Source: Ruminococcus callidus
Lineage (GTDB): Bacteria > Bacillota > Clostridia > Oscillospirales > Ruminococcaceae
Reading direction: 5' to 3'
Length of the DNA: 64,000 nt
NCBI RefSeq assembly: GCF_020709055.1
Contig: NZ_JAJFCK010000013.1
Coordinates: forward strand, 16,053-80,052
Shown: piece after piece, positions 1 through 64,000 of the stretch
How positions within the stretch are numbered: position 1 is the stretch's first letter
How the letters are laid out: each line of letters begins with the position of its first letter
Made by a program: the position numbers and the translations under genes
Notes under the pieces: model-generated
The model's database searches: none
Told to the model about the DNA's origin: nothing
The model's input: the letters and a program-made list of their open reading frames with translations, nothing else

Positions 1-1
1 C

Positions 2-211
2 CAGAAGTTCCGGCTTTTTCAGCAACTGATAAGAGGCTGCATAAAACCATAGAATGCGGCTGTTCAGGATACAGCCCTTCACACTGTCTTTTACAGGTTT
101 TCCGTCAGAATCTGCATAGCCATAAAAACCGCCCTTTTCAAAATCCGTCATCTGATTCCAAAACGGAATGATATTCTTTTCGAGATGCTCCTGAAATACC
201 TTTGCTTTCAT
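2..211 (-). CDS. N-acylglucosamine/cellobiose 2-epimerase family protein (5' part only)
   Basis: Only the first 70 codons lie in the window; the rest runs off the left edge. The start is ATG at 211 behind an AAGGAGG ribosome site. The residues read IIPFWNQMTDFEKGGFYGY and then CILNSRILWFYA, the N-terminal signature of the AGE superfamily (alpha/alpha-barrel epimerases acting on the reducing end of N-acylglucosamine or cellobiose). The resemblance to Ruminococcus cellobiose 2-epimerase is recalled, not searched. A beta-galactosidase operon a few kb away fits a role in disaccharide use. Catalytic histidines lie in the missing part, so the substrate cannot be decided. Confidence 0.75.
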   Translation of the reverse strand, partial: MKAKVFQEHLEKNIIPFWNQMTDFEKGGFYGYADSDGKPVKDSVKGCILNSRILWFYAASYQLLKKPELL

Positions 212-377
212 ATGCGAATCCTCCTTAAGGCTTGATGAATTTTCATTGATTCTATTTTACACCTGTCAGGTATCCTGTTTCTATGAAATAGAACGCAAAA
301 AATTGTACAAACCGATTATTTGCGGATTGACGAAAGATACTGGTTTATGATACAATACAGATTGGGAGGAATGGAAA

Positions 378-521
378 ATGAAACTTTTTGAATACATCGA
401 CTTTATGCAGCAGCCTTATGACATTTTTTATACAGACAGCACGCACTCTCCGCTGCACTGGCACTATTACAGTGAAATTTTGTATCTCATCAGCGGCTCT
501 GTCCGAATTGTCTGCAATTGA
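378..521 (+). pseudogene. AraC-type regulator, N-terminal stub
   Basis: An ATG at 378 follows a GGGAGGA ribosome site and opens a 47-residue frame containing HSPLHWHYYSEILYLISG, the cupin-like sugar-sensing entry of AraC regulators. It stops at 519-521, far short of the usual 250-300 residues, and no HTH region follows. The sequence beyond it reads, on the other strand, as the start of a radical-SAM gene, so a deletion seems to have joined two genes head to head and removed both 3' ends. Probably non-functional. Confidence 0.6.
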
Positions 522-552
522 TGTGCCATTGAAAAGCAAAATATGGTTTCAT
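490..552 (-). pseudogene. Radical-SAM peptide maturase, N-terminal stub
   Basis: ATG at 552 follows an AGGAGGAA site and codes MKPYFAFQWHIN before the frame turns to nonsense and stops at 490. FAFQWHIT followed by a CxxxCxxC cluster is how I recall radical-SAM maturases of short Cys-containing peptides in Ruminococcus and Fibrobacter starting. Here the cluster is gone. The stub lies about 290 bp downstream of the small peptide gene at 844-924 on the same strand, the usual precursor-maturase order. It overlaps the AraC stub at the deletion junction. Family assignment rests on twelve residues plus context. Confidence 0.45.
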
Positions 553-670
553 AAAGTCATTTCCTCCTGATCTATTTCAAACGCAAAAGCGTACAATTCT
601 CTCAGCAAACGCACCGCATCAAACGATGCGTCTGCTTTTTGGAAGTGGTGTCATGTTACGTTACACTTTA

Positions 671-842
671 GGCAATACCGCACAAAGAGCGTCTGGCGAC
701 TTTGCACGCCATCTGCTTGCAAATTTCCAGTCATATTTCACAAAAATGCTCGTGAATACATCCAGTATTCACTCCGCTTTTTGTTTCATCTGACGAAAAA
801 TTTGACGACGCATCTATCGCACAATCTTTGTGCGGTATTGCC
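671..842. mobile_element. 172-bp MITE-like element with 18-bp terminal inverted repeats
   Basis: The left end GGCAATACCGCACAAAGA (671-688) is a perfect inverted match to the right end (825-842). TTTA flanks both ends (667-670 and 843-846) as a likely 4-bp target duplication. An inner hairpin GTGAATAC/GTATTCAC sits near 751-771. There is no coding frame, so it would need a transposase in trans. The right target copy includes the stop codon of the peptide gene at 844-924, and the duplication keeps that stop intact. Confidence 0.75.
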
Positions 843-843
843 T

Positions 844-924
844 TTACTTCTTGTCCGGATCAGCTGCACCGCAAGCACCGCTGTCACCGCCAAAAGCAGC
901 AACTCTGTTCAGCATTTCACTCAT
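844..924 (-). CDS. Short Cys-containing RiPP precursor-like peptide
   Basis: This is a 26-residue peptide starting at ATG 924 after GGAGGAAATCACA. It has a leader-like MSEMLNRVAAFGG and a tail SGACGAADPDKK. The single ACGA motif and GAADP ending resemble radical-SAM-modified Cys-rich peptides of the FibroRumin/ACGX kind, which I recall but cannot search. The maturase start is downstream on the same strand but truncated, so the peptide is probably no longer modified. A MITE begins at its stop codon. TATGCT about 50 bp upstream could be its -10. Confidence 0.55.
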   Translation of the reverse strand: MSEMLNRVAAFGGDSGACGAADPDKK

Positions 925-1019
925 TGTGATTTCCTCCTTGTTTTTATTCAAGTTTCCCTGTTGTTATCAGCATACCACACATTTCTGCACTTGAAAAGTA
1001 CGCACTTTTTTGTAAGGTA

Positions 1020-1035
1020 GTTACCAAAAGGTAAC
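1020..1035. promoter_or_regulatory. Palindromic operator between the RiPP peptide and hxlR
   Basis: GTTACCAAAAGGTAAC is a perfect 6-4-6 palindrome between two divergent genes, and a further copy of GTTACC-like sequence lies just to the left. HxlR-family regulators bind short palindromes of this sort, so the neighbouring HxlR protein is the natural candidate binder. That link is inference. Confidence 0.45.
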
Positions 1036-1102
1036 GATTGTGCATTTGCTGGGTTTTTGACGCTAAATTTTATTGTAAACAGTTTGTGAACGGCAAAATG
1101 TA

Positions 1103-1144
1103 TTGCAATTTCAACTGTAACCTGCTATAATGAATGTAACATTC
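1103..1144 (+). promoter_or_regulatory. hxlR promoter with overlapping palindrome
   Basis: TTGCAA (1103-1108), a 17-bp spacer and TATAAT (1126-1131) are followed at once by the palindrome GAATGTAACATTC (1132-1144). The palindrome would cover the transcription start and suits autoregulation. The predicted leader before ATG 1148 is only about ten bases and has no Shine-Dalgarno sequence. Confidence 0.65.
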
Positions 1145-1147
1145 TAA

Positions 1148-1465
1148 ATGAAACAAATGAGATGTTATCATGATAAAAAAGAAGAATTGCCGGAATGCCC
1201 AGTGGCAATTACAGCACAGCTTATCGGCAACAAGTGGAAGCTGTTGATTCTGCGTAATCTGCGAATGCGTCCATGGCGTTTTAACGAACTGCAAAAATCT
1301 CTGGAGGGGATTAGCCAGAAAGTGCTGACCCAGAGCCTGCGTTCCATGGAGGCTGATGGGATCATCGTCCGCACGGTTTATGCAGAAGTTCCGCCGAGAG
1401 TGGAATATTCCCTCAGCGAATTGGGTGACACCATGCGTCCGATTTTAGACGCTATGGAGAAGTGA
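1148..1465 (+). CDS. HxlR/MarR-type winged-helix transcriptional regulator
   Basis: This 105-residue protein has the HxlR signature: CPVAITAQLIGNKWKLLIL, then RFNELQKSLEGISQKVLTQSLRSME and VEYSLSELG. It is a cytoplasmic DNA-binding dimer with the recognition helix near residues 52-68. Two cysteines near the N-terminus (in RCYHD and ECPVA) are where redox or electrophile-sensing members carry reactive thiols; whether this one senses stress is unknown. ATG 1148 lies almost at the transcription start; the in-frame ATG at 1157 is an alternative start. Its likely operators are the palindromes at 1132-1144 and 1020-1035. Confidence 0.9.
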   Translation: MKQMRCYHDKKEELPECPVAITAQLIGNKWKLLILRNLRMRPWRFNELQKSLEGISQKVLTQSLRSMEADGIIVRTVYAEVPPRVEYSLSELGDTMRPILDAMEK

Positions 1466-1773
1466 GGGAATGATTATAAGGCAACGTTTCATTGAATCAT
1501 AATATAATACGTAAAACTGCACTTGGACAGAAATGTTCAGGTGTAGTTCTTATGCCCGGTGCAATTCCCAAAGCAAATAATTCCCGGTTATTTGGGAACT
1601 TGAAAAAAGCTTAGCGTAAAATAAAAGTAGGCAAATAAAAAGGAGCAGCTGCAAAAAAACAGTTGCTCTTCAGGTCAAAAAATGCTAAAATGTAATTGGA
1701 ACAAAACATAGAAAGCAAGTGACCCTAAAATGCGGAAAGCAAGATACAGAAAAAGCACGAAAAATCCAGGGAA
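1466..1773. other. Intergenic stretch with one inverted repeat
   Basis: No convincing gene is present. TTCCCAAA (1565-1572) and TTTGGGAA (1591-1598) form a loose inverted repeat. The 18-mer TTTGGGAACTTGAAAAAA (1591-1608) occurs again at 21,594-21,611 beside the response-regulator promoter of the mobile element, so this stretch may be old mobile-element debris together with the transposase fragment that follows. Confidence 0.35.
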
Positions 1774-2022
1774 ATGAAAATATGCATAGCCTATGACGGC
1801 GTCCTTCATCAAGTTCAGAAGGATGGAAAAATCCACAAAAAGCTTGATAATAAAGTTACCTATGCAAGCTTTGAATCGGCAGATAAATTCAGAAAGCATA
1901 AGGAAAATGTCGTTGCTTCTGTTTACAATACAGATGAGATTGCGCTGCGTGTGAAAAACGGTGACAACGCAAACTGGATACAAAAGGACAACAGCAAACC
2001 TTTCACTGATTTATCATTCTGA
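1774..2022 (+). pseudogene. ISLre2-family (UPF0236) transposase fragment
   Basis: The 82-residue frame includes MKICIAYDGV, VTYASFESADKFRKHKENVV, ASVYNTDEIALRVKNGD and ANWIQK, which match my memory of the central part of ISLre2 transposases (usually about 400-500 residues). Homology already shows in frame about 16 codons upstream of the ATG, up to a stop near 1726, and is lost after residue 72. Both ends of the gene are missing and no terminal repeats are visible, so this is a dead remnant. Confidence 0.65.
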
Positions 2023-2140
2023 TTTTTTGTATTGTGACGATTTTGAGAAATGCTGCTTACTTTTGCTTGACACTAACGATACCGTCTGTGAGATGGACAA
2101 AGGAAAATTAGCCGTACTTTCATAGGCATAAAGTAATTCC

Positions 2141-5155
<3,015 letters not shown>

Positions 5156-6553
5156 TTAGTTCTGTGATTCCATCACAACTTCATTTTCGGATATTCCAAG
5201 TTTTTCTTTGATTTCCGCATTTGCCTTTTCAACATTCATCTTAGAAAGAATAAATGTGATGATCAGATCCAGTGCAAACGGAATGATCAGATACATAATG
5301 TGAAGCATATTGATCGCAGAATTAGGCTGTACTGTCAAAGTGCCCTTGAATCCGCTAAGGTCGAGCAAAAGACCGACAATTGCTGTTCCAAGTCCACCAC
5401 CAATTTTTACACCAAGTGATGTGCAGGAGTACATGATTCCATCAACGTGCTTGTGTTTGGTAAGCCAGCTATATTCAGAGCATGATGCGATGACTGCATT
5501 CATATCACCTTGCCATGGACCTTGACCGAGTGCTGCAAGTGCTGTAAATGCAAGCATCAGCGGAATGTTTCCCATGTATCCGGCAACTGCTACCAGAAGT
5601 CTGCCAACTGTTGCTACCATGTAGCTGTATTTGTTCAGCTTATACATGCCGTTCCATTTTTGTACGATGGTAGGAGTGAAGATCAAGGCGATAATCAAAG
5701 GAATATTGATAAACCACGCAAACGTGCCGAACATATTCTCATTTGCGAGAATATATTTTGCATAGTATGTTCCAACACCGATCATCGCACCATAGAACTG
5801 CTGCAAAATGTAGGTTACTGTGATCATCACATAATATTTGTTGTGTACGAGAATTTTGAATGCTTCTCCAAAACTGTATTTGGTTTCTTCTGTTTTTGTT
5901 TCACTGTCTGCCAGTTCTTCATCAGAAAGTTCCTTTACAGAAAGAGCGGAAATTGTATTTACAATAAGACCGATAACCGCATAAATAATTGCGACTGTTC
6001 TCCAGCCATTTGCACCACCGCCCATTGCTTCAACAAATTGGAATGTAACAGCCTGAATCAGGAGGCTTGTTCCAAATGCGAAGATAAAGCGATAAGAACC
6101 CATCTGAACTCTTTCCTTGCTGTTCTTTGTAACAAGAGCGGTCAGAGTAGAATATGCGATGTTGTTTGCCGTATAAAATACACTGTTAAGAAGTGTGTAG
6201 CAGATAAAGAACCATGCGTACTGAGCAAAATTATCCATGTTCATCGGGATTGCAAATACACCAATCAAGGTAATTGCACAGCCGATAAAACCATAAAGCA
6301 TCCACGGTTTTGCCTTGCCCATTTTCGTATGTGTCTTATCAATCAACGTACCAAAAATGATGTCCGTTATTCCATCAAAAATCTTCGATACAGCAATGAG
6401 AACGCCAATAACACCTGCGTTTAATCCAATTGTGTCGGTAAGATAGATCATTACGAATGATGTCAGCAATGCATAGACAACGTTCCCTGCAACATCGCCG
6501 GAACCATAACCGACTTTGTTATACCACTTTAAGTATGTTTTTTCTTTGCTCAT
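5156..6553 (-). CDS. GPH-family sugar:cation symporter (MelB/LacS-like)
   Basis: This 465-residue membrane protein has about twelve hydrophobic segments. It carries the family start YNKVGYGSGDVAGNVVYALLT, the loop KIFDGITDIIFGTLIDKT between helices 2 and 3, and PWMLYGF. These fit glycoside-pentoside-hexuronide symporters that import disaccharides with Na+ or H+. The chosen start is ATG 6553 after AAAGGAG; upstream in-frame codons lack a ribosome site. It lies directly upstream of lacZ, so lactose or another beta-galactoside is the probable substrate. There is no C-terminal IIA domain, unlike streptococcal LacS. Confidence 0.9.
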   Translation of the reverse strand: MSKEKTYLKWYNKVGYGSGDVAGNVVYALLTSFVMIYLTDTIGLNAGVIGVLIAVSKIFDGITDIIFGTLIDKTHTKMGKAKPWMLYGFIGCAITLIGVFAIPMNMDNFAQYAWFFICYTLLNSVFYTANNIAYSTLTALVTKNSKERVQMGSYRFIFAFGTSLLIQAVTFQFVEAMGGGANGWRTVAIIYAVIGLIVNTISALSVKELSDEELADSETKTEETKYSFGEAFKILVHNKYYVMITVTYILQQFYGAMIGVGTYYAKYILANENMFGTFAWFINIPLIIALIFTPTIVQKWNGMYKLNKYSYMVATVGRLLVAVAGYMGNIPLMLAFTALAALGQGPWQGDMNAVIASCSEYSWLTKHKHVDGIMYSCTSLGVKIGGGLGTAIVGLLLDLSGFKGTLTVQPNSAINMLHIMYLIIPFALDLIITFILSKMNVEKANAEIKEKLGISENEVVMESQN

Positions 6554-6764
6554 AATAGAGCTCCTTTCATTGTTTGTATGCCCACATGGATAGAATTTTC
6601 CCATAATGAATGATACGAACTGCTTTTCATCTTGCAAAAACGAAATAATGCCATCGTCAGAATAGATGATTATTTTTTTGAGCATAAAGAATTTTTACTG
6701 AATTCAACATGGAATTACAATGAAAGACGTCTTTTTTAATTCTTTCCTCTCATTTCTTAATTCT

Positions 6765-6770
6765 ATTATA
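6765..6770 (-). promoter_or_regulatory. Probable -10 of the symporter-lacZ operon
   Basis: TATAAT on the minus strand about 210 bp upstream of the symporter start. No good -35 stands 16-18 bp before it, which suits a promoter needing an activator such as the divergent AraC protein. The rest of the 340-bp gap between the operon and the araC gene holds A/T-rich sequence only. Confidence 0.5.
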
Positions 6771-6835
6771 CCACACAAAACGACTTAAAAAATACACAAA
6801 GTTATAAAATATATGCACAAAATTTCGGATTTTTC

Positions 6836-6864
6836 TTGTAATCAGTGATCAGGTGTGATATACT
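6836..6864 (+). promoter_or_regulatory. Promoter of the AraC-type regulator
   Basis: TTGTAA (6836-6841), a 17-bp spacer and TATACT (6859-6864) stand 30 bp before ATG 6894. Confidence 0.65.
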
Positions 6865-6893
6865 ATAGTTATAGAAGCAAGGAGGTGCTTTTT

Positions 6894-7760
6894 ATGTTTA
6901 TGAATGTTGCCTATTTAAACAACTCTACATCTACTGTAGTGGATAATACGAAACCTTTGATTGTAACAAGCTGTGGAAATTATCGTGTGAAAAATCGTTC
7001 TGAAGTAGTAACATATCGTCCGAAGGGAAGAAAAGATTATCAGCTTTTATATATTGCCTCCGGAAAAGGACATTTTTTCATTCACGGAGAAGAAAAAACG
7101 GTTTCAGCCGGAAATATTATTATATATTTGCCGGATCAACCACAGGAATATGTTTATTATCGTGCAGATCAAACCGATGTTTATTGGGTGCATTTTACCG
7201 GAAATGAAGTAGAAGAAATTTTAAAGTATTACAATATCAACCTGCAAAATAATATTCTCTATATCGGAACATCTCCCGATTATCAGTGGTTATTTGGTCA
7301 GATGATTCAGGAATTGCAGCTTTGCAGACCACGGTATGATGAATTGATTTCTTTGCAGCTGCGAAATATTTTTGTTTTGATAAGCCGTGCAATCATGAGT
7401 GCAAAGAAATTCAGCAGCACCAGTGAAAAAGAAGTTGCTTTTGCGATGCACTATTTTCGTAAGAATTACAACACAGAAATCAGCATTGAGGAGTACTCCG
7501 AATCCAGAGGGCTTAGCAACTGTTGGTTTATTCAGCGCTTTAAAGAAATCACAGGTTCCAGTCCGCTGCAATATATCTTAAAGCTGCGAATCTCCAATGC
7601 ACAAAGTTTGTTAGAAAATACGGACTACACCATTACTGAAATTGCAAATATGGTTGGATACACCAATTCGCTTTATTTCAGCAGACTGTTTCATAAATAC
7701 ATTGGTATGTCACCAAAAGAATATCGAAAAGTAAAACTCAAAGAAAATCTCAGGGAGTAA
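6894..7760 (+). CDS. AraC-family transcriptional regulator
   Basis: The 288-residue protein has an N-terminal cupin-like effector domain (LLYIASGKGHFFIHGEEKTV, about residues 55-75) and a C-terminal pair of helix-turn-helix motifs (ISIEEYSESRGLSNCWFIQR and ITEIANMVGYTNSLYFSRLF), ending in the family hallmark GMSPKEYR. ATG 6894 has an ideal AAGGAGGTG site; a start 13 codons upstream has none. It is divergent from the symporter-lacZ operon and most likely activates it in response to a beta-galactoside. The effector is inferred only from position. Confidence 0.9.
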   Translation: MFMNVAYLNNSTSTVVDNTKPLIVTSCGNYRVKNRSEVVTYRPKGRKDYQLLYIASGKGHFFIHGEEKTVSAGNIIIYLPDQPQEYVYYRADQTDVYWVHFTGNEVEEILKYYNINLQNNILYIGTSPDYQWLFGQMIQELQLCRPRYDELISLQLRNIFVLISRAIMSAKKFSSTSEKEVAFAMHYFRKNYNTEISIEEYSESRGLSNCWFIQRFKEITGSSPLQYILKLRISNAQSLLENTDYTITEIANMVGYTNSLYFSRLFHKYIGMSPKEYRKVKLKENLRE

Positions 7761-7766
7761 AAAACA

Positions 7767-7806
7767 AAACTCGTTTGGCTAAAACTAAACCAAACGAGTT
7801 TTGTTG
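7767..7806. terminator. Bidirectional terminator after araC
   Basis: AAAACTCGTTTGG pairs with CCAAACGAGTTTT across a short A-rich loop, with T-rich tails on both strands. It can end the araC transcript and also the converging minus-strand gene at 7832-8200. Confidence 0.85.
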
Positions 7807-7831
7807 ATTTTTGATCAGAAATAAGGAATGG

Positions 7832-8200
7832 CTACATTACCAAACACGTCTGAATTGCAATCTCCTCAGCTTGCAACTCAAAGAGATTTTCAAGCTGCCA
7901 AACCTTAGCGGTATCGGCATTTTTCATCGCAAGTGTATATTCAGGATCAGTAGCACGCATTTTATTCCAGATTTTCCACTTTTCTTTTTCACACTCAGTG
8001 ATACGCTCATCAATATGAACATAGATTCTGCCCTTATCTGTTTCTGCCTGCAAACGTTCAGGACAATGTTCCTCTGCCCACTTGATATAGATACACGCAA
8101 GTTTGTTGTTGCTGTAATCGTGATAATCATTGCCACACTGCGTAATCATCATTCTGTCGGTGTCAAGTGCCATTCTCTGATAATCATGCTTGTAAATCAT
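7832..8200 (-). CDS. Hypothetical 122-residue cytoplasmic protein
   Basis: I do not recognise this protein. It is charged, with no signal peptide or membrane segment, and is likely all-helical in the C-terminal half (ITECEKEKWKIWNKMRA, VWQLENLFELQAEEI). The start is ATG 8200, only 4 bases behind the stop of the frame encoding the membrane anchor of the upstream secreted protein. The purine run AAGAAGAAAAGAGG serves as ribosome site and as the end of that anchor. This spacing implies one operon with the secreted protein, and supports the anchor frame being, or having been, translated. Confidence 0.55.
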   Translation of the reverse strand: MIYKHDYQRMALDTDRMMITQCGNDYHDYSNNKLACIYIKWAEEHCPERLQAETDKGRIYVHIDERITECEKEKWKIWNKMRATDPEYTLAMKNADTAKVWQLENLFELQAEEIAIQTCLVM

Positions 8201-8204
8201 AATC

Positions 8205-8302
8205 TTAACCTCTTTTCTTCTTTATCAAAAATCCTGCAAGAACAGCGATTCCTGCGAGAATAATTCCGCCAATTCCATAAATCAGACCATTTGAGTTTTT
8301 TT
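8205..8302 (-). other. Out-of-frame C-terminal membrane anchor of the upstream protein
   Basis: Shifting back one base at the seven-A tract (8296-8302, read on the minus strand) replaces the short tail TQMV with NSNGLIYGIGG, IILAGIAVLAGF and LIKKKRG, then a stop at 8205. This is a classical single transmembrane anchor with a basic tail. The frame stays open and ends 4 bases before the next gene. It may be used through slippage or -1 frameshifting, or be lost by mutation. Confidence 0.6.
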
Positions 8303-8881
8303 CTCACTTGTTGACGCTGTTGCTTCCTCAGATATATCAACTGTAGTGTCATCATCAATTTTCAGATTTTCTCCGACACGGTGAGCAGTTCCGTTTCCAT
8401 TATCAGCAGTAACAGAATTGTACTTTACTTCTCCTGCATCTTCTGTCAAAGTACTGAACGGCATAAAGCTGTCGATCACATTGCCGTTATCATCACTCAT
8501 CAGCCACTTGCCGTTTTGCAAATTGAAATGATATGTGGTTTCATCGGTAATAATTGTCCAATTTCCGTCACGATCATCATTGAAATTCCAATTATCTGTG
8601 AGTTCATCATAATAGTCTTTGAAATTGTAGTTCAGTTGACCGATTTTGCTCCAATCATAATTATCATTGCCATAATTGTCATTGACCCAGTCAGTCAGAA
8701 TATGGTGCTTATAGCTTGCTTCGGGAAAGATAAGTCCGTCATCTCCCTTGCCGTGCCACCAATCAGACCAAATCTCTCTGACGATATAGTCTTTATCAAG
8801 CATATTATCGGCATAGGCTGTCAGACTTGCTGAGCCTATCAAAGTAATACTTGCTGCAATGGGGATTATTTTTTGAATCAT
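8282..8881 (-). CDS. Secreted acidic protein of unknown function, anchor out of frame
   Basis: The 199-residue frame starts at ATG 8881 after AAAAGGAG. It has a signal peptide (IIPIAASITLIGSASLTAYA, cleavage likely after AYA), followed by a very acidic, Trp- and Tyr-rich domain (NDNYGNDNYDW, NWNFNDDRDGNW, TTYHFNLQNGKWLM). The residues suit a small beta-rich extracellular binding domain, but I recognise no family. The tail is Ser/Thr/Glu-rich like a wall spacer and then goes out of frame at seven A's just before a membrane anchor. The promoter carries an operator shared with the divergent ribbon-helix-helix gene. Confidence 0.65.
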   Translation of the reverse strand: MIQKIIPIAASITLIGSASLTAYADNMLDKDYIVREIWSDWWHGKGDDGLIFPEASYKHHILTDWVNDNYGNDNYDWSKIGQLNYNFKDYYDELTDNWNFNDDRDGNWTIITDETTYHFNLQNGKWLMSDDNGNVIDSFMPFSTLTEDAGEVKYNSVTADNGNGTAHRVGENLKIDDDTTVDISEEATASTSEKKTQMV

Positions 8882-8904
8882 TTTGAAAATCTCCTTTTAT
8901 GTTT

Positions 8905-8951
8905 AGTATTGGGTACAATACTATTATATATTATTGCACTTGTTTTTACAA
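8905..8951 (-). promoter_or_regulatory. Promoter and operator of the secreted-protein gene
   Basis: On the minus strand TTGTAA (8946-8951), 17 bp, TATAAT (8923-8928), followed directly by the dyad AGTATTGGGTACAATACT (plus strand 8905-8922). The dyad covers the expected transcription start, so a bound protein would repress. Confidence 0.75.
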
Positions 8952-9005
8952 GCCGCAATGCGCACAAAGTTCTCTGAAAAATCTGGACAATTTTTATAAG
9001 ATGAA

Positions 9006-9055
9006 TTGACAAAAAGCTTCTAAGATAGTATAATTATAGTAATGGGTACAATACG
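9006..9055 (+). promoter_or_regulatory. Promoter and operator of the ribbon-helix-helix gene
   Basis: TTGACA (9006-9011), 17 bp, TATAAT (9029-9034), then AATGGGTACAATAC. The 11-mer GGGTACAATAC is identical to that in the divergent promoter, placed at a similar distance behind the -10. This suggests one repressor for both genes, most simply the encoded protein itself. Confidence 0.75.
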
Positions 9056-9070
9056 AAAGGATTGATTTCT

Positions 9071-9283
9071 ATGTACTACAACGAAAAGCGAAAAGCAATT
9101 ACGGCAAAGTATGTGAAAACACACCTTGATGACATCAAGATTCGTGTTCCAAAGGGACAGCGTGAAAAACTGAAATCTATTGCTTCTGAAATGGGCATGA
9201 GCATGAACCAGATGTTTATTAAGGCTGTAGAGGAATATATTGAAAAGAACTATAAGCCGGAAGCGGAAAGTGAAACAGATTGA
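9071..9283 (+). CDS. Ribbon-helix-helix (Arc/MetJ-type) DNA-binding protein
   Basis: The 70-residue protein has a beta-strand DIKIRVPKGQREKL followed by two helices (KLKSIASEMGMSMNQMFIKAVEEYIEK), the layout of ribbon-helix-helix repressors. ATG 9071 lies 11 bases after GAAAGG. No toxin gene follows, so a free-standing regulator is more likely than an antitoxin. Matching GGGTACAATAC sites at its own promoter and at the divergent gene suggest autorepression and control of the secreted protein. Confidence 0.75.
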   Translation: MYYNEKRKAITAKYVKTHLDDIKIRVPKGQREKLKSIASEMGMSMNQMFIKAVEEYIEKNYKPEAESETD

Positions 9284-9366
9284 CAAATCGGAATTTAACG
9301 CACATCTAAAAAACGAGAATTCATAGAAACGTAGCCATAAAATGGTGATGAAAGGACGTATAACTT

Positions 9367-9999
9367 ATGAGTAAAAAAGTATTTGTTTTGGTACACGATT
9401 ACTGGCATCATGATGATTCCATCAAGCCTATGATGGACTATCTGTTTAACGCAGATTATGAAGTAACATTCACAAAGAACCCAAATGATTATTTCAACGG
9501 GCAGTTTGATTTGTTTTTGTCTTTCAAAGATCCTATTGAAAATGATCAGATTCCTACTCCAATCTGGTGTGATGAAAAATGGACGGAGAAATTTCTGAAT
9601 GATGTTCAGAATGGTATGGGAACGATTATGTTTCACGCATCACTTACTGATTACCCAGAAAATCACGCAATCCTCACAAATGTTGTAAGAAGTAACTTTA
9701 TCACTCATCCCGAACAATGTCCGCTTACTGTAAAACCGATAGCAGAACATCCGATTATTGAAGGCATTGGCAAATTCACATTCCCTGATTTTGACGAACA
9801 TTATGTAATGAAAATGATTCCGAATGCTGATACAACGATTCTTGCAGAAACCGTTTCAAAGAACGGCGTTCAGCCTGCTGTATGGATTCACACCTATGGC
9901 AAGGGAAAAATCTGCTGTATCGTTCCTGCACACAATACCCAAAATCTGACCTGTGAACCATTTGTCAAACTTGTAAAGAATGCTATTGATTGGGTTTAA
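9367..9999 (+). CDS. ThuA-like domain protein
   Basis: The 210-residue protein has the flavodoxin/glutamine-amidotransferase-like fold pattern of ThuA proteins: a start KVFVLVHDYWHHDDSIKPMM, a middle HPIIEGIGKFTFPDFDEHY, and PAVWIHTYGKGKICCIVPAHN. ThuA members are linked to sugar utilisation, but their reaction is generally not established. ATG 9367 follows GAAAGGACG. No signal peptide is seen. It stands alone between the ribbon-helix-helix gene and the mobile element. Confidence 0.75.
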   Translation: MSKKVFVLVHDYWHHDDSIKPMMDYLFNADYEVTFTKNPNDYFNGQFDLFLSFKDPIENDQIPTPIWCDEKWTEKFLNDVQNGMGTIMFHASLTDYPENHAILTNVVRSNFITHPEQCPLTVKPIAEHPIIEGIGKFTFPDFDEHYVMKMIPNADTTILAETVSKNGVQPAVWIHTYGKGKICCIVPAHNTQNLTCEPFVKLVKNAIDWV

Positions 10000-10035
10000 T
10001 AGCATTAATAGAGCGTCAAATTCCAGTTTGTATGG

Positions 10036-11379
10036 CTATTCTAACTCTCCCTTTTTCCTTTTTTGTTCAGGCTCATCACGCAAACTTACAAGATAATCGT
10101 CAATGGTCTGACTTGCCTTATCCAAATCAGCATACTCTTTTTTGAGATAACGGTATTCTTCATAGAGTTTTTCCCGTTCCTCATACAACGCCTGCCTTTG
10201 ACGGTCAAGCACCATTTCTGACGGAAATCTGCCGTCCGGATACAATAATTTTAACTGACTTCCAACGCTCTTGTACTTCTCCAGTACAGGAGCGTTTTTC
10301 TTTGCATATTCTTTTTGTTTCCATGCTGAAAGGGACTTATACTTGTCATGATACGGTTTACTGCGTTGAAATTGTCGGACAAGTTCTATCTGTTCTGACA
10401 AAGTGTTTATCTTTTTATCCAGATTTTCGATGCTCTGCGTAATCATTCCACGCCGTGCCATAACGGTCATGGTGGTCGGTTTCAACTCTGATGTGCTGTG
10501 AACATTGTAACTTTCAAGCAGATTTATCATCTGGGCTACGTTCTTCATATTCTGAATATCTGCCCAATACTGCAAGCCTCTGTTATCAAACTTATCACGG
10601 TCAAGAATCATCTTTCTGTGCGATGAAAACTGTCTGATTCTACGCTGAATATTCTCAGGAAGATAGTAATATCCCAGCGTTTTTGCTCGGACAAAGCGTC
10701 GTTGTCCCTGCATACGAAATTTAAGAGAAATCGTGTTTTCTGGTTTGTAAACTGTTTCGATTCCGTTTAATCTGCACTTTTCAAGAAAGTCCTCAAACGT
10801 ATCAGACCGCAGAATGATACAGTCCAGTTCATAGCGAAGTTTTTCTTTCCATGATAAACCTTGCTGCTGTTTTGTCCATTCATAGTGCGAAATTCCCTTA
10901 CCGATTTCCTCATATGCAACAACAGACAATCCCATTTCTTTGCATACCTCATCAGAAATCTGACGGATTTTCTTCCACGCAGGATTATGTTTGGTATCCA
11001 TGAGTGTACCAAACGTTCTGTAATTCTCCATATTGGTTTTGCAGAAAATAATGTGATTATGGATATGGTCTTTGTCCGTATGCGTTGCGAGAACATACTT
11101 GTATTTTCCCTGAAAGAGTTCGTCGCAAAGCATCAGTCCAGCCTGATGTACCTGTTCCGCTGTTGCTTCATTCGGTGCAAAACTCTGTATGATATGATAA
11201 CTCAGAACACTCCCTATATTTCTTCCCATGCTTCTCAGCTTGCTGAACTCGTTAGAAATCTCAGCTGCATTTCCCCAGCAACCGTATCGGGTAACATATG
11301 CTGCTTTATCAGGATTCATAATATACTTGATGGATTTAGCTTCTGTAACTCGGATTAGATGGATTGAAGTTGTTGCCAT
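10036..11379 (-). CDS. mobA: MobA/VirD2-type relaxase (MOBP-like)
   Basis: The 447-residue protein nicks oriT and leads the transferred strand during conjugative mobilization. The N-terminal relaxase domain (about 1-210) shows the metal-binding motif HTDKDHIHNHIIF near residue 100 and a probable catalytic Tyr among the early tyrosines. The C-terminal half is a long charged coiled region (SIENLDKKINTLSEQIELV, REKLYEEYRYLKKEYADL). Its start overlaps the end of mobC by 25 bp. No type IV secretion or coupling genes are nearby, so the element would be mobilizable rather than self-transmissible. Confidence 0.9.
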   Translation of the reverse strand: MATTSIHLIRVTEAKSIKYIMNPDKAAYVTRYGCWGNAAEISNEFSKLRSMGRNIGSVLSYHIIQSFAPNEATAEQVHQAGLMLCDELFQGKYKYVLATHTDKDHIHNHIIFCKTNMENYRTFGTLMDTKHNPAWKKIRQISDEVCKEMGLSVVAYEEIGKGISHYEWTKQQQGLSWKEKLRYELDCIILRSDTFEDFLEKCRLNGIETVYKPENTISLKFRMQGQRRFVRAKTLGYYYLPENIQRRIRQFSSHRKMILDRDKFDNRGLQYWADIQNMKNVAQMINLLESYNVHSTSELKPTTMTVMARRGMITQSIENLDKKINTLSEQIELVRQFQRSKPYHDKYKSLSAWKQKEYAKKNAPVLEKYKSVGSQLKLLYPDGRFPSEMVLDRQRQALYEEREKLYEEYRYLKKEYADLDKASQTIDDYLVSLRDEPEQKRKKGELE

Positions 11380-11669
11380 ATCTCAGTCACTCCCTTCTGC
11401 AACTCATAAAGTTCCTGTTTGTAAATACGGCTTGTGGAGTTCACTCTGTGTGCAATCTGATTGATATTGTTTGCCACACGCATAACCGCCTGACGTATTT
11501 TTTTCAGTTCCTCATGGTCGTATTCGAGATAGATTCCATTCACAACCTGCTGACGAAGATATGCACTGACAGAGGACATTCCTGACAACGCAAAACGTTT
11601 TTCAAGCACTTTCGCTTCTGATTCTGTCAGCCTGATGACATACCGTTTGTCCACTTTTTCTGTTTTCAT
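11355..11669 (-). CDS. mobC: MobC-type relaxosome accessory protein
   Basis: The 104-residue protein starts MKTEKVDKRYVIRLTESEA, a ribbon-helix-helix opening. It contains SGMSSVSAYLRQQVVNG and the MobC hallmark VANNINQIAHRVNST. It would bind oriT and help the relaxase. ATG 11,669 follows AAGGAG at a rather long 12-base spacing; an upstream ATG at 11,702 adds eleven residues but has no ribosome site. It is transcribed with the relaxase, and the candidate oriT lies just upstream. Confidence 0.85.
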   Translation of the reverse strand: MKTEKVDKRYVIRLTESEAKVLEKRFALSGMSSVSAYLRQQVVNGIYLEYDHEELKKIRQAVMRVANNINQIAHRVNSTSRIYKQELYELQKGVTEIWQQLQSI

Positions 11670-11723
11670 TTTGTTTTGATTTCTCCTTATCGTTGACACC
11701 ATCAGGTGTTTATTCAGAGGGTC

Positions 11724-11790
11724 TTAGGGATTCTTCCCTAACAAGCGGATGATTGGCAGGCGGTCATTTTCTGACCGTTCGTGCCACATC
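11724..11790. other. Candidate origin of transfer (oriT)
   Basis: In the 385-bp gap upstream of mobC there are two tight hairpins: TTAGGGA-TTCT-TCCCTAA (11,724-11,741) and CGGTCATTTTCTGACCG (11,761-11,777) with outer GGCAGG/GTGCC arms. Paired inverted repeats next to mobC are the usual look of MOBP origins. The nick site cannot be fixed by eye. The rest of the gap (to 12,027) shows no gene. Confidence 0.5.
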
Positions 11791-12027
11791 ATCGTTGCTT
11801 GCTACTCCAGATCAGCTGTGTCAGCCCATTCTCTTTTCTGTATCACTTTTCCTCTCATATATCACGTAATTTTTGGAGAGAAACGCAACCGGTTTTCTGC
11901 TGTAAATTCAATTGTTTATTGAATATTTACACTTTTCGTTCATTTTCACATTCAACTACAGGTTTTTCTGAATGCAAATATGTTACAATATCCGCAGCAT
12001 AAATTTATGGAAAGATTGGATATAACA

Positions 12028-12063
12028 TTGAACGTTCAAATATGATTGTGAATACCGGTATTC
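12028..12063. promoter_or_regulatory. Two palindromes ahead of the first serine recombinase
   Basis: TTGAACGTTCAA (12,028-12,039) and GAATACCGGTATTC (12,050-12,063) are perfect palindromes in the 60 bp before ATG 12,088. They may be operators or recombinase contact sites. I see no strong promoter hexamers at standard spacing. Confidence 0.45.
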
Positions 12064-12087
12064 ATGATTCAGGAAGGAGTTCTGAAC

Positions 12088-13641
12088 ATGGATTTTACAG
12101 ACAAATTGGATATACTCTATGCCCGCCGTTCCAGCGAGGATGGAAAAGATGGTGAGAGTATTGAAAATCAGGTTGCACTGCTCAAGCAGTATGCAGCCGA
12201 CAAAGGGTACTATAACATTAAAGTTGTCACAGATGACGGATATACAGGTACGAACTTTAACAGACCCGGCTTTCAGGAAGCCTTTGCTCTCATTCAGCAC
12301 AGACGTGTTGGACGCTTTATCGTAAAAGATCTGTCCCGTCTTGGCAGAAATACAATTGAGGTTGGTCAATACATTGGCGTAATTTTTCCACGTTTCGGTG
12401 TAGAATTTATCTCCGTACATGACGGACCGGAATCCAGTGATCCTGACAGCTTGGTAACGCAGTTCAAAAACATCATGAACGAGTACTACGCAAAGGATAT
12501 TTCGGATAAGCAAAAGCTTTCGCTTCAGGCAAGAAGCAACAGCGGCAGACACATTGCTTCGACACCTACATACGGATATAAGCTTGATCCGAATGACCGT
12601 CACCATTGGATCATTGATGAACCTGCCGCAGAAGTGGTAAGACTTGTTTTCAAATACTACAACGAAGGTATGCAAGTATCAGAGATTGCACGCAGGCTGG
12701 AAAATGCAAAATATCCTGCACCGTCCTATTATCGTCATCGTGTTGTAAAAGGTTCCAGAACAGAAAAGAATCCCTATCACTGGACAGGCAGCAGTGTAAC
12801 GGCTATTTTGAAACGCCAGGAATACGTTGGTGATACAGTGAATTTCAAAACGTATCATACAAGTTTTAAAGATAAACAAGTACATTATCGTGATGAAGAA
12901 AGTTTTACTATTATTCCTGATACACAGGAAGCTATCATTTCCCGTGAAGAATATGAAAAGGCAAAGAAACGCCGCAAATCCACTAGACGTGTGATTCAAA
13001 CCAGAGAGAAACACCTGCTGGACGATATGGTGTACTGTGAAGATTGCGGCAAGAAGATGTATCTGAATTTCCGCAAATACGCAGGTGGAAACTGCTATGT
13101 GTATATCTGCGACAGTTATCGCAAAAAGAAAGGCTGCACTGCCCATTACATACAGGAAACGGAAGTAATTACATCTGTTCTATATGATGTACGTAGAATT
13201 TTCGATATGTACAGGTTAGATAAAAACGAGTGCAGACGTACTCTGGTCAGGTGGATCTGCCAGCGGAATGAAAGGGAAATTCGAGATATCAATGCACGCA
13301 TCAAAACCATTACCGACAGACTTCAAACGATCAATCAAACGGAACAGGCTCTCTTTGAACAGAAACTACAAGATGAAATTTCTCAGGAAACCTTTACAAA
13401 TATAACGGTCAGCATGAATGCGGAATCAGAATCACTTAAAAACGAGTACGGCAAGCTTTTGATCCTACTTGACAAAGCAGAGGCATTTGCTGATACGGAG
13501 ATTACCAAAGATGACAGATACATTTTAGAGCAACTGGTGGAAAAAGTAACGATTCAGGAAATCGAAACAACTGATATTTACAACAAGCCTGCAACAAAAG
13601 TCAAAGTGTTGGTTTATTTCGTGGATATCGGACAGATCTGA
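12088..13641 (+). CDS. Large serine recombinase 1 (TnpX/TndX type)
   Basis: The 517-residue site-specific recombinase would cut and rejoin element ends via a phosphoserine. It has the resolvase domain (about 5-150) with the catalytic Ser in LYARRSSEDGKDGES and the motif FIVKDLSRLGRNTIEVGQYI, the recombinase domain (TAILKRQEYVGDTVNFKTY), a zinc ribbon (YCEDCGKKMYLN, later CDSYRKKKGC), and a C-terminal coiled coil. ATG 12,088 follows AGGAAGGAG; an earlier in-frame ATG at 12,064 lacks a site. It is one of three recombinases on this element. Confidence 0.92.
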   Translation: MDFTDKLDILYARRSSEDGKDGESIENQVALLKQYAADKGYYNIKVVTDDGYTGTNFNRPGFQEAFALIQHRRVGRFIVKDLSRLGRNTIEVGQYIGVIFPRFGVEFISVHDGPESSDPDSLVTQFKNIMNEYYAKDISDKQKLSLQARSNSGRHIASTPTYGYKLDPNDRHHWIIDEPAAEVVRLVFKYYNEGMQVSEIARRLENAKYPAPSYYRHRVVKGSRTEKNPYHWTGSSVTAILKRQEYVGDTVNFKTYHTSFKDKQVHYRDEESFTIIPDTQEAIISREEYEKAKKRRKSTRRVIQTREKHLLDDMVYCEDCGKKMYLNFRKYAGGNCYVYICDSYRKKKGCTAHYIQETEVITSVLYDVRRIFDMYRLDKNECRRTLVRWICQRNEREIRDINARIKTITDRLQTINQTEQALFEQKLQDEISQETFTNITVSMNAESESLKNEYGKLLILLDKAEAFADTEITKDDRYILEQLVEKVTIQEIETTDIYNKPATKVKVLVYFVDIGQI

Positions 13642-13724
13642 ATGGCTGCACATCAGTAACAAGTGCGACGATACGGCGACGATGCGTTAAAACTTCGGCG
13701 ACAATGTTCCCATAACTATTGAAA

Positions 13725-13776
13725 AAAGTCCTCCTGTGCGCTATTCTTAATAGTAAGTAATGCACAGGAGGACTTT
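13725..13776 (+). promoter_or_regulatory. 15-bp hairpin that masks the ribosome site of recombinase 2
   Basis: AAAGTCCTCCTGTGC (13,725-13,739) is a perfect inverted match to GCACAGGAGGACTTT (13,762-13,776), whose AGGAGG is the ribosome site for ATG 13,782. If the leader is transcribed, translation would be blocked until the stem opens. The loop contains a small CTATT/AATAG stem. Confidence 0.75.
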
Positions 13777-13781
13777 GATTT

Positions 13782-15692
13782 ATGTATGATAAAATCACAG
13801 CATTGTACTGCCGTTATTCGCACGATGACGGGCAGAAAGAAGAAAATGCAAGTATCACACATCAAAAAGCTTTGCTGAAAGAATATGCGGAAAATAACGG
13901 CTATTCCAATCTTCGCTATTATACCGATGACGGTTATACAGGTACAGATTTTAACAGACCGAATTTTCAGAGAATGATGGAGGACGTAGAAAACGGTATT
14001 GTCCAAACAATCCTTGTAAAGGATATGAGCCGGTTCGGACGAAACTATATTCTTGTCGGTCAGTATGTGGAACTTGTCCTGCCACAGCATCATGTCAGAG
14101 TGATCGGTGTAACCGACAACTATGATTCCTATGATACGGAAAACGACTTGTTTGCTTTTGAAAGCATCTTCGCTGAAATGTATGCTGCCGATATTTCAAA
14201 AAAAGTTACCTATGCAAAGCATACGCTCGGTATGAGCGGAATCAAGCTGAAATCACGTCCGCTTTACGGTTATAGGTTGGTCGATGGGGATTACACGCAA
14301 TGGGAAATTGATACAGAATCCGCCGAAATTGTGCGAATGATCTTTGATATGTTTCTCAATCAGGATATGTCTGTCAATTCTATTGCAAAGTATCTGCGTA
14401 CCAATAAAATTCCTACGCCCAGTGCATATATGGGATACAAATACACAAAGGTCAACCGTCCTTATGACTGGTCTTTTCCAATCGTCAGCCGAATTCTAAA
14501 ATTTCAGGAATACTGTGGTGATACGGTAAATTTCAAAACCAGGCAGATTTCCTACAAAGTAAAAAAACGATTGCCAATCCCCAAAGAAGATTGGGTGATC
14601 TTTCAGAATCAGCACCCTGCCATTATCAGTCGTGAAGATTTTGGGAAAGCACAGGAAAAGCTGAAAAACATATCCGAAAATGCGTTTTCGCAGCCCAAAG
14701 CAACAAGGAATGATCCTCTTTTCAGGCAGAAACTTATTTGTGCGATGTGCGGCAAAAAAATGTATTGCAGCAGTACGAAAGGAAAGCTATATTTTCAGTG
14801 CCAGGCATATCAGAAGTATGACAGCTGTACCTCTAATTATATCACAGAAAATGATTTGAAAAGAGTTGTCCTGGATTATCTGTATCGGCTATATTTTGCT
14901 GTCAAAACCGATAGAAATGCTGTCATTTCAAAACTTGGATTGGATACAATCACGGAGATTGAAGATCAAATTAGAGCTGCTGAAAACCGAGCAGATGAAA
15001 TCAATCATCTTTTGAAAGAGATTTACGAGAAAAAATTCCAAAACATCATTACGGATTCAGAATTCAAGAGCCGATCAGAAGCGTTAAGCCGTGAAAAGAA
15101 CGATTTACTTCATTTTCTTGCAGATTTGACAGCGAAAAAGTCTATACGAAGCAAAGAAAAAGGATCAGTGATAAAAATTCTTGATAAAATTTCAAGTTAT
15201 TCAGAATCTGATTTTGACGTGCTGACACAAGAAATGGTTAATGCACTGATTGAGAAAATTGTAATTGGAAAACCAATGGGACAGCGTGAAAAGAATTATG
15301 GCAAACGAATGATTGACATTTATATATATGGACTTGGCAATCTTTCAGCATTGATCGATGTCAGATTTAAGCCATATTCAGTGCGTATCAAGGAAATCGC
15401 TCCGCATTTATTATTGGAAAGGCGATGCGATACTACAAATGTCATCGAAGCATTGGCAACTAAGCGTGGAAGTCTGGAAAATGCTCTTGCGGAAGAAGGA
15501 ACAAATTTTCAGACTGTCATCATGGAAGTTCGTAAGAAAATTTTGATTGAAGCCATCAAAAACGGACTTACAATCAAAGAAATCTATCCTCTGCTTGGTT
15601 ATCCTGAACCGTCTAATGTTTATTGGTTTTCTAAGCGGTTCTTGGGGATGCGTTTTAATGACTTTTATGATATGGTTAAAAATGAAACATGA
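13782..15692 (+). CDS. Large serine recombinase 2
   Basis: This 636-residue paralogue has the catalytic region LYCRYSHDDGQKEENASI and ILVKDMSRFGRNYILVGQYV, the recombinase domain (ILKFQEYCGDTVNFKTRQI), a zinc ribbon (CAMCGKKMYCSSTKG and CQAYQKYDSC), a coiled coil and an extra tail of about 100 residues. The tail includes LTIKEIYPLLGYPEPSNVYW, which looks like an added helix-turn-helix. Translation is probably limited by the hairpin over its ribosome site. The tail sets it apart from recombinases 1 and 3. Confidence 0.92.
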   Translation: MYDKITALYCRYSHDDGQKEENASITHQKALLKEYAENNGYSNLRYYTDDGYTGTDFNRPNFQRMMEDVENGIVQTILVKDMSRFGRNYILVGQYVELVLPQHHVRVIGVTDNYDSYDTENDLFAFESIFAEMYAADISKKVTYAKHTLGMSGIKLKSRPLYGYRLVDGDYTQWEIDTESAEIVRMIFDMFLNQDMSVNSIAKYLRTNKIPTPSAYMGYKYTKVNRPYDWSFPIVSRILKFQEYCGDTVNFKTRQISYKVKKRLPIPKEDWVIFQNQHPAIISREDFGKAQEKLKNISENAFSQPKATRNDPLFRQKLICAMCGKKMYCSSTKGKLYFQCQAYQKYDSCTSNYITENDLKRVVLDYLYRLYFAVKTDRNAVISKLGLDTITEIEDQIRAAENRADEINHLLKEIYEKKFQNIITDSEFKSRSEALSREKNDLLHFLADLTAKKSIRSKEKGSVIKILDKISSYSESDFDVLTQEMVNALIEKIVIGKPMGQREKNYGKRMIDIYIYGLGNLSALIDVRFKPYSVRIKEIAPHLLLERRCDTTNVIEALATKRGSLENALAEEGTNFQTVIMEVRKKILIEAIKNGLTIKEIYPLLGYPEPSNVYWFSKRFLGMRFNDFYDMVKNET

Positions 15693-15793
15693 TAATTGCT
15701 GCACTTGAAAATGTTTATATTTTGTAACCTCTTGAAGTAGTGTATAACAGAAGAATCCTGTTACAGTGCTTTGTATATGAAACTTTCATAAAA

Positions 15794-15843
15794 AGAGCTA
15801 ATAATCTGTGAGATATTTCATAGATTATCAGCTCTATCTTTTT
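15794..15843. terminator. Bidirectional terminator between recombinase 2 and vanY
   Basis: AGAGCTAATAATCT pairs with AGATTATCAGCTCT (one mismatch pair) around a 14-base loop, followed by a T-rich tail at 15,837-15,842. It separates the converging recombinase and VanY transcripts. Confidence 0.75.
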
Positions 15844-15909
15844 GATATATTAGTTTGCAGTTGTTTTTTACTAATAAGTGACTATCAGCTGCCCATATAA
15901 AACAATATT

Positions 15910-16602
15910 CTATTCCAACATATCTATATATTCTTCTAAACAAATTCCTTGAGAGTAAATTTCTAAAGCAGCTTCTTTTCCAACATATCTGTAATGCCAA
16001 GGTTCATTTATAACACCTGTTATATCTGTTTTATTTGAAGGATAACGTTTTATAAATCCATATGTATGAGCATTTTCTGCAAGCCAGTTATACACATCAT
16101 CACTTGAACTTTTTGTAGTATCTGCGTTTATGTCAACTGCAATGCCAAGCTGATGTTCACTTGTTCCGGGAATTGCCACCCATTGCTCCGCAAGTCTTTT
16201 TGCTTCGGATTTTGATTTTCCATCATTTTCATATGCTTCTATTTTTTCATCCAACAGTTGTTGCTGTTCTTCCTGTGTTCTATATCCCTCTCTGACAAAC
16301 AAGCCATATCCTTGCTCCCTTGCAGCATCAAACATTTCCTGTAACTCTGGATAAATTCTGGAATCAACCTTTTTTCCATTTGACAGTTCTGTAAGCTGAA
16401 CCTTATAATCATCAGGAATATAATTATCACGATTTACAAGAATCAGATTCCAACCATTAGCTTCACTTGCTATATGATGTGTTGTGTTATCATAAAAAGA
16501 TGGATTAAGAATTTTTCCTGCTATCACACATAACATTATTATAAATAATAAGAGAAACAGTATTTTCCCTTTGTATTTTCTTCCTCTTGCAGATTGTTTC
16601 AC
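15910..16602 (-). CDS. vanY: VanY-type D-alanyl-D-alanine carboxypeptidase
   Basis: The 230-residue membrane-anchored zinc peptidase would trim the terminal D-Ala from peptidoglycan precursors, lowering vancomycin-type targets. One N-terminal membrane segment (ILFLLLFIIMLCVIAGKIL) is followed by an extracytoplasmic domain with zinc and catalytic motifs SEHQLGIAVDI and EPWHYRYVG. The start is GTG 16,602 after AGGAGGAGA. It is last in a run from response regulator through kinase and ABC transporter, so it is probably induced by the same cell-wall signal. No vanHAX genes are present. Confidence 0.92.
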   Translation of the reverse strand: MKQSARGRKYKGKILFLLLFIIMLCVIAGKILNPSFYDNTTHHIASEANGWNLILVNRDNYIPDDYKVQLTELSNGKKVDSRIYPELQEMFDAAREQGYGLFVREGYRTQEEQQQLLDEKIEAYENDGKSKSEAKRLAEQWVAIPGTSEHQLGIAVDINADTTKSSSDDVYNWLAENAHTYGFIKRYPSNKTDITGVINEPWHYRYVGKEAALEIYSQGICLEEYIDMLE

Positions 16603-16671
16603 TTATTTTATCTCCTCCTTTTGGTACACCTTGTACAGTAAGACGAAAAATCAATCATATTATCACATCAA

Positions 16672-19185
16672 TTACTCTTCTCTTAATCTCTCAACAATGC
16701 TCTTTTTTGCAACATGTTGATAAGCGACTACCGGAACTGATACACAGATCATTGCAATCACAGCAATCAGGAAAATCATCAGTACATAAGGATAGTGAAA
16801 AACGGCATAATCCGCAATTTTTTGTGCCACCTTAGAAGAAAGATATGTGATCAGATTTCCGACTGTCAGTATGAAAAATGTGATGATACCTGTATAATAC
16901 AGCCCCTCATATACCAGCATTTTATAAATTTGTTGTTTCGTCATACCGATGCTTTCCATCATTGCAAGTTCGTTTCTTCTTGCATACAAACCAACAAACA
17001 TGACGTTGATAAAGTTGACGATACCAATCAGCATCAAAACAATGCTGATTCCTGCGGTTAAAATACGCATGGACAGGATCGACGATTGAAATTCTTCCAG
17101 CATCTCTGATTTTATCTCAACATATGCTTTTGACGGGATACAGATATTGTTTTGTGTCAGACTTTTTATAAGATCTCTTACAGATGGTTCATTTTCTTTG
17201 TCACAATCTACAACTATTTCCTTTACCCAGGTCCTATCGGAAAGTTCTTCTATCACATTTTTGCTGACATAAACACGCTGCGGCACGCCCACAGTTTCCC
17301 AGTTAGATCCATCTGGGAAGAAATAATCATTTATACTTAAAGAAGCCCCGATTCCAATTGTTTTTGTTTTCCCTGTTTCTGTATTTTTTAATGTTATGGT
17401 TTTTCCTATCATTTCTTTGCGGTATGTATCATTGATAAAGTCGCCGATGAAACAAATTTCCCCGTTACGAAATTTTTCAATATCGATCGGCTTTTCTGCC
17501 TGCTCGTTATATCGCTCTATAAATTCTTCATCCAGTCCGGTCACAGGCACGGAAAAGAGATTTTCTTTTTCGATGACATCTGCCAGGTTGTCTGCGGTGG
17601 AGGCTTCATCTGGATAAGAGTCATTGCCTTCCTGAAAGAACGGCATAAACGTTTCCCGGTCATACACAACATCAATATTGCCTTGGATCCCACTGAATAC
17701 CGTCACATCCTCAATTTTTTCTATATCTTTCAAAAGTTTATTGGATGCTTCTGCTTTATTTTCATCAGTCTTTTTAAAATCATCGTTATCTGTAACGTTG
17801 ATACTCAATGTTAAATCATCCGGAAAATAGCTGTTTGCATAGTTGCTCAAATCCATGCTTTTCAAAAAAGACTGTGTGGCAAGAAGTGCAATGATTCCGA
17901 TCAAAAGAGAAAGAATTACAACAAAAGACTGTTTTTTCTCCCTGAAAATATTTCTGTAAGCCATTTTATGAAGTTTTCCGCCATCATCAGAATGATAAGA
18001 CTTTGTTCTTTCACCTTTTATTCCTGTATAGTTCAATGCCTCCACAGGTGTAATATTTCCTGCAAATTTCGCCGGCTTTCGGCAACTGATGAGAATGGTA
18101 AGAACGGCAAATATAATCGTTCCGATGAAGATCAGGGGATTGAATGAAATGGTTGACGGCATCGCTGTATAAATAGCGGACGAAAACGTTTTTACAACAA
18201 ATGGCATTCCGGCAAACGATACTGCAATCCCCAAAAGAATACCAATCGGTATTCCATAAACCGATATTCTCAAAGCCTGCGTTCTGACTATTTTTCTGAT
18301 TTGCCTGGAAGTCGTTCCGATTGTTTTCAGCATTCCATAAAATCGGATATTGTGGTTTACAGAGATGTACATAATATTGTAAATCAACAGGTAGCCGCTG
18401 ACTACGATAATAAGGCTGAGAAATAGTACAAATGCCGCTATAAAAATCGTGGTATCACTTGATTCACTTGCGGTTATCGTCTGATCTGTATTCAATGTGA
18501 TTTTATCGATTTCATCAAGGAGTTTACGTTCCATAAACCGTTTTGATGACAGATACAGCGTTCCGTCTGATGCAGCAGTTTTTCCAAGTTTGTTCAAGTA
18601 GTTTTCAGAAATATAGGAATCATAGTTGTTGGTTCGGAATCCATAATCCTGAAACCAACCAGAAAGCGTAAACGTTGTTTGATTTTCATCTACCAAAAGC
18701 GTTATTGCACTGCCAATTTGCGGATTCCGGATCCCAAGCTGTTCAAGTCCTTTTTTTGATACCATTATTTCATCTGCTTTTTTCGGATAAGTTCCATGTA
18801 TATCCGATAAGGCAGGTTTCAGGTTATATTTATAGTTTTCTTCATCATTATAGATAAGATTTATTGTAAAATCTTCTCCGGATATGGGCTTTGCTTGTCC
18901 TGCATTAACAGAAATTCCTGCATGATAAAGAGATGAACATTTTTTCACTTGTTCTATCAGACCATCTGTTGGATGACTTATGATAGTTCGTGCAATATTG
19001 CCTTCCTGACGAATCAGCATAGTATTCATATTCTGGGCAATTGAAATGCCAATCGTAAAAACCGTTGTAAACATAAACGTCATAAGAATAACCGCAAGAA
19101 CAACGATTCTGTTTGTCGTAATGTTTTGTTTCAGCGAACGGGTGCTGATTTTTTGAATGATGCCTTTGTTATCTACTTTCAGCAT
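16672..19185 (-). CDS. FtsX-type ABC transporter permease (BceB/MacB-like)
   Basis: The roughly 837-residue permease has one N-terminal membrane segment (VVLAVILMTFMFTTVFTIG), a large extracytoplasmic domain, and then two FtsX blocks (about 250-370 and the C-terminal 130 residues) with the hallmark YARRNELAMMESIGMTKQQI. Such permeases with their ATPase and a two-component system sense or remove cell-wall antibiotics and peptides. ATG 19,185 starts two bases after the ATPase stop, preceded by GGGTGGTG. A GTG four codons earlier overlaps the ATPase gene. Confidence 0.9.
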   Translation of the reverse strand: MLKVDNKGIIQKISTRSLKQNITTNRIVVLAVILMTFMFTTVFTIGISIAQNMNTMLIRQEGNIARTIISHPTDGLIEQVKKCSSLYHAGISVNAGQAKPISGEDFTINLIYNDEENYKYNLKPALSDIHGTYPKKADEIMVSKKGLEQLGIRNPQIGSAITLLVDENQTTFTLSGWFQDYGFRTNNYDSYISENYLNKLGKTAASDGTLYLSSKRFMERKLLDEIDKITLNTDQTITASESSDTTIFIAAFVLFLSLIIVVSGYLLIYNIMYISVNHNIRFYGMLKTIGTTSRQIRKIVRTQALRISVYGIPIGILLGIAVSFAGMPFVVKTFSSAIYTAMPSTISFNPLIFIGTIIFAVLTILISCRKPAKFAGNITPVEALNYTGIKGERTKSYHSDDGGKLHKMAYRNIFREKKQSFVVILSLLIGIIALLATQSFLKSMDLSNYANSYFPDDLTLSINVTDNDDFKKTDENKAEASNKLLKDIEKIEDVTVFSGIQGNIDVVYDRETFMPFFQEGNDSYPDEASTADNLADVIEKENLFSVPVTGLDEEFIERYNEQAEKPIDIEKFRNGEICFIGDFINDTYRKEMIGKTITLKNTETGKTKTIGIGASLSINDYFFPDGSNWETVGVPQRVYVSKNVIEELSDRTWVKEIVVDCDKENEPSVRDLIKSLTQNNICIPSKAYVEIKSEMLEEFQSSILSMRILTAGISIVLMLIGIVNFINVMFVGLYARRNELAMMESIGMTKQQIYKMLVYEGLYYTGIITFFILTVGNLITYLSSKVAQKIADYAVFHYPYVLMIFLIAVIAMICVSVPVVAYQHVAKKSIVERLREE

Positions 19186-19186
19186 A

Positions 19187-19861
19187 TCAGTCACCACCCT
19201 TTACAATGTTGCCGTCTTCAATTCTTATTATTCTGTCAGACATCTGAGCGATAGCTTCATCATGCGTAATCATGACAATAGTCTGATTATATTTTTTTCC
19301 TGTGATCTTCAACAGACTCAACACGTCCTGACTGGTTTTGCTGTCAAGGTTTCCTGTCGGTTCGTCTGCAAGAATGATTGCTGGCTTGGTTGCCAACGCT
19401 CTTGCAATGGCAACTCGTTGTTGCTGTCCACCGGAAAGCTGATTCGGCATCGCATGGATTTTTTCCTTCAAACCGAGTGTTTCAATTATACTGTCGATAT
19501 AATTTTTATCGATCTTTCCGCCGTCAAGCTGAATCGGAAAGACAATATTTTCATAAACGCTGAGAACAGGTACAAGATTATACGATTGAAATACAAATCC
19601 GATTTTTCTTCTTCTGAAGATGGTGCGGGCATCATCTTTCATTGTGAAAATATCATTTCCCTCAATTAACACATTTCCGCCAGTCGGGCTGTCCAATCCT
19701 CCAAGCAAGTGCAGGAGAGTTGATTTACCACTTCCTGAAGTTCCAATGACAGCAACAAATTCTCCCTGATCAACGGAAATATTTGCATGATTAAGTGCTA
19801 TAACTTCTGTTGTTCCACTTCCATAAATTTTTGTAAGATCTTTAGTTTTTAAAACATTCAT
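19187..19861 (-). CDS. ABC transporter ATP-binding protein (MacB/BceA type)
   Basis: The 224-residue ATPase has Walker [13 protein letters not shown]-loop [11 protein letters not shown], signature [15 protein letters not shown], Walker [13 protein letters not shown] and the switch His in VMITHDE. This is the LolD/MacB subfamily that pairs with FtsX-type permeases. ATG 19,861 follows GGGAGGAAT. It is followed by the permease with a two-base gap, so the two subunits are co-translated. Confidence 0.95.
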
Positions 19862-19966
19862 TTTTATTCCTCCCAAAAATAAAGTGCAGTAATTTTTTCT
19901 TACTGCACTTAATATACCATCTTATTCTTTCCAGAATCTTTCTGAAATCTAACAGAATTGAAAGAT

Positions 19967-20803
19967 TTATTTTGGAAGATAAATTTCAAATATCGAACCT
20001 TCCCCCAGTTTCGACTGCAAGTGAATATAGCCACCCTGTTTCTCAATAATCTCTCTTGACAGATAAAGTCCGATTCCTGTTCCCTCCGTTTCACTTACAT
20101 TAGAGCCACGGTTGAATCTTCCAAATATTTTTTCCTGTTCTTCCTCTGCAATCCCGATACCATTGTCCTGAATTGAGATACACGCAAATAGTTCATAGGA
20201 TTTCACTGAAATTGTAATAGTTCCATTTTCATTGGTATATTTCACTGCATTGTCAATGATGTTGAACAAGGCTTCCACTGTCCATTTCAAATCAAAGATC
20301 GCTGTTGTGCTTTCCTTGCCGCAAATAACCGTGATATTTTTTTTCAGAGCTTTTTTCTCAGCCTGATCTACGGCTTTCGCAATCAAATTATTGATACTGT
20401 TGGATTTCGGATTGAATTGCAACGTTCCCGTTTCAAGCCGTGATGTTTTTATCAGCGACTGAATCAGAAATTCCAGTTTCAGAGCCTGTTTTTGAATCTC
20501 ATCAGCAAGAAATTTTGATGTTTCATCTAAGTTTTGTTCCTGGAGCAGTTGCGTATATAGTTCAATATTAGTCAGCGGTGTTTTTGTCTGATGAGAGATG
20601 TCTGTAACAAGTTCTTTAATTTTTTCCCGCTCCAGATTGATTTTTTGACTGGATAATTTTGATGATGTCAGATATCGATACCATTTTGATTCGATAGAAG
20701 AAAGTCTGCTTTCGTCATAAGATGTTTCCGTAAATGTCCCATTGATACCATCTTCCAGCATCTGATCCAATCTGTCAAGTAATTTTTTATTATTGAACAT
20801 CAT
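19967..20803 (-). CDS. Sensor histidine kinase without transmembrane segments
   Basis: The 278-residue protein has a short N-terminal region, the dimerisation and phospho-acceptor box LVTDISHQTKTPLTNIELY and a HATPase_c domain with DNAVKYTNENGTI, IQDNGIGIAEEEQEKIFGRF and GTGIGLYLSRE. No hydrophobic segment is present, so unlike BceS it cannot sit in the membrane alone; it may sense through the ABC permease or a cytoplasmic cue. Its start overlaps the response-regulator stop as ATGA. Confidence 0.9.
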   Translation of the reverse strand: MMFNNKKLLDRLDQMLEDGINGTFTETSYDESRLSSIESKWYRYLTSSKLSSQKINLEREKIKELVTDISHQTKTPLTNIELYTQLLQEQNLDETSKFLADEIQKQALKLEFLIQSLIKTSRLETGTLQFNPKSNSINNLIAKAVDQAEKKALKKNITVICGKESTTAIFDLKWTVEALFNIIDNAVKYTNENGTITISVKSYELFACISIQDNGIGIAEEEQEKIFGRFNRGSNVSETEGTGIGLYLSREIIEKQGGYIHLQSKLGEGSIFEIYLPK

Positions 20804-21450
20804 TCATTTCTCCATGTGTAGCCGATACCGTATACTGTCTGGATCCTATTTCCGGCATCAAGTTTTTTTCGCAGTCGGTTCACCGTTACAGACAACGCAT
20901 TTTCATCGACAAATTCCGCCCCGTTCGACCAGATACGGTCGATCAGTATCTCTCTTGTCACGACCTGATTTCGATTGAATACAAGAATCTTCAGGAGTTT
21001 TTGCTCTGTCTTACTGAGTTCAACAGGGGTGTCATTAAAAAAGAATTCCATTCGTTCAAAGTAGAAATGATAGTTTTCATCTTGATATTCTGTGGAAGAA
21101 GTTTGTTTTTTCAAAACTTTTTCAATTCTTGCACGAAGTACCATCAGACTGAATGGTTTTGTGATATAGTCGTCTGCACCAAGTTCCAACCCCATCACTT
21201 CATCTGTTTCCAGATCATTTGCAGTCAGAATCACGACCGGAACATTGGAAGTTGTTCGCAGATCTTTTAAGAATGCAAATCCGTTTCCGTCAGGAAGATT
21301 GATGTCCAGAATAATCAGATTGGTTTTTCGGTCTTTTTTGAAATCTGAAAGTTTATAGAGTTGTTCAGTGTGGTATCCGCAGCTTTTCAAGGCAAGCGAT
21401 ACACCGTTATTTAATGCATAGTCATCTTCTATAATTGTAATGTCAAACAT
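20800..21450 (-). CDS. OmpR-family response regulator
   Basis: The 216-residue protein has a receiver domain (IIEDDYALNNG acidic pocket, phospho-acceptor in LIILDINLPDGNGF, Thr in VVILTANDLET, Lys in DDYITKPFS) and a winged-helix DNA-binding domain (VVTREILIDRIW, VTVNRLRKKLD, IQTVYGIGYTW). It is first in the minus-strand operon RR-HK-ATPase-permease-VanY and most likely controls it. Confidence 0.95.
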   Translation of the reverse strand: MFDITIIEDDYALNNGVSLALKSCGYHTEQLYKLSDFKKDRKTNLIILDINLPDGNGFAFLKDLRTTSNVPVVILTANDLETDEVMGLELGADDYITKPFSLMVLRARIEKVLKKQTSSTEYQDENYHFYFERMEFFFNDTPVELSKTEQKLLKILVFNRNQVVTREILIDRIWSNGAEFVDENALSVTVNRLRKKLDAGNRIQTVYGIGYTWRNE

Positions 21451-21489
21451 ATTTTTATCGATCCTTTTGTGTGTAATAGATGTAGTTTT

Positions 21490-21518
21490 ATTATACCATA
21501 TAAATCAACACTTGACAA
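21490..21518 (-). promoter_or_regulatory. Promoter of the two-component/ABC operon
   Basis: On the minus strand TTGTCA (21,513-21,518), 17 bp, TATAAT (21,490-21,495), about 40 bp ahead of the response regulator. Confidence 0.75.
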
Positions 21519-21619
21519 TATGAATTTGAATTTGATTAAGAGATTGATTTTCTTTATCACGTAAAGTTCCACAGACCAAAAAATATCTGACGATTTGGGA
21601 ACTTGAAAAAAATGCCGAT

Positions 21620-21648
21620 TTGCTTTTTTATTGCTTTTGTGCTATGAT
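21620..21648 (+). promoter_or_regulatory. Promoter ahead of the sigma-like gene
   Basis: TTGCTT (21,620-21,625), 17 bp, TATGAT (21,643-21,648). It points toward the sigma-like frame, which is open from 21,651 but has no ATG near its beginning. Confidence 0.5.
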
Positions 21649-21755
21649 GATTACAGCAAATTTACCAGCCTGTCTATAGATTCGGAGATGATGATATCGA
21701 CAGACCATACACTGACTTCAAAACGCTGTATGCAGTAAACGAGCAGATTAGGAAG

Positions 21756-22070
21756 TTGATCCGTCATCAGGAATATTCCGACAGACGTGAAAGACGAAGA
21801 AGCATCACATATCATGATAATCTTTACATTCCGCCTGATTGGGAGGATATACAGCTGCTTGCCATGCGGCAGACACTTCTGAAATTCAAAGATCTGCATT
21901 CGGATAAATTTGAAGTCTTGATCGGTTTCTATTATGGAAACTACAAAACAATCAAAGCATACGCCGTAACATACGGCATATCCAGACAGGCAATGTCCAA
22001 AAAGCTGCATAAAACTCTGGAACTGCTTCGTTTTCTGTGCTTTGAAGAACTTGAGAATCTTGAAAACTGA
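21756..22070 (+). CDS. Sigma-70 region-4-like protein, start uncertain
   Basis: About 104 residues run from a TTG at 21,756, but the frame is open from 21,651 and its upstream residues (GDDDIDRPYTDFKTLYAVNE) look coding, so the real start may be a rare codon or may have been lost. The C-terminal part, KTIKAYAVTYGISRQAMSKK, is a helix-turn-helix like sigma region 4, common in small regulators of integrative elements. It stands between the divergent two-component operon and recombinase 3, so control of excision is plausible. Confidence 0.55.
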   Translation: MIRHQEYSDRRERRRSITYHDNLYIPPDWEDIQLLAMRQTLLKFKDLHSDKFEVLIGFYYGNYKTIKAYAVTYGISRQAMSKKLHKTLELLRFLCFEELENLEN

Positions 22071-22149
22071 ATATGAAGAACGCACCAAACCTGATTGCTG
22101 CAATTTTGTAACAAATTGCGACGATTCAGCAACAGTTTTTCTTTTGTGG

Positions 22150-22178
22150 TTGCGTTTATTCCGCTTTTGCGCTAAAAT
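22150..22178 (+). promoter_or_regulatory. Promoter of serine recombinase 3
   Basis: TTGCGT (22,150-22,155), 17 bp, TAAAAT (22,173-22,178), 44 bp before ATG 22,222. Confidence 0.6.
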
Positions 22179-22221
22179 AGAAAGAGCAATTTTAAGCCTG
22201 TCAGTATAGGAGAAAACAAGT

Positions 22222-23823
22222 ATGCAGACAGGAAAAATCACTGCTCTATATGCCCGATTTTCTTTTGACGACGGGATTGACACGGAAAGCGGAAGCATTG
22301 AGCATCAGAAAGCACTGCTTAAAAATTATGCGGAATCCAATGGTTTTACGAATCTTTCCTATTATGCAGATGACGGATATACAGGTACAAATTTCAACAG
22401 ACCAGATTTTCAGCGTATGATGGATGACATCAAAAATGGCTTTGTCGAAACAGTAATTGTCAAGGATATGAGCCGACTGGGTAGAAATTATCTCATGGTC
22501 GGTCAATATGTGGAAATTGACTTTCCGAAATACCATGTACGATTTATTGCGATAAGCGATAATGTAGACTCCGCCAAGGGAATGAATGAACTGCTGCCAA
22601 TCAATAATCTGATGAATGAATGGTACAGCAGGGACATTTCCAAAAAGATTCGCTCTATGATGCGACAGAAAGGCAACAGTGGTCAGCACATCACTTCAAA
22701 ATTGCCGTATGGATATTACAATACACTGGAAAACAAGCAGGAGTGGCTGATCGATAAAGAAGCTGCTGAGGTAGTCAGAGAAATCTTTGAACTGTATGTT
22801 TATCACGCAATGGGAACAAAGCAGATCGCTATGCAGTTACAGGCTGAAAAACGTGTGGGAGTAGAATATCATAAGAAAATCCGTAAAGGCATTGCAGTCA
22901 CTGCTGAAAATATTTACTCCTGGTGCAGTGCAACTGTGGTTTCTATTCTCAAACGACAGGAATATGTCGGAGATACAGTCAATTTTCGTACAGAGCGAAC
23001 CTCTTACAAGAATAAGACTGTGATCTACAATGGAAGCGATAAAATCAAGATCTTTCCGAATACACATCCTGCAATCATTAGCCGTGAACTGTTTCAAATG
23101 GCACAGAACAAACGTGAAAAAACGATACGTCATCCGTCCAGACCGCACAAATATCTTTTTGGTGACTATCTGTATTGCATGGACTGTCACGCAAGAATGC
23201 ACGGCAGACAGTGTGGCACAAAGCGTGAGAATGCTCTTTATTGTTATGAATGTGCAACCTACCGAAAAAGCAAAGGGTGTTACTTTCACGGCGTTCCTGA
23301 AAAGTATCTTGAAGATGAAGTCCTGAAGGCCATTCAGAGAATCATCAGCAAGGCAAAATCTGATCCTGATGAATTTCACAGAATCATGCAGAATCATTTA
23401 GAAAAGAAGTCTGATGATAGCAGAGCCGTTGTTTCAGCTGATCTTGAAAAAGCACAGCTTCGCATTGCCGAAATTGACAAATACATTCAGGGCTTATTTG
23501 AAGCAAAAGTCAGAGGTGAAATAGATGGAGCTTTATTTGCAAGTTTGAAAAAAACTTACGATGAAGAAAAAGAACAGCTTAACGCATTGGTTGCAGAACT
23601 CATAGGCAAACTTCATGAGAAAAATGAATCTGCAAACAAGGTCAAACTGTTGATGCAGGCAATCAAAAAGTATGATGCCGTTACAGAACTAACTCCGCAG
23701 ATATTGGCTGACTTTATCGAACATATTGAAGTTGGCAAATGTCAAAACACAAGCAAAAAGTTGCCGTTTTCCAAAAGAGATAACGCAATTTCGGTGTTTT
23801 TTCGGGGTATCGGCATCTTTTAA
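22222..23823 (+). CDS. Large serine recombinase 3
   Basis: The 533-residue protein has the catalytic Ser in LYARFSFDDGIDTES, the motif VIVKDMSRLGRNYLMVGQYV, the recombinase domain (SILKRQEYVGDTVNFRTER), a zinc ribbon (YCMDCHARMHGR, later CATYRKSKGC) and a C-terminal coiled coil. ATG 22,222 follows TAGGAG. As the outermost gene next to foreign recombinase sequence it is the best candidate for the integrase of the present element, since TndX-type integrases usually stand beside the attachment site. Confidence 0.92.
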   Translation: MQTGKITALYARFSFDDGIDTESGSIEHQKALLKNYAESNGFTNLSYYADDGYTGTNFNRPDFQRMMDDIKNGFVETVIVKDMSRLGRNYLMVGQYVEIDFPKYHVRFIAISDNVDSAKGMNELLPINNLMNEWYSRDISKKIRSMMRQKGNSGQHITSKLPYGYYNTLENKQEWLIDKEAAEVVREIFELYVYHAMGTKQIAMQLQAEKRVGVEYHKKIRKGIAVTAENIYSWCSATVVSILKRQEYVGDTVNFRTERTSYKNKTVIYNGSDKIKIFPNTHPAIISRELFQMAQNKREKTIRHPSRPHKYLFGDYLYCMDCHARMHGRQCGTKRENALYCYECATYRKSKGCYFHGVPEKYLEDEVLKAIQRIISKAKSDPDEFHRIMQNHLEKKSDDSRAVVSADLEKAQLRIAEIDKYIQGLFEAKVRGEIDGALFASLKKTYDEEKEQLNALVAELIGKLHEKNESANKVKLLMQAIKKYDAVTELTPQILADFIEHIEVGKCQNTSKKLPFSKRDNAISVFFRGIGIF

Positions 23824-23846
23824 TTAGCAAAGAGAGAGTTCCCTAA

Positions 23847-24578
23847 GCGTATTACGACCAGTACTACATCGAGGACGATCATGAGGCGATCATCCCGAAG
23901 GATATATTCATGAGAGTGCAGGAGGAAATGGCACGTCGGTCATCCGAGCGCGATCTGAACGGAAGGCGGCAGGGATTCAGCGCAAACCACGCCTTCTCGC
24001 ACATGGTGACCTGCGAGTGCTGCGGTGAGCATTTCCGCAGGCTGCACTGGAACAACCGGGGCAAGAAAACAATTGTCTGGCGATGCAAGACCAGACTAGA
24101 GGACAAGACACGCTGTATGGCACGGACAGTCAGCGAGGCCACCTTGCAGGAGGCATTTGTTGAGGCAATCAATGAGATGCTCGGCAACAGCGACGAATAT
24201 CTGAAAAAGCTGGAAAGCAACCTGAAAACAGCCATTCACCTTGCAAATCCGCAATCTGCGGAAGCCCTCGCTGAAAGAATGCGGCAATTGCAGCAGGAGC
24301 TGATCGACCGGACGGAAAGCGGCACGAACTACGACGATCTGGCAGAAGAAATCCTGCGCCTGCGGGAACTTCAGGAACAGACCGTCATGGACGATGCCGC
24401 CAAAGCTGTGCACCGGGAGCGTATTCAGGAACTGCTACATTTTATCAATTCTCAGCCGCGTACCATCACAGAATTTGACGAGGCACTGGTGAAGAAGCTG
24501 CTGGAAAGCGTCAAGGTATGCGATTTATTTCTGGAGTTCCGGTTCAAGTCCGGCGTAACGATCAGCATTGAAAAATGA
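23847..24578 (+). pseudogene. 3' part of a fourth large serine recombinase
   Basis: The frame reads YYDQYYIEDDHEAIIPKD and then IFMRVQEEMARRSSERD, a zinc ribbon (VTCECCGEHFRRLHW, later CKTRLEDKTRC) and a coiled coil, matching the C-terminal half of TnpX-like recombinases. The catalytic resolvase domain is missing and a stop (23,844-23,846) precedes it. It is visibly more GC-rich than recombinase 3 just upstream, so it has another origin. The junction at about 23,824-23,846 may be the right end of the mobile element. No matching 5' part lies to the left in this window. Confidence 0.75.
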
Positions 24579-24590
24579 ACAGATAGAGCA

Positions 24591-24635
24591 AGCCCCGCAT
24601 CACTGGTTATTTTCAGTGGTGCGGGGCTGTTTTTA
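24591..24635. terminator. Terminator after the recombinase remnant
   Basis: AGCCCCGCA and CACTG pair with CAGTG and TGCGGGGCT (one-base bulge), followed by TTTTT. It is strong and stands between converging transcripts. Confidence 0.85.
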
Positions 24636-24673
24636 TTCATCACAACTATGCTCTTTAAGAATTATTTTACATA

Positions 24674-25606
24674 TTATGGTTTGTACTTTTTTAGGAATTC
24701 AGAGCTTAATTTCATTGTTCTTTTATAACATTTCTCTGAGCCAATTACTTTTCCAGTTGATGTAGAAAGATAGTTAAATTCCCAGCAGGATTTATCTTCA
24801 TTATACATAAATTGGATTTTATACGTAGGCTCATCAATAACATCTTTTGTTCTATCTATATCATTTATGAAAGAAAGTTTTTCTGATGAAAGAGCTTGAA
24901 ACAAAACATTAGGATCAGCAGTTCTTACCAATAGTTCTAAAATATAACCTCTGTTTTCCTTCATGACATATGTTATAGGACGATTAGAGGGCTTAATATA
25001 TTTTACAACTTTTATAATTATTTGCTTAATTTTATCATACAGATTAGAGCCGTCTGATGAAAGTTTCTCTACCGTTTTGTTTACCGTTTGAGTTGCTGCT
25101 AACAATATGAATGAGTCTTTAATAAAATCTATGACAACTTCAGGATCAGGAATAAGTGATTTCCTCATAAAAGTATCTATCTCAACATCTAAATCTTTTT
25201 TGATTTGTTCTTTTATGGGGTCAAAAGCTTCATATCCAAAGTTGACAGGATCTAACTGGACGGTTAATTTTTCTATGCTTTCTGGTTCAGTATCAGCAAA
25301 AGGGCGTGAATCTGTACTAATTGATGCTTCATACAATGTTCCAAAGGCTTTGGAATCAAAGACATTAAAGTTTTCAAAAGTTTCCTGATAAATATAAGCA
25401 CCATATTCTCCACCTTTAAGTGGTACTAATTCTGCCTTGTACGTTTTTCCAATGGGCATTAGTGAACTATCATGATCTAAGCCCATTGAAGGAACATACT
25501 TCCCTGTATTCAGCTTTTCTATTGCATTTTCTAGTGCCTCTTTAGTGATTCTGCAATTGTGTCTATCAACACCTGTCGTTGCACCGATTCCTTTAATTTT
25601 CATCAT
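24674..25606 (-). CDS. Unknown 310-residue protein, protease-like N-terminus
   Basis: The start is ATGATG at 25,606 after GGAGGG. The N-terminal part (IGATTGVDRHNCRITKEALE, YVPSMGLDHDSSLMPIGKTY, GTLYEASISTDSRPF) weakly recalls phage head-maturation proteases, which have a similar opening and an LDHD-like motif and then a Ser. The remaining 180 residues contain a short hydrophobic stretch (VVIDFIKDSFILLAATQTV) and no recognised domain. It stands alone at the right end of the defence island. The function is not known and the protease resemblance is tentative. Confidence 0.5.
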   Translation of the reverse strand: MMKIKGIGATTGVDRHNCRITKEALENAIEKLNTGKYVPSMGLDHDSSLMPIGKTYKAELVPLKGGEYGAYIYQETFENFNVFDSKAFGTLYEASISTDSRPFADTEPESIEKLTVQLDPVNFGYEAFDPIKEQIKKDLDVEIDTFMRKSLIPDPEVVIDFIKDSFILLAATQTVNKTVEKLSSDGSNLYDKIKQIIIKVVKYIKPSNRPITYVMKENRGYILELLVRTADPNVLFQALSSEKLSFINDIDRTKDVIDEPTYKIQFMYNEDKSCWEFNYLSTSTGKVIGSEKCYKRTMKLSSEFLKKYKP

Positions 25607-26547
25607 TCATTCCCTCCACATAATTTATATAATCCATCAATTTGGATTTCAGATGTATTCTCACTTTGTGCATCCTGCCGGCAAACATCCAAACTTCAGT
25701 ATATCAATCCTCAAATAACCAAACTGTAGTGTAGCCAAATGTGCAGTATTCAGCGGCGCGAGGCTATTTCTATCTGTTAAATGTAACGTTTCCACGAGGC
25801 TTCTGAATGTATTTCTCAGAGTAATATGGTCCGTTTAAAATGAATGTACGGCTTCGTATGTCGGCAGAATAAACCAGTTTTTTCTTCGACGATGACCGTC
25901 TGATCTAACTCATACCATGCAGCTTTCCATTTTAATATCATGATGTCTTCTCTTGTTTTGGGTTTAATGGCATATGGCAACCTTTCCCCACACTCAACCC
26001 TATTTTGCAAACACCCGAATCGCAGCTTTTGGTCACTCTATTTTCTGCGATTTTGCGATATTTTTCACTATGACATTCAATCTGCACACTGAAAAATCGG
26101 AAAAAGCAGTTTTGCCTTCTCAACGGTCATGTGTTTGATTTGGCTGTCAAAAATCAAAGTGTGCAGATTGGTTGTCAGATGTGCCGTGTACGTCTTTTGG
26201 CTTTTTCACCTGTTTCCACATACAGCAAAATGAGTGTACAGGGAATATATTCAAAGCGGTCAAGTGCCGATTATCTGCGTAAATGCGTTGTTTTATGACT
26301 TCTGTTGTGACAGCAGAACTACGCACTCAACGTGCAACGAGCGGTCAGATTTGATTTCAAAATTCTAAAAAACTGCTCTTTCAAAATGCCTGTACAAGTA
26401 AAAAAGTCGGTCAAATCTCACTTTATTTCTACCCGTATGAGTAAAAAAGTCTAACCGTTGATTCATTTTATCTAATCGTGATTTAGTAAATCGTGATTTG
26501 ATATAAGTTAAACAGGACATCACAAAATCACCGATAAGAATGAACAC
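25607..26547. other. 940-bp stretch with no clear gene
   Basis: I find only short frames. CAATCTGCACACT (26,078-26,090) recurs inverted at 26,158-26,170, and ATCGTGATTT occurs twice in tandem near 26,475-26,500. The mixture suggests decayed sequence between the defence island and the unknown gene. Confidence 0.4.
25816..25941 (-). CDS. Possible 41-residue protein
   Basis: The frame MILKWKAAWYELDQTVIVEE and then KTGLFCRHTKPYIHF reads like a real, basic, Trp-containing small protein, but its ribosome site is poor and I cannot place it in a family. It may be the remnant of a longer gene; the frame stays open upstream to 26,010. Confidence 0.2.
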   Translation of the reverse strand: MILKWKAAWYELDQTVIVEEKTGLFCRHTKPYIHFKRTILL

Positions 26548-27510
26548 TTATTTATTACTCATAGCTTTCAAGATACTCTGCATATTGGCTTCTGATAAAT
26601 ATCCTTTTGGCAACTGACTTTTATTTGCTTTGTATTCAAGATTAGGACGATTCTTTGTGGAAGATACAAGTAGTGAAGTAAAAAAACGTTCCCAACTAAA
26701 ATACTCCTGACAATCTATATGATCAATCGGGTTTGAGAGAATCTCTTGAATTGAACTTATATTCTTGAAAATTGCAGAACGCAGTATCAACCATTCAAAA
26801 CTTTCAGGAAAGAAAAAATCAATTGTATTTACAGCAATTGCTCGATAATAAACAATATCCCGTATTTCCGAACCAAGTGCTGCAGCATCAGCAATGATAA
26901 GTACTCTTTTATTTTTATATTGATTCAGAAATCGGATAATTCTGCTTTTCCCACCGGAAGTGACGCACTCAAGCGAATGATTTTCTGTCGCCTTTTTGAA
27001 AAATTGAAATCCTGACTGACTATCCTCCACAATAACGACATCATATGGAAAATCTGAAATATCCCTTTTGGACACACCTTTATATATTTTTTCAAAAGAA
27101 GGTTTTTTGGGATTTTTCTCTCTGTTGATCTGATAAATAGAATCAATACTGTATGGAATTTGAGAAAGAGATTCCCTTGTAACAAGAACATAATAGTTAT
27201 CTGAGTCCTGAATTGCTTTTGCAAATTCATATAAGTTCAATAAAGAACTGCTTTCTTCAACGAAAACAATACTTTCTTGTGTTTGCTTTAATTCAAGTTC
27301 CCAGTTGTTCCCTGCCAACACAAGACAAGGTTTCTCGCATTTTAAAGTAACTCCGCTTGATTTTCCGAATTGCGAATAGTCTCTGATCATATTGATGAGT
27401 TTCGTTTTTCCAGTTCCACTATCACCTGTCAGAATTGTGATATTTCTCTCCAAGGTGAAGTTAAAACTGACATTTCTATTTTTGACTGCAATTTTTACTT
27501 TACCCTTCAT
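26548..27510 (-). CDS. P-loop ATPase with TOPRIM-like C-terminal region (putative defence protein)
   Basis: The roughly 320-residue protein has Walker A LTGDSGTGKTKLI near residue 30, a VLVTRES strand and a later segment that could be a minimal TOPRIM fold: VVIVEDSQSGFQFF (acidic), TSGGKSRI and VLIIADAAALGSEI. P-loop plus TOPRIM is the theme of OLD-family nucleases, although the usual ABC signature is not evident. ATG 27,510 follows AGAGGTGAT; the gene overlaps the DUF4869 stop. The pair probably forms a two-gene system, and its place in a restriction island suggests anti-phage function. Confidence 0.55.
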   Translation of the reverse strand: MKGKVKIAVKNRNVSFNFTLERNITILTGDSGTGKTKLINMIRDYSQFGKSSGVTLKCEKPCLVLAGNNWELELKQTQESIVFVEESSSLLNLYEFAKAIQDSDNYYVLVTRESLSQIPYSIDSIYQINREKNPKKPSFEKIYKGVSKRDISDFPYDVVIVEDSQSGFQFFKKATENHSLECVTSGGKSRIIRFLNQYKNKRVLIIADAAALGSEIRDIVYYRAIAVNTIDFFFPESFEWLILRSAIFKNISSIQEILSNPIDHIDCQEYFSWERFFTSLLVSSTKNRPNLEYKANKSQLPKGYLSEANMQSILKAMSNK

Positions 27511-27961
27511 TTGTATCACCTCTCAGGTAATGTGTGGCAAGCATCAGATACTCCATCGGATCCGAAATAACCTTTCTACGTCTTTCATTGATTACTTTTA
27601 TAGAAAAAGGCTCTTCAAAATGCATCACATGATGCAGACATACTTTTATATCACGCTTGTCAGCAAGTTCCAGCAAATATTTTGCACAGTTATCCCCACA
27701 ATTGGAAATATTAAAAATACGCTTCGGCTGATTCTGAATTAATAAAAGCGTTTTTACACCTGCTGATAATTCGGTAGAACCAAACGTACCAAAAACATCA
27801 TTCTGAATCATATCCGGTGCAACTACAATTGAACTGTCAATATCAGCAATCACTTTTTTTGCAAATGGATCCATCACCCAGTTTTTATCATATTGATTTG
27901 CGTAATAAACCTCTGTATTGTATATTTCATCAGGATGTTTTCCAAAAAAAATCTTAAGCAC
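27500..27961 (-). CDS. DUF4869 domain protein
   Basis: The 153-residue protein starts at GTG 27,961 after AAAGGAGATGATG; an in-frame TTG at 27,979 would sit on the ribosome site itself. The residues KIFFGKHPDEIYNTEVYYAN, LSAGVKTLLLI and the conserved ISNCGDNCAKYLLEL fit DUF4869 as I know it. The function of this family is unknown. It overlaps the following ATPase gene by 11 bp, so the two are translationally coupled and likely act together. Confidence 0.7.
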   Translation of the reverse strand: MLKIFFGKHPDEIYNTEVYYANQYDKNWVMDPFAKKVIADIDSSIVVAPDMIQNDVFGTFGSTELSAGVKTLLLIQNQPKRIFNISNCGDNCAKYLLELADKRDIKVCLHHVMHFEEPFSIKVINERRRKVISDPMEYLMLATHYLRGDTNEG

Positions 27962-28017
27962 ACCATCATCTCCTTTCAAAAAGTATTTGCAAAAAGCAGG
28001 TCATTATGCTTCCTAAA

Positions 28018-28458
28018 TTATATCATAAGAATACTACCCTGCTGAAAACACTCTTTCAAATAATCCCTTGGCTGATAATAAAAATCGGTATTATAATTTG
28101 AAATCGCATCGCTGATCCATGATGTAAAAACTGTCATAATTTCTTTTGCTGCTATACGCTCAAAAGAGTCCTCTATTAAACGTTCATATACCGCTCCAAT
28201 TGTCCAATAGTCTGGAACGGTATATTTGCAGGATGCTACATTATCAAATTTCCCGTCTGGTATATGAAGCAATTCAATATATCTGTCGGCAACAGAATCA
28301 ATTACTTCACAATGCAAAATATCAGCATTCCGGTAAATACGGTCTATCGTATTTTCGCCAAGAAAATTTACAACAGCACTCCTCTTTTGACAGCATTTTC
28401 TGCCTATGAATTCAATCAGGCTGCATGTATAGAATAAAGCGGAATCATTCTTACTCAT
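28018..28458 (-). CDS. Partner of DUF3990 protein, candidate antitoxin
   Basis: The 146-residue helical protein overlaps the DUF3990 stop by 8 bp. The segments ALFYTCSLIEFIGRKCCQKR, IDRIYRNADILHCEVID and CKYTVPDYWTIGAVYERLI match a family I recall next to DUF3990 genes in Firmicutes. It has no catalytic motif or DNA-binding signature that I can see. Position and coupling make it a candidate antitoxin or regulatory subunit; this is inference. Confidence 0.6.
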   Translation of the reverse strand: MSKNDSALFYTCSLIEFIGRKCCQKRSAVVNFLGENTIDRIYRNADILHCEVIDSVADRYIELLHIPDGKFDNVASCKYTVPDYWTIGAVYERLIEDSFERIAAKEIMTVFTSWISDAISNYNTDFYYQPRDYLKECFQQGSILMI

Positions 28459-28918
28459 TCACTTCATATCCTTTCAAAAATTCAAGCGTTGTGAGTGCTT
28501 TTGCCGTATGAAAACTGATCTGATGCGTTGGCTTTTTAAATTTAGCAAGTTCCCAGAATGCAGCCCTTGAAATTTTACCGTCTACAAAATCCTGCACATA
28601 ATTGAATATTGTATCATTCGCCATTGGTCCTTCTACAATATCATAATCATGTGGCTCGCCAAGCCGACAACTTGCAATAAAATCAAGCCATTCTTCCGTC
28701 ATTTCAGGAAAAATAAGCGTTTTCAATTTTTCATTTGGTCTGTACAAATACTCGTTGATAATACCCTTTCCTGTAAATCTCGTTGCCCATCTTCTTGCCT
28801 GCTCCGGCATCATGGTGCAATAGAATCCAAAATAGAAATCTTTGTTATACTTTGCAACTCGAATTTCAGGATATTCAACAATTTGCGTACTTCCGTGATA
28901 TATGATGATATCCTTCAT
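28451..28918 (-). CDS. DUF3990 protein (ADP-ribosyltransferase-like)
   Basis: The 155-residue protein starts IIIYHGSTQIVEYPEIRVAK and contains KDFYFGFYCTMMPEQARRWA and PHDYDIVEGPMANDTIFNYV, the conserved blocks of DUF3990. This family is thought to have a fold related to ADP-ribosylating toxins, with H-G-S near the start and a downstream Glu. ATG 28,918 follows AAGGAG. With the overlapping 28,018-28,458 gene it forms a likely toxin-antitoxin or defence pair. Confidence 0.8.
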   Translation of the reverse strand: MKDIIIYHGSTQIVEYPEIRVAKYNKDFYFGFYCTMMPEQARRWATRFTGKGIINEYLYRPNEKLKTLIFPEMTEEWLDFIASCRLGEPHDYDIVEGPMANDTIFNYVQDFVDGKISRAAFWELAKFKKPTHQISFHTAKALTTLEFLKGYEVNE

Positions 28919-29011
28919 AAATTTTTTCTCCTTGTGAGTTAAGCTATTTTTATTCAGTCTAATAGTTACTCATAAATTATAGCAATTGAACACTCTGTTC
29001 TACTTCTAAGA

Positions 29012-31552
29012 TTAACCAAATATTTTCTTTAAATAAGGAATGATCGCATCAAATAGTTTCTTACTCCAATTAGCATGAAATTCAGCAACTTGTTTCCAGT
29101 CTGACTCATTCAACAAATTTACTCCAGTTAATTCTTTCCAAATATAAGCTCCTTTGTAAGCATCTCCCCTGTCCCAGGCAACGGTTCCTCCAATCATTTC
29201 TTCAATCTCTGTTTTGTACTTCTTGATTTCATCAAATACAGCCTTATTTTTTTCTTTCTCTTTTGTATTTATCGCAATACCTACCGATGCACGTGATTGA
29301 GCAAAATAACAATAGACACTGCATCCGGAAATCCCAAAATATCCGTGTTTCGATGCTGATTTACTTGGGCAAACATTTTTAAATGCCCCTTTTCCATGCT
29401 TTTCATGAATAAAGTCCATTGCATATGTCCAGTAACGAATATAGAATGCATCAATGTCATCAGCAGACGATTGATTATCTTTCAGATAGAAAACCAAGTC
29501 CATTGGATCTATTCCATACAAAGCAAATATTTTTCTAAGGATAGATATCTTGCGTGCTGTGCTTGTGTTTTTTTCAACGTAGATATTCTCATCGATCTTT
29601 AATGCACTTCGCAGCTCTGATTCATTTGCTCTCACACATGAGGACAATTCAGATGCATTTTTATCACTATATGCAAGCGCTGTCAGAACAGACTTATCTT
29701 TTTGATGAAGATACTTCAGAATATGCTCAAACATATCAGCCCAGCTTGAAACATTCTGCTCTGTATTTTTATATGCATATTTGATGATATCCCTACCAGT
29801 CAAGTCGTAATCATCATCGTCCAATGTGCATGAATCAAACTCTTTTTTAGCTGGAACAAAATTGGTTTCAGGGTACTTCCATATCGTTACAGCATATTTT
29901 ATCATTTCCTCGTTGCGTTCTTCCAGTTCTGCAAGTCCCCATGTCTCTTTAGCTGCAATTCGCTGATTCATTCTTATTCCGCTGTGCTTATATCCAAATT
30001 CCTTTGCATCCCGTTTTTCTTCAAATGACGAATTGCTGAGATTTGGATTATAGCCTGTCAATGTCAAGTTTGCCAGACGGTGCAGCCATTCAGAATGAAT
30101 TTCTTCTGCATTTACGCCTAATGTCTCATTCCACGCAGGAGTAAGATGCTGTGGCATAATATGTTCGATAGAATAAGTATTATTATCAAGATGTGTAAAT
30201 ACGTCTTTTGTTTCAACTGTTCCATAATTTTCAAAACGCTCAAATAAATATGACTTGTACTTGCCTGTCATTTTATACACTTGTTTTGCAGACAGTGCGG
30301 ATTGGAATTCGTCATCATCCGGATATCGTCCACTCTCCTTCTTGGAAAGCAATGCGTATATAAATTTATCGACATAATGATCTGGTGTATTATCAAATTT
30401 CAGTATTTCCCGATTGAGATTCAAAAAAATCTTGTTTAATGCATTTGTCGGAACTTCGCAAATATTTCTTCGGAACAGATAGCTTTCGGTGATCAGGAAT
30501 ATTTGCAACAAATCATCTGTTGTAATTTTTTCATCTTGGTGTAATCTCAGTATTTCCAGGAAAAACGGACGTGTTACAGTGATATCAAGCCGTTTAAAAC
30601 GATAAAGGCAATCATCTAACTTCTGATTTCCAAATTCACTTTTGCAAGTGATCAACTTCTCGTAAAACCTTGCATATCTCAGCAAATCGGAAAGAAGAGT
30701 ATCAATGGGAAGACTCACGGTTTCAGCATATGACTTGAATGCTTTATATACATTGTTGATATTTGGTGTAATCTGCTGCTTGATGCTCAAATAATCTCTG
30801 ATAAAAGCACTCACATGATTTTCTGTACATTTTTCAATCTTTGCCCAGTAAGTATCAAAATAATGGCTCTGATCTTTTGCCGGTAAACTCATCAAAACAT
30901 AATTTCGGATCTTGTCCCCCTCATTCAGAGCAAGTCCCGTAGAATTTAAACTTTCAAATATCAGCTGTGCATTATCTTCTTTATCAAGTGTAATGCTGAT
31001 AATTTCGAGCTTGTCGATCGCATGATACAAGTCGATAACAGGAACCTCTTCACGCATAATCGTATCATAGAAGAATTGATAGTTGATCGTCAGATTAGAA
31101 CTCCTGTCATAGTCTTCTTCTGCCCCAAACAATCGATACAGAGCATCTCTATCACTCTTCACAGGAATTAATTTGATTCTATCATTTTCCTCTGCATATG
31201 GTGCTATGAGAAATCTCTGAGCGATCTGTTCATCCAGTCTATTCTCTTCTACGTTCACTTTTTCATTCGCAATCAGATTTTTAATTGCCAACAGCATCAA
31301 TGTGATGGTAGTCAGTCTTTGCTGTCCATCAATAACATGATATACAATTTTTCCACCAATAGGAACTACTTCCGATACGATACTGCCAAAGAAATGACTT
31401 TGCCGATCATTTTTTGCAATTTTGACTAAATCATCATAAAGCTGACGGCAGTTTTCATATTTCCAATCATATTTTCTCTGATAAACCGGTATGGCAAATC
31501 GTTTGTTCATGCCATCCAAAAACCATGTAATTCTATCCTCTGAACCTTTCAA
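29012..31552 (-). CDS. DUF262/DUF1524 nuclease (GmrSD-like type IV restriction)
   Basis: The 846-residue protein has an N-terminal DUF262/GmrS domain (FAIPVYQRKYDW near 20-30 and VIDGQQRLTT near 75), a DUF1524/GmrD His-Me nuclease motif YSIEHIMPQHL near residue 460, and a C-terminal DUF4268-like domain (VYCYFAQSRASVGIAI, IGGTVAWDRGDAYKGAY). GmrSD proteins use NTP to cut DNA with modified bases. The start is TTG 31,552 behind GGGAG. It follows hsdR by 50 bp and may be the last gene of the restriction operon, covering phages whose DNA modification defeats the type I enzyme. Confidence 0.85.
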   Translation of the reverse strand: MKGSEDRITWFLDGMNKRFAIPVYQRKYDWKYENCRQLYDDLVKIAKNDRQSHFFGSIVSEVVPIGGKIVYHVIDGQQRLTTITLMLLAIKNLIANEKVNVEENRLDEQIAQRFLIAPYAEENDRIKLIPVKSDRDALYRLFGAEEDYDRSSNLTINYQFFYDTIMREEVPVIDLYHAIDKLEIISITLDKEDNAQLIFESLNSTGLALNEGDKIRNYVLMSLPAKDQSHYFDTYWAKIEKCTENHVSAFIRDYLSIKQQITPNINNVYKAFKSYAETVSLPIDTLLSDLLRYARFYEKLITCKSEFGNQKLDDCLYRFKRLDITVTRPFFLEILRLHQDEKITTDDLLQIFLITESYLFRRNICEVPTNALNKIFLNLNREILKFDNTPDHYVDKFIYALLSKKESGRYPDDDEFQSALSAKQVYKMTGKYKSYLFERFENYGTVETKDVFTHLDNNTYSIEHIMPQHLTPAWNETLGVNAEEIHSEWLHRLANLTLTGYNPNLSNSSFEEKRDAKEFGYKHSGIRMNQRIAAKETWGLAELEERNEEMIKYAVTIWKYPETNFVPAKKEFDSCTLDDDDYDLTGRDIIKYAYKNTEQNVSSWADMFEHILKYLHQKDKSVLTALAYSDKNASELSSCVRANESELRSALKIDENIYVEKNTSTARKISILRKIFALYGIDPMDLVFYLKDNQSSADDIDAFYIRYWTYAMDFIHEKHGKGAFKNVCPSKSASKHGYFGISGCSVYCYFAQSRASVGIAINTKEKEKNKAVFDEIKKYKTEIEEMIGGTVAWDRGDAYKGAYIWKELTGVNLLNESDWKQVAEFHANWSKKLFDAIIPYLKKIFG

Positions 31553-31602
31553 TTGAATTTGCTCCCTTCATTTCCTTTATATGCCGATCTTAATAAATTC
31601 TG

Positions 31603-34600
31603 TTACGCCACAATCTGTACAGCATTATTCTTAACGCTTTCAATCGCCTGAATCAATGCTGTTCTTGTTTTTGTATCAAACATCTTGATAAAGCTGTACG
31701 GCTTGTCAAACGGCGGTTTCATCAGTATTTTTATATCTTCAATATAACCGTTGTTTTCAATATGATTGATCACTTTCAAGATAAATGCAATTTGTTGCTG
31801 ATTGAGAGAACTGTCATTGATAAATGTCGAAAAAGCTGCCATTGCACTTTCATGGTCAAGTTTTGCAATCTTGCGGACGAGCAAACCAAAAGGTGTATCG
31901 CCATATTCCCGTTTGTAATCCTCGCTGTTGCCGAGCTCCTGCGTCAGAATTCTTTCCAGTTCCTGATAATCTTCCTGCATCAATGGGAGATTATGATTCA
32001 GCTTGTAGATGACTTCATCGTTTTTGTGTTCTTCCACATAACGATTTACCTTCTTACGATAATCTTCAAAGTCATATGCTGCATCCAAGGTTTCCCCTTC
32101 CCTTTGATTCATTACAGAATCATCAAGACTCGTGAAAATTTTTGGGCGATGTACGCCATCATTCAGAAATTGCATCAGATCACGCAGCTCTTTTCGCACA
32201 TATTCCAGTGCCAGAATGTCAATATTCTTCCAGAATTCTTCTGTTTGAACATCTTTAATTTGAGTCAATTTCTTCTGAATTTGTGGAATCGTTGCTTTCT
32301 TTTCCAACGACTGTGCAGTAATGCAAAGCTGCTTTTTCAGATATGCCATTGTCGGCAGCTGATCCATATTTGCAAGCATGAGTCCATACATGAAGTTGTC
32401 AAAACGCTTTGCAAATTCATCAGTATCATAGTTTTGGATAAGAGGAGCGATCTGCCTTTCCAATTCCAGCACATTCAAATCGGATAACGCAGTCCAGTTC
32501 TCTGGCTTCTTATATTTCTCTACATATTCTGTTTTCAGGCGTACTGATACCAGATCATATGATAAATCACATACTTCATGATTACATAAAGTGACAAGTT
32601 CAGAACGAAAGTCTTGGTATTCTGTATCTGTATAATTGCTGTCCTGCATGGCAAAAATCAATCTTGTCCGCTTATAGAATATATTTTCTGTTAAGGATTT
32701 GGTTTCTGCAGATTCATAGCCGTTCTGATGTTCACGAAAATACTCGAAGTTTCCACAATAGTCGAATATCAAAAAGCGTCGTTTGTCGGTATATTCTCCT
32801 TCAATGCCGTCGATACAGGTCAGATCTTTGCAAAGTCTTGTCCCTCTTCCGATCATCTGCCAGAACTTTGTTTTGGAACGCACTTTCTTGAAAAATACCA
32901 GATTGACACAGCTTGGAACATCTACGCCTGTATCCATCATATCCACTGAAACAGCGATCACAGGCATGTCTTTTTGTTTGAAATCCTCTATAACAGTCTG
33001 GGCATAGGTATCCTCACAAGTAACACGCTGGGCAAATGTACCGTTATATTTCGGATAGAGCTGATTGAAACGTTTTACAATAAATTCTGCATGCTCTTTA
33101 TTCTGAGCAAAAATGATCGTCTTGCCGAGTTTATCACCGCCTTCTACTTTGATGCCCCGCTCCATCAGATCCTGCAAAACCATATCAACTGTCTTTTCAT
33201 TAAATACAAACTGATTCAGCTGTGCAGACGGGATAAAGTCCGGCATTTGTCCGTCTTCCGTGAAATCTTCCTCGTACCGTTCTTTATCTTCATCTGAAAG
33301 ATCATCGTAAGTAATGCCCTCTTCCAGAAACTTGGTTTTTACTTCATAGTTATAATACGGTACAAGTACATGGTCGGTATAAACAGCGGTTTCATAATCA
33401 TAAGCATAGGTCGGCACACCATTTTCCACTTCAAAAAAGTCATATGTATTGCGGTCGACTTCCGTCTTTGGCGTTGCAGTCAGTCCGACCATAATTGCAT
33501 CGAAATACTCGAAAATTGCACGATATTTCTTGAAGATGCTTCTATGGCTTTCGTCCGTGATAATCAGGTCAAAATGGGCAGGTGAAAATAGCAGAATCCC
33601 GTCTTTTGTTTTCGTGCTGTCGATGGCGTTCAAAATGGTCGGATAAGTAGAAAATACGATTCTTGCGTTTTTATCGTCTTTATTGCTGCAAAGATTGCAG
33701 AGGGACATATCCGGCAGATAGTTCTTGAAATCGTCTTTTGCCTGTTTTACCAGAGCGGTTCTGTCCGCAAGAAACAGGATATTCGTTACATATCCGCCAC
33801 GGCTCAGAACATCGGTCAGACTGGAGGCAGTTCTTGTTTTCCCCGTGCCGGTCGCCATAACAAGCAACGCTTTTCTGAAACCTTTTTCAATATGCTCACA
33901 TACGGCACGAATCGCACCTTTCTGATAATAGCGGTCTGTGATTTTATCATCAATTGCGATATTTTGAAGATTTTTGCGGCTGTTTCGGCGATTCATCAGC
34001 TTTTCCAGATCGCCCAATGTGAAAAATCCGCTGACCTTTCGCTGCGGCGATGTCTGGTCGTCCCAGAAATAGGTTTCAAAGCCGTTGGTAGTGAACATCA
34101 TCGGTCTGCGTCCGAACTTTCGTTCCAAACAGTCCGCATATAAAACAGCCTGTTTTCTGCCGATATTCGGGTCTTTGCTGGTACGCTTTGCCTCGATTAC
34201 AGCAAGCGGTAAGCCATCCTTGCCGAAAAGCACGTAATCCGCATAACCTTTCTGACCGAGTACGCCATTCATGTCATTCACTTCGTATTCTTCCCAGACG
34301 TTTGCATCTGTTCCGTCAAAAATCCAGCCCATGAATTTCAAGTCCACATCAATGTATTTCTTTCGGGTTTCAAATTCGGAAATATCCACTGGCTGAAAGG
34401 TTCGGGTTTCCTGATGCTCTGTTTTATGGGCAGTCAGCGTTGCAGACATCGCTTGAATCTGTTCCTGTAATGCCTTGATTTCACTGTCTTTTTGTGTCAG
34501 AAGAGATTCCTGCTCCTTGATTTTTTTGGTGTCTACAACGATTTTTTCGGTCGGAATCAGAGCAGGGTCAAAATGGCGTTCCTGATACGTTTCGCCATAG

Positions 34601-34971
34601 CAATAATCGATCCATTCAATAAACTCAAAGAGATTTTCCAACGAAAGCAAAGCATCCGCCCTGCTGACAGCTTTTTCCGTATGAACCGAGAGATTCCCCA
34701 ACTTGATGATATTCGGGAGTTTTGCCCACGTCCAGCGGTCAACCGCATAGCGAAACGTTTCTTCGTGAATCAGCGATTGCAGATTATCCCGATACGGCAT
34801 TACAATGGAATTATCGGCAGAATAAACCCATTTCACAGCAAGTTCCAGTGCCTTTCGGCAGCCAACCGCACACATCGCAGGAGAGGAAGAAAACACTTTT
34901 TCTGCTTCGATTGTGGCTTTGGAAAATAATTGATAGTCTGGTATTTTGCTTAAAAATTCAAAGTTTGTCAT
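31603..34971 (-). CDS. hsdR: Type I restriction endonuclease, motor/nuclease subunit HsdR
   Basis: The 1122-residue subunit translocates and cuts unmodified DNA. It has an N-terminal DUF4145-like domain (about 1-120), a coiled coil (about 145-185), a PD-(D/E)XK nuclease (GYADYVLFGKDG, then VIEAKRTS with Glu260 and Lys262), the SF2 motor with Walker A VMATGTGKTRTA (about 371-382), DEAD-type LIITDESHRSIF and helicase motif VI QMIGRGTRL, and a C-terminal helical domain. Its ATG overlaps the hsdS stop as ATGA. All motifs look intact. Confidence 0.95.
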   Translation of the reverse strand: MTNFEFLSKIPDYQLFSKATIEAEKVFSSSPAMCAVGCRKALELAVKWVYSADNSIVMPYRDNLQSLIHEETFRYAVDRWTWAKLPNIIKLGNLSVHTEKAVSRADALLSLENLFEFIEWIDYCYGETYQERHFDPALIPTEKIVVDTKKIKEQESLLTQKDSEIKALQEQIQAMSATLTAHKTEHQETRTFQPVDISEFETRKKYIDVDLKFMGWIFDGTDANVWEEYEVNDMNGVLGQKGYADYVLFGKDGLPLAVIEAKRTSKDPNIGRKQAVLYADCLERKFGRRPMMFTTNGFETYFWDDQTSPQRKVSGFFTLGDLEKLMNRRNSRKNLQNIAIDDKITDRYYQKGAIRAVCEHIEKGFRKALLVMATGTGKTRTASSLTDVLSRGGYVTNILFLADRTALVKQAKDDFKNYLPDMSLCNLCSNKDDKNARIVFSTYPTILNAIDSTKTKDGILLFSPAHFDLIITDESHRSIFKKYRAIFEYFDAIMVGLTATPKTEVDRNTYDFFEVENGVPTYAYDYETAVYTDHVLVPYYNYEVKTKFLEEGITYDDLSDEDKERYEEDFTEDGQMPDFIPSAQLNQFVFNEKTVDMVLQDLMERGIKVEGGDKLGKTIIFAQNKEHAEFIVKRFNQLYPKYNGTFAQRVTCEDTYAQTVIEDFKQKDMPVIAVSVDMMDTGVDVPSCVNLVFFKKVRSKTKFWQMIGRGTRLCKDLTCIDGIEGEYTDKRRFLIFDYCGNFEYFREHQNGYESAETKSLTENIFYKRTRLIFAMQDSNYTDTEYQDFRSELVTLCNHEVCDLSYDLVSVRLKTEYVEKYKKPENWTALSDLNVLELERQIAPLIQNYDTDEFAKRFDNFMYGLMLANMDQLPTMAYLKKQLCITAQSLEKKATIPQIQKKLTQIKDVQTEEFWKNIDILALEYVRKELRDLMQFLNDGVHRPKIFTSLDDSVMNQREGETLDAAYDFEDYRKKVNRYVEEHKNDEVIYKLNHNLPLMQEDYQELERILTQELGNSEDYKREYGDTPFGLLVRKIAKLDHESAMAAFSTFINDSSLNQQQIAFILKVINHIENNGYIEDIKILMKPPFDKPYSFIKMFDTKTRTALIQAIESVKNNAVQIVA

Positions 34972-36035
34972 AAAATTTCACTCTCCTTATTTTCTTTCAA
35001 AGTGATAAATCTTGATTTGTCGACCTGTTGAACGAACTTTTCAAATTCATATTGTTCTTCAATACTCGGAATAGCATATTCAAAATTACGGATTTTTTGC
35101 ATATTGATCGATGCTTGAGCAACTTGAGATACAAAACTCATTATATAATCATGGCTATACATAAATAAATGAACAAGAAACACGGGACTAAGTTTTTTCT
35201 TATTAATAATTGAAATTTTAGCAACATTTGGAGCAAGATGATATTTATCATTTTCATCAACCATTGCGACATCACCAATTGTTCCAGCATAGGTCATCAG
35301 TATATCCCCTATATATAATCGAGAACGAGGTAATTTATGTGATGTTTCTCTATCAATATATTTAACATTATCAAGTATTAATTTTCCTTGCTTACAATTC
35401 AAGCCACGAAGCATAATTATTTCGCCAGAATCTTGATAGTTAATATACTCTGTAAATTCAAAACCAGCAAGTTTTGTTACGTCACATAATTCCCCAATTT
35501 TATGTCTTTTTTCTTTATCTCTACTTGTATCATTCGGATCTCCAAACATCTCCACAAATCGGGCTTTCACAAGCAAATCAAGCTTTTCAAGCTGCTGCTT
35601 GCGGTGGGTGATGATTTTTTCTATTTTAGATAATGTCGAAACAATTTTCTCTTGCTCAGATAAATCGCAAAGATTAAATTCTTCTCTTTTATAATCCTTA
35701 AAATAAATATGTGGAATTGTTGCACCAGTAAAATATTTTTCTAAGTGCATATAGCGAATAACATAGTATAGATATTTAGGAATCACTTTTTCATTTGGCA
35801 AAATGTACTGCATTGTTCCAATTACAGAAGTTTTCTCAGGCAACAACATTGTTCTACCTATTCCAGCACCGTCTTTTACAACTGCAATATACGGCTTTTC
35901 TTGGTGAAAAAAATCAACTTTTCCAATCAAACCAGATGCACCATATATTTCATATTCACCATTTTTGTCAATAACATCAGACTGTTTCAGATTAGATGAA
36001 CCTTTTTCGCATACATCTCCGAGTCTAACTCGCAT
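34968..36035 (-). CDS. hsdS: Type I restriction specificity subunit HsdS (copy 1)
   Basis: About 355 residues with two target-recognition domains joined by the conserved helix KLDLLVKARFVEMFGDP; a second conserved helix FVQQVDKSR ends the protein. I prefer ATG 36,035 (MRVRLGDVCEKGSS). A GTG at 36,071 overlaps the recombinase stop and adds 12 residues encoded by the 16-bp repeat region. The C-terminal tail is shorter than in copy 2 (no QAQMLFDSLMQEYFG), so the last helix may be truncated. It differs from copy 2 in both recognition domains, so it would give another DNA specificity. Confidence 0.9.
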   Translation of the reverse strand: MRVRLGDVCEKGSSNLKQSDVIDKNGEYEIYGASGLIGKVDFFHQEKPYIAVVKDGAGIGRTMLLPEKTSVIGTMQYILPNEKVIPKYLYYVIRYMHLEKYFTGATIPHIYFKDYKREEFNLCDLSEQEKIVSTLSKIEKIITHRKQQLEKLDLLVKARFVEMFGDPNDTSRDKEKRHKIGELCDVTKLAGFEFTEYINYQDSGEIIMLRGLNCKQGKLILDNVKYIDRETSHKLPRSRLYIGDILMTYAGTIGDVAMVDENDKYHLAPNVAKISIINKKKLSPVFLVHLFMYSHDYIMSFVSQVAQASINMQKIRNFEYAIPSIEEQYEFEKFVQQVDKSRFITLKENKESEIL

Positions 36036-36043
36036 AAATCCAG

Positions 36044-36059
36044 CTACAAACACAAATTT
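36044..36059. repeat. 16-bp direct repeat, copy at hsdS 1
   Basis: CTACAAACACAAATTT lies 8 bp before the ATG of hsdS copy 1 and is repeated exactly, same orientation, at 39,060-39,075 just before hsdS copy 2. The segment between the copies holds exactly hsdS 2, DUF2971 and the tyrosine recombinase gene. Confidence 0.8.
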
Positions 36060-36067
36060 GAGAAACC

Positions 36068-37036
36068 TCACCCCATAATTTTCTGATGAGAACTCTTCAC
36101 ATTGGCTTGATTCACCATTGCATATTGCATTGTAGTATCAATTTGTGAATGTCCGAGAATTTTTTGCACCTGTTCGATCGGCATTCCCTTATCAATTGCC
36201 CTTGTTGCCATTGTTCGACGGAACTTATGCGGATGAATTCGCTCCAGATCAATGCTTCTGCCAAGTTCCCGAATGCGAATTTCAACGCCGCTGATTTTCA
36301 AACGCTTATGCGGTGCATTTAATGTAACAAACAATGCCGCATTTGTATCCTGTCTGCTTTCAATATAGCTTTTCAGATGTACTTTTGCTTTTGCATCGAA
36401 ATATACACGGCGTTCCTTGTCGCCTTTTCCATACACAACACACTCCCGACGTTCCAGATCAATATCCTCAATATTCAGATTGACAAGTTCCCCAACACGC
36501 ATACCGGTTGAATACAGCAGATCGATCATTGCCAGATCACGGCATTCTGTGCAATGATCTCTAAGCCTTTCGATTCCCTCATCGGAAATCACCGTTTTCA
36601 CTGCCTTTTTCGTCTTGATTTTGTGGATTCGCTTCATAGGACTTTTCAGAATGTAGTCCTCTTCTTCCAGCCACGAAAAGAAACTGGAAATATTTCTGCG
36701 AACATTGTCAACGGTCACATTGGAACAATTATTGATTTTCTGATAATCTGAAAGATATTCCCGCATATTCTCTGTGGTAACTTTCCTCACAGGAAATGGA
36801 ATTGTTGCGATCATATGCGTGATCGTCTTGCTGTAATAGTCGATCGTTCTATCTGAACAGCCCTCGATTCTTTTCGCATCCAGAAACATTTTCAAATACT
36901 CGTTATTGTTGATCTCTGATTTTTCCGCCTCTTTTTCCGAAAAGACTTTCAAAATGACTTCTTGCAGCTTTTTCATCTGGCTAACATTCAAGTATTCAGC
37001 CATTTCATTCAGGATCGTCATGATTTTCTCTTCCAT
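36068..37036 (-). CDS. Tyrosine recombinase (XerC/D-like) inside the type I system
   Basis: The 322-residue protein has an N-terminal SAM-like core-binding domain (about 40-130, YLKMFLDAKRIEGCSDRTI) and a catalytic domain with the Arg in STGMRVGELVNL, Lys in YGKGDKERRV, HxxR in HPHKFRRTMATR, His in KILGHSQ and Tyr in MQYAMVN. All catalytic residues are present. ATG 37,036 follows AAAGAGG. Such recombinases beside hsdS genes typically shuffle specificity genes; a 16-bp repeat at 36,044 and 39,060 is the natural candidate site here. Confidence 0.92.
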   Translation of the reverse strand: MEEKIMTILNEMAEYLNVSQMKKLQEVILKVFSEKEAEKSEINNNEYLKMFLDAKRIEGCSDRTIDYYSKTITHMIATIPFPVRKVTTENMREYLSDYQKINNCSNVTVDNVRRNISSFFSWLEEEDYILKSPMKRIHKIKTKKAVKTVISDEGIERLRDHCTECRDLAMIDLLYSTGMRVGELVNLNIEDIDLERRECVVYGKGDKERRVYFDAKAKVHLKSYIESRQDTNAALFVTLNAPHKRLKISGVEIRIRELGRSIDLERIHPHKFRRTMATRAIDKGMPIEQVQKILGHSQIDTTMQYAMVNQANVKSSHQKIMG

Positions 37037-37088
37037 ATTGGTATACCTCTTTCATTAGTAGTGTACCAACATCCCTGCGACCATTGTT

Positions 37089-37916
37089 CTATTTAATTAT
37101 CTCATCGTATAACTTGTCCAAAGAATAGATTCTGTTTTCTTTTTCATCTGCTGTGCCATTTTCAAGCAGATAATATTGAGAATGGTTCTTATCAGATTTA
37201 ATATTGAATATTCGACAAGCAGATGGAACAGCTTCAATGATGACTTCTTTAATTTCTATATTAATATATTCGCCCAATATTATTATAGCAATTTCATCTT
37301 GTTCAAAATCAAAGTAAACCTTTTCGCTTTCATCTGATTTTTGGGCTTTACCTATAATTCTATACTCTCTTTCATAGCTCCAATCATTGTTTTTATAATT
37401 ATACTCATTTTCAATTGCAGCTTTTAGATCACAAGCCCACCATTGCTTTTTATCTATTATATCTGTATACTGCATCGGTGTAATTCCTTCAAATTTCTTA
37501 TATGTAGAAAAACCAATGCATACTCCTCTACAATTATTGGCATAATGTGCCCATAATGGAGCAGAAAAACAGTTTTCTGACAGAGAAAGTATTCTACACT
37601 TTTTCTTTTCAGCTTCAAACAATCCTATGTCTTTTGATAGATAATCTACATTTCCGCCTTCAAATGGGTCATTAAGAAATTTTGCAGGTGACATAAACAG
37701 TCTGTGATTTTGCAGAATGTCGATTGTACGTGTTAAATCAATTGAAAAATCCACACTACGATATTTGAAAATCAGATGAGGTATCTTATTTTTCCAGTGA
37801 TCATAAGACTCTGTCTCGCACCGCTTTTCGTTCTTATATTGTTCATACTCTTCAGCTTGACGCTGACTTTCCTCAATTTCATATTCAGTTGGTTCATATA
37901 TTTCCATAATCATCAC
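37089..37916 (-). CDS. DUF2971 domain protein
   Basis: The 275-residue protein contains FKYRSVDFSIDLTRTIDILQ, LFMSPAKFLNDPFEG, LSENCFSAPLWAHYANNCRG and SYEREYRIIG, the conserved blocks of DUF2971, a family of unknown biochemical role often found in defence islands. Its start overlaps the hsdS 2 stop (TGATG), so it is translated with it. It lies inside the unit bracketed by the 16-bp repeats and would move with the hsdS cassette. Confidence 0.8.
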   Translation of the reverse strand: MMIMEIYEPTEYEIEESQRQAEEYEQYKNEKRCETESYDHWKNKIPHLIFKYRSVDFSIDLTRTIDILQNHRLFMSPAKFLNDPFEGGNVDYLSKDIGLFEAEKKKCRILSLSENCFSAPLWAHYANNCRGVCIGFSTYKKFEGITPMQYTDIIDKKQWWACDLKAAIENEYNYKNNDWSYEREYRIIGKAQKSDESEKVYFDFEQDEIAIIILGEYINIEIKEVIIEAVPSACRIFNIKSDKNHSQYYLLENGTADEKENRIYSLDKLYDEIIK

Positions 37917-39052
37917 CCAAAATACTCCTGCATCAGCGAATCAAACAACATCTGAGCCTGCTCCAGATCGTTTTGAATTGCAACTCTTGATTTGTCGACT
38001 TGTTGGACGAAGTCGGCGAATTGGGTTTGGAGGTCGAGGGGTGGTAACATAATACTTAATTTTTTAGTCATTGCAATAGACAAATATGCTACCGTTGAGC
38101 CCGCTTGCATTTCCTCTATTTGTTTTTTTATTCCATGCATAGAAAATAAATAAGATATATAAACGGGAATAATTTTTTCACTATAACTTGAAAGCCAAGT
38201 AATCATTCCATCTTGAAAATAAAATCTATCAGTATCTTTAACAATATAACATCTTCCAAGTGTGCCTCGTGCAGTAACCAATATATCGTCTTTTTGTGGA
38301 ACAAGCCCATTATTTAATAAATCACTATACTTTTCTTCTGAAATGAACAAGTCGCAAGTTTCAGTATTATAATCCATTCGATTGACTAAATCTGATATTC
38401 TCAAAAATGGAACGCCTTCATTAGTTAGTTCACTTTGATATACCCTTTTACTTGAACTTACTGTACAAAGCTCTGCCATTTTGAAAGTATCCCAGTTGTA
38501 ATTATTGAATTCAGGATCCCCAAACATCTCGACAAATCGGGCTTTTACAAGCAAGTCAAGCTTTTCAAGCTGGGTGCGGCGATGGGTTATTATTGATTGG
38601 AGTTTGTCGAGGGTGGCAGCGATTTCTTGTTGTTTATTAAGTGGTGGAAATGGAACAAGCACATTATCAAAATCTTTTTTGGTAATATGCTTCATTGTTG
38701 CACCATGTGTCCTCTTTTCCATTTCTTTAAGATTATATTTTACTGCAAATACAAAATATTTTTTATTTACATCTAATTTATCAAATACAGCTTTGAAAAT
38801 ATGTTGATTTAATAATGCTTTTCCTCTATTCCATTCATACACGCCAAGGCTTGCAGACCAAGAAATCAAAATATCTCCATTATTCAGTTCAATTTTTTTA
38901 GGGTATTCTCCATTATAGAATCCCAAGTCATAAGAATTTCCTGTTAAATCTTGTATTCTTATAATTGGAAGTCCCTTTGTTCCTCTGTCTTCTGGTTTAA
39001 AAGCATAACCATTCACATAAGTGGCAATATCTCCAAGCTTTTTATGTTCCAT
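37913..39052 (-). CDS. hsdS: Type I restriction specificity subunit HsdS (copy 2)
   Basis: The 379-residue protein opens MEHKKLGDIATYVNGYAF and has two recognition domains joined by THRRTQLEKLDLLVKARFV, ending in FVQQVDKSRVAIQNDLEQAQ and LMQEYFG. It lies directly behind hsdM and is the copy likely used now. The central block (38,518-38,571) and C-terminal block (37,985-38,011) are nearly identical in DNA to copy 1 (35,542-35,594 and 35,009-35,036), which allows recombination between recognition domains. Confidence 0.93.
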   Translation of the reverse strand: MEHKKLGDIATYVNGYAFKPEDRGTKGLPIIRIQDLTGNSYDLGFYNGEYPKKIELNNGDILISWSASLGVYEWNRGKALLNQHIFKAVFDKLDVNKKYFVFAVKYNLKEMEKRTHGATMKHITKKDFDNVLVPFPPLNKQQEIAATLDKLQSIITHRRTQLEKLDLLVKARFVEMFGDPEFNNYNWDTFKMAELCTVSSSKRVYQSELTNEGVPFLRISDLVNRMDYNTETCDLFISEEKYSDLLNNGLVPQKDDILVTARGTLGRCYIVKDTDRFYFQDGMITWLSSYSEKIIPVYISYLFSMHGIKKQIEEMQAGSTVAYLSIAMTKKLSIMLPPLDLQTQFADFVQQVDKSRVAIQNDLEQAQMLFDSLMQEYFG

Positions 39053-39059
39053 TACAACC

Positions 39060-39075
39060 CTACAAACACAAATTT
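39060..39075. repeat. 16-bp direct repeat, copy at hsdS 2
   Basis: Exact copy of CTACAAACACAAATTT from 36,044-36,059, in the same orientation, 7 bp before the ATG of hsdS copy 2. Confidence 0.8.
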
Positions 39076-39104
39076 ATGTATCTGCTTTTCCTTTCCTTTT
39101 ATTT

Positions 39105-40649
39105 TCACACATTCAGCATCTTTTTCAGTTCGCTGAGTTCTGTTTCGATCACTTTGTTCAGATCTTCAATTTCCACCATAATTTCACTGGTCGGCGGATA
39201 TTCCACGGCAACATATTCCGTTTTCTTGTATTTATTGATCGAAAGGTCATAATCATTGTCCACAATTTCCTGTTTTGGCACAAAGAAACTCTGTTCAGTG
39301 CGTTCCCTGTTCGTTTCGCCGTCCAGATTGTGAAAACGTGCGATAATATCGGGAATGTCGTTTTCTGCGATCTCCGAACGCTTGTCGTCCAGACTGAAAC
39401 CGTCCGCTTTCATATCGTAGAACCAGACGTTTTCCGTTCCGCCTGCTTCCGTCTTGACAAATACCAGAACCGCTGTCGAAACTCCCGCATATGGCTTGAA
39501 TACACCACTCGGCATAGAAATAACTGCTTTTAGCTGGTGATTTTCGATCAGTTCCTTTCTGATAGACTTATGAGCCTTGCTTGAACCGAACAATACCCCG
39601 TCCGGAACGATGCAGGCACAGCGTCCGCCTTTCTGCATCAGACGCAGGAACAGAGCAAGGAACAACAGTTCCGTCTTTTTTGTATTGGTAACGGCTTTCA
39701 GATTGTCGTGGATACTTTCCGCATCGACTGTCCCCTTAAACGGCGGATTTGCAAGGCAGACCGTATATTTGTTGCTGACATTATTCTGCTTGGAAACGCT
39801 GTCTTTATAGTCAATATCCGGATTTGTGATTGAATGCAGCATCAGGTTCATGGCAGCAATGCGAAGCATGGTATAATCCGTGTCATAGCCGGAAAACGTC
39901 TTGTTTGCGAAGTTTTCCCACTGTTCGTCTGTCATCGTATTTTCGTAATGTCTGCGAATATATTCTGCTGAGGAAACCAGAAAGCCGGCTGTACCACAAG
40001 CCGGATCACAGATGATGTCGTCCGGTGTCGGTGCGACCAGTTCCACCATCATCTCACGGATATGTTTCGGCGTGCGGAACTGTCCGTTCTGACCGGCGGT
40101 GCTGAGTTTTCCCAGCATATACTCGTACAAATCGCCCTGCATATCCAGATCGGCGATGTCATGAATATATAAGTCGTCCAGACCGGTGATAATTTTCTGC
40201 AAGATCTGTGCGTTCGGAATCAGGAAAACAGCACTGTCCATATACTTGGAGAATGCAGTCTGGCTGTTTCCGCTTTCTGTATCCTCTTCAATTTCAATCA
40301 GTTCGCCGTTTTCGTCGAAGTCCGGCAGCTTGCCATATTTCATCTTCTTGACAGCCGGAAATACCCGCTGTGAGATGATCTCAAAAATCTCACGGGAATC
40401 CCTGTCCTTGAATTTGCTCCAACGCATAGATTGCCCCACTGCCGACTGTGGGAAAATCAGGTCAGCTTCGTCTGCTTCCATTCCCATGGAATGTGCAAAT
40501 TCTTCTGTTTCAATTTCTTTTTCGTCCAAAGAACGAATGAACATCAGATAGGTCAGCTGTTCAATAACGGTCAGCGGATTGGTAATACCGCCTGCCCAGA
40601 TATCCGTCCATATTTTATCGATTTTATTTTTTATAACTCCTGTAATCAT
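39105..40649 (-). CDS. hsdM: Type I restriction DNA methyltransferase subunit HsdM
   Basis: The 514-residue N6-adenine methyltransferase has an N-terminal helical domain (ITNPLTVIEQLTYLMFIRSL), the SAM-binding motif ICDPACGTAGFLVSS and the catalytic NPPF in CLANPPFKG. With HsdS it methylates the host target; with HsdR it restricts. It is the first gene of the operon, with ATG 40,649 after GGAGG. It is intact by length and motifs. Confidence 0.95.
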   Translation of the reverse strand: MITGVIKNKIDKIWTDIWAGGITNPLTVIEQLTYLMFIRSLDEKEIETEEFAHSMGMEADEADLIFPQSAVGQSMRWSKFKDRDSREIFEIISQRVFPAVKKMKYGKLPDFDENGELIEIEEDTESGNSQTAFSKYMDSAVFLIPNAQILQKIITGLDDLYIHDIADLDMQGDLYEYMLGKLSTAGQNGQFRTPKHIREMMVELVAPTPDDIICDPACGTAGFLVSSAEYIRRHYENTMTDEQWENFANKTFSGYDTDYTMLRIAAMNLMLHSITNPDIDYKDSVSKQNNVSNKYTVCLANPPFKGTVDAESIHDNLKAVTNTKKTELLFLALFLRLMQKGGRCACIVPDGVLFGSSKAHKSIRKELIENHQLKAVISMPSGVFKPYAGVSTAVLVFVKTEAGGTENVWFYDMKADGFSLDDKRSEIAENDIPDIIARFHNLDGETNRERTEQSFFVPKQEIVDNDYDLSINKYKKTEYVAVEYPPTSEIMVEIEDLNKVIETELSELKKMLNV

Positions 40650-40696
40650 GAAAATCCTCCAAATTATGTGGTATGTCTAAGTTACATTCTTTTTAT

Positions 40697-40789
40697 ATTA
40701 TACCACATCAGATATTCAAAAGTTTAACATCTGAACACGTTTTTTATATGTTACCAATTTATTATATCACAATCCCACAAAATAATCAA
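40697..40789 (-). promoter_or_regulatory. Promoters of the hsd operon
   Basis: Two candidates on the minus strand. One is TTGATT (40,784-40,789), 17 bp, TATAAT (40,761-40,766). The other is an extended -10 TGGTATAAT (TATAAT at 40,697-40,702). The second -10 lies within a 9-bp inverted repeat, ATGTGGTAT/ATACCACAT, that could be an operator. Confidence 0.6.
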
Positions 40790-40874
40790 GTGATTTGACA
40801 GGAATCTTTGTATAAACTCCAAAAACAGTACAAATCAAAACAAGCCGACATACTACCCAGTATATCGGCTCATT

Positions 40875-41390
40875 TTATCTATTCCAAAAATTTCTGTCAT
40901 ACTCCTGTGGATAAAGTTCATGGCCCTGTTCTATCAAAATATCGCATTTCAGAGCAACATAAGCTTCATTTGTGCCAAGTTCCCTGGCACATTGCTGAAT
41001 CGTATAACCATAAGTATGAATAAGATCGAGCAGTTCTCCGTCATCAATACGCAGAGCAGCACCGAAGAGATTTGCTTCACGTTCCACCTTACAGGTCATA
41101 TTGTAAAGCGAAAACTCAAGAAGTCCTTGCTTGCCTTTGGCAAGAGATTTGTGATAAATATAGTGTCCTAATTCGTGACACAGTGCATTATATGCATCTT
41201 CCTCACAAAGGTTTTCACTCAGAAAAATAAAGTGATTTCTTTTTATATATCTGTAACAAGCCGCCAGTTTTACCGATTCCAGGGGCATGATATTTATTCC
41301 GAGAGCATCTGCAATCACGAACGGGTCACGGCTGTTATATTTTTTTACAAGTTTTTCGGCATCTTTTGCTATCTGTAGCACAGTTGGCAT
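40875..41390 (-). CDS. ImmA/IrrE-type metallopeptidase
   Basis: The 171-residue zinc protease has HELGHYIYHK near residue 85 and a downstream VEREANLFGAAL Glu motif, as in ImmA, which cleaves the phage-type repressor to induce the element after DNA damage. ATG 41,390 follows GGGAGG; frames open further upstream have no ribosome site. It is 22 bp behind the repressor gene and co-transcribed with it, the usual repressor/anti-repressor pair. Confidence 0.9.
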   Translation of the reverse strand: MPTVLQIAKDAEKLVKKYNSRDPFVIADALGINIMPLESVKLAACYRYIKRNHFIFLSENLCEEDAYNALCHELGHYIYHKSLAKGKQGLLEFSLYNMTCKVEREANLFGAALRIDDGELLDLIHTYGYTIQQCARELGTNEAYVALKCDILIEQGHELYPQEYDRNFWNR

Positions 41391-41412
41391 ATAAAACCTC
41401 CCATCGATGAGA

Positions 41413-41832
41413 TCAGTCTTTTCTATATTTCTTAGGCGTAAAACGGCTGTTTTTCTCTTTTGCTGTAAAATATGCATCCGTGAATGCTCTCATCAAAGCG
41501 TCCTTATCTTCTTCCGGCAATTCACCACCGGCAAACAAGCCTGAAACATCGTCAATCAGTTCACGCAGGTCACGTACTCCTCTGCTGCCATATTCCTCTC
41601 TTGCTTTTTCGATGATACTTCCTTCTTCTCCAATGAGATTTGCCACAGAAACACCAAGTGCAGCCGCAAGTCTTGAAGCAATATCGACTGTCGGGTATCG
41701 TTCCCCGGATTCATAGTTGGCTATTGTTTTAGAAGAAATATTCGCAAGTCCCGCAAGCTTTTCACGGGTCAGCTTTTTTGCTTTTCTTGCCTCCAAAAGG
41801 CGTTCGCCAAAATTATTCCCTTGTAACTCCAT
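41413..41832 (-). CDS. Cro/CI-type (XRE) repressor
   Basis: The 139-residue protein has an N-terminal helix-turn-helix (LTREKLAGLANISSKTIANY ESGERYPT) over residues 10-65 and an acidic helical tail. ATG 41,832 follows AGTAGG; in-frame codons upstream lie in the promoter region. It is paired with ImmA and divergent from the early genes, so it is the lysogeny-type repressor of the prophage. Confidence 0.9.
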   Translation of the reverse strand: MELQGNNFGERLLEARKAKKLTREKLAGLANISSKTIANYESGERYPTVDIASRLAAALGVSVANLIGEEGSIIEKAREEYGSRGVRDLRELIDDVSGLFAGGELPEEDKDALMRAFTDAYFTAKEKNSRFTPKKYRKD

Positions 41833-41891
41833 AATATTACCTACTTTCAGTAATGTTTTTCCACTATAAGAAAATATTTTCCATTTTCCTA

Positions 41892-41920
41892 TTGACAAAC
41901 GTAGAAAACAGTTGTATAAT
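41892..41920 (+). promoter_or_regulatory. Early rightward promoter of the prophage
   Basis: TTGACA (41,892-41,897), 17 bp, TATAAT (41,915-41,920): both boxes are perfect consensus. It drives the early genes starting at 42,062 and must be tightly repressed. Confidence 0.85.
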
Positions 41921-41926
41921 AATATG

Positions 41927-41940
41927 CGAACGAACGTTCT
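41927..41940. promoter_or_regulatory. LexA/SOS-like box between the divergent promoters
   Basis: CGAACGAACGTTCT fits the Gram-positive LexA consensus CGAAC-N4-GTTC, with only the last base off. It lies 6 bp after the rightward -10 and 12 bp before the leftward -10, so a bound protein would block both. It could alternatively be the operator of the element's own repressor. Confidence 0.65.
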
Positions 41941-41952
41941 AATTTCAATATT

Positions 41953-41981
41953 ATTATACTATATACTTATCAAAATGTCAA
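41953..41981 (-). promoter_or_regulatory. Repressor promoter
   Basis: On the minus strand TTGACA (41,976-41,981), 17 bp, TATAAT (41,953-41,958), both perfect. It transcribes the repressor and immA. Its start region overlaps the LexA-like box. Confidence 0.85.
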
Positions 41982-42061
41982 GTATTTTTAAGAAAAAAGG
42001 TTCTATTTATTTTAGAGGAGGCTGATCTGTATAAGAAATAAATTTCTTGAAAGGAGTTCAT

Positions 42062-42247
42062 ATGCAAAGAATAAGCATTCGTAACATCAACAGTCAAAAG
42101 AAAGTCAAACCAAGACTTTTTGACCTTATCAAGGAAGAAGACAATCGTGAATGGATCGTGGAGATCCAAAATAAAGAAGGAAAAGAAAAAGTTCCTTTAT
42201 CAGCAATACTGATTCAGATAACCGCCGCAATGCAATCCGGGAAATAA
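42062..42247 (+). CDS. Small basic protein, first early gene
   Basis: The 61-residue basic protein (RISIRNINSQKKVKPRLFDL, WIVEIQNKEGKEKVPLSAIL) starts at ATG 42,062 after AAAGGAG. I do not recognise it; its position opposite the repressor suggests a Cro- or antirepressor-like role, but no helix-turn-helix is obvious. A large hairpin terminator follows at 42,353. Confidence 0.65.
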   Translation: MQRISIRNINSQKKVKPRLFDLIKEEDNREWIVEIQNKEGKEKVPLSAILIQITAAMQSGK

Positions 42248-42352
42248 GCCGAGTCGTAATCCGAATGTGAGATTCATGAACCGTATATTTCCGGATAATC
42301 AAATAAAATGGCTTTCGAGCTAACCGTTCCGTACAAGCTATCGAGAACAAAC

Positions 42353-42411
42353 AGCCGAGTCATCATTATGGGTATAGGATAACTATGCCTATGTGATGGC
42401 TCGGCTTTTTT
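42353..42411 (+). terminator. Long hairpin terminator
   Basis: AGCCGAGTCATCA pairs with TGATGGCTCGGCT through a further inner stem (ATGGGTATAG with CTATGCCTAT, bulged) and is followed by TTTTTT. About 100 bp upstream GCCGAGTC appears once more (42,249), able to compete for the 3' arm, so an alternative fold is possible. Confidence 0.75.
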
Positions 42412-42599
42412 ATGTGCTTGTGAAGCTATACTTCTATTTTCGTCAAAATAGATTTTGCTTTCCATAACAATATTAGAAATATATGTTTTTCTTTTATATC
42501 GTGTTCTATGTATTTTGTAGGGGATATTGACTTTTCTGTCTTTATATAGAAAGGATATTTTTTTCAATCGTTATATATAGTAGAACCCGTCCCAAGCAC

Positions 42600-42808
42600 G
42601 ACATTAAACTGCTTATCAATATCCACTTCACCAACTGATCATTGGTGGCTTGAAGGTGTATGTTGACTACAAGTAAATAACACGGCTGCCTTTCAAGCTG
42701 GTGGCTGCATATCAGAACGGAGAAATCTCCGTCCGGAATGCGGTCAGCTTTGCTATACCCATTTGCAGCCAGGATTCCTCCGTTCAAAAGAAAACGGAGG
42801 AATTTTTT
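42600..42808 (+). ncRNA. Structured leader of the sigma-like gene, possible cis-regulatory RNA
   Basis: A run of stems fills the 200 bp before ATG 42,809: CACCAA/TTGGTG (near 42,640), GGCTGC near 42,707 with GCAGCC near 42,765, CGGAG-AAAT-CTCCG inside it, and TCCTCCGTT/AACGGAGGA, which buries the ribosome site. No frame of the leader reads as a protein with a ribosome site. I know no riboswitch class that fits. The rest of the 42,412-42,600 gap shows nothing clear. Confidence 0.5.
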
Positions 42809-43396
42809 ATGTATTATGTGCCAATTGAAATGACAAAAGCGTATGTCAGAGAGAACGAGATCTATGCAACTGTAAATGGCGAGATCATCAGGATCACACC
42901 GGATATGATCAAGAAGATCATACGCAATGGTGTCGTAACAGAAGTCTATTTTTCTGAAGTGGAAAACAAAGAAATCTATGACGAATATATGCGTTCTGTC
43001 TGGAGAGAAGAAAAAGCACTTGAAAGAGAAGACAGATGCTGGATTCCAAATGGAAAAGGAAAAATTGTACGCTGTACAGGAAACTGTGCTTCTTGTGAAC
43101 ACCGCAATGAAAATGCAATGCTTTCCATTGAAGCCGCAGAAGAAGACGGCGGATTAAATCTTGAAGCTACAAGTGAAAAACCCGATGCAATTGTTGAGGA
43201 CGCAGAACTATTGAAAGCTTTATGGGAGAGAGTCGGAGAACTTTGTGACGAGGATCAAACTATCATTAAAATGTTCAGTAACGGGGCATCTGAACGTGAA
43301 ATTGCCACCAAGGTTAATCTTTCTCAGAAAGGCGTAAATAAACGTAAAAAGACACTTTTTGAGCTTCTGAAAAATTATTTGAAAGATTTTTTCTGA
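42809..43396 (+). CDS. Sigma-70-like / helix-turn-helix regulator
   Basis: The 195-residue protein starts at ATG 42,809 after an ACGGAGGA site that lies in a hairpin. The C-terminal KMFSNGASEREIATKVNLSQ and KGVNKRKKTLFELL is a sigma region-4 type helix-turn-helix. The middle has a cysteine pair CTGNCASCEH that may bind metal. The N-terminal half (YVPIEMTKAYVRENEIYATV) is typical of small phage and ICE regulators in Ruminococcaceae. It probably controls downstream early genes. Confidence 0.7.
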   Translation: MYYVPIEMTKAYVRENEIYATVNGEIIRITPDMIKKIIRNGVVTEVYFSEVENKEIYDEYMRSVWREEKALEREDRCWIPNGKGKIVRCTGNCASCEHRNENAMLSIEAAEEDGGLNLEATSEKPDAIVEDAELLKALWERVGELCDEDQTIIKMFSNGASEREIATKVNLSQKGVNKRKKTLFELLKNYLKDFF

Positions 43397-43452
43397 AAAT
43401 GGTACTCAAAACAAAAATATCTGTCCTATGTATAGTGAAGGGAGGTAAACCT

Positions 43453-43665
43453 ATGGACAAGCAGAAAGAACTTATCGCACTTTTGTTTGCAATTAGTGTG
43501 GTATCCGAACGACTGGCAAGAAACATGACAATTCTTGTACAACGAGCAAAGGAGGGAAAATCAAATGGAACCAATCATGCAACTTATCAACACGCTGAAT
43601 GCTCTGAATGTCACAATGCAAAAGCTGACAGAAAAAATGACATCAGAGTACATCAACACATTTGA
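43453..43665 (+). CDS. Small phage protein of unknown function
   Basis: The frame starts at ATG 43,453 after GGAGG and runs 70 residues, beginning MDKQKELIALLFAISVVSER. The last third overlaps the next gene by 100 bp in another frame and looks less coding (HAECSECHNAKADRKND), so the 3' end may be degenerate. The first 38 residues form an amphipathic helix with a good ribosome site, so translation is likely. Confidence 0.45.
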   Translation: MDKQKELIALLFAISVVSERLARNMTILVQRAKEGKSNGTNHATYQHAECSECHNAKADRKNDIRVHQHI

Positions 43666-43897
43666 GGAGATCTGCACAGAATCTGACCCACCAAAGCAAC
43701 CAGAACCTGTGCAGGAAGAAAAGCCTGTTGATCGTTCGGCAGTCAGAGCAAAACTTGCAGAACTGACACGCCTTGGATTTTCAGACGAAGTTAAGGCATT
43801 GCTTAAGAAGCATGGGGCGGAAAGGCTGTCAGCGGTCGATGATGCGGAATTTCCTGCACTAATGAAGGAGGCTGAGGCACTTGGCAGCAAGGCATAA
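43565..43897 (+). CDS. Phage early protein, probable rRNA-type accessory of DUF2800 operon
   Basis: The 110-residue acidic protein starts at ATG 43,565 after AAGGAGGG. It has an N-terminal coiled helix (LINTLNALNVTMQKLTEKM), a Pro/Glu linker and a C-terminal helical part (RAKLAELTRLGFSDEVKALL, HGAERLSAVDDAEFPALM). The latter resembles a small domain I associate with phage genes upstream of DUF2800, with no known function. Its end overlaps the DUF2800 start by 17 bp, so they are coupled. The accessory role is a guess from position only. Confidence 0.6.
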   Translation: MEPIMQLINTLNALNVTMQKLTEKMTSEYINTFEEICTESDPPKQPEPVQEEKPVDRSAVRAKLAELTRLGFSDEVKALLKKHGAERLSAVDDAEFPALMKEAEALGSKA

Positions 43898-45014
43898 CCA
43901 AAGAGCCCACGCTATTTTATCTGCCTCAGCAAGTTTCCGCTGGCTGAATTGTACGCCGTCTGCAAAACTGAATGCTGAAATCCCTGACGTAACAACAGAA
44001 TATGCCCGTGAAGGCACTTGTGCTCACGAACTCGCAGAATTCAAAGTAAATCAGCTGCTTGGCATCAGGACGGACAACCCCACAGAAAATCTTGACTATT
44101 ATGATCAGGAGATGGAGGATTGCACCGACAGCTATGCTCAGTACATTTCAGAAGTTATCAGTAAATACAGCAATCCCATCGTAATGGTGGAACAACGTCT
44201 GGATTTCAGCCGTTATGTTCCTGACGGATTCGGTACAGGTGACTGCATCATCGTTGCTGATGATGTCTTAACTGTCATCGATTTCAAATACGGAAAAGGC
44301 GTTGCAGTTGAGGCAGAACATAATCCGCAGATGATGCTGTATGCCCTGGGAGCATTGGAAATGTTCAGCATTCTGTATGACATCAACGAAATCCAAATGG
44401 TGATCTTTCAGCCAAGGATTGAGAATATCAGTGAATTTTCCATGCCGGTATCCGATTTACTGGACTGGGCAGAAAATGAACTGAAACCCAAGGCAGAACT
44501 TGCAGCCAAAGGCGAGGGAGAATTCTGTGCAGGAGAACATTGCAGGTTCTGTAAGGTGAAAGCTGCCTGCCGCAAACGTGCGGAATACAATCTGGCAATT
44601 GCAAAATATGACTTTGCACCGCCGGATATGCTTCAGGACAGCGAAATTGCAATGATCCTTGAAAGAGCAGACAGCCTTACAGCATGGGCGGCAGATGTCA
44701 AGGAATATGCCCTTTCCGAAGCTTTAAAAGGCAGAAAGTGGAACGGCTATAAGGTCGTTGAGGGCAGGTCAAACCGCAAGTATACCGATGAAAAAATGGC
44801 TGCGGCTGTTGTAAAAAAGGCAGGAAAAGACCCGTACAGTGAACCAAAAATTCTCGGTATTACGGAAATGACCAAAATGCTGGGAGGCAAGAAGAAATTT
44901 GAAGAACTTCTCAGCAAATATGTATACAAACCACAAGGAAAACCGACTCTTGTTCCTGTTTCCGATAAGCGGAAGGAATGGAGTGCGGCAGAAAACGATT
45001 TTCAGGAGGAATAA
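43881..45014 (+). CDS. DUF2800 protein, PD-(D/E)XK nuclease-like
   Basis: The 377-residue protein has HAILSASASFRWLNCTPSAK, YAREGTCAHELAEF, VIDFKYGKGVAVEAEHNPQM and a cysteine cluster HCRFCKVKAACRKRA. This is the Cas4/RecB-like nuclease layout with Asp-Lys (VIDFKYGKG) and an iron-sulphur-type cluster, as in DUF2800 of Firmicutes phages. The start is TTG 43,881 after AAGGAGG. It is followed by DUF2815 after 3 bp, a constant pair in such phages, probably for recombination or replication. Confidence 0.85.
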   Translation: MAARHNQRAHAILSASASFRWLNCTPSAKLNAEIPDVTTEYAREGTCAHELAEFKVNQLLGIRTDNPTENLDYYDQEMEDCTDSYAQYISEVISKYSNPIVMVEQRLDFSRYVPDGFGTGDCIIVADDVLTVIDFKYGKGVAVEAEHNPQMMLYALGALEMFSILYDINEIQMVIFQPRIENISEFSMPVSDLLDWAENELKPKAELAAKGEGEFCAGEHCRFCKVKAACRKRAEYNLAIAKYDFAPPDMLQDSEIAMILERADSLTAWAADVKEYALSEALKGRKWNGYKVVEGRSNRKYTDEKMAAAVVKKAGKDPYSEPKILGITEMTKMLGGKKKFEELLSKYVYKPQGKPTLVPVSDKRKEWSAAENDFQEE

Positions 45015-45017
45015 ATC

Positions 45018-45575
45018 ATGGCAAAGAAATATGTAAATCCAACAAAGGTAGTCACAGGCGAATGCAGATTCAGCTACGCAAATCTCTGGGAAGCCAAGGC
45101 AATGGACGAAAACAGCAAACCGAAGTACAGCGTTTCCCTTATCATTCCGAAGTCTGACACCAAGACTATCGCAAAAATTAAGGCAGCGATTGAAGCTGCT
45201 TATGAAGAGGGCAAAAGCAAGCTCAGCAACGGAAAATCCGTCCCTTCTCTCAGTTCAATCAAGACACCACTTCGTGACGGAGATACCGACAGACCGGACG
45301 ATGAAGCCTATGCAAACAGCTATTTCGTTAATGCAAACTCAATCACTGCTCCGGGTATTGTTGATGCAGACCGTCAGCAGATTCTGACACACAGCGAGAT
45401 CTACAGCGGCATTTACGGCAGAGCCAGTATCACGTTCTACGCATTCAACACCAAGACTTCTCGTGGCATTGCCTGCGGATTACAGAATGTCCAGAAACTC
45501 CGTGACGGTGATCCCCTCGGCGGACACAGCAGTGCGGAAGAAGACTTCGCTGATGATGAGGATTTTCTTGACTAA
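45018..45575 (+). CDS. DUF2815 protein, probable single-strand DNA-binding
   Basis: The 185-residue protein has VTGECRFSYANLWEAKAMDE, KYSVSLIIPKSDTKTIAKIK and GRASITFYAFNTKTSRGIAC, ending in an acidic tail (SSAEEDFADDEDFLD) like single-strand-binding proteins. DUF2815 is thought to have an OB-like fold and stands next to DUF2800 and polymerase A in phage replication modules. ATG 45,018 follows GGAGG. Confidence 0.85.
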   Translation: MAKKYVNPTKVVTGECRFSYANLWEAKAMDENSKPKYSVSLIIPKSDTKTIAKIKAAIEAAYEEGKSKLSNGKSVPSLSSIKTPLRDGDTDRPDDEAYANSYFVNANSITAPGIVDADRQQILTHSEIYSGIYGRASITFYAFNTKTSRGIACGLQNVQKLRDGDPLGGHSSAEEDFADDEDFLD

Positions 45576-45580
45576 CAGGA

Positions 45581-45604
45581 CTTTTGGACAAATTTGTCCA
45601 AAAG
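45581..45604. promoter_or_regulatory. 24-bp perfect palindrome after DUF2815
   Basis: CTTTTGGACAAA is followed directly by its inverse TTTGTCCAAAAG, starting 5 bp after the DUF2815 stop. No loop and no T-run, so it is more likely a protein-binding site than a terminator. Confidence 0.6.
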
Positions 45605-45701
45605 AGATCTTTTAAAAATATTGTAGTTTTGCTCATTTTTGAGCAGAACTACAGATAGATTCAGACGGGTGGGCGTTTGGCTGAAAAGCTGGGTGGGTAA
45701 A

Positions 45702-45729
45702 TAAAAAATCCCGTCATTTCTGACGGGAT
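45702..45729 (-). terminator. Terminator of hicAB
   Basis: On the minus strand ATCCCGTCA-GAAA-TGACGGGAT is followed by TTTTTTAT, 5 bp after the hicB stop. Confidence 0.85.
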
Positions 45730-45733
45730 AAGA

Positions 45734-46096
45734 TCAAGCGTGTGAGAGGGTATCGTTTTTGGTCAGCAAATAAACGCAATATTGATTCATGCTGATGCCC
45801 TCTTCTTTTGCGTGTGTTGCCAAGGCGTGATGCAGAGATTTTGGAATGCGAAGTTTAAACTGCCCTGAATAATCGTCAAGACTGACAGGTTCGGGAATGT
45901 CGATTCCCTCTTCCATTGCAGCAGTGATCCATTCTCTTTTTGCATCTTCTCCGTTGATGACCGCCTGTTCCAAAGTGTCGGCACAAGTCAGGCAGCCTGG
46001 CAATTCAGGAAAAGATACAACGTATCCGCCTTCCTCTGTATCCGGTACAATTTCCATTTTATACGGCAATTTCATATATGCATCAAGTGTTTTCAT
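45734..46096 (-). CDS. hicB: HicB-type antitoxin
   Basis: The 120-residue protein has the degenerate RNase-H-like HicB domain (EGGYVVSFPELPGCLTCADT, LEQAVINGEDAKREWI) and a C-terminal ribbon-helix-helix (FKLRIPKSLHHALATHAKEE, GISMNQYCVYLL) for operator binding. ATG 46,096 follows GAGAGGAG and starts 5 bp after the HicA stop. It neutralises HicA and represses the operon, probably at the 18-bp palindrome at 46,374. Confidence 0.92.
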   Translation of the reverse strand: MKTLDAYMKLPYKMEIVPDTEEGGYVVSFPELPGCLTCADTLEQAVINGEDAKREWITAAMEEGIDIPEPVSLDDYSGQFKLRIPKSLHHALATHAKEEGISMNQYCVYLLTKNDTLSHA

Positions 46097-46101
46097 AGTG
46101 G

Positions 46102-46341
46102 TCACTCCTCTCCATTTTCAATCACTTCTTTGACCATCTGGACGTATACCTTTTTGATCGGTTCATGCTTGGGAATGGTGATTGGCATCTTGCCTGGTTT
46201 TCTGAATGTGTAATGGCTGCTGCCGCCTTTGGGCGAACACATAGTATAACCATAACTTTCAAGAACCTTTCGCAGTTCATCAAAACGCATATCCTTTGAC
46301 AACGAAGTAATGCGTTCCAATAGCTTATCAAACTTAGACAT
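46102..46341 (-). CDS. hicA: HicA-type mRNA interferase toxin
   Basis: The 79-residue protein has the HicA fold: RKVLESYGYTMCSPKGGSSH, the catalytic His within GSSHYTFRKPG, and ITIPKHEPIKKVYVQMVKEV. HicA cleaves mRNA. ATG 46,341 follows AAGGAGGA. It is inserted against the direction of the phage genes, as a cargo toxin-antitoxin unit. Confidence 0.92.
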   Translation of the reverse strand: MSKFDKLLERITSLSKDMRFDELRKVLESYGYTMCSPKGGSSHYTFRKPGKMPITIPKHEPIKKVYVQMVKEVIENGEE

Positions 46342-46363
46342 AGGATTCCTCCTTACAAAGTAT

Positions 46364-46391
46364 ATTATACCACGACACCATATATGGTGTC
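46364..46391 (-). promoter_or_regulatory. hicAB promoter and operator
   Basis: TATAAT on the minus strand (46,364-46,369), with the perfect 18-bp palindrome GACACCATATATGGTGTC (46,374-46,391) in the spacer and -35 region. This is the likely HicB site. Confidence 0.75.
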
Positions 46392-46415
46392 AAGAGAAAA
46401 AGAAAGGAAATTATT

Positions 46416-48803
46416 TTGTATACAATCGATATAGAAACAAGATCCGATAAGGACATATCAAAATGCGGTGTCTACGCCTACACAGATACCCCATATTTTG
46501 ATATTCTGCTGTTTGCCTATTCCATAGACGGACAGCCTGTTCAGGTAGTGGATACAGCAAACGGTGAAGAAATTCCCGAAAATGTTCTCGCTGCATTTGC
46601 CGATGAAACAATCATCAAGAGAGCATTTAACTGTAACTTTGAACGAGTATGTTTATCAAAATATCTGCGTGAGAACGATCCTCAATATTTCCAAAGTTAC
46701 AGCATTTCCGAAGATACTGTTGGCGATTATCTCAGCCCTGAAAATTGGCACTGCTCTATGATTCATGCAAGAACACTTGGACTGCCGTCATCACTTGCAG
46801 AGGTGGGAAAAGTGCTTGGAATTGAACAGCAGAAAATGACAGAGGGCAAGGCTCTCATCAAATTCTTTTGTACGCCTTATGACACGATTGACGGTGTACC
46901 ACAGTTTCATAATCCGAAAGATTATCCTGAGAAATGGGAGATTTTTAAAGCGTACAACAAACGTGATGTGGAAGCTGAACTGGAAATTGACAGAAAACTG
47001 TCACGCTTTCCTGTTCCCGATTTTATCTGGCAGGAATTCTATCTGGATCAGGAAATCAACGACTGTGGGATTCTGGTCGATATGCAGCTTGCAGATAAGG
47101 CGATTAACCTTGATGCAGAAGCAAAATCAAAACTAACTGCCAAAATGCAAAAGCTGACAGGCGTAGAAAATCCGAATTCTGTATATCAGTTGCTGGACTG
47201 GCTTGAAACGCAGGGGTATAAGTCGGATTCTCTCGGCAAAGCACAGGTGCAGGAACTCATCAAAACGGCAAAAGAGCCTGTGAAATCCGTGCTTGAAATG
47301 CGTTTACAGCTTTCCAAATCATCGGTGAAAAAGTATCAGGCAATGAAAATCGCAAAATGTGAAGATAAGAGGGTTCGTGGAATGTTTAGTTTTTATGGGG
47401 CATCACGCACAGGGCGGTTTTGTTCAAATATTATTCAAATTCAGAATCTTCCGCAGAATCATATCCCCGATTTAATGGAGGCACGAGAACTTGTAAAGTG
47501 TGGTTCTTTTGAAGATGTTCAGATGCTGTATGATGATGTACCGGATACGCTGTCACAGCTTATCCGCACCGCCTTTATTCCAAGACAGGGTATGAAATTT
47601 ATCGTTGCAGACTTTTCTGCCATTGAGGCAAGAGTGATTGCATGGCTTGCAGATGAAGAATGGCGAATGAATGCTTTTGCAAATGGCGAGGACATTTACT
47701 GTGCTTCTGCTTCAAAAATGTTCGGTGTGCCTGTTGTCAAACACGGCGAAAACGGGCATTTAAGACAGAAAGGCAAGGTTGCGGAACTGGCGTGCATTGC
47801 AGAGGGACAGCTTGTTCTTACGAATCACGGACTTATTCCGATAGAAAAAATCTCTGTTTGGGATAAGGTTTGGGACGGTATTAAGTGGGTATCACACGAA
47901 GGTGTCATATGCAGAGGTGAACGCAGAGTTATCACCTATGATGGACTTACAGCAACACCCGACCATCTTGTTTGGATTGATGGAAGAATAACACCTGTTC
48001 CTTTTGGAATTGCTGCTGTAAGCGGTTCTCAGCTTGTAAAAACAGGAGACGGGGTCAAAACTCAGCCATATTCCTGGACAGATCACGTTTTTAAATGCGA
48101 AGAAATATCTGCTGATCCCATCATTGTGAAAGGTACTTCTCGTGTCTACGATCTGAAAAATGCCGGAAGACATCATCGTTTTACCGTATCAGGAAAACTC
48201 GTCCACAACTGTGGCTACGGCGGATCAATCGGTGCTATGAAGGCTATGGGAGCAGATTCTCTCGGCTTATCCGATGCGGAACTGAAACAAATTGTAACTG
48301 ACTGGCGTGAGGCTTCACCGCATATCATAGAACTTTGGTGGGCGGTAGACAGAGCCGTCAAAAAGGCAATAAGGGAAAAAACAACTACAGAAACCCATGG
48401 ACTGAAAATGTCCTATGAGGCAGGATTCTTGTTTATTAAACTTCCAAGCGGCAGACGCCTTGCCTATGCAAAGCCTCGCATCGGAGAAAACCAGTTCGGC
48501 GGTGAATCTGTTACATATATGGGCATTAACGCTCAGAAGAAATGGGACAGGCTTGAAACATTTGGCGGAAAGCTTACGGAAAACATCTGTCAGTCAATTG
48601 CAAGAGATCTGCTGATGTACTCTATGCAGACACTCTCCCAGTGTTTCATTGTTGCTCATGTACACGATGAAATGATTATTGAAGCGTCAAAGGATATGTC
48701 ACTTGAAGAAGTTTGTCAGCAGATGGCAAGAACACCAAAATGGGCAGAAGGTTTGATTCTTCGTGCTGACGGATATGAATGCGAATTTTATAAAAAAGAT
48801 TAG
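46416..48803 (+). CDS. Phage DNA polymerase A, interrupted by a mini-intein
   Basis: The 795-residue precursor becomes about 656 residues after splicing. It has an N-terminal 3'-5' exonuclease (YTIDIETRSD, DEDD type) and a family A polymerase with motif A (KFIVADFSAIEARVIAW), motif B/O-helix (GKVAELA then CGYGGSIGAMKAMG, split by the intein) and motif C (IVAHVHDEMIIE). The start is TTG 46,416 behind AAAGGAAA, which begins exactly at the exonuclease core. It replicates the element together with the VapE, helicase and nuclease genes downstream. Confidence 0.92.
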   Translation: MYTIDIETRSDKDISKCGVYAYTDTPYFDILLFAYSIDGQPVQVVDTANGEEIPENVLAAFADETIIKRAFNCNFERVCLSKYLRENDPQYFQSYSISEDTVGDYLSPENWHCSMIHARTLGLPSSLAEVGKVLGIEQQKMTEGKALIKFFCTPYDTIDGVPQFHNPKDYPEKWEIFKAYNKRDVEAELEIDRKLSRFPVPDFIWQEFYLDQEINDCGILVDMQLADKAINLDAEAKSKLTAKMQKLTGVENPNSVYQLLDWLETQGYKSDSLGKAQVQELIKTAKEPVKSVLEMRLQLSKSSVKKYQAMKIAKCEDKRVRGMFSFYGASRTGRFCSNIIQIQNLPQNHIPDLMEARELVKCGSFEDVQMLYDDVPDTLSQLIRTAFIPRQGMKFIVADFSAIEARVIAWLADEEWRMNAFANGEDIYCASASKMFGVPVVKHGENGHLRQKGKVAELACIAEGQLVLTNHGLIPIEKISVWDKVWDGIKWVSHEGVICRGERRVITYDGLTATPDHLVWIDGRITPVPFGIAAVSGSQLVKTGDGVKTQPYSWTDHVFKCEEISADPIIVKGTSRVYDLKNAGRHHRFTVSGKLVHNCGYGGSIGAMKAMGADSLGLSDAELKQIVTDWREASPHIIELWWAVDRAVKKAIREKTTTETHGLKMSYEAGFLFIKLPSGRRLAYAKPRIGENQFGGESVTYMGINAQKKWDRLETFGGKLTENICQSIARDLLMYSMQTLSQCFIVAHVHDEMIIEASKDMSLEEVCQQMARTPKWAEGLILRADGYECEFYKKD
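47793..48209 (+). other. 139-residue mini-intein in the polymerase O-helix
   Basis: The insert begins with Cys460 (CIAEGQLVLTNHGLIPIEKI), shows block B TATPDHLVW and ends in block F/G HHRFTVSGKLVHN, followed by Cys+1. Removing it rejoins ELA with CGYGGSIGAM, the invariant helix of the polymerase. It has no homing endonuclease. All splicing residues (Cys1, block B His, terminal His-Asn, Cys+1) are present, so self-splicing should work. Confidence 0.9.
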
Positions 48804-48812
48804 GAGAAAAAT

Positions 48813-49244
48813 ATGGCAAGCCGATATAACAGCGAAAGATACTACAGCCCTACAGAATATGAAGCATTCACCAGAATTGAGAGGGAAGAAAGAGACGCAG
48901 CGAGAGCTGCTGCCTTCCGACCAATCGTCTATATCTGCTCCCCATATTCTCACGGCTGTATCAACACCAATATTGAAAAAGCACGGAAATACAGCCGTTT
49001 TGCCGTGGACAAGCATTATCTTCCGATCACCCCTCACATCTATTTTACCCAGTTTATGGACGACACGATTTCTGAAGAACATGAAGCAGCAGTGTTCATG
49101 AACTTTGTGCTGATGAGCAAGTGTGTGGAGTTGTGGGTGTTCGGAGATACGATTTCCGCAGGCATGAAAGCTGAAATTGAACGTGCGGAAAGGAAACATA
49201 TGAAGATCCGATATTTTACCGAAGAACTGGAGGAAAAGAAATGA
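48813..49244 (+). CDS. DUF4406-type nucleoside deoxyribosyltransferase-like protein
   Basis: The 143-residue protein has a charged lead of 35 residues and then VYICSPYSHGCINTNIEKAR, HYLPITPHIYFTQF and ELWVFGDTISAGMKAEIE, the Rossmann-like pattern of DUF4406 and nucleoside 2-deoxyribosyltransferases. In phages it might act on nucleotide pools or base modification; the substrate is unknown. Its stop overlaps the start of the VapE gene as ATGA. Confidence 0.75.
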   Translation: MASRYNSERYYSPTEYEAFTRIEREERDAARAAAFRPIVYICSPYSHGCINTNIEKARKYSRFAVDKHYLPITPHIYFTQFMDDTISEEHEAAVFMNFVLMSKCVELWVFGDTISAGMKAEIERAERKHMKIRYFTEELEEKK

Positions 49245-51169
49245 GAAACTTAAAGGTTGCCTATGGCAACAGCAGAAATGCGAAGAAATGGTCGAATAAA
49301 ACCATTTGCTATGATGATTTGAAAAACCGTCTGCGTACACCAATTCGTACAACGGAAACGATGGAAGAGTATGCAAAAATGAATAAGGCACAGCGTGATG
49401 CTGCTAAAGACCATGGCGGTTTTGTGGGTGGAGCATTAAAAGGAGGTTTACGCCGCATTGATTGTGTGGACTGCCGTTCCCTGATTGCGTTGGACGGTGA
49501 TAAGATCAGCACACAGTTCCTTGATTGCTTTGAGTCAATCACACCGTATACCGCTTGCCTTTATACCACACACAGCCATACTCCAGACAACCCGAGAGTC
49601 CGCATTGTTTTCCCTCTCACAAGAGATATTACCTCAGAGGAATATGTGGCAGTCGCAAGATATTTAGCACAGATTCTGGGTATCGACTATTTTGATGAAT
49701 GTTCCTATCAGCCGAATCAGCTGATGTACTGGCCGTCCTGTCCGCAGAATGGTACATATATCTTCAAAGAAGCAGAGAAAGGCTGGCTTGATCCGGACGA
49801 TATATTGTCAGTACATCCTGAATGGCAGGATCCTACCAGACTTCCGACATCTTCCCGTGAAAGCAAAGCAAATCAGATCACACAGCAGAAGTCACAAGAT
49901 CCTCTGACAAAGGAAGGTGCAGTAGGACTATTCAATCGTGCATTCTACCCGATCTCGCTTGCACTGACAGAATTTCTATCTGATGTATATGAACCTACAA
50001 GCAACGATAACCGCTGGTATTTTATCGCTTCAAACAGTATGGCAGGGGTGGAGATCAAGGAGGATAAATTTGTATATTCCCACCATGCCAAAGATCCGGC
50101 ATACCTGAAACTGTGTAATGCCTTTGATATCGTCCGTATCCACAAGTTTGGTACAATGGATGATAAAAGCTCTTTCAAGGCAATGTGCGATTTTGCAATG
50201 CAGATTCCATCTGTCAGAAAATTAGCAACAACAGAACGTCTGCAATCTGCTGAATCTGATTTTTCAGAGGATGACGATTGGATGGAAAATCTGCAAATGA
50301 ATAAGTCTGGAGTACTTCTGAATAATCTGCACAATATCCGTCTGATCATGGAACACGATGCCTATATGAAGAATATTGTATTCAATCAGCTTGCAGACGG
50401 TCTTGAGATCCGTGGAGAAGTACCATGGAAACATCCCGCCAGATTCTGGCGAGATGCAGATGATGCACAGCTGATCTGCTATGTGGATGCAAACTATGGT
50501 ACATTTTCAGCACGAAACTATGATATTGCAGTGGCTAAGGCGACAGATGACCGTTCCTATCACCCGATCAAGGAGTATTTTAACAGCCTGTCTGCCTGGG
50601 ACGGTGTGGAACGTATTGACACAATGCTGATCGATTATTTTGGTGCTGAAGATAATGCTTATGTACGTGCGATCTCCCGAAAGATCCTGTGTGCAGCGAT
50701 CAAGCGAGTTTATGTACCGGGCATTAAATTTGATAACATTCTGGTTCTGAATGGTCCGCAGGGTATCGGAAAATCCACCTTTATTTCCAGACTTGGCGGT
50801 GAATGGTATTCTGACAGTTTGAATCTCTCTGATATGAATGACAAGACCGCTGCTGAAAAGCTTCAGGGATATTGGATCATGGAAATCGGAGAACTTGCGG
50901 GAATGAAAAAGGCGGATATTGATAAAGTGAAAGCATTTATTTCCCGTCAGGATGATAAATATCGTGCTTCTTTTGGCAGACGTGTTACACCGCACCCAAG
51001 ACAATGTGTGTTCTTTGGCACAACGAATTCAGAAACAGGATTTCTGCGTGATGTCACCGGAAACCGCCGTTTCTGGACAGTAAAGACACCCGGTACAGGC
51101 AGATGGAAACCTTGGGATCTGACACAGTATGATGTGGGCAGAAGCACTTGTGTATACCAAAGAAGGTGA
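49241..51169 (+). CDS. VapE-type primase-helicase, N-terminal and ATPase part (frameshifted)
   Basis: The 642-residue frame has an N-terminal primase-like region (DCVDCRSLIALDGDKISTQF, TPDNPRVRIVFPLTRDITSE, YQPNQLMYWPSCP) and a C-terminal VapE SF3-like ATPase with Walker A LNGPQGIGKSTFIS, Walker B YWIMEIGEL and RRVTPHPRQCVFFGTTNSE. The frame is lost after WDLTQYDV and ends at 51,169, while the true continuation lies one base over at 51,129-51,557. The ATPase core is complete, so a shortened protein may remain active. Confidence 0.85.
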   Translation: MRNLKVAYGNSRNAKKWSNKTICYDDLKNRLRTPIRTTETMEEYAKMNKAQRDAAKDHGGFVGGALKGGLRRIDCVDCRSLIALDGDKISTQFLDCFESITPYTACLYTTHSHTPDNPRVRIVFPLTRDITSEEYVAVARYLAQILGIDYFDECSYQPNQLMYWPSCPQNGTYIFKEAEKGWLDPDDILSVHPEWQDPTRLPTSSRESKANQITQQKSQDPLTKEGAVGLFNRAFYPISLALTEFLSDVYEPTSNDNRWYFIASNSMAGVEIKEDKFVYSHHAKDPAYLKLCNAFDIVRIHKFGTMDDKSSFKAMCDFAMQIPSVRKLATTERLQSAESDFSEDDDWMENLQMNKSGVLLNNLHNIRLIMEHDAYMKNIVFNQLADGLEIRGEVPWKHPARFWRDADDAQLICYVDANYGTFSARNYDIAVAKATDDRSYHPIKEYFNSLSAWDGVERIDTMLIDYFGAEDNAYVRAISRKILCAAIKRVYVPGIKFDNILVLNGPQGIGKSTFISRLGGEWYSDSLNLSDMNDKTAAEKLQGYWIMEIGELAGMKKADIDKVKAFISRQDDKYRASFGRRVTPHPRQCVFFGTTNSETGFLRDVTGNRRFWTVKTPGTGRWKPWDLTQYDVGRSTCVYQRR

Positions 51170-51557
51170 ATCTCTTTATCTTTCAAACAAGCTTGAAACT
51201 TATGCAAAGGAAGAACAGTCTGCCGCTATGGAACAAGATGACCGTGAGGGACTCGTCATGACTTATCTGGATACACTTCTTCCTGCCGATTGGGACAGCA
51301 TGGATATTTATCAGAGAAAGAACTATATCAGTGATCCAAATGACGTGACACGTCCTGTGGGAATGGTGCAGAGAACAACAGTATCCAACATCGAGATCTG
51401 GTGTGAGTGCTTTGGAAAACCAAAAGAGGATTTCAAGCCTTCTGACAGTTATGCCATCAGTGCAATTATGGCACGCCTCACATCATGGGAGAAAACAGAT
51501 ATGCGAAAAAGACTCACCATTTACGGACAGCAGAGAGTATATATCAAAAAGTCGTGA
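51129..51557 (+). pseudogene. C-terminal remainder of the VapE protein
   Basis: About 140 residues (MWAEALVYTKEGESLYLSNK, DPNDVTRPVGMVQRTTVSNI, IYGQQRVYIKK) continue VapE in the next frame. There is no ribosome site at 51,129, and the first residues belong in the middle of a VapE protein. A small deletion around 51,131-51,137 would explain it. Confidence 0.75.
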
Positions 51558-51564
51558 CAAGCAT

Positions 51565-51595
51565 AGTGTGACAAGCCATTTAAGGTTGTCACACT
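51565..51595. promoter_or_regulatory. 10-bp inverted repeat AGTGTGACAA/TTGTCACACT
   Basis: Perfect arms with an 11-bp loop. More copies of TGTCAC follow at about 51,602 and 51,757, and again at 58,675. The 220-bp gap up to 51,776 also has runs of CGTATACGCG-like alternating sequence and no gene. A replication or regulator site is possible. Confidence 0.45.
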
Positions 51596-51776
51596 TGAAG
51601 ATGTCACACCAAATTATCTCGTATTCAAGAGAAAAATAAGACAGTCGGCGACAACTGGTACAACTTTTTCTATATAGTACAAATAATAATCTATTTTATA
51701 AAAGAAAGCCGTGTGTGCGTATGCGTATACGCGCGTATAGGGATTTTTTGTCAAGTTGTCACCTTAGGAGTTTGGT

Positions 51777-52067
51777 ATGGAAGAAAAAAAGATAGAACAG
51801 AAATTGATTAAAGCAGTCAGGCAGAAAGGCGGAGTCTGCTGGAAATTTACGTCACCCGGAACGGCAGGAGTTCCCGATCGCATCGTATTGATGCCGAAAG
51901 GACACATTGCTTTTGTGGAGGTAAAAGCACCTGGAGAAAAGCCGAGAAAATTGCAGCTTTCAAGACATAAGCTTCTGAGGCGGTTAGGCTTTCAGGTTTA
52001 CGTCCTGGATGCCTTAGAGGACATTGACAAAATTATAAAAGAGGTGATGAGCAATGAAGCTTCATGA
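51777..52067 (+). CDS. VRR-NUC domain nuclease
   Basis: The 96-residue stand-alone VRR-NUC protein is a PD-(D/E)XK nuclease: KAVRQKGGVCWKFTSPGTAG, VPDRIVLMPKGHIAFVEVKA (Asp and Glu-x-Lys) and KLQLSRHKLLRRLGFQVYVL. Such phage proteins cut branched DNA and stand beside the SNF2-like helicase, which here overlaps by 14 bp. ATG 51,777 follows TTAGGAG. Confidence 0.92.
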   Translation: MEEKKIEQKLIKAVRQKGGVCWKFTSPGTAGVPDRIVLMPKGHIAFVEVKAPGEKPRKLQLSRHKLLRRLGFQVYVLDALEDIDKIIKEVMSNEAS

Positions 52068-53409
52068 TTATCAGGAATATGCAGTTAAGTTCATAGAGGA
52101 ACATAAGACAGCAGCACTTCTGCTTGATATGGGTCTTGGCAAGACGATAACAACTCTGACTGCCATTAACAATCTGATCTATGATTTGTTTGAAGTCAGA
52201 AAAGTTCTGATTATCGCACCGCTGAGAGTGGCAAGAGATACATGGTCGGCAGAAGTGCAAAAATGGGATCATCTGAAGCACCTGAGATACAGTGTGGCGG
52301 TTGGAACAGCAGAAGAACGAATGTCAGCACTGAATACTGATGCCGACATTTACATCATCAATCGTGAAAATGTGGACTGGCTTGTCAGCAATACAAAGTT
52401 TGATTACGATATGCTTGTCATTGATGAGTTGAGTTCGTTCAAGAATCACCAAAGCAAACGATTCAAGGCATTGATGAAAGTCAGACCAAAAGTGAAAAGA
52501 ATCGTCGGATTGACAGGAACTCCTGCAAGCAACGGACTCATGGATTTATTCGCTGAGTTCAAATTGCTGGATATGGGCGAAAGATTGGGAAGATTTATCG
52601 GGCAGTACCGAAACGAATACTTCAAACCGGACAAGCAGAACGGCTATGTTGTGTATTCCTACAAGCCTCTTCCAGATGCGGAAGAAAGAATATACGATAA
52701 GATTTCTGACATTACCGTTTCCATGAAGGCGGTTGATCACCTCAAAATGCCAAAATTGGTTTCTACGGAATATGCGGTGAAGATGTCGGATACCGAAAAA
52801 GAAAAGTATAAAGAACTGAAAGATGAATTGATTCTTGAGGTTCAGGATACTGAGATCACAGCAGCAAATGCGGCGGCTTTAAGCAATAAGCTGTGTCAGA
52901 TGTCAAACGGTGCAATTTACGATGATGAGAACAATATCATTCCGATACACAGACGAAAGCTTGATGCACTGGAGGATATCATCGAATCTGCAAACGGAAA
53001 ACCTGTTCTGGTGGCTTACTGGTTCAAGCATGACAGAACAAGAATTACAGAAAGGCTTGGGAAACTTGGAATCTTCTATCAGGAAATCAAGTCGGCACAA
53101 AGCATTAAAAACTGGAACAGCGGAAAATTGCAGGTTGCATTGATTCACCCTGCATCTGCCGGACACGGTTTGAACTTACAGGCAGGAGGAAACTTCTTAG
53201 TGTGGTTTGGACTGACCTGGAGTTTGGAACTTTATCAACAGACCAATGCAAGACTATGGCGGCAGGGACAACAATCTGAAACTGTGGTGATACAGCATAT
53301 CGTCACCAAAGGCACAGTAGATGAGAAAATTCTGAAAGCACTTACGGAAAAAGATAAAGCACAGACAGCCTTGATGTCAGCGGTCAGGGCGGAATTGGAG
53401 GAGCGATGA
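52054..53409 (+). CDS. SNF2/DEAD-type phage helicase
   Basis: The 451-residue superfamily 2 ATPase opens MKLHDYQEYAVKFIEEHKTA. It has Walker A LLLDMGLGKTITTL, Walker B MLVIDELSSFKNH, motif III GLTGTPASNG and the C-terminal GLTWSLELYQQTNARLWRQG with motif VI. It works with the VRR-NUC protein, probably in replication fork or recombination processing. It overlaps the genes on both sides. Confidence 0.92.
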   Translation: MKLHDYQEYAVKFIEEHKTAALLLDMGLGKTITTLTAINNLIYDLFEVRKVLIIAPLRVARDTWSAEVQKWDHLKHLRYSVAVGTAEERMSALNTDADIYIINRENVDWLVSNTKFDYDMLVIDELSSFKNHQSKRFKALMKVRPKVKRIVGLTGTPASNGLMDLFAEFKLLDMGERLGRFIGQYRNEYFKPDKQNGYVVYSYKPLPDAEERIYDKISDITVSMKAVDHLKMPKLVSTEYAVKMSDTEKEKYKELKDELILEVQDTEITAANAAALSNKLCQMSNGAIYDDENNIIPIHRRKLDALEDIIESANGKPVLVAYWFKHDRTRITERLGKLGIFYQEIKSAQSIKNWNSGKLQVALIHPASAGHGLNLQAGGNFLVWFGLTWSLELYQQTNARLWRQGQQSETVVIQHIVTKGTVDEKILKALTEKDKAQTALMSAVRAELEER

Positions 53410-53600
53410 ATGATGGCTACAAAGAATTAGCGGCGGCGATCGTAGAACGTGCGGTTCTGAATTATCGAGCCGCATTGACGAATCAGGACAAATACGGAAG
53501 GGTCAGTCTGGAAAAGTTCTTCTGTTCCGGCTGGTTTGATGTCCTTTCGGATTGTGATGGAAAAATACTTATGCAGATGATAAGGAGGAGTGCAGGGTGA
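53406..53600 (+). CDS. Small conserved phage protein
   Basis: The 64-residue protein (YKELAAAIVERAVLNYRAAL, FFCSGWFDVLSDCDGKILMQ) overlaps the helicase stop as ATGA and the next gene likewise. It is commonly found between the helicase and the sigma-like regulator in Firmicutes phages; its function is not known to me. Confidence 0.7.
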   Translation: MNDGYKELAAAIVERAVLNYRAALTNQDKYGRVSLEKFFCSGWFDVLSDCDGKILMQMIRRSAG

Positions 53601-53995
53601 CAGCAAAAGAATACATGAAAGAAGCAAAAATATTACTCAGGCGAATTGAAAGAAAAAGACGTGAGGCAGAGAGTATCCGCATTTGTGAGAGTTCTCCTTC
53701 CTCACCTGCATTCAGCGATATGCCAAAAACAGCAACGCATAATCCGCATAGAATGTCCGACAGTATCAACCGTGCTATTGACCTTGACAGAGAAGCAGAC
53801 GCTGCTTTTGATGAACTGTCTGCACTGAAATCAGCGTTTCTTGAAGCACTGCAAAAACTGGATAACCCAGATGAACGTGATCTGATGTATAAACGTTATA
53901 TCGAGTTTAAAAGTTGGAATGAAGTATTTCACGAAATGGGCTATAGCAAATCGGCCGGATACAGGGTTCACAGCAATGCGTTATCCAAACTTTAA
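53597..53995 (+). CDS. DUF1492-type sigma-like late regulator
   Basis: The 132-residue protein has an N-terminal coiled coil (MKEAKILLRRIERKRREAES) and a C-terminal sigma region-4-like helix-turn-helix (LMYKRYIEFKSWNEVFHEMG, YSKSAGYRVHSNAL). This ArpU/DUF1492 pattern marks regulators that switch on packaging genes. Just downstream lies a good promoter with GGGAGTT repeats that it may act on. Confidence 0.75.
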   Translation: MTAKEYMKEAKILLRRIERKRREAESIRICESSPSSPAFSDMPKTATHNPHRMSDSINRAIDLDREADAAFDELSALKSAFLEALQKLDNPDERDLMYKRYIEFKSWNEVFHEMGYSKSAGYRVHSNALSKL

Positions 53996-54025
53996 AATTT
54001 GGGAGTTCGTGGGAGTTTACGGGAC

Positions 54026-54054
54026 TTGAAGATACTTTCAATATGTGTTATAAT
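54026..54054 (+). promoter_or_regulatory. Late-type promoter with GGGAGTT repeats
   Basis: TTGAAG (54,026-54,031), 17 bp, TATAAT (54,049-54,054). Direct repeats GGGAGTTCGTGGGAGTTTAC lie just before the -35, probably binding the DUF1492-type regulator. Confidence 0.75.
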
Positions 54055-54081
54055 ATAAACTGGAAAATAAGATAACGAAAA

Positions 54082-54116
54082 AGCCATGGCAGAGAAATCT
54101 GCTGTGGCTATTTTTA
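54082..54116 (+). terminator. Hairpin terminator/attenuator between promoter and gene
   Basis: AGCCATGGCAGA-GAAA-TCTGCTGTGGCT followed by ATTTTTA lies 28 bp after the -10 and 20 bp before ATG 54,137. It would stop most transcripts unless read through. Confidence 0.7.
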
Positions 54117-54136
54117 TACCCTGACGGAGGTACAGT

Positions 54137-54523
54137 ATGAAAGCAAGAGAATATCTAAGAACAATTCAGAAGCTTGAAAGTGAAACCAAGGAATGTTATG
54201 GACAGGCGGAATACCTGAAGAACGCCATTAACAACCTCTCAAATCAGAATGCCATTGAAACCGTTGAGGAACTTATCGTTGACCTTATGGACGAGGCATC
54301 TGATTACGCAATTCATCGTGTTCATCTGATAAATGAACTCTTAAACGTTGATGACCCAATGCAGTATACGCTTCTCCATTACCGCTACTGCCTCGGTTAC
54401 AGCTGGCATAAGATCGCTTACAAGCTGAAAGCAAGCGTAGGATTTGTGAAGAATCTTCACGGCGAAGCATTGAAGTCGCTTGACAGATACCTTGAGGAAT
54501 GTTGCAATGCCGAAAAAGAGTAA
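54137..54523 (+). CDS. Second sigma-like (DUF1492/RinA-type) regulator
   Basis: The 128-residue protein has a similar N-terminus (MKAREYLRTIQKLESETKEC) and the helix-turn-helix RYCLGYSWHKIAYKLKASVG followed by FVKNLHGEALKSLDRY. It follows GGAGG. It resembles a diverged duplicate of the 53,597 gene. Its end overlaps the HNH gene by 17 bp, so it belongs to the packaging operon. Confidence 0.7.
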   Translation: MKAREYLRTIQKLESETKECYGQAEYLKNAINNLSNQNAIETVEELIVDLMDEASDYAIHRVHLINELLNVDDPMQYTLLHYRYCLGYSWHKIAYKLKASVGFVKNLHGEALKSLDRYLEECCNAEKE

Positions 54524-54851
54524 ACACCCCTGCAGTTATCCAGGCTGTCCGAACCTTACCGACAGCAGATACTGTGAGGTACATAAACAGCCTGACAGAC
54601 CGTCAGCTGCAAAGCGTGGTTACAACAGCAGATGGCGTAGGCTTAGCAAACAGTATCTCCGTAAACACCCGATGTGTGTGCATTGCCTACAGCAAGGCAG
54701 ATATGTTCCTGCAACAGTGGTCGACCATATCATTCCGCACCGTGGCAACCCGGTTTTGATGTGGGACGAATCCAACTGGCAAGCCTTATGCAAACCGTGC
54801 CACGATAAAAAGACCGGCAATGAGGACAGCAGACCTGTTTACTCCTATTAG
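54507..54851 (+). CDS. HNH endonuclease (packaging type)
   Basis: The 114-residue protein has zinc cysteines CSYPGCPNLTDSRYCEVH, then CVHCLQQGRYVPATVVDHII PHRGNP and ALCKPCHDKKTGNED. This is the HNH enzyme placed directly before the terminase in cos phages, where it helps terminase cut cos. ATG 54,507 follows TGAGGA. Confidence 0.92.
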   Translation: MPKKSKHPCSYPGCPNLTDSRYCEVHKQPDRPSAAKRGYNSRWRRLSKQYLRKHPMCVHCLQQGRYVPATVVDHIIPHRGNPVLMWDESNWQALCKPCHDKKTGNEDSRPVYSY

Positions 54852-54858
54852 TTTCAAG

Positions 54859-54891
54859 TTTCTCCTAAAACCACTATGCTTTTAGGAGAAA
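54859..54891 (+). terminator. 12-bp hairpin after the HNH gene
   Basis: TTTCTCCTAAAA pairs perfectly with TTTTAGGAGAAA over a 9-base loop. It may be a weak terminator or part of the packaging site. Confidence 0.6.
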
Positions 54892-55091
54892 ACAGCCCCG
54901 GGGGTCAAAAAATCCCTAAAAATGGACAAAACACAGACCGGTGGTCCCTCTCACGCACGCAGCAAGCGTATTCTAAGAGGGTATATGCCCAAAATCAAAG
55001 AATGCCGAAATTACGATATTTTTCTGACAGCAATGCCAGGATTTTTTATGCCCGAATACTGAAATGTTTGATTTTACAGGGAGGTGAGATC
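54892..55091. other. Candidate cos region
   Basis: The 200 bp between HNH and small terminase hold AGCCCCGGGGGTCAAAAAA and GACCGGTGGTCCCTCTCACG. A GC-rich dyad followed by GGTCCCTCTCACG just upstream of the small terminase is how I recall cos sites in HNH-carrying phages. No gene is seen here. Confidence 0.4.
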
Positions 55092-55640
55092 ATGGCAAGA
55101 GACGGTACTAATCGTGGCGGTGCAAGACCTGGTGCGGGGCGACCGAAAAAAGCACTTTCCGAAAAAATTGCATCTGGGAATCCGGGAGGAAGAACATTGA
55201 CACAAATCAAAGTGCCTGACGATCTCCCTGAATTGTTAGGAGAAGATATGCCGAAACCAAGTGAGATCCTATCTGCAAGGCAGCGTGACGGAACACCCCT
55301 TGGTGCGGATAAAATCTACAGAGATACCTGGCTTTGGCTGAAAGGTTTTCAGTGTGAGCGTCTTGTTTCTCCGGCAATGATCGAACAATATGCAATGTCT
55401 GTTGCACGTTGGCAGCAGTGTGAAGAAGCTATCAGTTCATATGGATTGCTTGGAAAACATCCGACGTGTCCTCAGTCACCAATTCAAAGTCCTTTTGTTG
55501 CAATGAGTCAAAGTTTTATGAAACAGGCACAACAAATATGGGCTCAGATCTATCAGATCGTAAAAGAAAATTGCTCAGAAGAAGTTACACTCACAGGTGA
55601 AATGGATATGATGGAGCAATTGCTGAGAAGCAGAAAGTGA
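55092..55640 (+). CDS. terS: P27-family small terminase
   Basis: The 182-residue protein opens GTNRGGARPGAGRPKKALSE and contains DDLPELLGEDMPKPSEILSA, YRDTWLWLKGFQCERLVSPA and a phage_terminase_4 helical core. It recognises the packaging site and recruits the large subunit, which must lie beyond the window or be missing. ATG 55,092 follows GGGAGGTGA; a longer upstream frame is not supported by a ribosome site. Confidence 0.9.
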   Translation: MARDGTNRGGARPGAGRPKKALSEKIASGNPGGRTLTQIKVPDDLPELLGEDMPKPSEILSARQRDGTPLGADKIYRDTWLWLKGFQCERLVSPAMIEQYAMSVARWQQCEEAISSYGLLGKHPTCPQSPIQSPFVAMSQSFMKQAQQIWAQIYQIVKENCSEEVTLTGEMDMMEQLLRSRK

Positions 55641-55647
55641 GATTTTT

Positions 55648-55806
55648 ATGAAAACAGATATTCAATTTTGGAGAGAACTGAAAAATAATAAGCCGTTCCT
55701 TACAAAACAGCAATATAGAACTATCAAGGGACAAGCCGTAAAAGGCAATATTGATGCTGCCCGAAAAGGAATGCTCAGAATCCAGCAGAGGAGGAATTAC
55801 CGATGA
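55648..55806 (+). CDS. Small basic phage protein (52 residues)
   Basis: The frame MKTDIQFWRELKNNKPFLTK then QQYRTIKGQAVKGNIDAARK starts 8 bp after the terminase stop and ends overlapping the ParB-methylase start as ATGA. I recall nearly the same short gene between terminase small subunit and methylase in other Firmicutes phages. Function unknown. Confidence 0.75.
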   Translation: MKTDIQFWRELKNNKPFLTKQQYRTIKGQAVKGNIDAARKGMLRIQQRRNYR

Positions 55807-57059
55807 CCACAACTACAGAATTTCAGCTTGTTGACATCAACAAGTTAGTGCCATATGCCAACAATGCCAGAACCCACAACAAGGAACAGATCCTGAAACT
55901 TCGCTCTTCTCTGCGTGAGTTTGGGTTTGTGAATCCTGTCATTATCGACCGGGAATACAATGTGCTGGCTGGTCACGGCAGAATCGAAGCGGCAAAAGCA
56001 GAAAATATTTCAGAAGTGCCATGTGTATTTGCCGATCACCTGACCGAAGCGCAGAAGAAGGCATATATTCTTGCTGATAACAGAATGGCATTAGATGCCG
56101 GCTGGGATGAAGAACTCCTTGCTGTTGAGATGGAAGAGTTGCAGAATCTCGGTTTTGACCTTGGTTTGACCGGATTCGATGAAAAAGAAATCGCTGACCT
56201 CTTTGCAATTGACAGCGATGAAGCGAAAGAAGATAATTTCGATGTAGATGCAGAACTGGAAAAGCCCTGCAAATCCAAAACCGGCGATATCTGGCATCTT
56301 GGAAAACATACAGTCATCTGCGGAGATTCCACTTTGCCTGAAACCTATACAGCATTTTTGGGAGATACAAAAGTCAATCTGGTTTGTACCGATCCGCCGT
56401 ATCTTGTCAATCTGGAAAGTACATCCGGCAAGATCAAAAACGATGACCTTGACGATGAAAAGGGCTATGAATTTCTGAAATCCGCATTTGAGAGATTCAA
56501 GGAATCCATGGCAAAAGATGCAAGCATCTATGTGTTTTATGCGACGTCAAAGGCTCGTGTATTTCATGATGCATATGAAGATGCAGGATTTAAGGTGGGT
56601 GCAGGTCTTGTATGGAAGAAAGACCGCCTTGTTCTCACTCGTACCGACTGGAAATACATTCATGAACCGATCATCTGGGGTTGGCGTAAGGACGGAAAGC
56701 ATATCTGGTATGGTGATCAGAAACAGAAAACGGTATTTGAATTTGACCGTATCAAAAACAGCAAGGAAGACGGCTGCGGACACCCATCCAGTAAACCTGT
56801 CCCATTGATCGCCTACCTGATTTCTCAGTGTACGCAGACAAATGGCATGGTGCTTGACGGATTTCTGGGCAGTGCATCTACCCTGATTGCCTGTGAGCAA
56901 TTAAACCGTGTATGCTTTGGTGTTGAACTGGAACCAAAGTTCGTTGATGTTGCAGTGGAAAGATACATTAAACTCCATGAAGGCAGGTCTGATGATGTGT
57001 ATCTGATGCGTAACGGCGAAAGGATCGAATACAAGGATGTGGAGGTGTCAGATGAATAA
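55803..57059 (+). CDS. ParB-like nuclease domain fused to DNA methyltransferase
   Basis: The 418-residue protein has a ParB/sulfiredoxin N-terminal domain (LVPYANNARTHNKEQILKLR, VIIDREYNVLAGHGRIEAAK) and an N6-adenine/N4-cytosine methyltransferase with catalytic DPPY (LVCTDPPYLVNL) and SAM motif MVLDGFLGSASTLIACEQLN, in the beta-type order. It modifies phage DNA, likely against host restriction such as the HsdRMS system next door. It is followed at an 8-bp overlap by the cytosine methylase. Confidence 0.92.
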   Translation: MTTTTEFQLVDINKLVPYANNARTHNKEQILKLRSSLREFGFVNPVIIDREYNVLAGHGRIEAAKAENISEVPCVFADHLTEAQKKAYILADNRMALDAGWDEELLAVEMEELQNLGFDLGLTGFDEKEIADLFAIDSDEAKEDNFDVDAELEKPCKSKTGDIWHLGKHTVICGDSTLPETYTAFLGDTKVNLVCTDPPYLVNLESTSGKIKNDDLDDEKGYEFLKSAFERFKESMAKDASIYVFYATSKARVFHDAYEDAGFKVGAGLVWKKDRLVLTRTDWKYIHEPIIWGWRKDGKHIWYGDQKQKTVFEFDRIKNSKEDGCGHPSSKPVPLIAYLISQCTQTNGMVLDGFLGSASTLIACEQLNRVCFGVELEPKFVDVAVERYIKLHEGRSDDVYLMRNGERIEYKDVEVSDE

Positions 57060-58662
57060 ACCTCTCACCCTTGGCAGCCTGTTTTCCGGTTCCGGAACTT
57101 TTGAAATGGCAGGAATGCTCTCTGGTATTGTACCTGTCTGGAAATCAGAAATAGAGCCGTTTCCGATCGCTGTTACAGAAAAGCGGCTGCCTTTTGTAAA
57201 GCATCTGGGCGACATCAACTGTATCAACGGTGCTGAAATCGAGCCTGTGGATATTATCACCTTTGGCTCGCCCTGCACCGATCTTAGTGTCGCAGGCAAA
57301 CGTCAAGGCTTGAATGCCGCACGTTCCGGACTATTCTTTCAGGCAGTCAGAATTATCAAGGAAATGAGGTGTGCAACCAATGGAAAATATCCGAGATTCG
57401 CAGTGTGGGAAAACGTCGTTGGGGCTCTATCCTCCAACAAAGGAGAGGACTTCCGATGCGTTCTCGAAGAACTCTGCAAAATCAAAACCACAGATATATC
57501 TGTTCCTAAACCTGAAAAGTGGACAAAGTCAGGAGAAATTTTGGCAGATGGTTTCTCTCTCGCATACAGGACAGTCGATGCTCAATACTGGGGTACGCCC
57601 CAACGCAGAGCAAGAATCTACCTTGTCGCAGATTTTGATGGTGAACGTGCCTCAAAAATACTATTTGAGTCCGAGGGCGTGTCTGGGTATTCTCCGCAGA
57701 GCTTCCGTTCGTGGAAAGAAACTGCCGGAAGTTTTGGAACTTGCTCTGAAGAAACAAGCACAGGATTAGTTTTTTCAAATCATGGGCAAGATACACGATT
57801 TAAGGGCCCTGTTGAAGTAGCGGAAACAGTTTCTGCTACATATGGAACAGGCGGAAATAACCAGCCGTTTGTGGTAGAACATTTTCGTAAAGCATACGGC
57901 ATATGCGGAAAATACAGCAATTCCATGCTTTCCAACAATCCCAACAGCGGATTTTATGAGGCAGACACTGCAAGAACGATTGATACAAGCAATCAGTCTC
58001 CCTGCAAAAATCAGGGTGGAATTGTTGTCGTTGAAGGTAATGGAAGCCGACCATCTCATCACGGCAATGGGTATAAAGAATCGGAAACGATGTACACGCT
58101 GAATTGTACCGAAAATCATGCTGTTGCCTATGGAATCGGCAGACCTGCCATGAATCAGGGATACAATGCAAAATTCAGTTTTCAGATCGAAGAAGAAACC
58201 TCACCTACACTTGTTGCATCAGGTGCAGGCGGAATTGCTCATCCGGTCTATTCCACAAGCAAAAATTCACACCACACCGTTGCAGAAAGAGAAAAAGCAA
58301 ACACTCTTGTGGCATCAGATTACAAAGATCCGCCGCTTGTCAATGATCCGGAATATATCGTGCGAAGATTGACACCGCAGGAATGTGCGTTGCTGCAGGG
58401 TATGCCGACTTGGTGGTGCGATAATATCGGCATTGAAAATCCAAAGGAAGAACAAATTTGTTGGTGGCAGAATGTCTTTGAAACTTACAACAAAGCTGTC
58501 GGGAAAACCTGTAAATCAAAAAGCCGAAAGCAACTTGAAAAATGGCTGAAAGATCCGTATTCCGATAGTGCCGCCTACAAAATGTGGGGCAACGGCATAT
58601 ATTTAGGAAATGCGTGGTTTGTGCTGTCTGGGATAGCGTATTATGCACAGAATACAGCCTGA
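57052..58662 (+). CDS. C5-cytosine DNA methyltransferase
   Basis: The 536-residue protein has motif I LGSLFSGSGTFEMAGMLSG, catalytic motif IV TFGSPCTDLSVAGKRQGL, ENV motif VI VWENVVGAL, the QRRAR motif VIII in YWGTPQRRARIYLV, and C-terminal RRLTPQECALLQGMP. The Pro-Cys is followed by Thr-Asp, as often in phage enzymes. A long variable region (about 215-440) holds target recognition and is much longer than usual, suggesting a multi-specific enzyme. ATG 57,052 follows GGAGGTG. Confidence 0.93.
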   Translation: MNKPLTLGSLFSGSGTFEMAGMLSGIVPVWKSEIEPFPIAVTEKRLPFVKHLGDINCINGAEIEPVDIITFGSPCTDLSVAGKRQGLNAARSGLFFQAVRIIKEMRCATNGKYPRFAVWENVVGALSSNKGEDFRCVLEELCKIKTTDISVPKPEKWTKSGEILADGFSLAYRTVDAQYWGTPQRRARIYLVADFDGERASKILFESEGVSGYSPQSFRSWKETAGSFGTCSEETSTGLVFSNHGQDTRFKGPVEVAETVSATYGTGGNNQPFVVEHFRKAYGICGKYSNSMLSNNPNSGFYEADTARTIDTSNQSPCKNQGGIVVVEGNGSRPSHHGNGYKESETMYTLNCTENHAVAYGIGRPAMNQGYNAKFSFQIEEETSPTLVASGAGGIAHPVYSTSKNSHHTVAEREKANTLVASDYKDPPLVNDPEYIVRRLTPQECALLQGMPTWWCDNIGIENPKEEQICWWQNVFETYNKAVGKTCKSKSRKQLEKWLKDPYSDSAAYKMWGNGIYLGNAWFVLSGIAYYAQNTA

Positions 58663-58682
58663 AAGTTTGTCATATGTCACAC

Positions 58683-58711
58683 TTGATATCTGTGAGGAAA
58701 CGAGTTATCAT
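58683..58711 (+). promoter_or_regulatory. Promoter P0 of the small-gene array
   Basis: TTGATA (58,683-58,688), 17 bp, TATCAT (58,706-58,711). The sequence after the -10 (GTGTACTACCG) resembles that after promoter P2, so it is the first and most diverged copy of the repeated promoter. Confidence 0.6.
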
Positions 58712-58739
58712 GTGTACTACCGAAAAGGAGGTCAAACAT

Positions 58740-59402
58740 ATGACGATTGAATTTCATCTCACAGGAGAAAAGCGAAAAGGACTGGTGAATGCCATCAGCG
58801 AGATTATCGGTGCTCCTACCGAATATCAGTTCATGCCGACCTGTGCATATAAAATCGGTGACTTTTACACTGTCACCAAAGAAGGCAATCTTGAAATCAG
58901 CGATTCAGCAGACAAAAAAGAGGTTGAGATGCTGATTGATGAACTGGTACACAGAGGCTATGATGTTCCGCTTGATGAAGAAGAAAATGGTCTGACGGTA
59001 GAGATGCCTTTGGAACTGATTGATGAATCAACGCTTGACAGACTCAGAAAAATTGTAGAAAACAAGGGTGATCTTTTCAAGGCAGCATTCAAAACTGACA
59101 ACCTTGAAATCGTCGCTGAAGAAGATAGGATTTGCTTTCCTTGGTTCACCGTTGAAAATGATGGTGATTCAAATGCCTACTGTACTTTCATTTCCATGCT
59201 CTGCGAATTTGCAAAAAATCAGAAGCGTATCAACAACAAGCCTGAAACTACTGACAATCCAAAATACACAATGCGTTGTTATCTCCTTCGCCTGGGCATG
59301 ATCGGTGCAGAGTACAAGTCAACAAGAAAGGTACTGCTCAGAAATCTTTCAGGCAGTTCAGCATTCAGAAAGGTTGGTAATTCAAATGAAGTTTCCGAAT
59401 AA
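58740..59402 (+). CDS. Phage virulence-protein-like family
   Basis: The 220-residue protein opens MTIEFHLTGEKRKGLVNAIS with EIIGAPTEYQFMPTCAYKIG, a widely found phage/ICE family that databases label virulence protein without known function. The C-terminal 60 residues (NKPETTDNPKYTMRCYLLRL, GMIGAEYKSTRKVLLRNLSG) are strikingly like the end of the amidoligase at 59,812, so the two share an accessory domain. ATG 58,740 follows AAAAGGAGG. Confidence 0.75.
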   Translation: MTIEFHLTGEKRKGLVNAISEIIGAPTEYQFMPTCAYKIGDFYTVTKEGNLEISDSADKKEVEMLIDELVHRGYDVPLDEEENGLTVEMPLELIDESTLDRLRKIVENKGDLFKAAFKTDNLEIVAEEDRICFPWFTVENDGDSNAYCTFISMLCEFAKNQKRINNKPETTDNPKYTMRCYLLRLGMIGAEYKSTRKVLLRNLSGSSAFRKVGNSNEVSE

Positions 59403-59619
59403 AAGCTATCTGGCACAACTCCGAAAACAGTACCCGGTTGGAACAAAGATACAGCTGATTTCTATGCGTGATGAAAAATATCCAATTCTTCCCGGAACGA
59501 TCGGTGAAGTAACTCATATCGATGATCTGGGTTCCATACACATGAAATGGCAGAACGGCTCTTCCCTTGCCCTGATTCCCGAAGTGGATTCTTTCAAGGT
59601 TGTGGCAGCTGAAAAATAA
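59386..59619 (+). CDS. DUF4314 protein
   Basis: The 77-residue beta-rich protein (YPVGTKIQLISMRDEKYPIL, PGTIGEVTHIDDLGSIHMKW) is an SH3-like DUF4314 member. Its start overlaps the previous gene by 17 bp. Such small proteins accompany amidoligase clusters; no function is known. Confidence 0.8.
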   Translation: MKFPNKSYLAQLRKQYPVGTKIQLISMRDEKYPILPGTIGEVTHIDDLGSIHMKWQNGSSLALIPEVDSFKVVAAEK

Positions 59620-59683
59620 GGCAGAACCTATTCCATCGTACTGTATTTTACCATAGAAAATCAAGTAAAGCAAGACTGTATAT

Positions 59684-59763
59684 TACACAATCATTCGGCG
59701 GATATACAGTCTCTTTTTCTGTAGATTTAGCCGCTTGATATGTCCTCCGTAATGCGGTAATAT
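59684..59763 (+). promoter_or_regulatory. Promoter P1 with TACACAAT element
   Basis: TACACAAT (59,684-59,691), TTTAGCCGC, TTGATA (59,735-59,740), 17 bp, TAATAT (59,758-59,763). It drives the amidoligase gene. Confidence 0.75.
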
Positions 59764-59811
59764 GTGATACAACAAAAGGGCAGAAAGCCCGAAATTACGG
59801 AGGAAAATACC

Positions 59812-60756
59812 ATGAACGCTAAAACAGAAAGACAGATTGAAAACCTCAAAAATCAGACCATCGGAGTTGAAATTGAGATGAACCACATCACAAGAGAACG
59901 AGCTGCAAAGCTTGCCGCAGACTTTTTCGGAACAGGCAGATACGAATTCACAGCAAGCCGAAACGGATACAGCACCTGGTCAGCTTGGGATGCACAGGGC
60001 AGAGAATGGAAATTTCAGAAAGACGTCAGCATTGCAGGATGCGATGCTGAAAAGTGCGAACTGGTCACACCGATTTTGAAATACGAGGACATCGAACCCC
60101 TGCAGGAACTGGTGAGAATCCTCAGAAAAGCCGGAGCAATCAGCCACGCAGGGATTGGGGCAGGGGTTCACATCCACATCGGAGCAAACGGACATACCCC
60201 ACAGACCCTCAGAAATCTTGCCAACCTGATGGCAAGCCACGAACAACTGATCGCAGATGCCCTGAAAATCGACAGTAGCAGAATGAACCGATACTGCAGA
60301 ACGGTAAACCCAAAGTTCATTGAACAGCTGAATCAGAAAAAACCGAGAACCATGGCTCAGCTTGCCGACATCTGGTACAGAGCAAACGGTGCGGATTACG
60401 GAAGAAATCAACACTACAATGACAGCCGATACCATATGCTGAACTTTCACGCAACCTTTACCAAAGGCACAGTTGAATTCAGATGCTTTAACTTTGACAA
60501 ACCTGCAAACGGAAAGAAAAACGGACTTCACGCAGGACAGCTGAAAAGCTACATTCAGCTTTGCCTTGCACTTTCCGAAATGGCAAAAGAACTGAAAACA
60601 GCAAGTCCGAAACCACAGCAAACGGAAAATCCGAAATTCGCAATGCGAACATGGCTGATTCGATTGGGAATGGTTGGCGAGGAGTTTTCCACAGCGAGAA
60701 GTTTTCTGACCAAGAACCTTTCAGGAGATGCTGCTTTCCGATTCGGCAGAGCCTGA
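59812..60756 (+). CDS. Amidoligase family protein
   Basis: The 314-residue enzyme of the COOH-NH2 ligase superfamily has TIGVEIEMNHITRERAAKLA (the metal-binding Glu-x-Glu), KFQKDVSIAGCDAEKCELVT, GAGVHIHIGANGH and VEFRCFNF with downstream Arg. It would form amide bonds between carboxyl and amino groups, perhaps on a peptide, cell-wall part or protein. The next gene is a gamma-glutamylcyclotransferase-like protein, a known companion. The last 60 residues repeat the tail of the 58,740 protein. ATG 59,812 follows GGAGGAAA. Confidence 0.85.
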   Translation: MNAKTERQIENLKNQTIGVEIEMNHITRERAAKLAADFFGTGRYEFTASRNGYSTWSAWDAQGREWKFQKDVSIAGCDAEKCELVTPILKYEDIEPLQELVRILRKAGAISHAGIGAGVHIHIGANGHTPQTLRNLANLMASHEQLIADALKIDSSRMNRYCRTVNPKFIEQLNQKKPRTMAQLADIWYRANGADYGRNQHYNDSRYHMLNFHATFTKGTVEFRCFNFDKPANGKKNGLHAGQLKSYIQLCLALSEMAKELKTASPKPQQTENPKFAMRTWLIRLGMVGEEFSTARSFLTKNLSGDAAFRFGRA

Positions 60757-60920
60757 AAAGGCTCTCCACAGGCAACGGACGGCAACACAGCCGCCCACGT
60801 TGCTTTTGTGGGATCGTTTCCCCACCATACAAACCCGGTCACATAAGCCCACACAGCCCCTGATTTTGCAAAGTGTAATCTGAACAAATTTCACATCGTA
60901 TATTTTGTAGTTTTAGCGGG

Positions 60921-60949
60921 TTGCATTTTTCCTTTGAAAGAGTTAATAT
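60921..60949 (+). promoter_or_regulatory. Promoter P2
   Basis: TTGCAT (60,921-60,926), 17 bp, TAATAT (60,944-60,949), preceded by TTTTAGCGGG. The upstream element is poor (TGAACAAAT at about 60,881). It drives the cyclotransferase. Confidence 0.7.
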
Positions 60950-60990
60950 GTGACTACCGCAAAGCGGAATTTACAAAAAGGAGATTTGAG

Positions 60991-61452
60991 ATGAAAAAAT
61001 ATTACCTTGCTTACGGTTCAAACCTCAATGTTCATCAGATGAAGTACCGCTGCCCCACAGCAAGAATTGTGGGAACGGCTGTCATCAGAGATTACGAACT
61101 TCTCTATAAGGGCAGCAAAACAGGCTCTTACCTCACCATTGAAAAAAAGAAAGGTTCGCTTGTTCCGGTTGCTGTCTGGGAAGTGACTGCCGCCGATGAA
61201 CACAGCCTTGATATTTACGAGGGCTATCCTAATTTCTACTACAAGAAAAATATGAAAATCAGGCTTTCCGAAACTGGGAAAATGATTGACGCTTTTGTGT
61301 ACATCATGCACGAGGAACGCAGGCTTGGGATTCCAACTTCTGCATATGTCAGCACCTGCAAATTTGGGTACACCATTTTCGGATTTGATTTCAAGTACCT
61401 TGATGAAGCCTATGAAAAAAGTCTGAAAGGAGTTGCCAACAATGAAAAATGA
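60991..61452 (+). CDS. Gamma-glutamylcyclotransferase-like (AIG2 family) protein
   Basis: The 153-residue protein starts KKYYLAYGSNLNVHQMKYRC, the substrate-binding YGSN loop, and has YLTIEKKKGSLVPVAVWEVT and LDIYEGYPNFYYKKNMKI with the catalytic Glu in IYEGYP. The family cleaves gamma-glutamyl amides to pyroglutamate. Next to an amidoligase it may undo or complete its product. ATG 60,991 follows AAAAGGAG; it overlaps the following zinc-ribbon gene by 11 bp. Confidence 0.9.
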   Translation: MKKYYLAYGSNLNVHQMKYRCPTARIVGTAVIRDYELLYKGSKTGSYLTIEKKKGSLVPVAVWEVTAADEHSLDIYEGYPNFYYKKNMKIRLSETGKMIDAFVYIMHEERRLGIPTSAYVSTCKFGYTIFGFDFKYLDEAYEKSLKGVANNEK

Positions 61453-61642
61453 AACCCCGACTGAAAGAACCTGCCCGAAATGCGGGTGTGTTTATACTGA
61501 AGTTCCTGCACTTTCCAGAACTGATAATGAAACGCTGATTTGCCCCGACTGCGGAATCCATGAGGCTCTTGAAGCCTTGGGAATCTCCCTGGAAGAACAG
61601 GAAAAAATCATCAGCATTATTCACCGTAACACAGCAGAATAA
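61442..61642 (+). CDS. Small zinc-ribbon protein
   Basis: The 66-residue protein has two CxxC pairs (CPKCGCVY and CPDCGIHEA) and a C-terminal helix (LGISLEEQEKIISIIHRN). It likely folds around one zinc ion and may be a regulator or adaptor. It overlaps the cyclotransferase gene and is translated with it. Confidence 0.75.
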   Translation: MKNETPTERTCPKCGCVYTEVPALSRTDNETLICPDCGIHEALEALGISLEEQEKIISIIHRNTAE

Positions 61643-61761
61643 TCAAACACAAGCCGCCACGTTTGGCTGTGTGGCAATTCAGGGATTCCTCTGTAGTTTT
61701 TCCCCATTGCAATGAAGCCCCACACGAGCCGACAGGGCGGCTTTGTGTTGCTGTCATATTC

Positions 61762-61851
61762 TACACAATAATCTCCTCTGATTTCAGCGTTATGTTTGTT
61801 ACATTTATTATCGCAGATACCGTTGACTATATTCCTGAAATGCGGTAATAT
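61762..61851 (+). promoter_or_regulatory. Promoter P3 with TACACAAT element
   Basis: TACACAAT (61,762-61,769), TTGACT (61,823-61,828), 17 bp, TAATAT (61,846-61,851). The element stands about 10 bp further from the -35 than in the other copies. Confidence 0.75.
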
Positions 61852-61907
61852 ACAACACAACGGAACGGAAAACCGACCGAAAACCACGAAATTTGGAGGA
61901 AAATACC

Positions 61908-62270
61908 ATGAACGAACAGATTAAAAACTACTTTGAAAACCTCAGAATAAATTCTGAGAACGATGCAACCAAGCTGAGCCGGGGAACACTTGAAGCCTAC
62001 TGGGCTTACGAATTCAATCTCAACCACAACAGCAGCGAATTTGAATGCAATGAGCTCCCTTGGACAACAGACATGAGCGACTTTGTTAAGACAATGCGAG
62101 AGGCGGGAGTTGAAACTATAGCGGTTACAGAAACAAGCACGGCACTCCTTGAGAATCTGCACAAACTTGCCACACAGGGATGTAGCATTGATGGACTTTG
62201 CACGATAACCAGACCGGACATCTGGGGCAATGCAAAGGAATACCCTGCAATTCGCATCAGACTGAACTAA
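61908..62270 (+). CDS. Small phage protein of unknown function (120 residues)
   Basis: The protein NEQIKNYFENLRINSENDAT, WAYEFNLNHNSSEFECNELP, FVKTMREAGVETIAVTETST appears soluble and mixed alpha/beta, with a pattern (aromatic N-terminus, VETIAVT strand) that I recall from small proteins next to DUF3846 genes. Function unknown. ATG 61,908 follows TTGGAGGAAA. It is driven by promoter P3. Confidence 0.65.
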   Translation: MNEQIKNYFENLRINSENDATKLSRGTLEAYWAYEFNLNHNSSEFECNELPWTTDMSDFVKTMREAGVETIAVTETSTALLENLHKLATQGCSIDGLCTITRPDIWGNAKEYPAIRIRLN

Positions 62271-62331
62271 AAACCAAAGAGCCAAGGGGCAGAACAAACT
62301 GCCCCGCATACGGCTCAGAAAGGAAAACCAT

Positions 62332-62688
62332 ATGAAAGTACTTATCGTTGAACCGAGAAAACATCCAAGAGAAGCTGAAATTGACGGCAATCTGGAATCC
62401 ATGCAGAAAACGGTCGGCGGGTATCTGCAAGCGATATACCCTTTTGAAGATGAAATTGCCCTTGTTTGTGATGATGAATCAAAACTGAAATCCGATACGG
62501 AGCGGAACAGAATGCTTCCTGAAACAGGCGACATCATCAAAGGCACATTTTTCATCGCAGGTCTTGGAGCAGAAGATTTTACAGATCTTTCTCCTGAACT
62601 TATGGAAAAGTACAAACAGCGATTTTGGAGCATTGAACTTTTCATTCCTACGCCAAACGGTATGATGCCAATTGTAATCAGGGACTGA
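62332..62688 (+). CDS. DUF3846 protein
   Basis: The 118-residue protein MKVLIVEPRKHPREAEIDGN, LESMQKTVGGYLQAIYPFED, NRMLPETGDIIKGTFFIAG is a clear DUF3846 member, a phage and ICE family of unknown role. It has no promoter of its own and is probably read from P3 through the previous gene; a nested GC-rich hairpin (62,278-62,320) lies in the gap. Confidence 0.85.
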   Translation: MKVLIVEPRKHPREAEIDGNLESMQKTVGGYLQAIYPFEDEIALVCDDESKLKSDTERNRMLPETGDIIKGTFFIAGLGAEDFTDLSPELMEKYKQRFWSIELFIPTPNGMMPIVIRD

Positions 62689-62757
62689 CAGCCCGCACGT
62701 TCGCCTGTGACGGCAAGTAAAACCGATTCCGAATACCTTTCCGATTTGAAAAGCAAC

Positions 62758-62789
62758 GCCACAAGCGCAAACGTGGCGGCTGCTTTTTT
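62758..62789 (+). terminator. Terminator after DUF3846
   Basis: GCCAC pairs with GTGGC across a 10-base loop with TGCTTTTTT following, 70 bp after the stop and just before promoter P4. Confidence 0.6.
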
Positions 62790-62801
62790 GCTGTCATAAT
62801 C

Positions 62802-62881
62802 TACACAATACAGGGGCGGTTTTCAAGCTGTATATTCTGGCAGTTTAGCCGCTTGCAATTACACACACTATGCGGTAATAT
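62802..62881 (+). promoter_or_regulatory. Promoter P4 with TACACAAT element
   Basis: TACACAAT (62,802-62,809), GTTTAGCCGC, TTGCAA (62,853-62,858), 17 bp, TAATAT (62,876-62,881). Confidence 0.8.
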
Positions 62882-62928
62882 GTAATCACCGAAAGGGAAA
62901 ACAACCAAAAAAACGGAGGAAAAACACA

Positions 62929-63270
62929 ATGGTAGCATACGGAATCGCAAAGGCAAGAGCAATGGCAAACAGAACGGACTGGAACGAAAGAACCGAAATC
63001 ACAAAGGCGGTCATCACCTGGTTCGATGCGGACTACGAATACGAACTGGAGATTGAAAACGAGGGCAGGATGGACAACGAGGAGTTCACCGCATGGGTTG
63101 AGGAAAACGCAGAAAGCCTTGCAAAGGCAGATGCCGAGGAAAACGGAACGACCTTTGAGAAAATCGACAGCATCGACTTTACGGAAAAGGAAATCGATGA
63201 CGATGCCCTTTTCGATGAGGAGTACGAAAACGCCTGCGAATTTGAATGGGAGTGCCAGACCGGACGGTAA
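62929..63270 (+). CDS. Small acidic phage protein (113 residues)
   Basis: A very acidic protein (VITWFDADYEYELEIENEGR, MDNEEFTAWVEENAESLAKA, IDDDALFDEEYENACEFEWE). I do not recognise a family. The strong negative charge could mean a DNA mimic, which would suit an antirestriction role, but amino-acid composition alone cannot show it. ATG 62,929 follows GGAGGAAA; it is driven by P4. Confidence 0.65.
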   Translation: MVAYGIAKARAMANRTDWNERTEITKAVITWFDADYEYELEIENEGRMDNEEFTAWVEENAESLAKADAEENGTTFEKIDSIDFTEKEIDDDALFDEEYENACEFEWECQTGR

Positions 63271-63389
63271 CCCAAAACCCACAATCCAAGACCAAAGCCC
63301 CGAAAGGGGCTGCGGCTCGTACAGCCGCTGTGTTGCCCCTGTCCGGCGTGGTTTTGTTTCCTCCAAGTGGTTTTCCCTTTCCCACAAAT

Positions 63390-63423
63390 GCCCCACACAG
63401 GGCAACGTGGGGCTTGCTTTTTT
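63390..63423 (+). terminator. Terminator before promoter P5
   Basis: GCCCCAC pairs with GTGGGGC across a 10-base loop, followed by TTGCTTTTTT. Confidence 0.7.
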
Positions 63424-63434
63424 GGTTGGTATCA

Positions 63435-63512
63435 TACACAATTTTCTGCTTTCATCTTTGTGCAGAATATGCTGGAAATTTCGTTGACTTCCCCTTTGGT
63501 TTATGGTAATAT
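63435..63512 (+). promoter_or_regulatory. Promoter P5 with TACACAAT element
   Basis: TACACAAT (63,435-63,442), TTGACT (63,484-63,489), 17 bp, TAATAT (63,507-63,512). Confidence 0.75.
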
Positions 63513-63558
63513 ACATCATGCCAAGAGGCAAAAACAACGAAAACAGGAGGAAAAAACA

Positions 63559-63783
63559 ATGTGGACAGAAGGAACGATTCGGGTTGGAGCAAGCGTATTT
63601 CACTACTGGGTGAAACACTATGAGGAGCCTTCCATTTACGGCTACGAGGAAGGCAGAGCCTCCAAGATCACACTGCGGCGAAATGCTGAAACGGTTTTTA
63701 ACTTCGACCGTGGCTTGGATGTACCGCCGACGGATGCGGAAACTGAAACCGCCCTTGCAATTCTGCTGAAGCAGTACAACTAA
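63559..63783 (+). CDS. Small phage protein of unknown function (74 residues)
   Basis: The protein WTEGTIRVGASVFHYWVKHY, EEPSIYGYEEGRASKITLRR looks like a small single-domain beta-sheet protein of a type recurring in ICE and phage small-gene arrays. ATG 63,559 follows AGGAGGAA. It is driven by P5. A hairpin (about 63,807-63,830) follows. Confidence 0.65.
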   Translation: MWTEGTIRVGASVFHYWVKHYEEPSIYGYEEGRASKITLRRNAETVFNFDRGLDVPPTDAETETALAILLKQYN

Positions 63784-63863
63784 ACCAAACAAAATTCCAC
63801 ACAAAAAAGCCGGAGCCGAAAGGCTCTGGCGGTCGTACCGGAAAAATTTCTATTGGTGTATCT

Positions 63864-63942
63864 TACACAAGAAAACGGCGAAATTTCTACGTTTTTTCTG
63901 TCTGTTTAGCCGCTTGCTATCCTTGCTTTTGTATGGTAATAT
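63864..63942 (+). promoter_or_regulatory. Promoter P6 with TACACAAG element
   Basis: TACACAAG (63,864-63,871), GTTTAGCCGC, TTGCTA (63,914-63,919), 17 bp, TAATAT (63,937-63,942). Its gene lies beyond an apparent group II intron end at 63,953. Confidence 0.75.
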
Positions 63943-63952
63943 GGTTACAATG

Positions 63953-64000
63953 GTGCGCCAGTTCGGTGCATAAGATATAGTCGGGTGAAATTCTCGACCT
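63953..64000 (+). mobile_element. 5' end of a group II intron (cut by the window edge)
   Basis: GTGCGCCAGTTCGGTGCATA starts with the GUGYG consensus of group II introns and continues with a stem like domain I (ATAGTCGGGTGAAATTCTCG). It begins 11 bp after the -10 of P6, so P6 would transcribe the intron or the gene it interrupts. The reverse-transcriptase gene would be outside the window. Confidence 0.65.

Follow-up and report, generated by a model that had tools for sequence, protein, structure and literature searches.

A type I restriction-modification locus of Ruminococcus callidus probably shuffles its own specificity genes through a tyrosine recombinase encoded within it, which would act on three kinds of short sites, named U, C and T. 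We place the probability of this reading, drawn from sequence comparison, near 0.78. The locus lies in a window of 64,000 nucleotides, the whole stretch of DNA that was analysed. The evidence consists of the anatomy of the locus, conservation of the sites, constraint at the codon level, matching of spacers within loci and exchange between genomes.

Anatomy of the locus and its candidate sites

The hsdR, hsdM and hsdS genes all carry their family domains (Pfam, PADLOC). Both hsdS genes are on the minus strand, the recombinase gene lies between them, and hsdM and hsdR stand at the outer ends. We assigned the following features, in window positions.

39105..40649, minus strand: hsdM, type I methyltransferase subunit, 514 aa (Pfam N6_Mtase 3e-63, HsdM_N; PADLOC MTase_I)
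39060..39075, minus strand: candidate U site of hsdS2, AAATTTGTGTTTGTAG, 6-nt spacer TTTGTG (exact copy of the other U; kept in related loci)
37913..39052, minus strand: hsdS2, specificity subunit immediately after hsdM, predicted active copy (Pfam Methylase_S 2e-45)
38532..38545, minus strand: candidate C site of hsdS2, AAAGCCCGATTTGT, spacer GCCCGA (codon constraint, within-locus spacer match)
37985..37999, minus strand: candidate T site of hsdS2, GTCGACAAATCAAGA, spacer TCAAGA (codon constraint, within-locus spacer match)
37089..37916, minus strand: DUF2971 cargo gene, phage-defence candidate family PDC-S31 (Pfam DUF2971 4e-5; PADLOC PDC-S31 3e-35)
36068..37036, minus strand: intact tyrosine recombinase, XerA/integron-integrase-like (Pfam Phage_integrase 1e-37; NCBIfam NF040815)
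36044..36059, minus strand: candidate U site of hsdS1, AAATTTGTGTTTGTAG, spacer TTTGTG (between recombinase stop and hsdS1 start, as in relatives)
34968..36035, minus strand: hsdS1, second specificity subunit, predicted stored copy (Pfam Methylase_S 1e-29)
35554..35567, minus strand: candidate C site of hsdS1, AAAGCCCGATTTGT, spacer GCCCGA (core identical to hsdS2 C)
35010..35024, minus strand: candidate T site of hsdS1, GTCGACAAATCAAGA, spacer TCAAGA (core identical to hsdS2 T)
31603..34971, minus strand: hsdR, type I restriction subunit, 1122 aa (Pfam ResIII, EcoEI_R_C, HSDR_N; PADLOC REase_I)

The recombinase scored 248.5 bits against the XerA-like model NF040815, above its curated cut-off of 220, and contained the R, HxxR, GH and Y motifs of such enzymes. 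Gene order and the orientation of the repeat agree with an earlier note on this DNA, which placed hsdS2, the DUF2971 gene and an intact tyrosine recombinase between two repeat copies. The DUF2971 name alone implies no mechanism for the cargo gene. Nothing in the phage collection matched the operon, and hsdM had no match in the nearest virus record, a 27.8-kb piece.

The repeat in question, CTACAAACACAAATTT (AAATTTGTGTTTGTAG in gene sense), was exact at 36044-36059 and 39060-39075, in the same orientation, 7 bp before the hsdS2 ATG (39052) and 8 bp before the likely hsdS1 ATG (36035; an alternative in-frame GTG start at 36071 overlaps the recombinase stop). We found no further copy with up to three mismatches across the whole window. 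Two or more matches with up to three mismatches arose in 47 of 100 shuffles, so the chance test alone left the repeat unproven. We ruled out a chance repeat because the site is conserved in related loci; on that comparison, the 16-bp repeat is a candidate recombination site. The earlier note's view of it as such a site gains comparative support, with the amendment that the upstream repeat is just one of three site types.

The two other types (C and T), overlooked by that note, occur once each in every hsdS gene of the window. C (CTCATCAAA-GCCCGA-TTTGTCGAG) lies at the KARFVE codons in the centre of hsdS and T at the DKS codons in its tail, forming direct repeats at the hsdS midpoint and tail. 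U, C and T have arms in common and differ in their 6-nt spacers. At the protein level, hsdS1 and hsdS2 had 33% identity over 281 positions. Described earlier as near-identical, the central and 3' blocks of the two genes were 74% identical over 119 nt and 80% over 41 nt; the 14-15 nt cores of the sites they contain were identical throughout. For domain swaps between the genes, also suggested earlier, the C and T sites offer a better explanation than homology over long blocks.

Conservation of the sites in related loci

We compared 80 genome loci with recombinases 65-88% identical to that of the window. A same-strand hsdS gene was found upstream of the recombinase in 71 and downstream in 64 (both counted within the fetched stretch, with some contigs ending early). 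The U site recurred before both hsdS genes, mostly in intergenic sequence, and its centre varied between loci and agreed within each locus. The central 4 nt were identical in 51 of 57 two-site loci (shuffled mean 12.3, maximum 23 in 10,000), and the excess sat in these four columns, columns 14 and 19 showing smaller ones. In L001, L008 and L019, which account for three of the six mismatches, the script had chosen another site, and a matching pair is listed for each. The scan gave no U-type match at threshold in 13 of 83 sequences and fewer than two in 26 of 83, in some cases owing to truncated contigs.

The sites within hsdS behaved alike. C spacers agreed within the locus in 57 of 58 cases and T spacers in 45 of 46, and agreement held for loci with rare spacers (9/10 for C, 7/8 for T). 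Synonymous codon bias reached 2.6 bits at C (123 genes) and 2.4 bits at T (99 genes), compared with mostly <0.3 bits at adjoining codons (highest exceptions 0.40 next to C, 0.86 next to T). The preferred site codons include ones rare elsewhere in these genes, such as GCC (13%) and CGA (18%).

These data bear on a static hsdS duplication, in which the blocks are kept for protein function, occasional homologous recombination swaps domains, and the recombinase is a bystander or has another use. Type I loci are known to exchange target recognition domains (TRDs) through homologous recombination within conserved blocks, and the C and T breaks coincide with variable-domain borders, so some could have arisen this way. 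In addition, some hsdS genes that have no recombinase in view share the central codon form. Nevertheless, this reading is unlikely: U is conserved and matched within loci while mostly intergenic, codon constraint is focused on the site codons, rare choices included, rare spacers match within loci, and most of the 80 loci have hsdS genes on both sides of the recombinase.

Control hsdS genes came from 30 loci out of 60 genomes, 27 of these loci having no recombinase in view. Only three control genes carried the motif (L147, a 3.3-kb contig, L158 and L161), all as CCCGATTT and none with a recombinase in view. The control set is too small, and it speaks against a strict link of the C codons to the recombinase. 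In a sample of 397 genomes from a single bacterial family, ten genomes contained a total of 12 matches to a codon-degenerate pattern, 11 of these matches in the GCCCGATTTGTN form; a recombinase match was present in six of the ten and absent from four, of which G009, G255 and G368 have GCCCGATTTGT and G114 does not. The 14-nt C pattern occurred in 32 of the 397 genomes (reversed pattern, 5 of 397). Because 23 of these 32 had no recombinase match, and 11 of the 20 places taken one each from 20 of the 23 fell outside hsdS genes (9 inside, by profile), this pattern by itself lacks specificity. One of the nine hsdS cases, L128, had a weaker recombinase-like frame nearby.

In the same sample, recombinases sharing 65% identity or more with that of the window were encoded by 13 genomes. 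A match at E<=1e-90 was found in 31, those beyond the 13 being 47-60% identical. Recombinase relatives in this 47-60% range were mostly of inverting layout.

An inversion-type phase switch, as in most known loci, would use C and T as inverted partners. The C and T arms are indeed inverted repeats of each other, with GATTTGTCGA common to both on opposite strands, and recombinase relatives of ~55-59% identity often occur in loci with opposed half-hsdS genes. Against this, C and T spacers were unlike in 60 of 60 loci; in these loci (the window and 59 others with U, C and T), no spacer was common to two kinds on either strand. The recombinase clade of the window comprised 94 tips, of which 71 were all-direct, 2 inverted and 21 undecided, and the window has no opposed hsdS copies with matching inverted sites. 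Such a switch is highly improbable here, and within the window's clade we ruled inversion out from hsdS orientation and spacers.

Exchange of domains and blocks between genomes

Alignment of related loci, proposed earlier as a check, revealed a block replaced from the U site onward (L008 vs L010) and loci that lacked the recombinase (L123 and L124). The hsdM flanks of L008 and L010 were 98.4% identical (BLAST; 93-100% in 150-bp steps). Identity dropped to ~40% at U and returned to 99-100% near the hsdR start. On this alignment, a block is replaced between 97-98% identical flanks, beginning at the candidate upstream site; the right-hand break lies ~40 bp ahead of T, outside it. L123 and L124 each had one hsdS gene with sites, a state that could reflect decay instead of reversible excision. 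Together, the block replacement and these single-hsdS loci support the earlier suggestion of a cassette that may leave or be exchanged.

Domains ending at U/C or C/T were common to different loci. Catonella L006 and Lachnoanaerobaculum L013, from different genera, had one domain in common (91%), and the first-position TRD1 of L013 matched the second position in L017 at 97%, compared with only 86.5% over the hsdM stretch there. Pieces of the window differed in their nearest relatives. Of 298 alignment ends in a break-point test, 157 fell within 20 bp of a site, where 18 were expected, a result partly confounded by domain borders.

Much of this would also suit an evolutionary cassette module, in which the recombinase gives rare, integron-like exchange of hsdS genes and defence cargo between strains and little switching within a clone. 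Domains common to different genera and block replacement speak for it, as do the diverse, defence-type cargo across related loci, a tandem U-hsdS-U-hsdS array without recombinase (L120) and a locus with three U-hsdS units (L065). However, retention of another intact hsdS, with spacers identical between the copies, suggests ongoing local use, and its pneumococcal counterpart is reported to rearrange in culture (PMC6265443). We regard the module as a serious possibility that falls short of even odds.

Proposed mechanism and relation to known systems

In the self-shuffling reading, the recombinase would bind all three site kinds: U ahead of each hsdS, C in the central codons between two target recognition domains, and T in the tail codons. 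Like-only recombination (U x U, C x C, T x T) would be expected because each spacer finds its match only in the like site of the other hsdS gene, in direct orientation. Each event would excise a circle of ~3 kb with the recombinase (predicted from the window as 3016 bp for U x U, 2978 for C x C and 2975 for T x T) and leave one complete hsdS after hsdM. The conserved U, matched at its centre within loci, supports the earlier proposal that excision would place hsdS1 behind hsdM. Reintegration at another site kind would reshuffle domains, so that two hsdS genes could yield as many as four specificities, and circles arriving from other cells could deliver new domains and defence cargo. The hsdS copy next to hsdM is predicted to be the only active one.

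Specificity switching of the excision type, through direct repeats, is familiar from the pneumococcal tvr locus. S. pneumoniae SpnIV/tvr (translocating variable restriction; recombinase TvrR) is an excision-reintegration type I locus with experimental support for both steps (PMC6265443). The order hsdM, specificity sequences, small genes, tyrosine recombinase, specificity sequences, hsdR, and the direct repeats at hsdS midpoint and tail, resemble the window; a toxin-antitoxin-like tvrAT pair stands beside the tvr recombinase where the window has DUF2971. Thus the direct orientation that the earlier note set against inverting loci is no novelty by itself. The closer comparison was with L188 (tvr layout, Fic/Doc-family gene before the recombinase), whose recombinase, not S. 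pneumoniae TvrR, was 55% identical to that of the window. The two fall in separate clades (supports 0.991 and 0.999; FastTree, midpoint-rooted), and in L188 a single spacer, TCCCGA, serves both U and C, unlike the TTTGTG and GCCCGA of the window. The mechanism is already known from SpnIV/tvr; the recombinase clade and site code here are distinct.

Inverting loci such as SpnD39III/ivr likewise alter specificity by means of a recombinase and at least two hsdS genes, and use inverted repeats where those of the window are direct. The REBASE survey lists inverted-repeat loci in Ruminococcus species (PMC7394358); because its software looked for inverted repeats, direct-repeat loci lay outside its target. 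Loci L083-L088 (L. salivarius, Lactococcus, E. faecium plasmids) have recombinase homologues 58-59% identical to that of the window and hsdS pieces on both sides. They differ in half-hsdS genes of opposite orientation (L084-L088) and a site that recurs inverted, making them inversion-capable (L085-L088); L083 and L084 had no inverted pair of at least 14 nt between distinct places among those listed. Four L. salivarius strains had three different arrangements. Integrons share an XerA/integron-integrase-like recombinase, a site adjoining its gene and exchangeable gene units, whereas the window's sites are short, double-armed and partly coding, and its units are specificity genes and defence-type cargo.

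On balanced odds, one recombinase superfamily steers type I specificity switching through a spacer code written in hsdS codons, and the same sites allow cross-genus trade of recognition domains and small defence genes, as in an integron-like pool. The arms would recruit the enzyme and the 6-nt spacers would set the outcome. Three incompatible spacers (the window's clade) would permit only excision or exchange of whole cassettes or domains, identity of U and C (tvr layout, one locus examined) would let 5' halves wander, and a midpoint site inverted at the tail (L. salivarius-type loci) would yield inversion. Sequence by itself suffices to read the sites. Should the spacer rule hold, one could predict for many genomes which rearrangements, and hence which sets of methylation patterns, are possible, and follow the interspecies traffic of recognition domains and defence genes.

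Operon layout in the window

Six closely spaced genes, hsdM to hsdR, lie on the minus strand of the window.

Genes of the type I restriction-modification operon
40649-39105, minus strand, hsdM
39052-37913, minus strand, hsdS2
37916-37089, minus strand, DUF2971 gene (cargo, PADLOC PDC-S31)
37036-36068, minus strand, tyrosine recombinase, full length
36035-34968, minus strand, hsdS1
34971-31603, minus strand, hsdR

The recombinase, which the earlier note had called intact, is full length, scores 248.5 bits (cut-off 220, XerA/integron-integrase model) and retains what we take to be its catalytic motifs. The 16-bp repeat described there was recovered as exact copies at 36044-36059 and 39060-39075, with no third copy elsewhere in the window at up to three mismatches. 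In tvr, the SpnIV translocating variable restriction locus of Streptococcus pneumoniae, activity was reported only in the upstream hsdS of the 2+2 arrangement (PMC6265443). On this basis we infer that hsdS2, directly behind hsdM, is the expressed hsdS of the window.

Behind hsdM, positions 40875-58662 form a phage-like stretch with metallo-protease, repressor, exonuclease, DNA polymerase, helicase and ParB/methyltransferase families; the operon may be carried by a prophage or mobile element. Two large serine recombinases (12064-13641, 22222-23823) and a relaxase (10036-11379) elsewhere in the window mark the region as mobile-element-rich. Immediately behind hsdR is a GmrSD-like gene with DUF4268 (29012-31552; PADLOC top match 'Orf5'), followed at 28018-28918 by DUF3990 (28451-28918) with a small partner. 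Among loci from other genomes, GmrSD-like relatives stand behind hsdR in L074 and among hsdS genes in L065.

Upstream, central and tail sites

We compared the recombinase with one genome per species (84,980 species) and, of 223 relatives, retained the 80 best, which share 65-88% identity with the window's. After two viral contigs were added, 82 loci plus the window made up a comparison set of 83 sequences. A same-strand hsdS was found upstream of the recombinase in 71/80 loci and downstream in 64/80, within the fetched stretch. Across 84 stop regions, the recurrent form downstream of the recombinase was AAATT-NNNN-TTTGT(A/G)GGGATGA. A weight matrix for this upstream site (U, the 16-bp repeat ahead of each hsdS) was seeded by 38 strict-pattern matches behind recombinase stops. 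At a threshold of at least 13 bits, at least one U-type site was present in 70/83 sequences and two or more in 57/83. Matches totaled 153, including the seeds and central hsdS matches, compared to 10 in a read-backwards control. The 16-bp repeat is a conserved site.

The two best U sites shared their central 4 nt in 51/57 loci (partner-shuffled mean 12.3, maximum 23), and three of the six mismatch loci were due to the matrix choosing a wrong site. Excess per-column agreement was concentrated at the four central columns (0.93-0.96 vs 0.37-0.72), with a lesser excess at column 14 (0.70 vs 0.46) and column 19 (0.70 vs 0.58). Because tyrosine recombinases need matching crossover spacers, we read the U centre as a spacer; the pattern is what a match-requiring spacer would look like. 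Nine loci (L019, L023, L025, L031, L044, L049, L057, L060, L064) carried a U variant with a right arm like TTTGTCGAGG in place of TTTGTAGGG, several of these not immediately before an hsdS.

Two stretches of hsdS were almost invariant in DNA: the KARFVE codons, which lie between its recognition domains (central site, C), and the (V)DKSK codons near the gene end (tail site, T). Bias was measured as divergence from codon usage of the same 136 genes. For C (123 genes) it reached, in bits, CTC 1.5, ATC 1.9, AAA 0.4, GCC 2.6, CGA 2.1, TTT 0.3, GTC 1.7 and GAG 0.9 (flanking codons 0.0-0.4). The values for T (99 genes) were GTC 2.4, GAC 1.8, AAA 0.5, TCA 1.4, AAA 0.5 and GTT 1.3, with flanking codons mostly below 0.3 (four exceptions: 0.43, 0.57, 0.74, 0.86). 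As read from the sequence, C is built of two 9-bp arms, almost perfect inverted repeats of each other, on either side of a 6-nt spacer (CTCATCAAA-GCCCGA-TTTGTCGAG), the form expected of an Xer-like site.

Spacers agreed within the locus in 57/58 cases for C (shuffled mean 40.8, maximum 47) and 45/46 for T (mean 32.5, maximum 39), and rare spacers were common to both hsdS genes in 9/10 (C) and 7/8 (T) loci. U, C and T spacers were never shared between types, on either strand, in the 60/60 loci with all three. The window has two copies each of U TTTGTG, C GCCCGA and T TCAAGA, spaced 3016 (U-U), 2978 (C-C) and 2975 bp (T-T) apart.

Exchange, recombinase-free loci and cargo

The earlier note had proposed an exchangeable cassette, and alignment of related loci bears this out: between L008 and L010, a block is replaced from U onwards between near-identical flanks. 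Identity on the hsdM side was 98.4% by BLAST (93-100% in 150-bp steps), fell to ~40% at U, where the spacer itself is unlike, and returned to 99-100% near the hsdR start (97.5% by BLAST), the right-hand break lying ~40 bp ahead of T. In L013/L017 and L048/L053, homology breaks at U and then behind the recombinase. U-to-C pieces were common to L006 (Catonella) and L013 (Lachnoanaerobaculum) at 91%, and to the first hsdS of L013 and the second of L017 at 97%; C-to-T pieces were common to L038/L064 (97%) and L026/L046 (92%). In loci sharing such pieces, hsdM was less similar or unmatched at 85%. Alignment ends inside the hsdM-hsdR interval lay no more than 20 bp from a site in 157/298 cases compared to 18 at random positions, counting each pair from both sides (one-sided, 76/146 vs 9.4). 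However, domain borders coincide with C and T, which confounds this excess as a sign of site-driven breaks there. Taken together, the alignments indicate that exchange at U/C/T sites has occurred.

Parts of the window's operon differ in their nearest relatives: L066/L018 for hsdM (77%), L018 for hsdR (72%) and L001 for the recombinase (88%). Across its four hsdS domains (66-73%), the nearest were L031/L022/L026 (first) and L013 (second) for hsdS1, and L025, with L066 close after, (first) and L011 (second) for hsdS2.

Among 397 genomes sampled from one bacterial family, 31 encode the recombinase with E ≤ 1e-90, and in 13 of these identity is at least 65%. Three loci come from genomes without it: L123 (hsdM, U, a single hsdS with C and T, hsdR), L124 (the same genes and hsdS sites, no U match) and L120 (tandem U-hsdS-U-hsdS). 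These arrangements fit excised or cassette-array states; decay is a possible reason for the missing recombinase. In 30 control hsdS loci (60 genomes), three genes had the motif, all as CCCGATTT with no recombinase in view. A codon-degenerate pattern matched 12 places in 10/397 genomes, 11 of 12 being GCCCGATTTGTN. That form was present in 3/4 matched genomes without a recombinase match; G114 uses other codons. These controls are few and do not show a strict tie between codon form and recombinase. The codon form without a recombinase may represent remnants or stored cassettes, to which L120, L123 and L124 point, or have another cause.

Two further loci were array-like: L022 (5217-6233), with a cargo gene flanked by two U-like sites, and L065 (2708-8996), with three U-hsdS units and the GmrSD-like gene among them. 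In L068 (4194-7948), hsdM lies between two divergent hsdS genes with the same U ahead of each; recombination between these inverted sites would flip hsdM.

A gap of at least 200 bp separated the upstream hsdS from the recombinase in 44/71 loci. From this and three other gaps we hand-chose 93 of 141 open frames (nearly all at least 100 aa and on the gene strand, excluding hsdS/hsdR frames and about five others of that size and strand), giving 94 with the window DUF2971. Among the families listed (25 of 46), DUF3990 was commonest (23/94 frames), followed by Bro-N (8), YhcG nuclease (4) and HepT-like (3); TIR, AbiJ, AbiH, RhuM and others had one or two matches each. Many frames match PADLOC defence candidates, the window DUF2971 being predicted by sequence as PDC-S31.

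Relation to tvr and to inverting loci

PMC6265443 describes two repeat types in tvr: one sits on the midpoint/5' side, the other at the tail. It shows circle formation, with rearrangement mainly via the recombinase TvrR. In listings of tvr, inverting-locus and domain-movement papers we met no account of direct-repeat loci with three sites, as far as our incomplete coverage of subscription and bioRxiv texts extends. L188 (Lactobacillales) has the tvr layout: a Fic/Doc-family gene and, lacking any Pfam match, a 78-aa frame precede its recombinase, which shares 55% identity with the window's. L188 stands in for the tvr layout rather than for S. pneumoniae TvrR itself. In L188 the U and C spacers are alike (TCCCGA) and T is unlike, whereas all three differ in the window. 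The L188 upstream site carries GAGGAGGTGG in its right part, both at U1 and behind the recombinase (reverse-complement 4720, 7615), and may therefore double as a ribosome-binding site for whichever hsdS joins it.

We built a midpoint-rooted recombinase tree of 142 tips, in which some genomes appear twice, and classed tips by a simple rule, the orientation of nearby hsdS. The window clade held 94 tips (71 direct, 2 inverted, 21 undecided). In a separate 48-tip clade, the L188 group had 6 tips (4 direct, 2 undecided) and the remaining 42 were 34 inverted, 4 direct and 4 undecided. Several lactic acid bacteria differ in repeating the midpoint site in inverted orientation at the tail, and four L. 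salivarius plasmids showed three arrangements. From the clades, the L188 spacers and these inverted sites, rearrangement type appears to track spacer relations, not enzyme fold.
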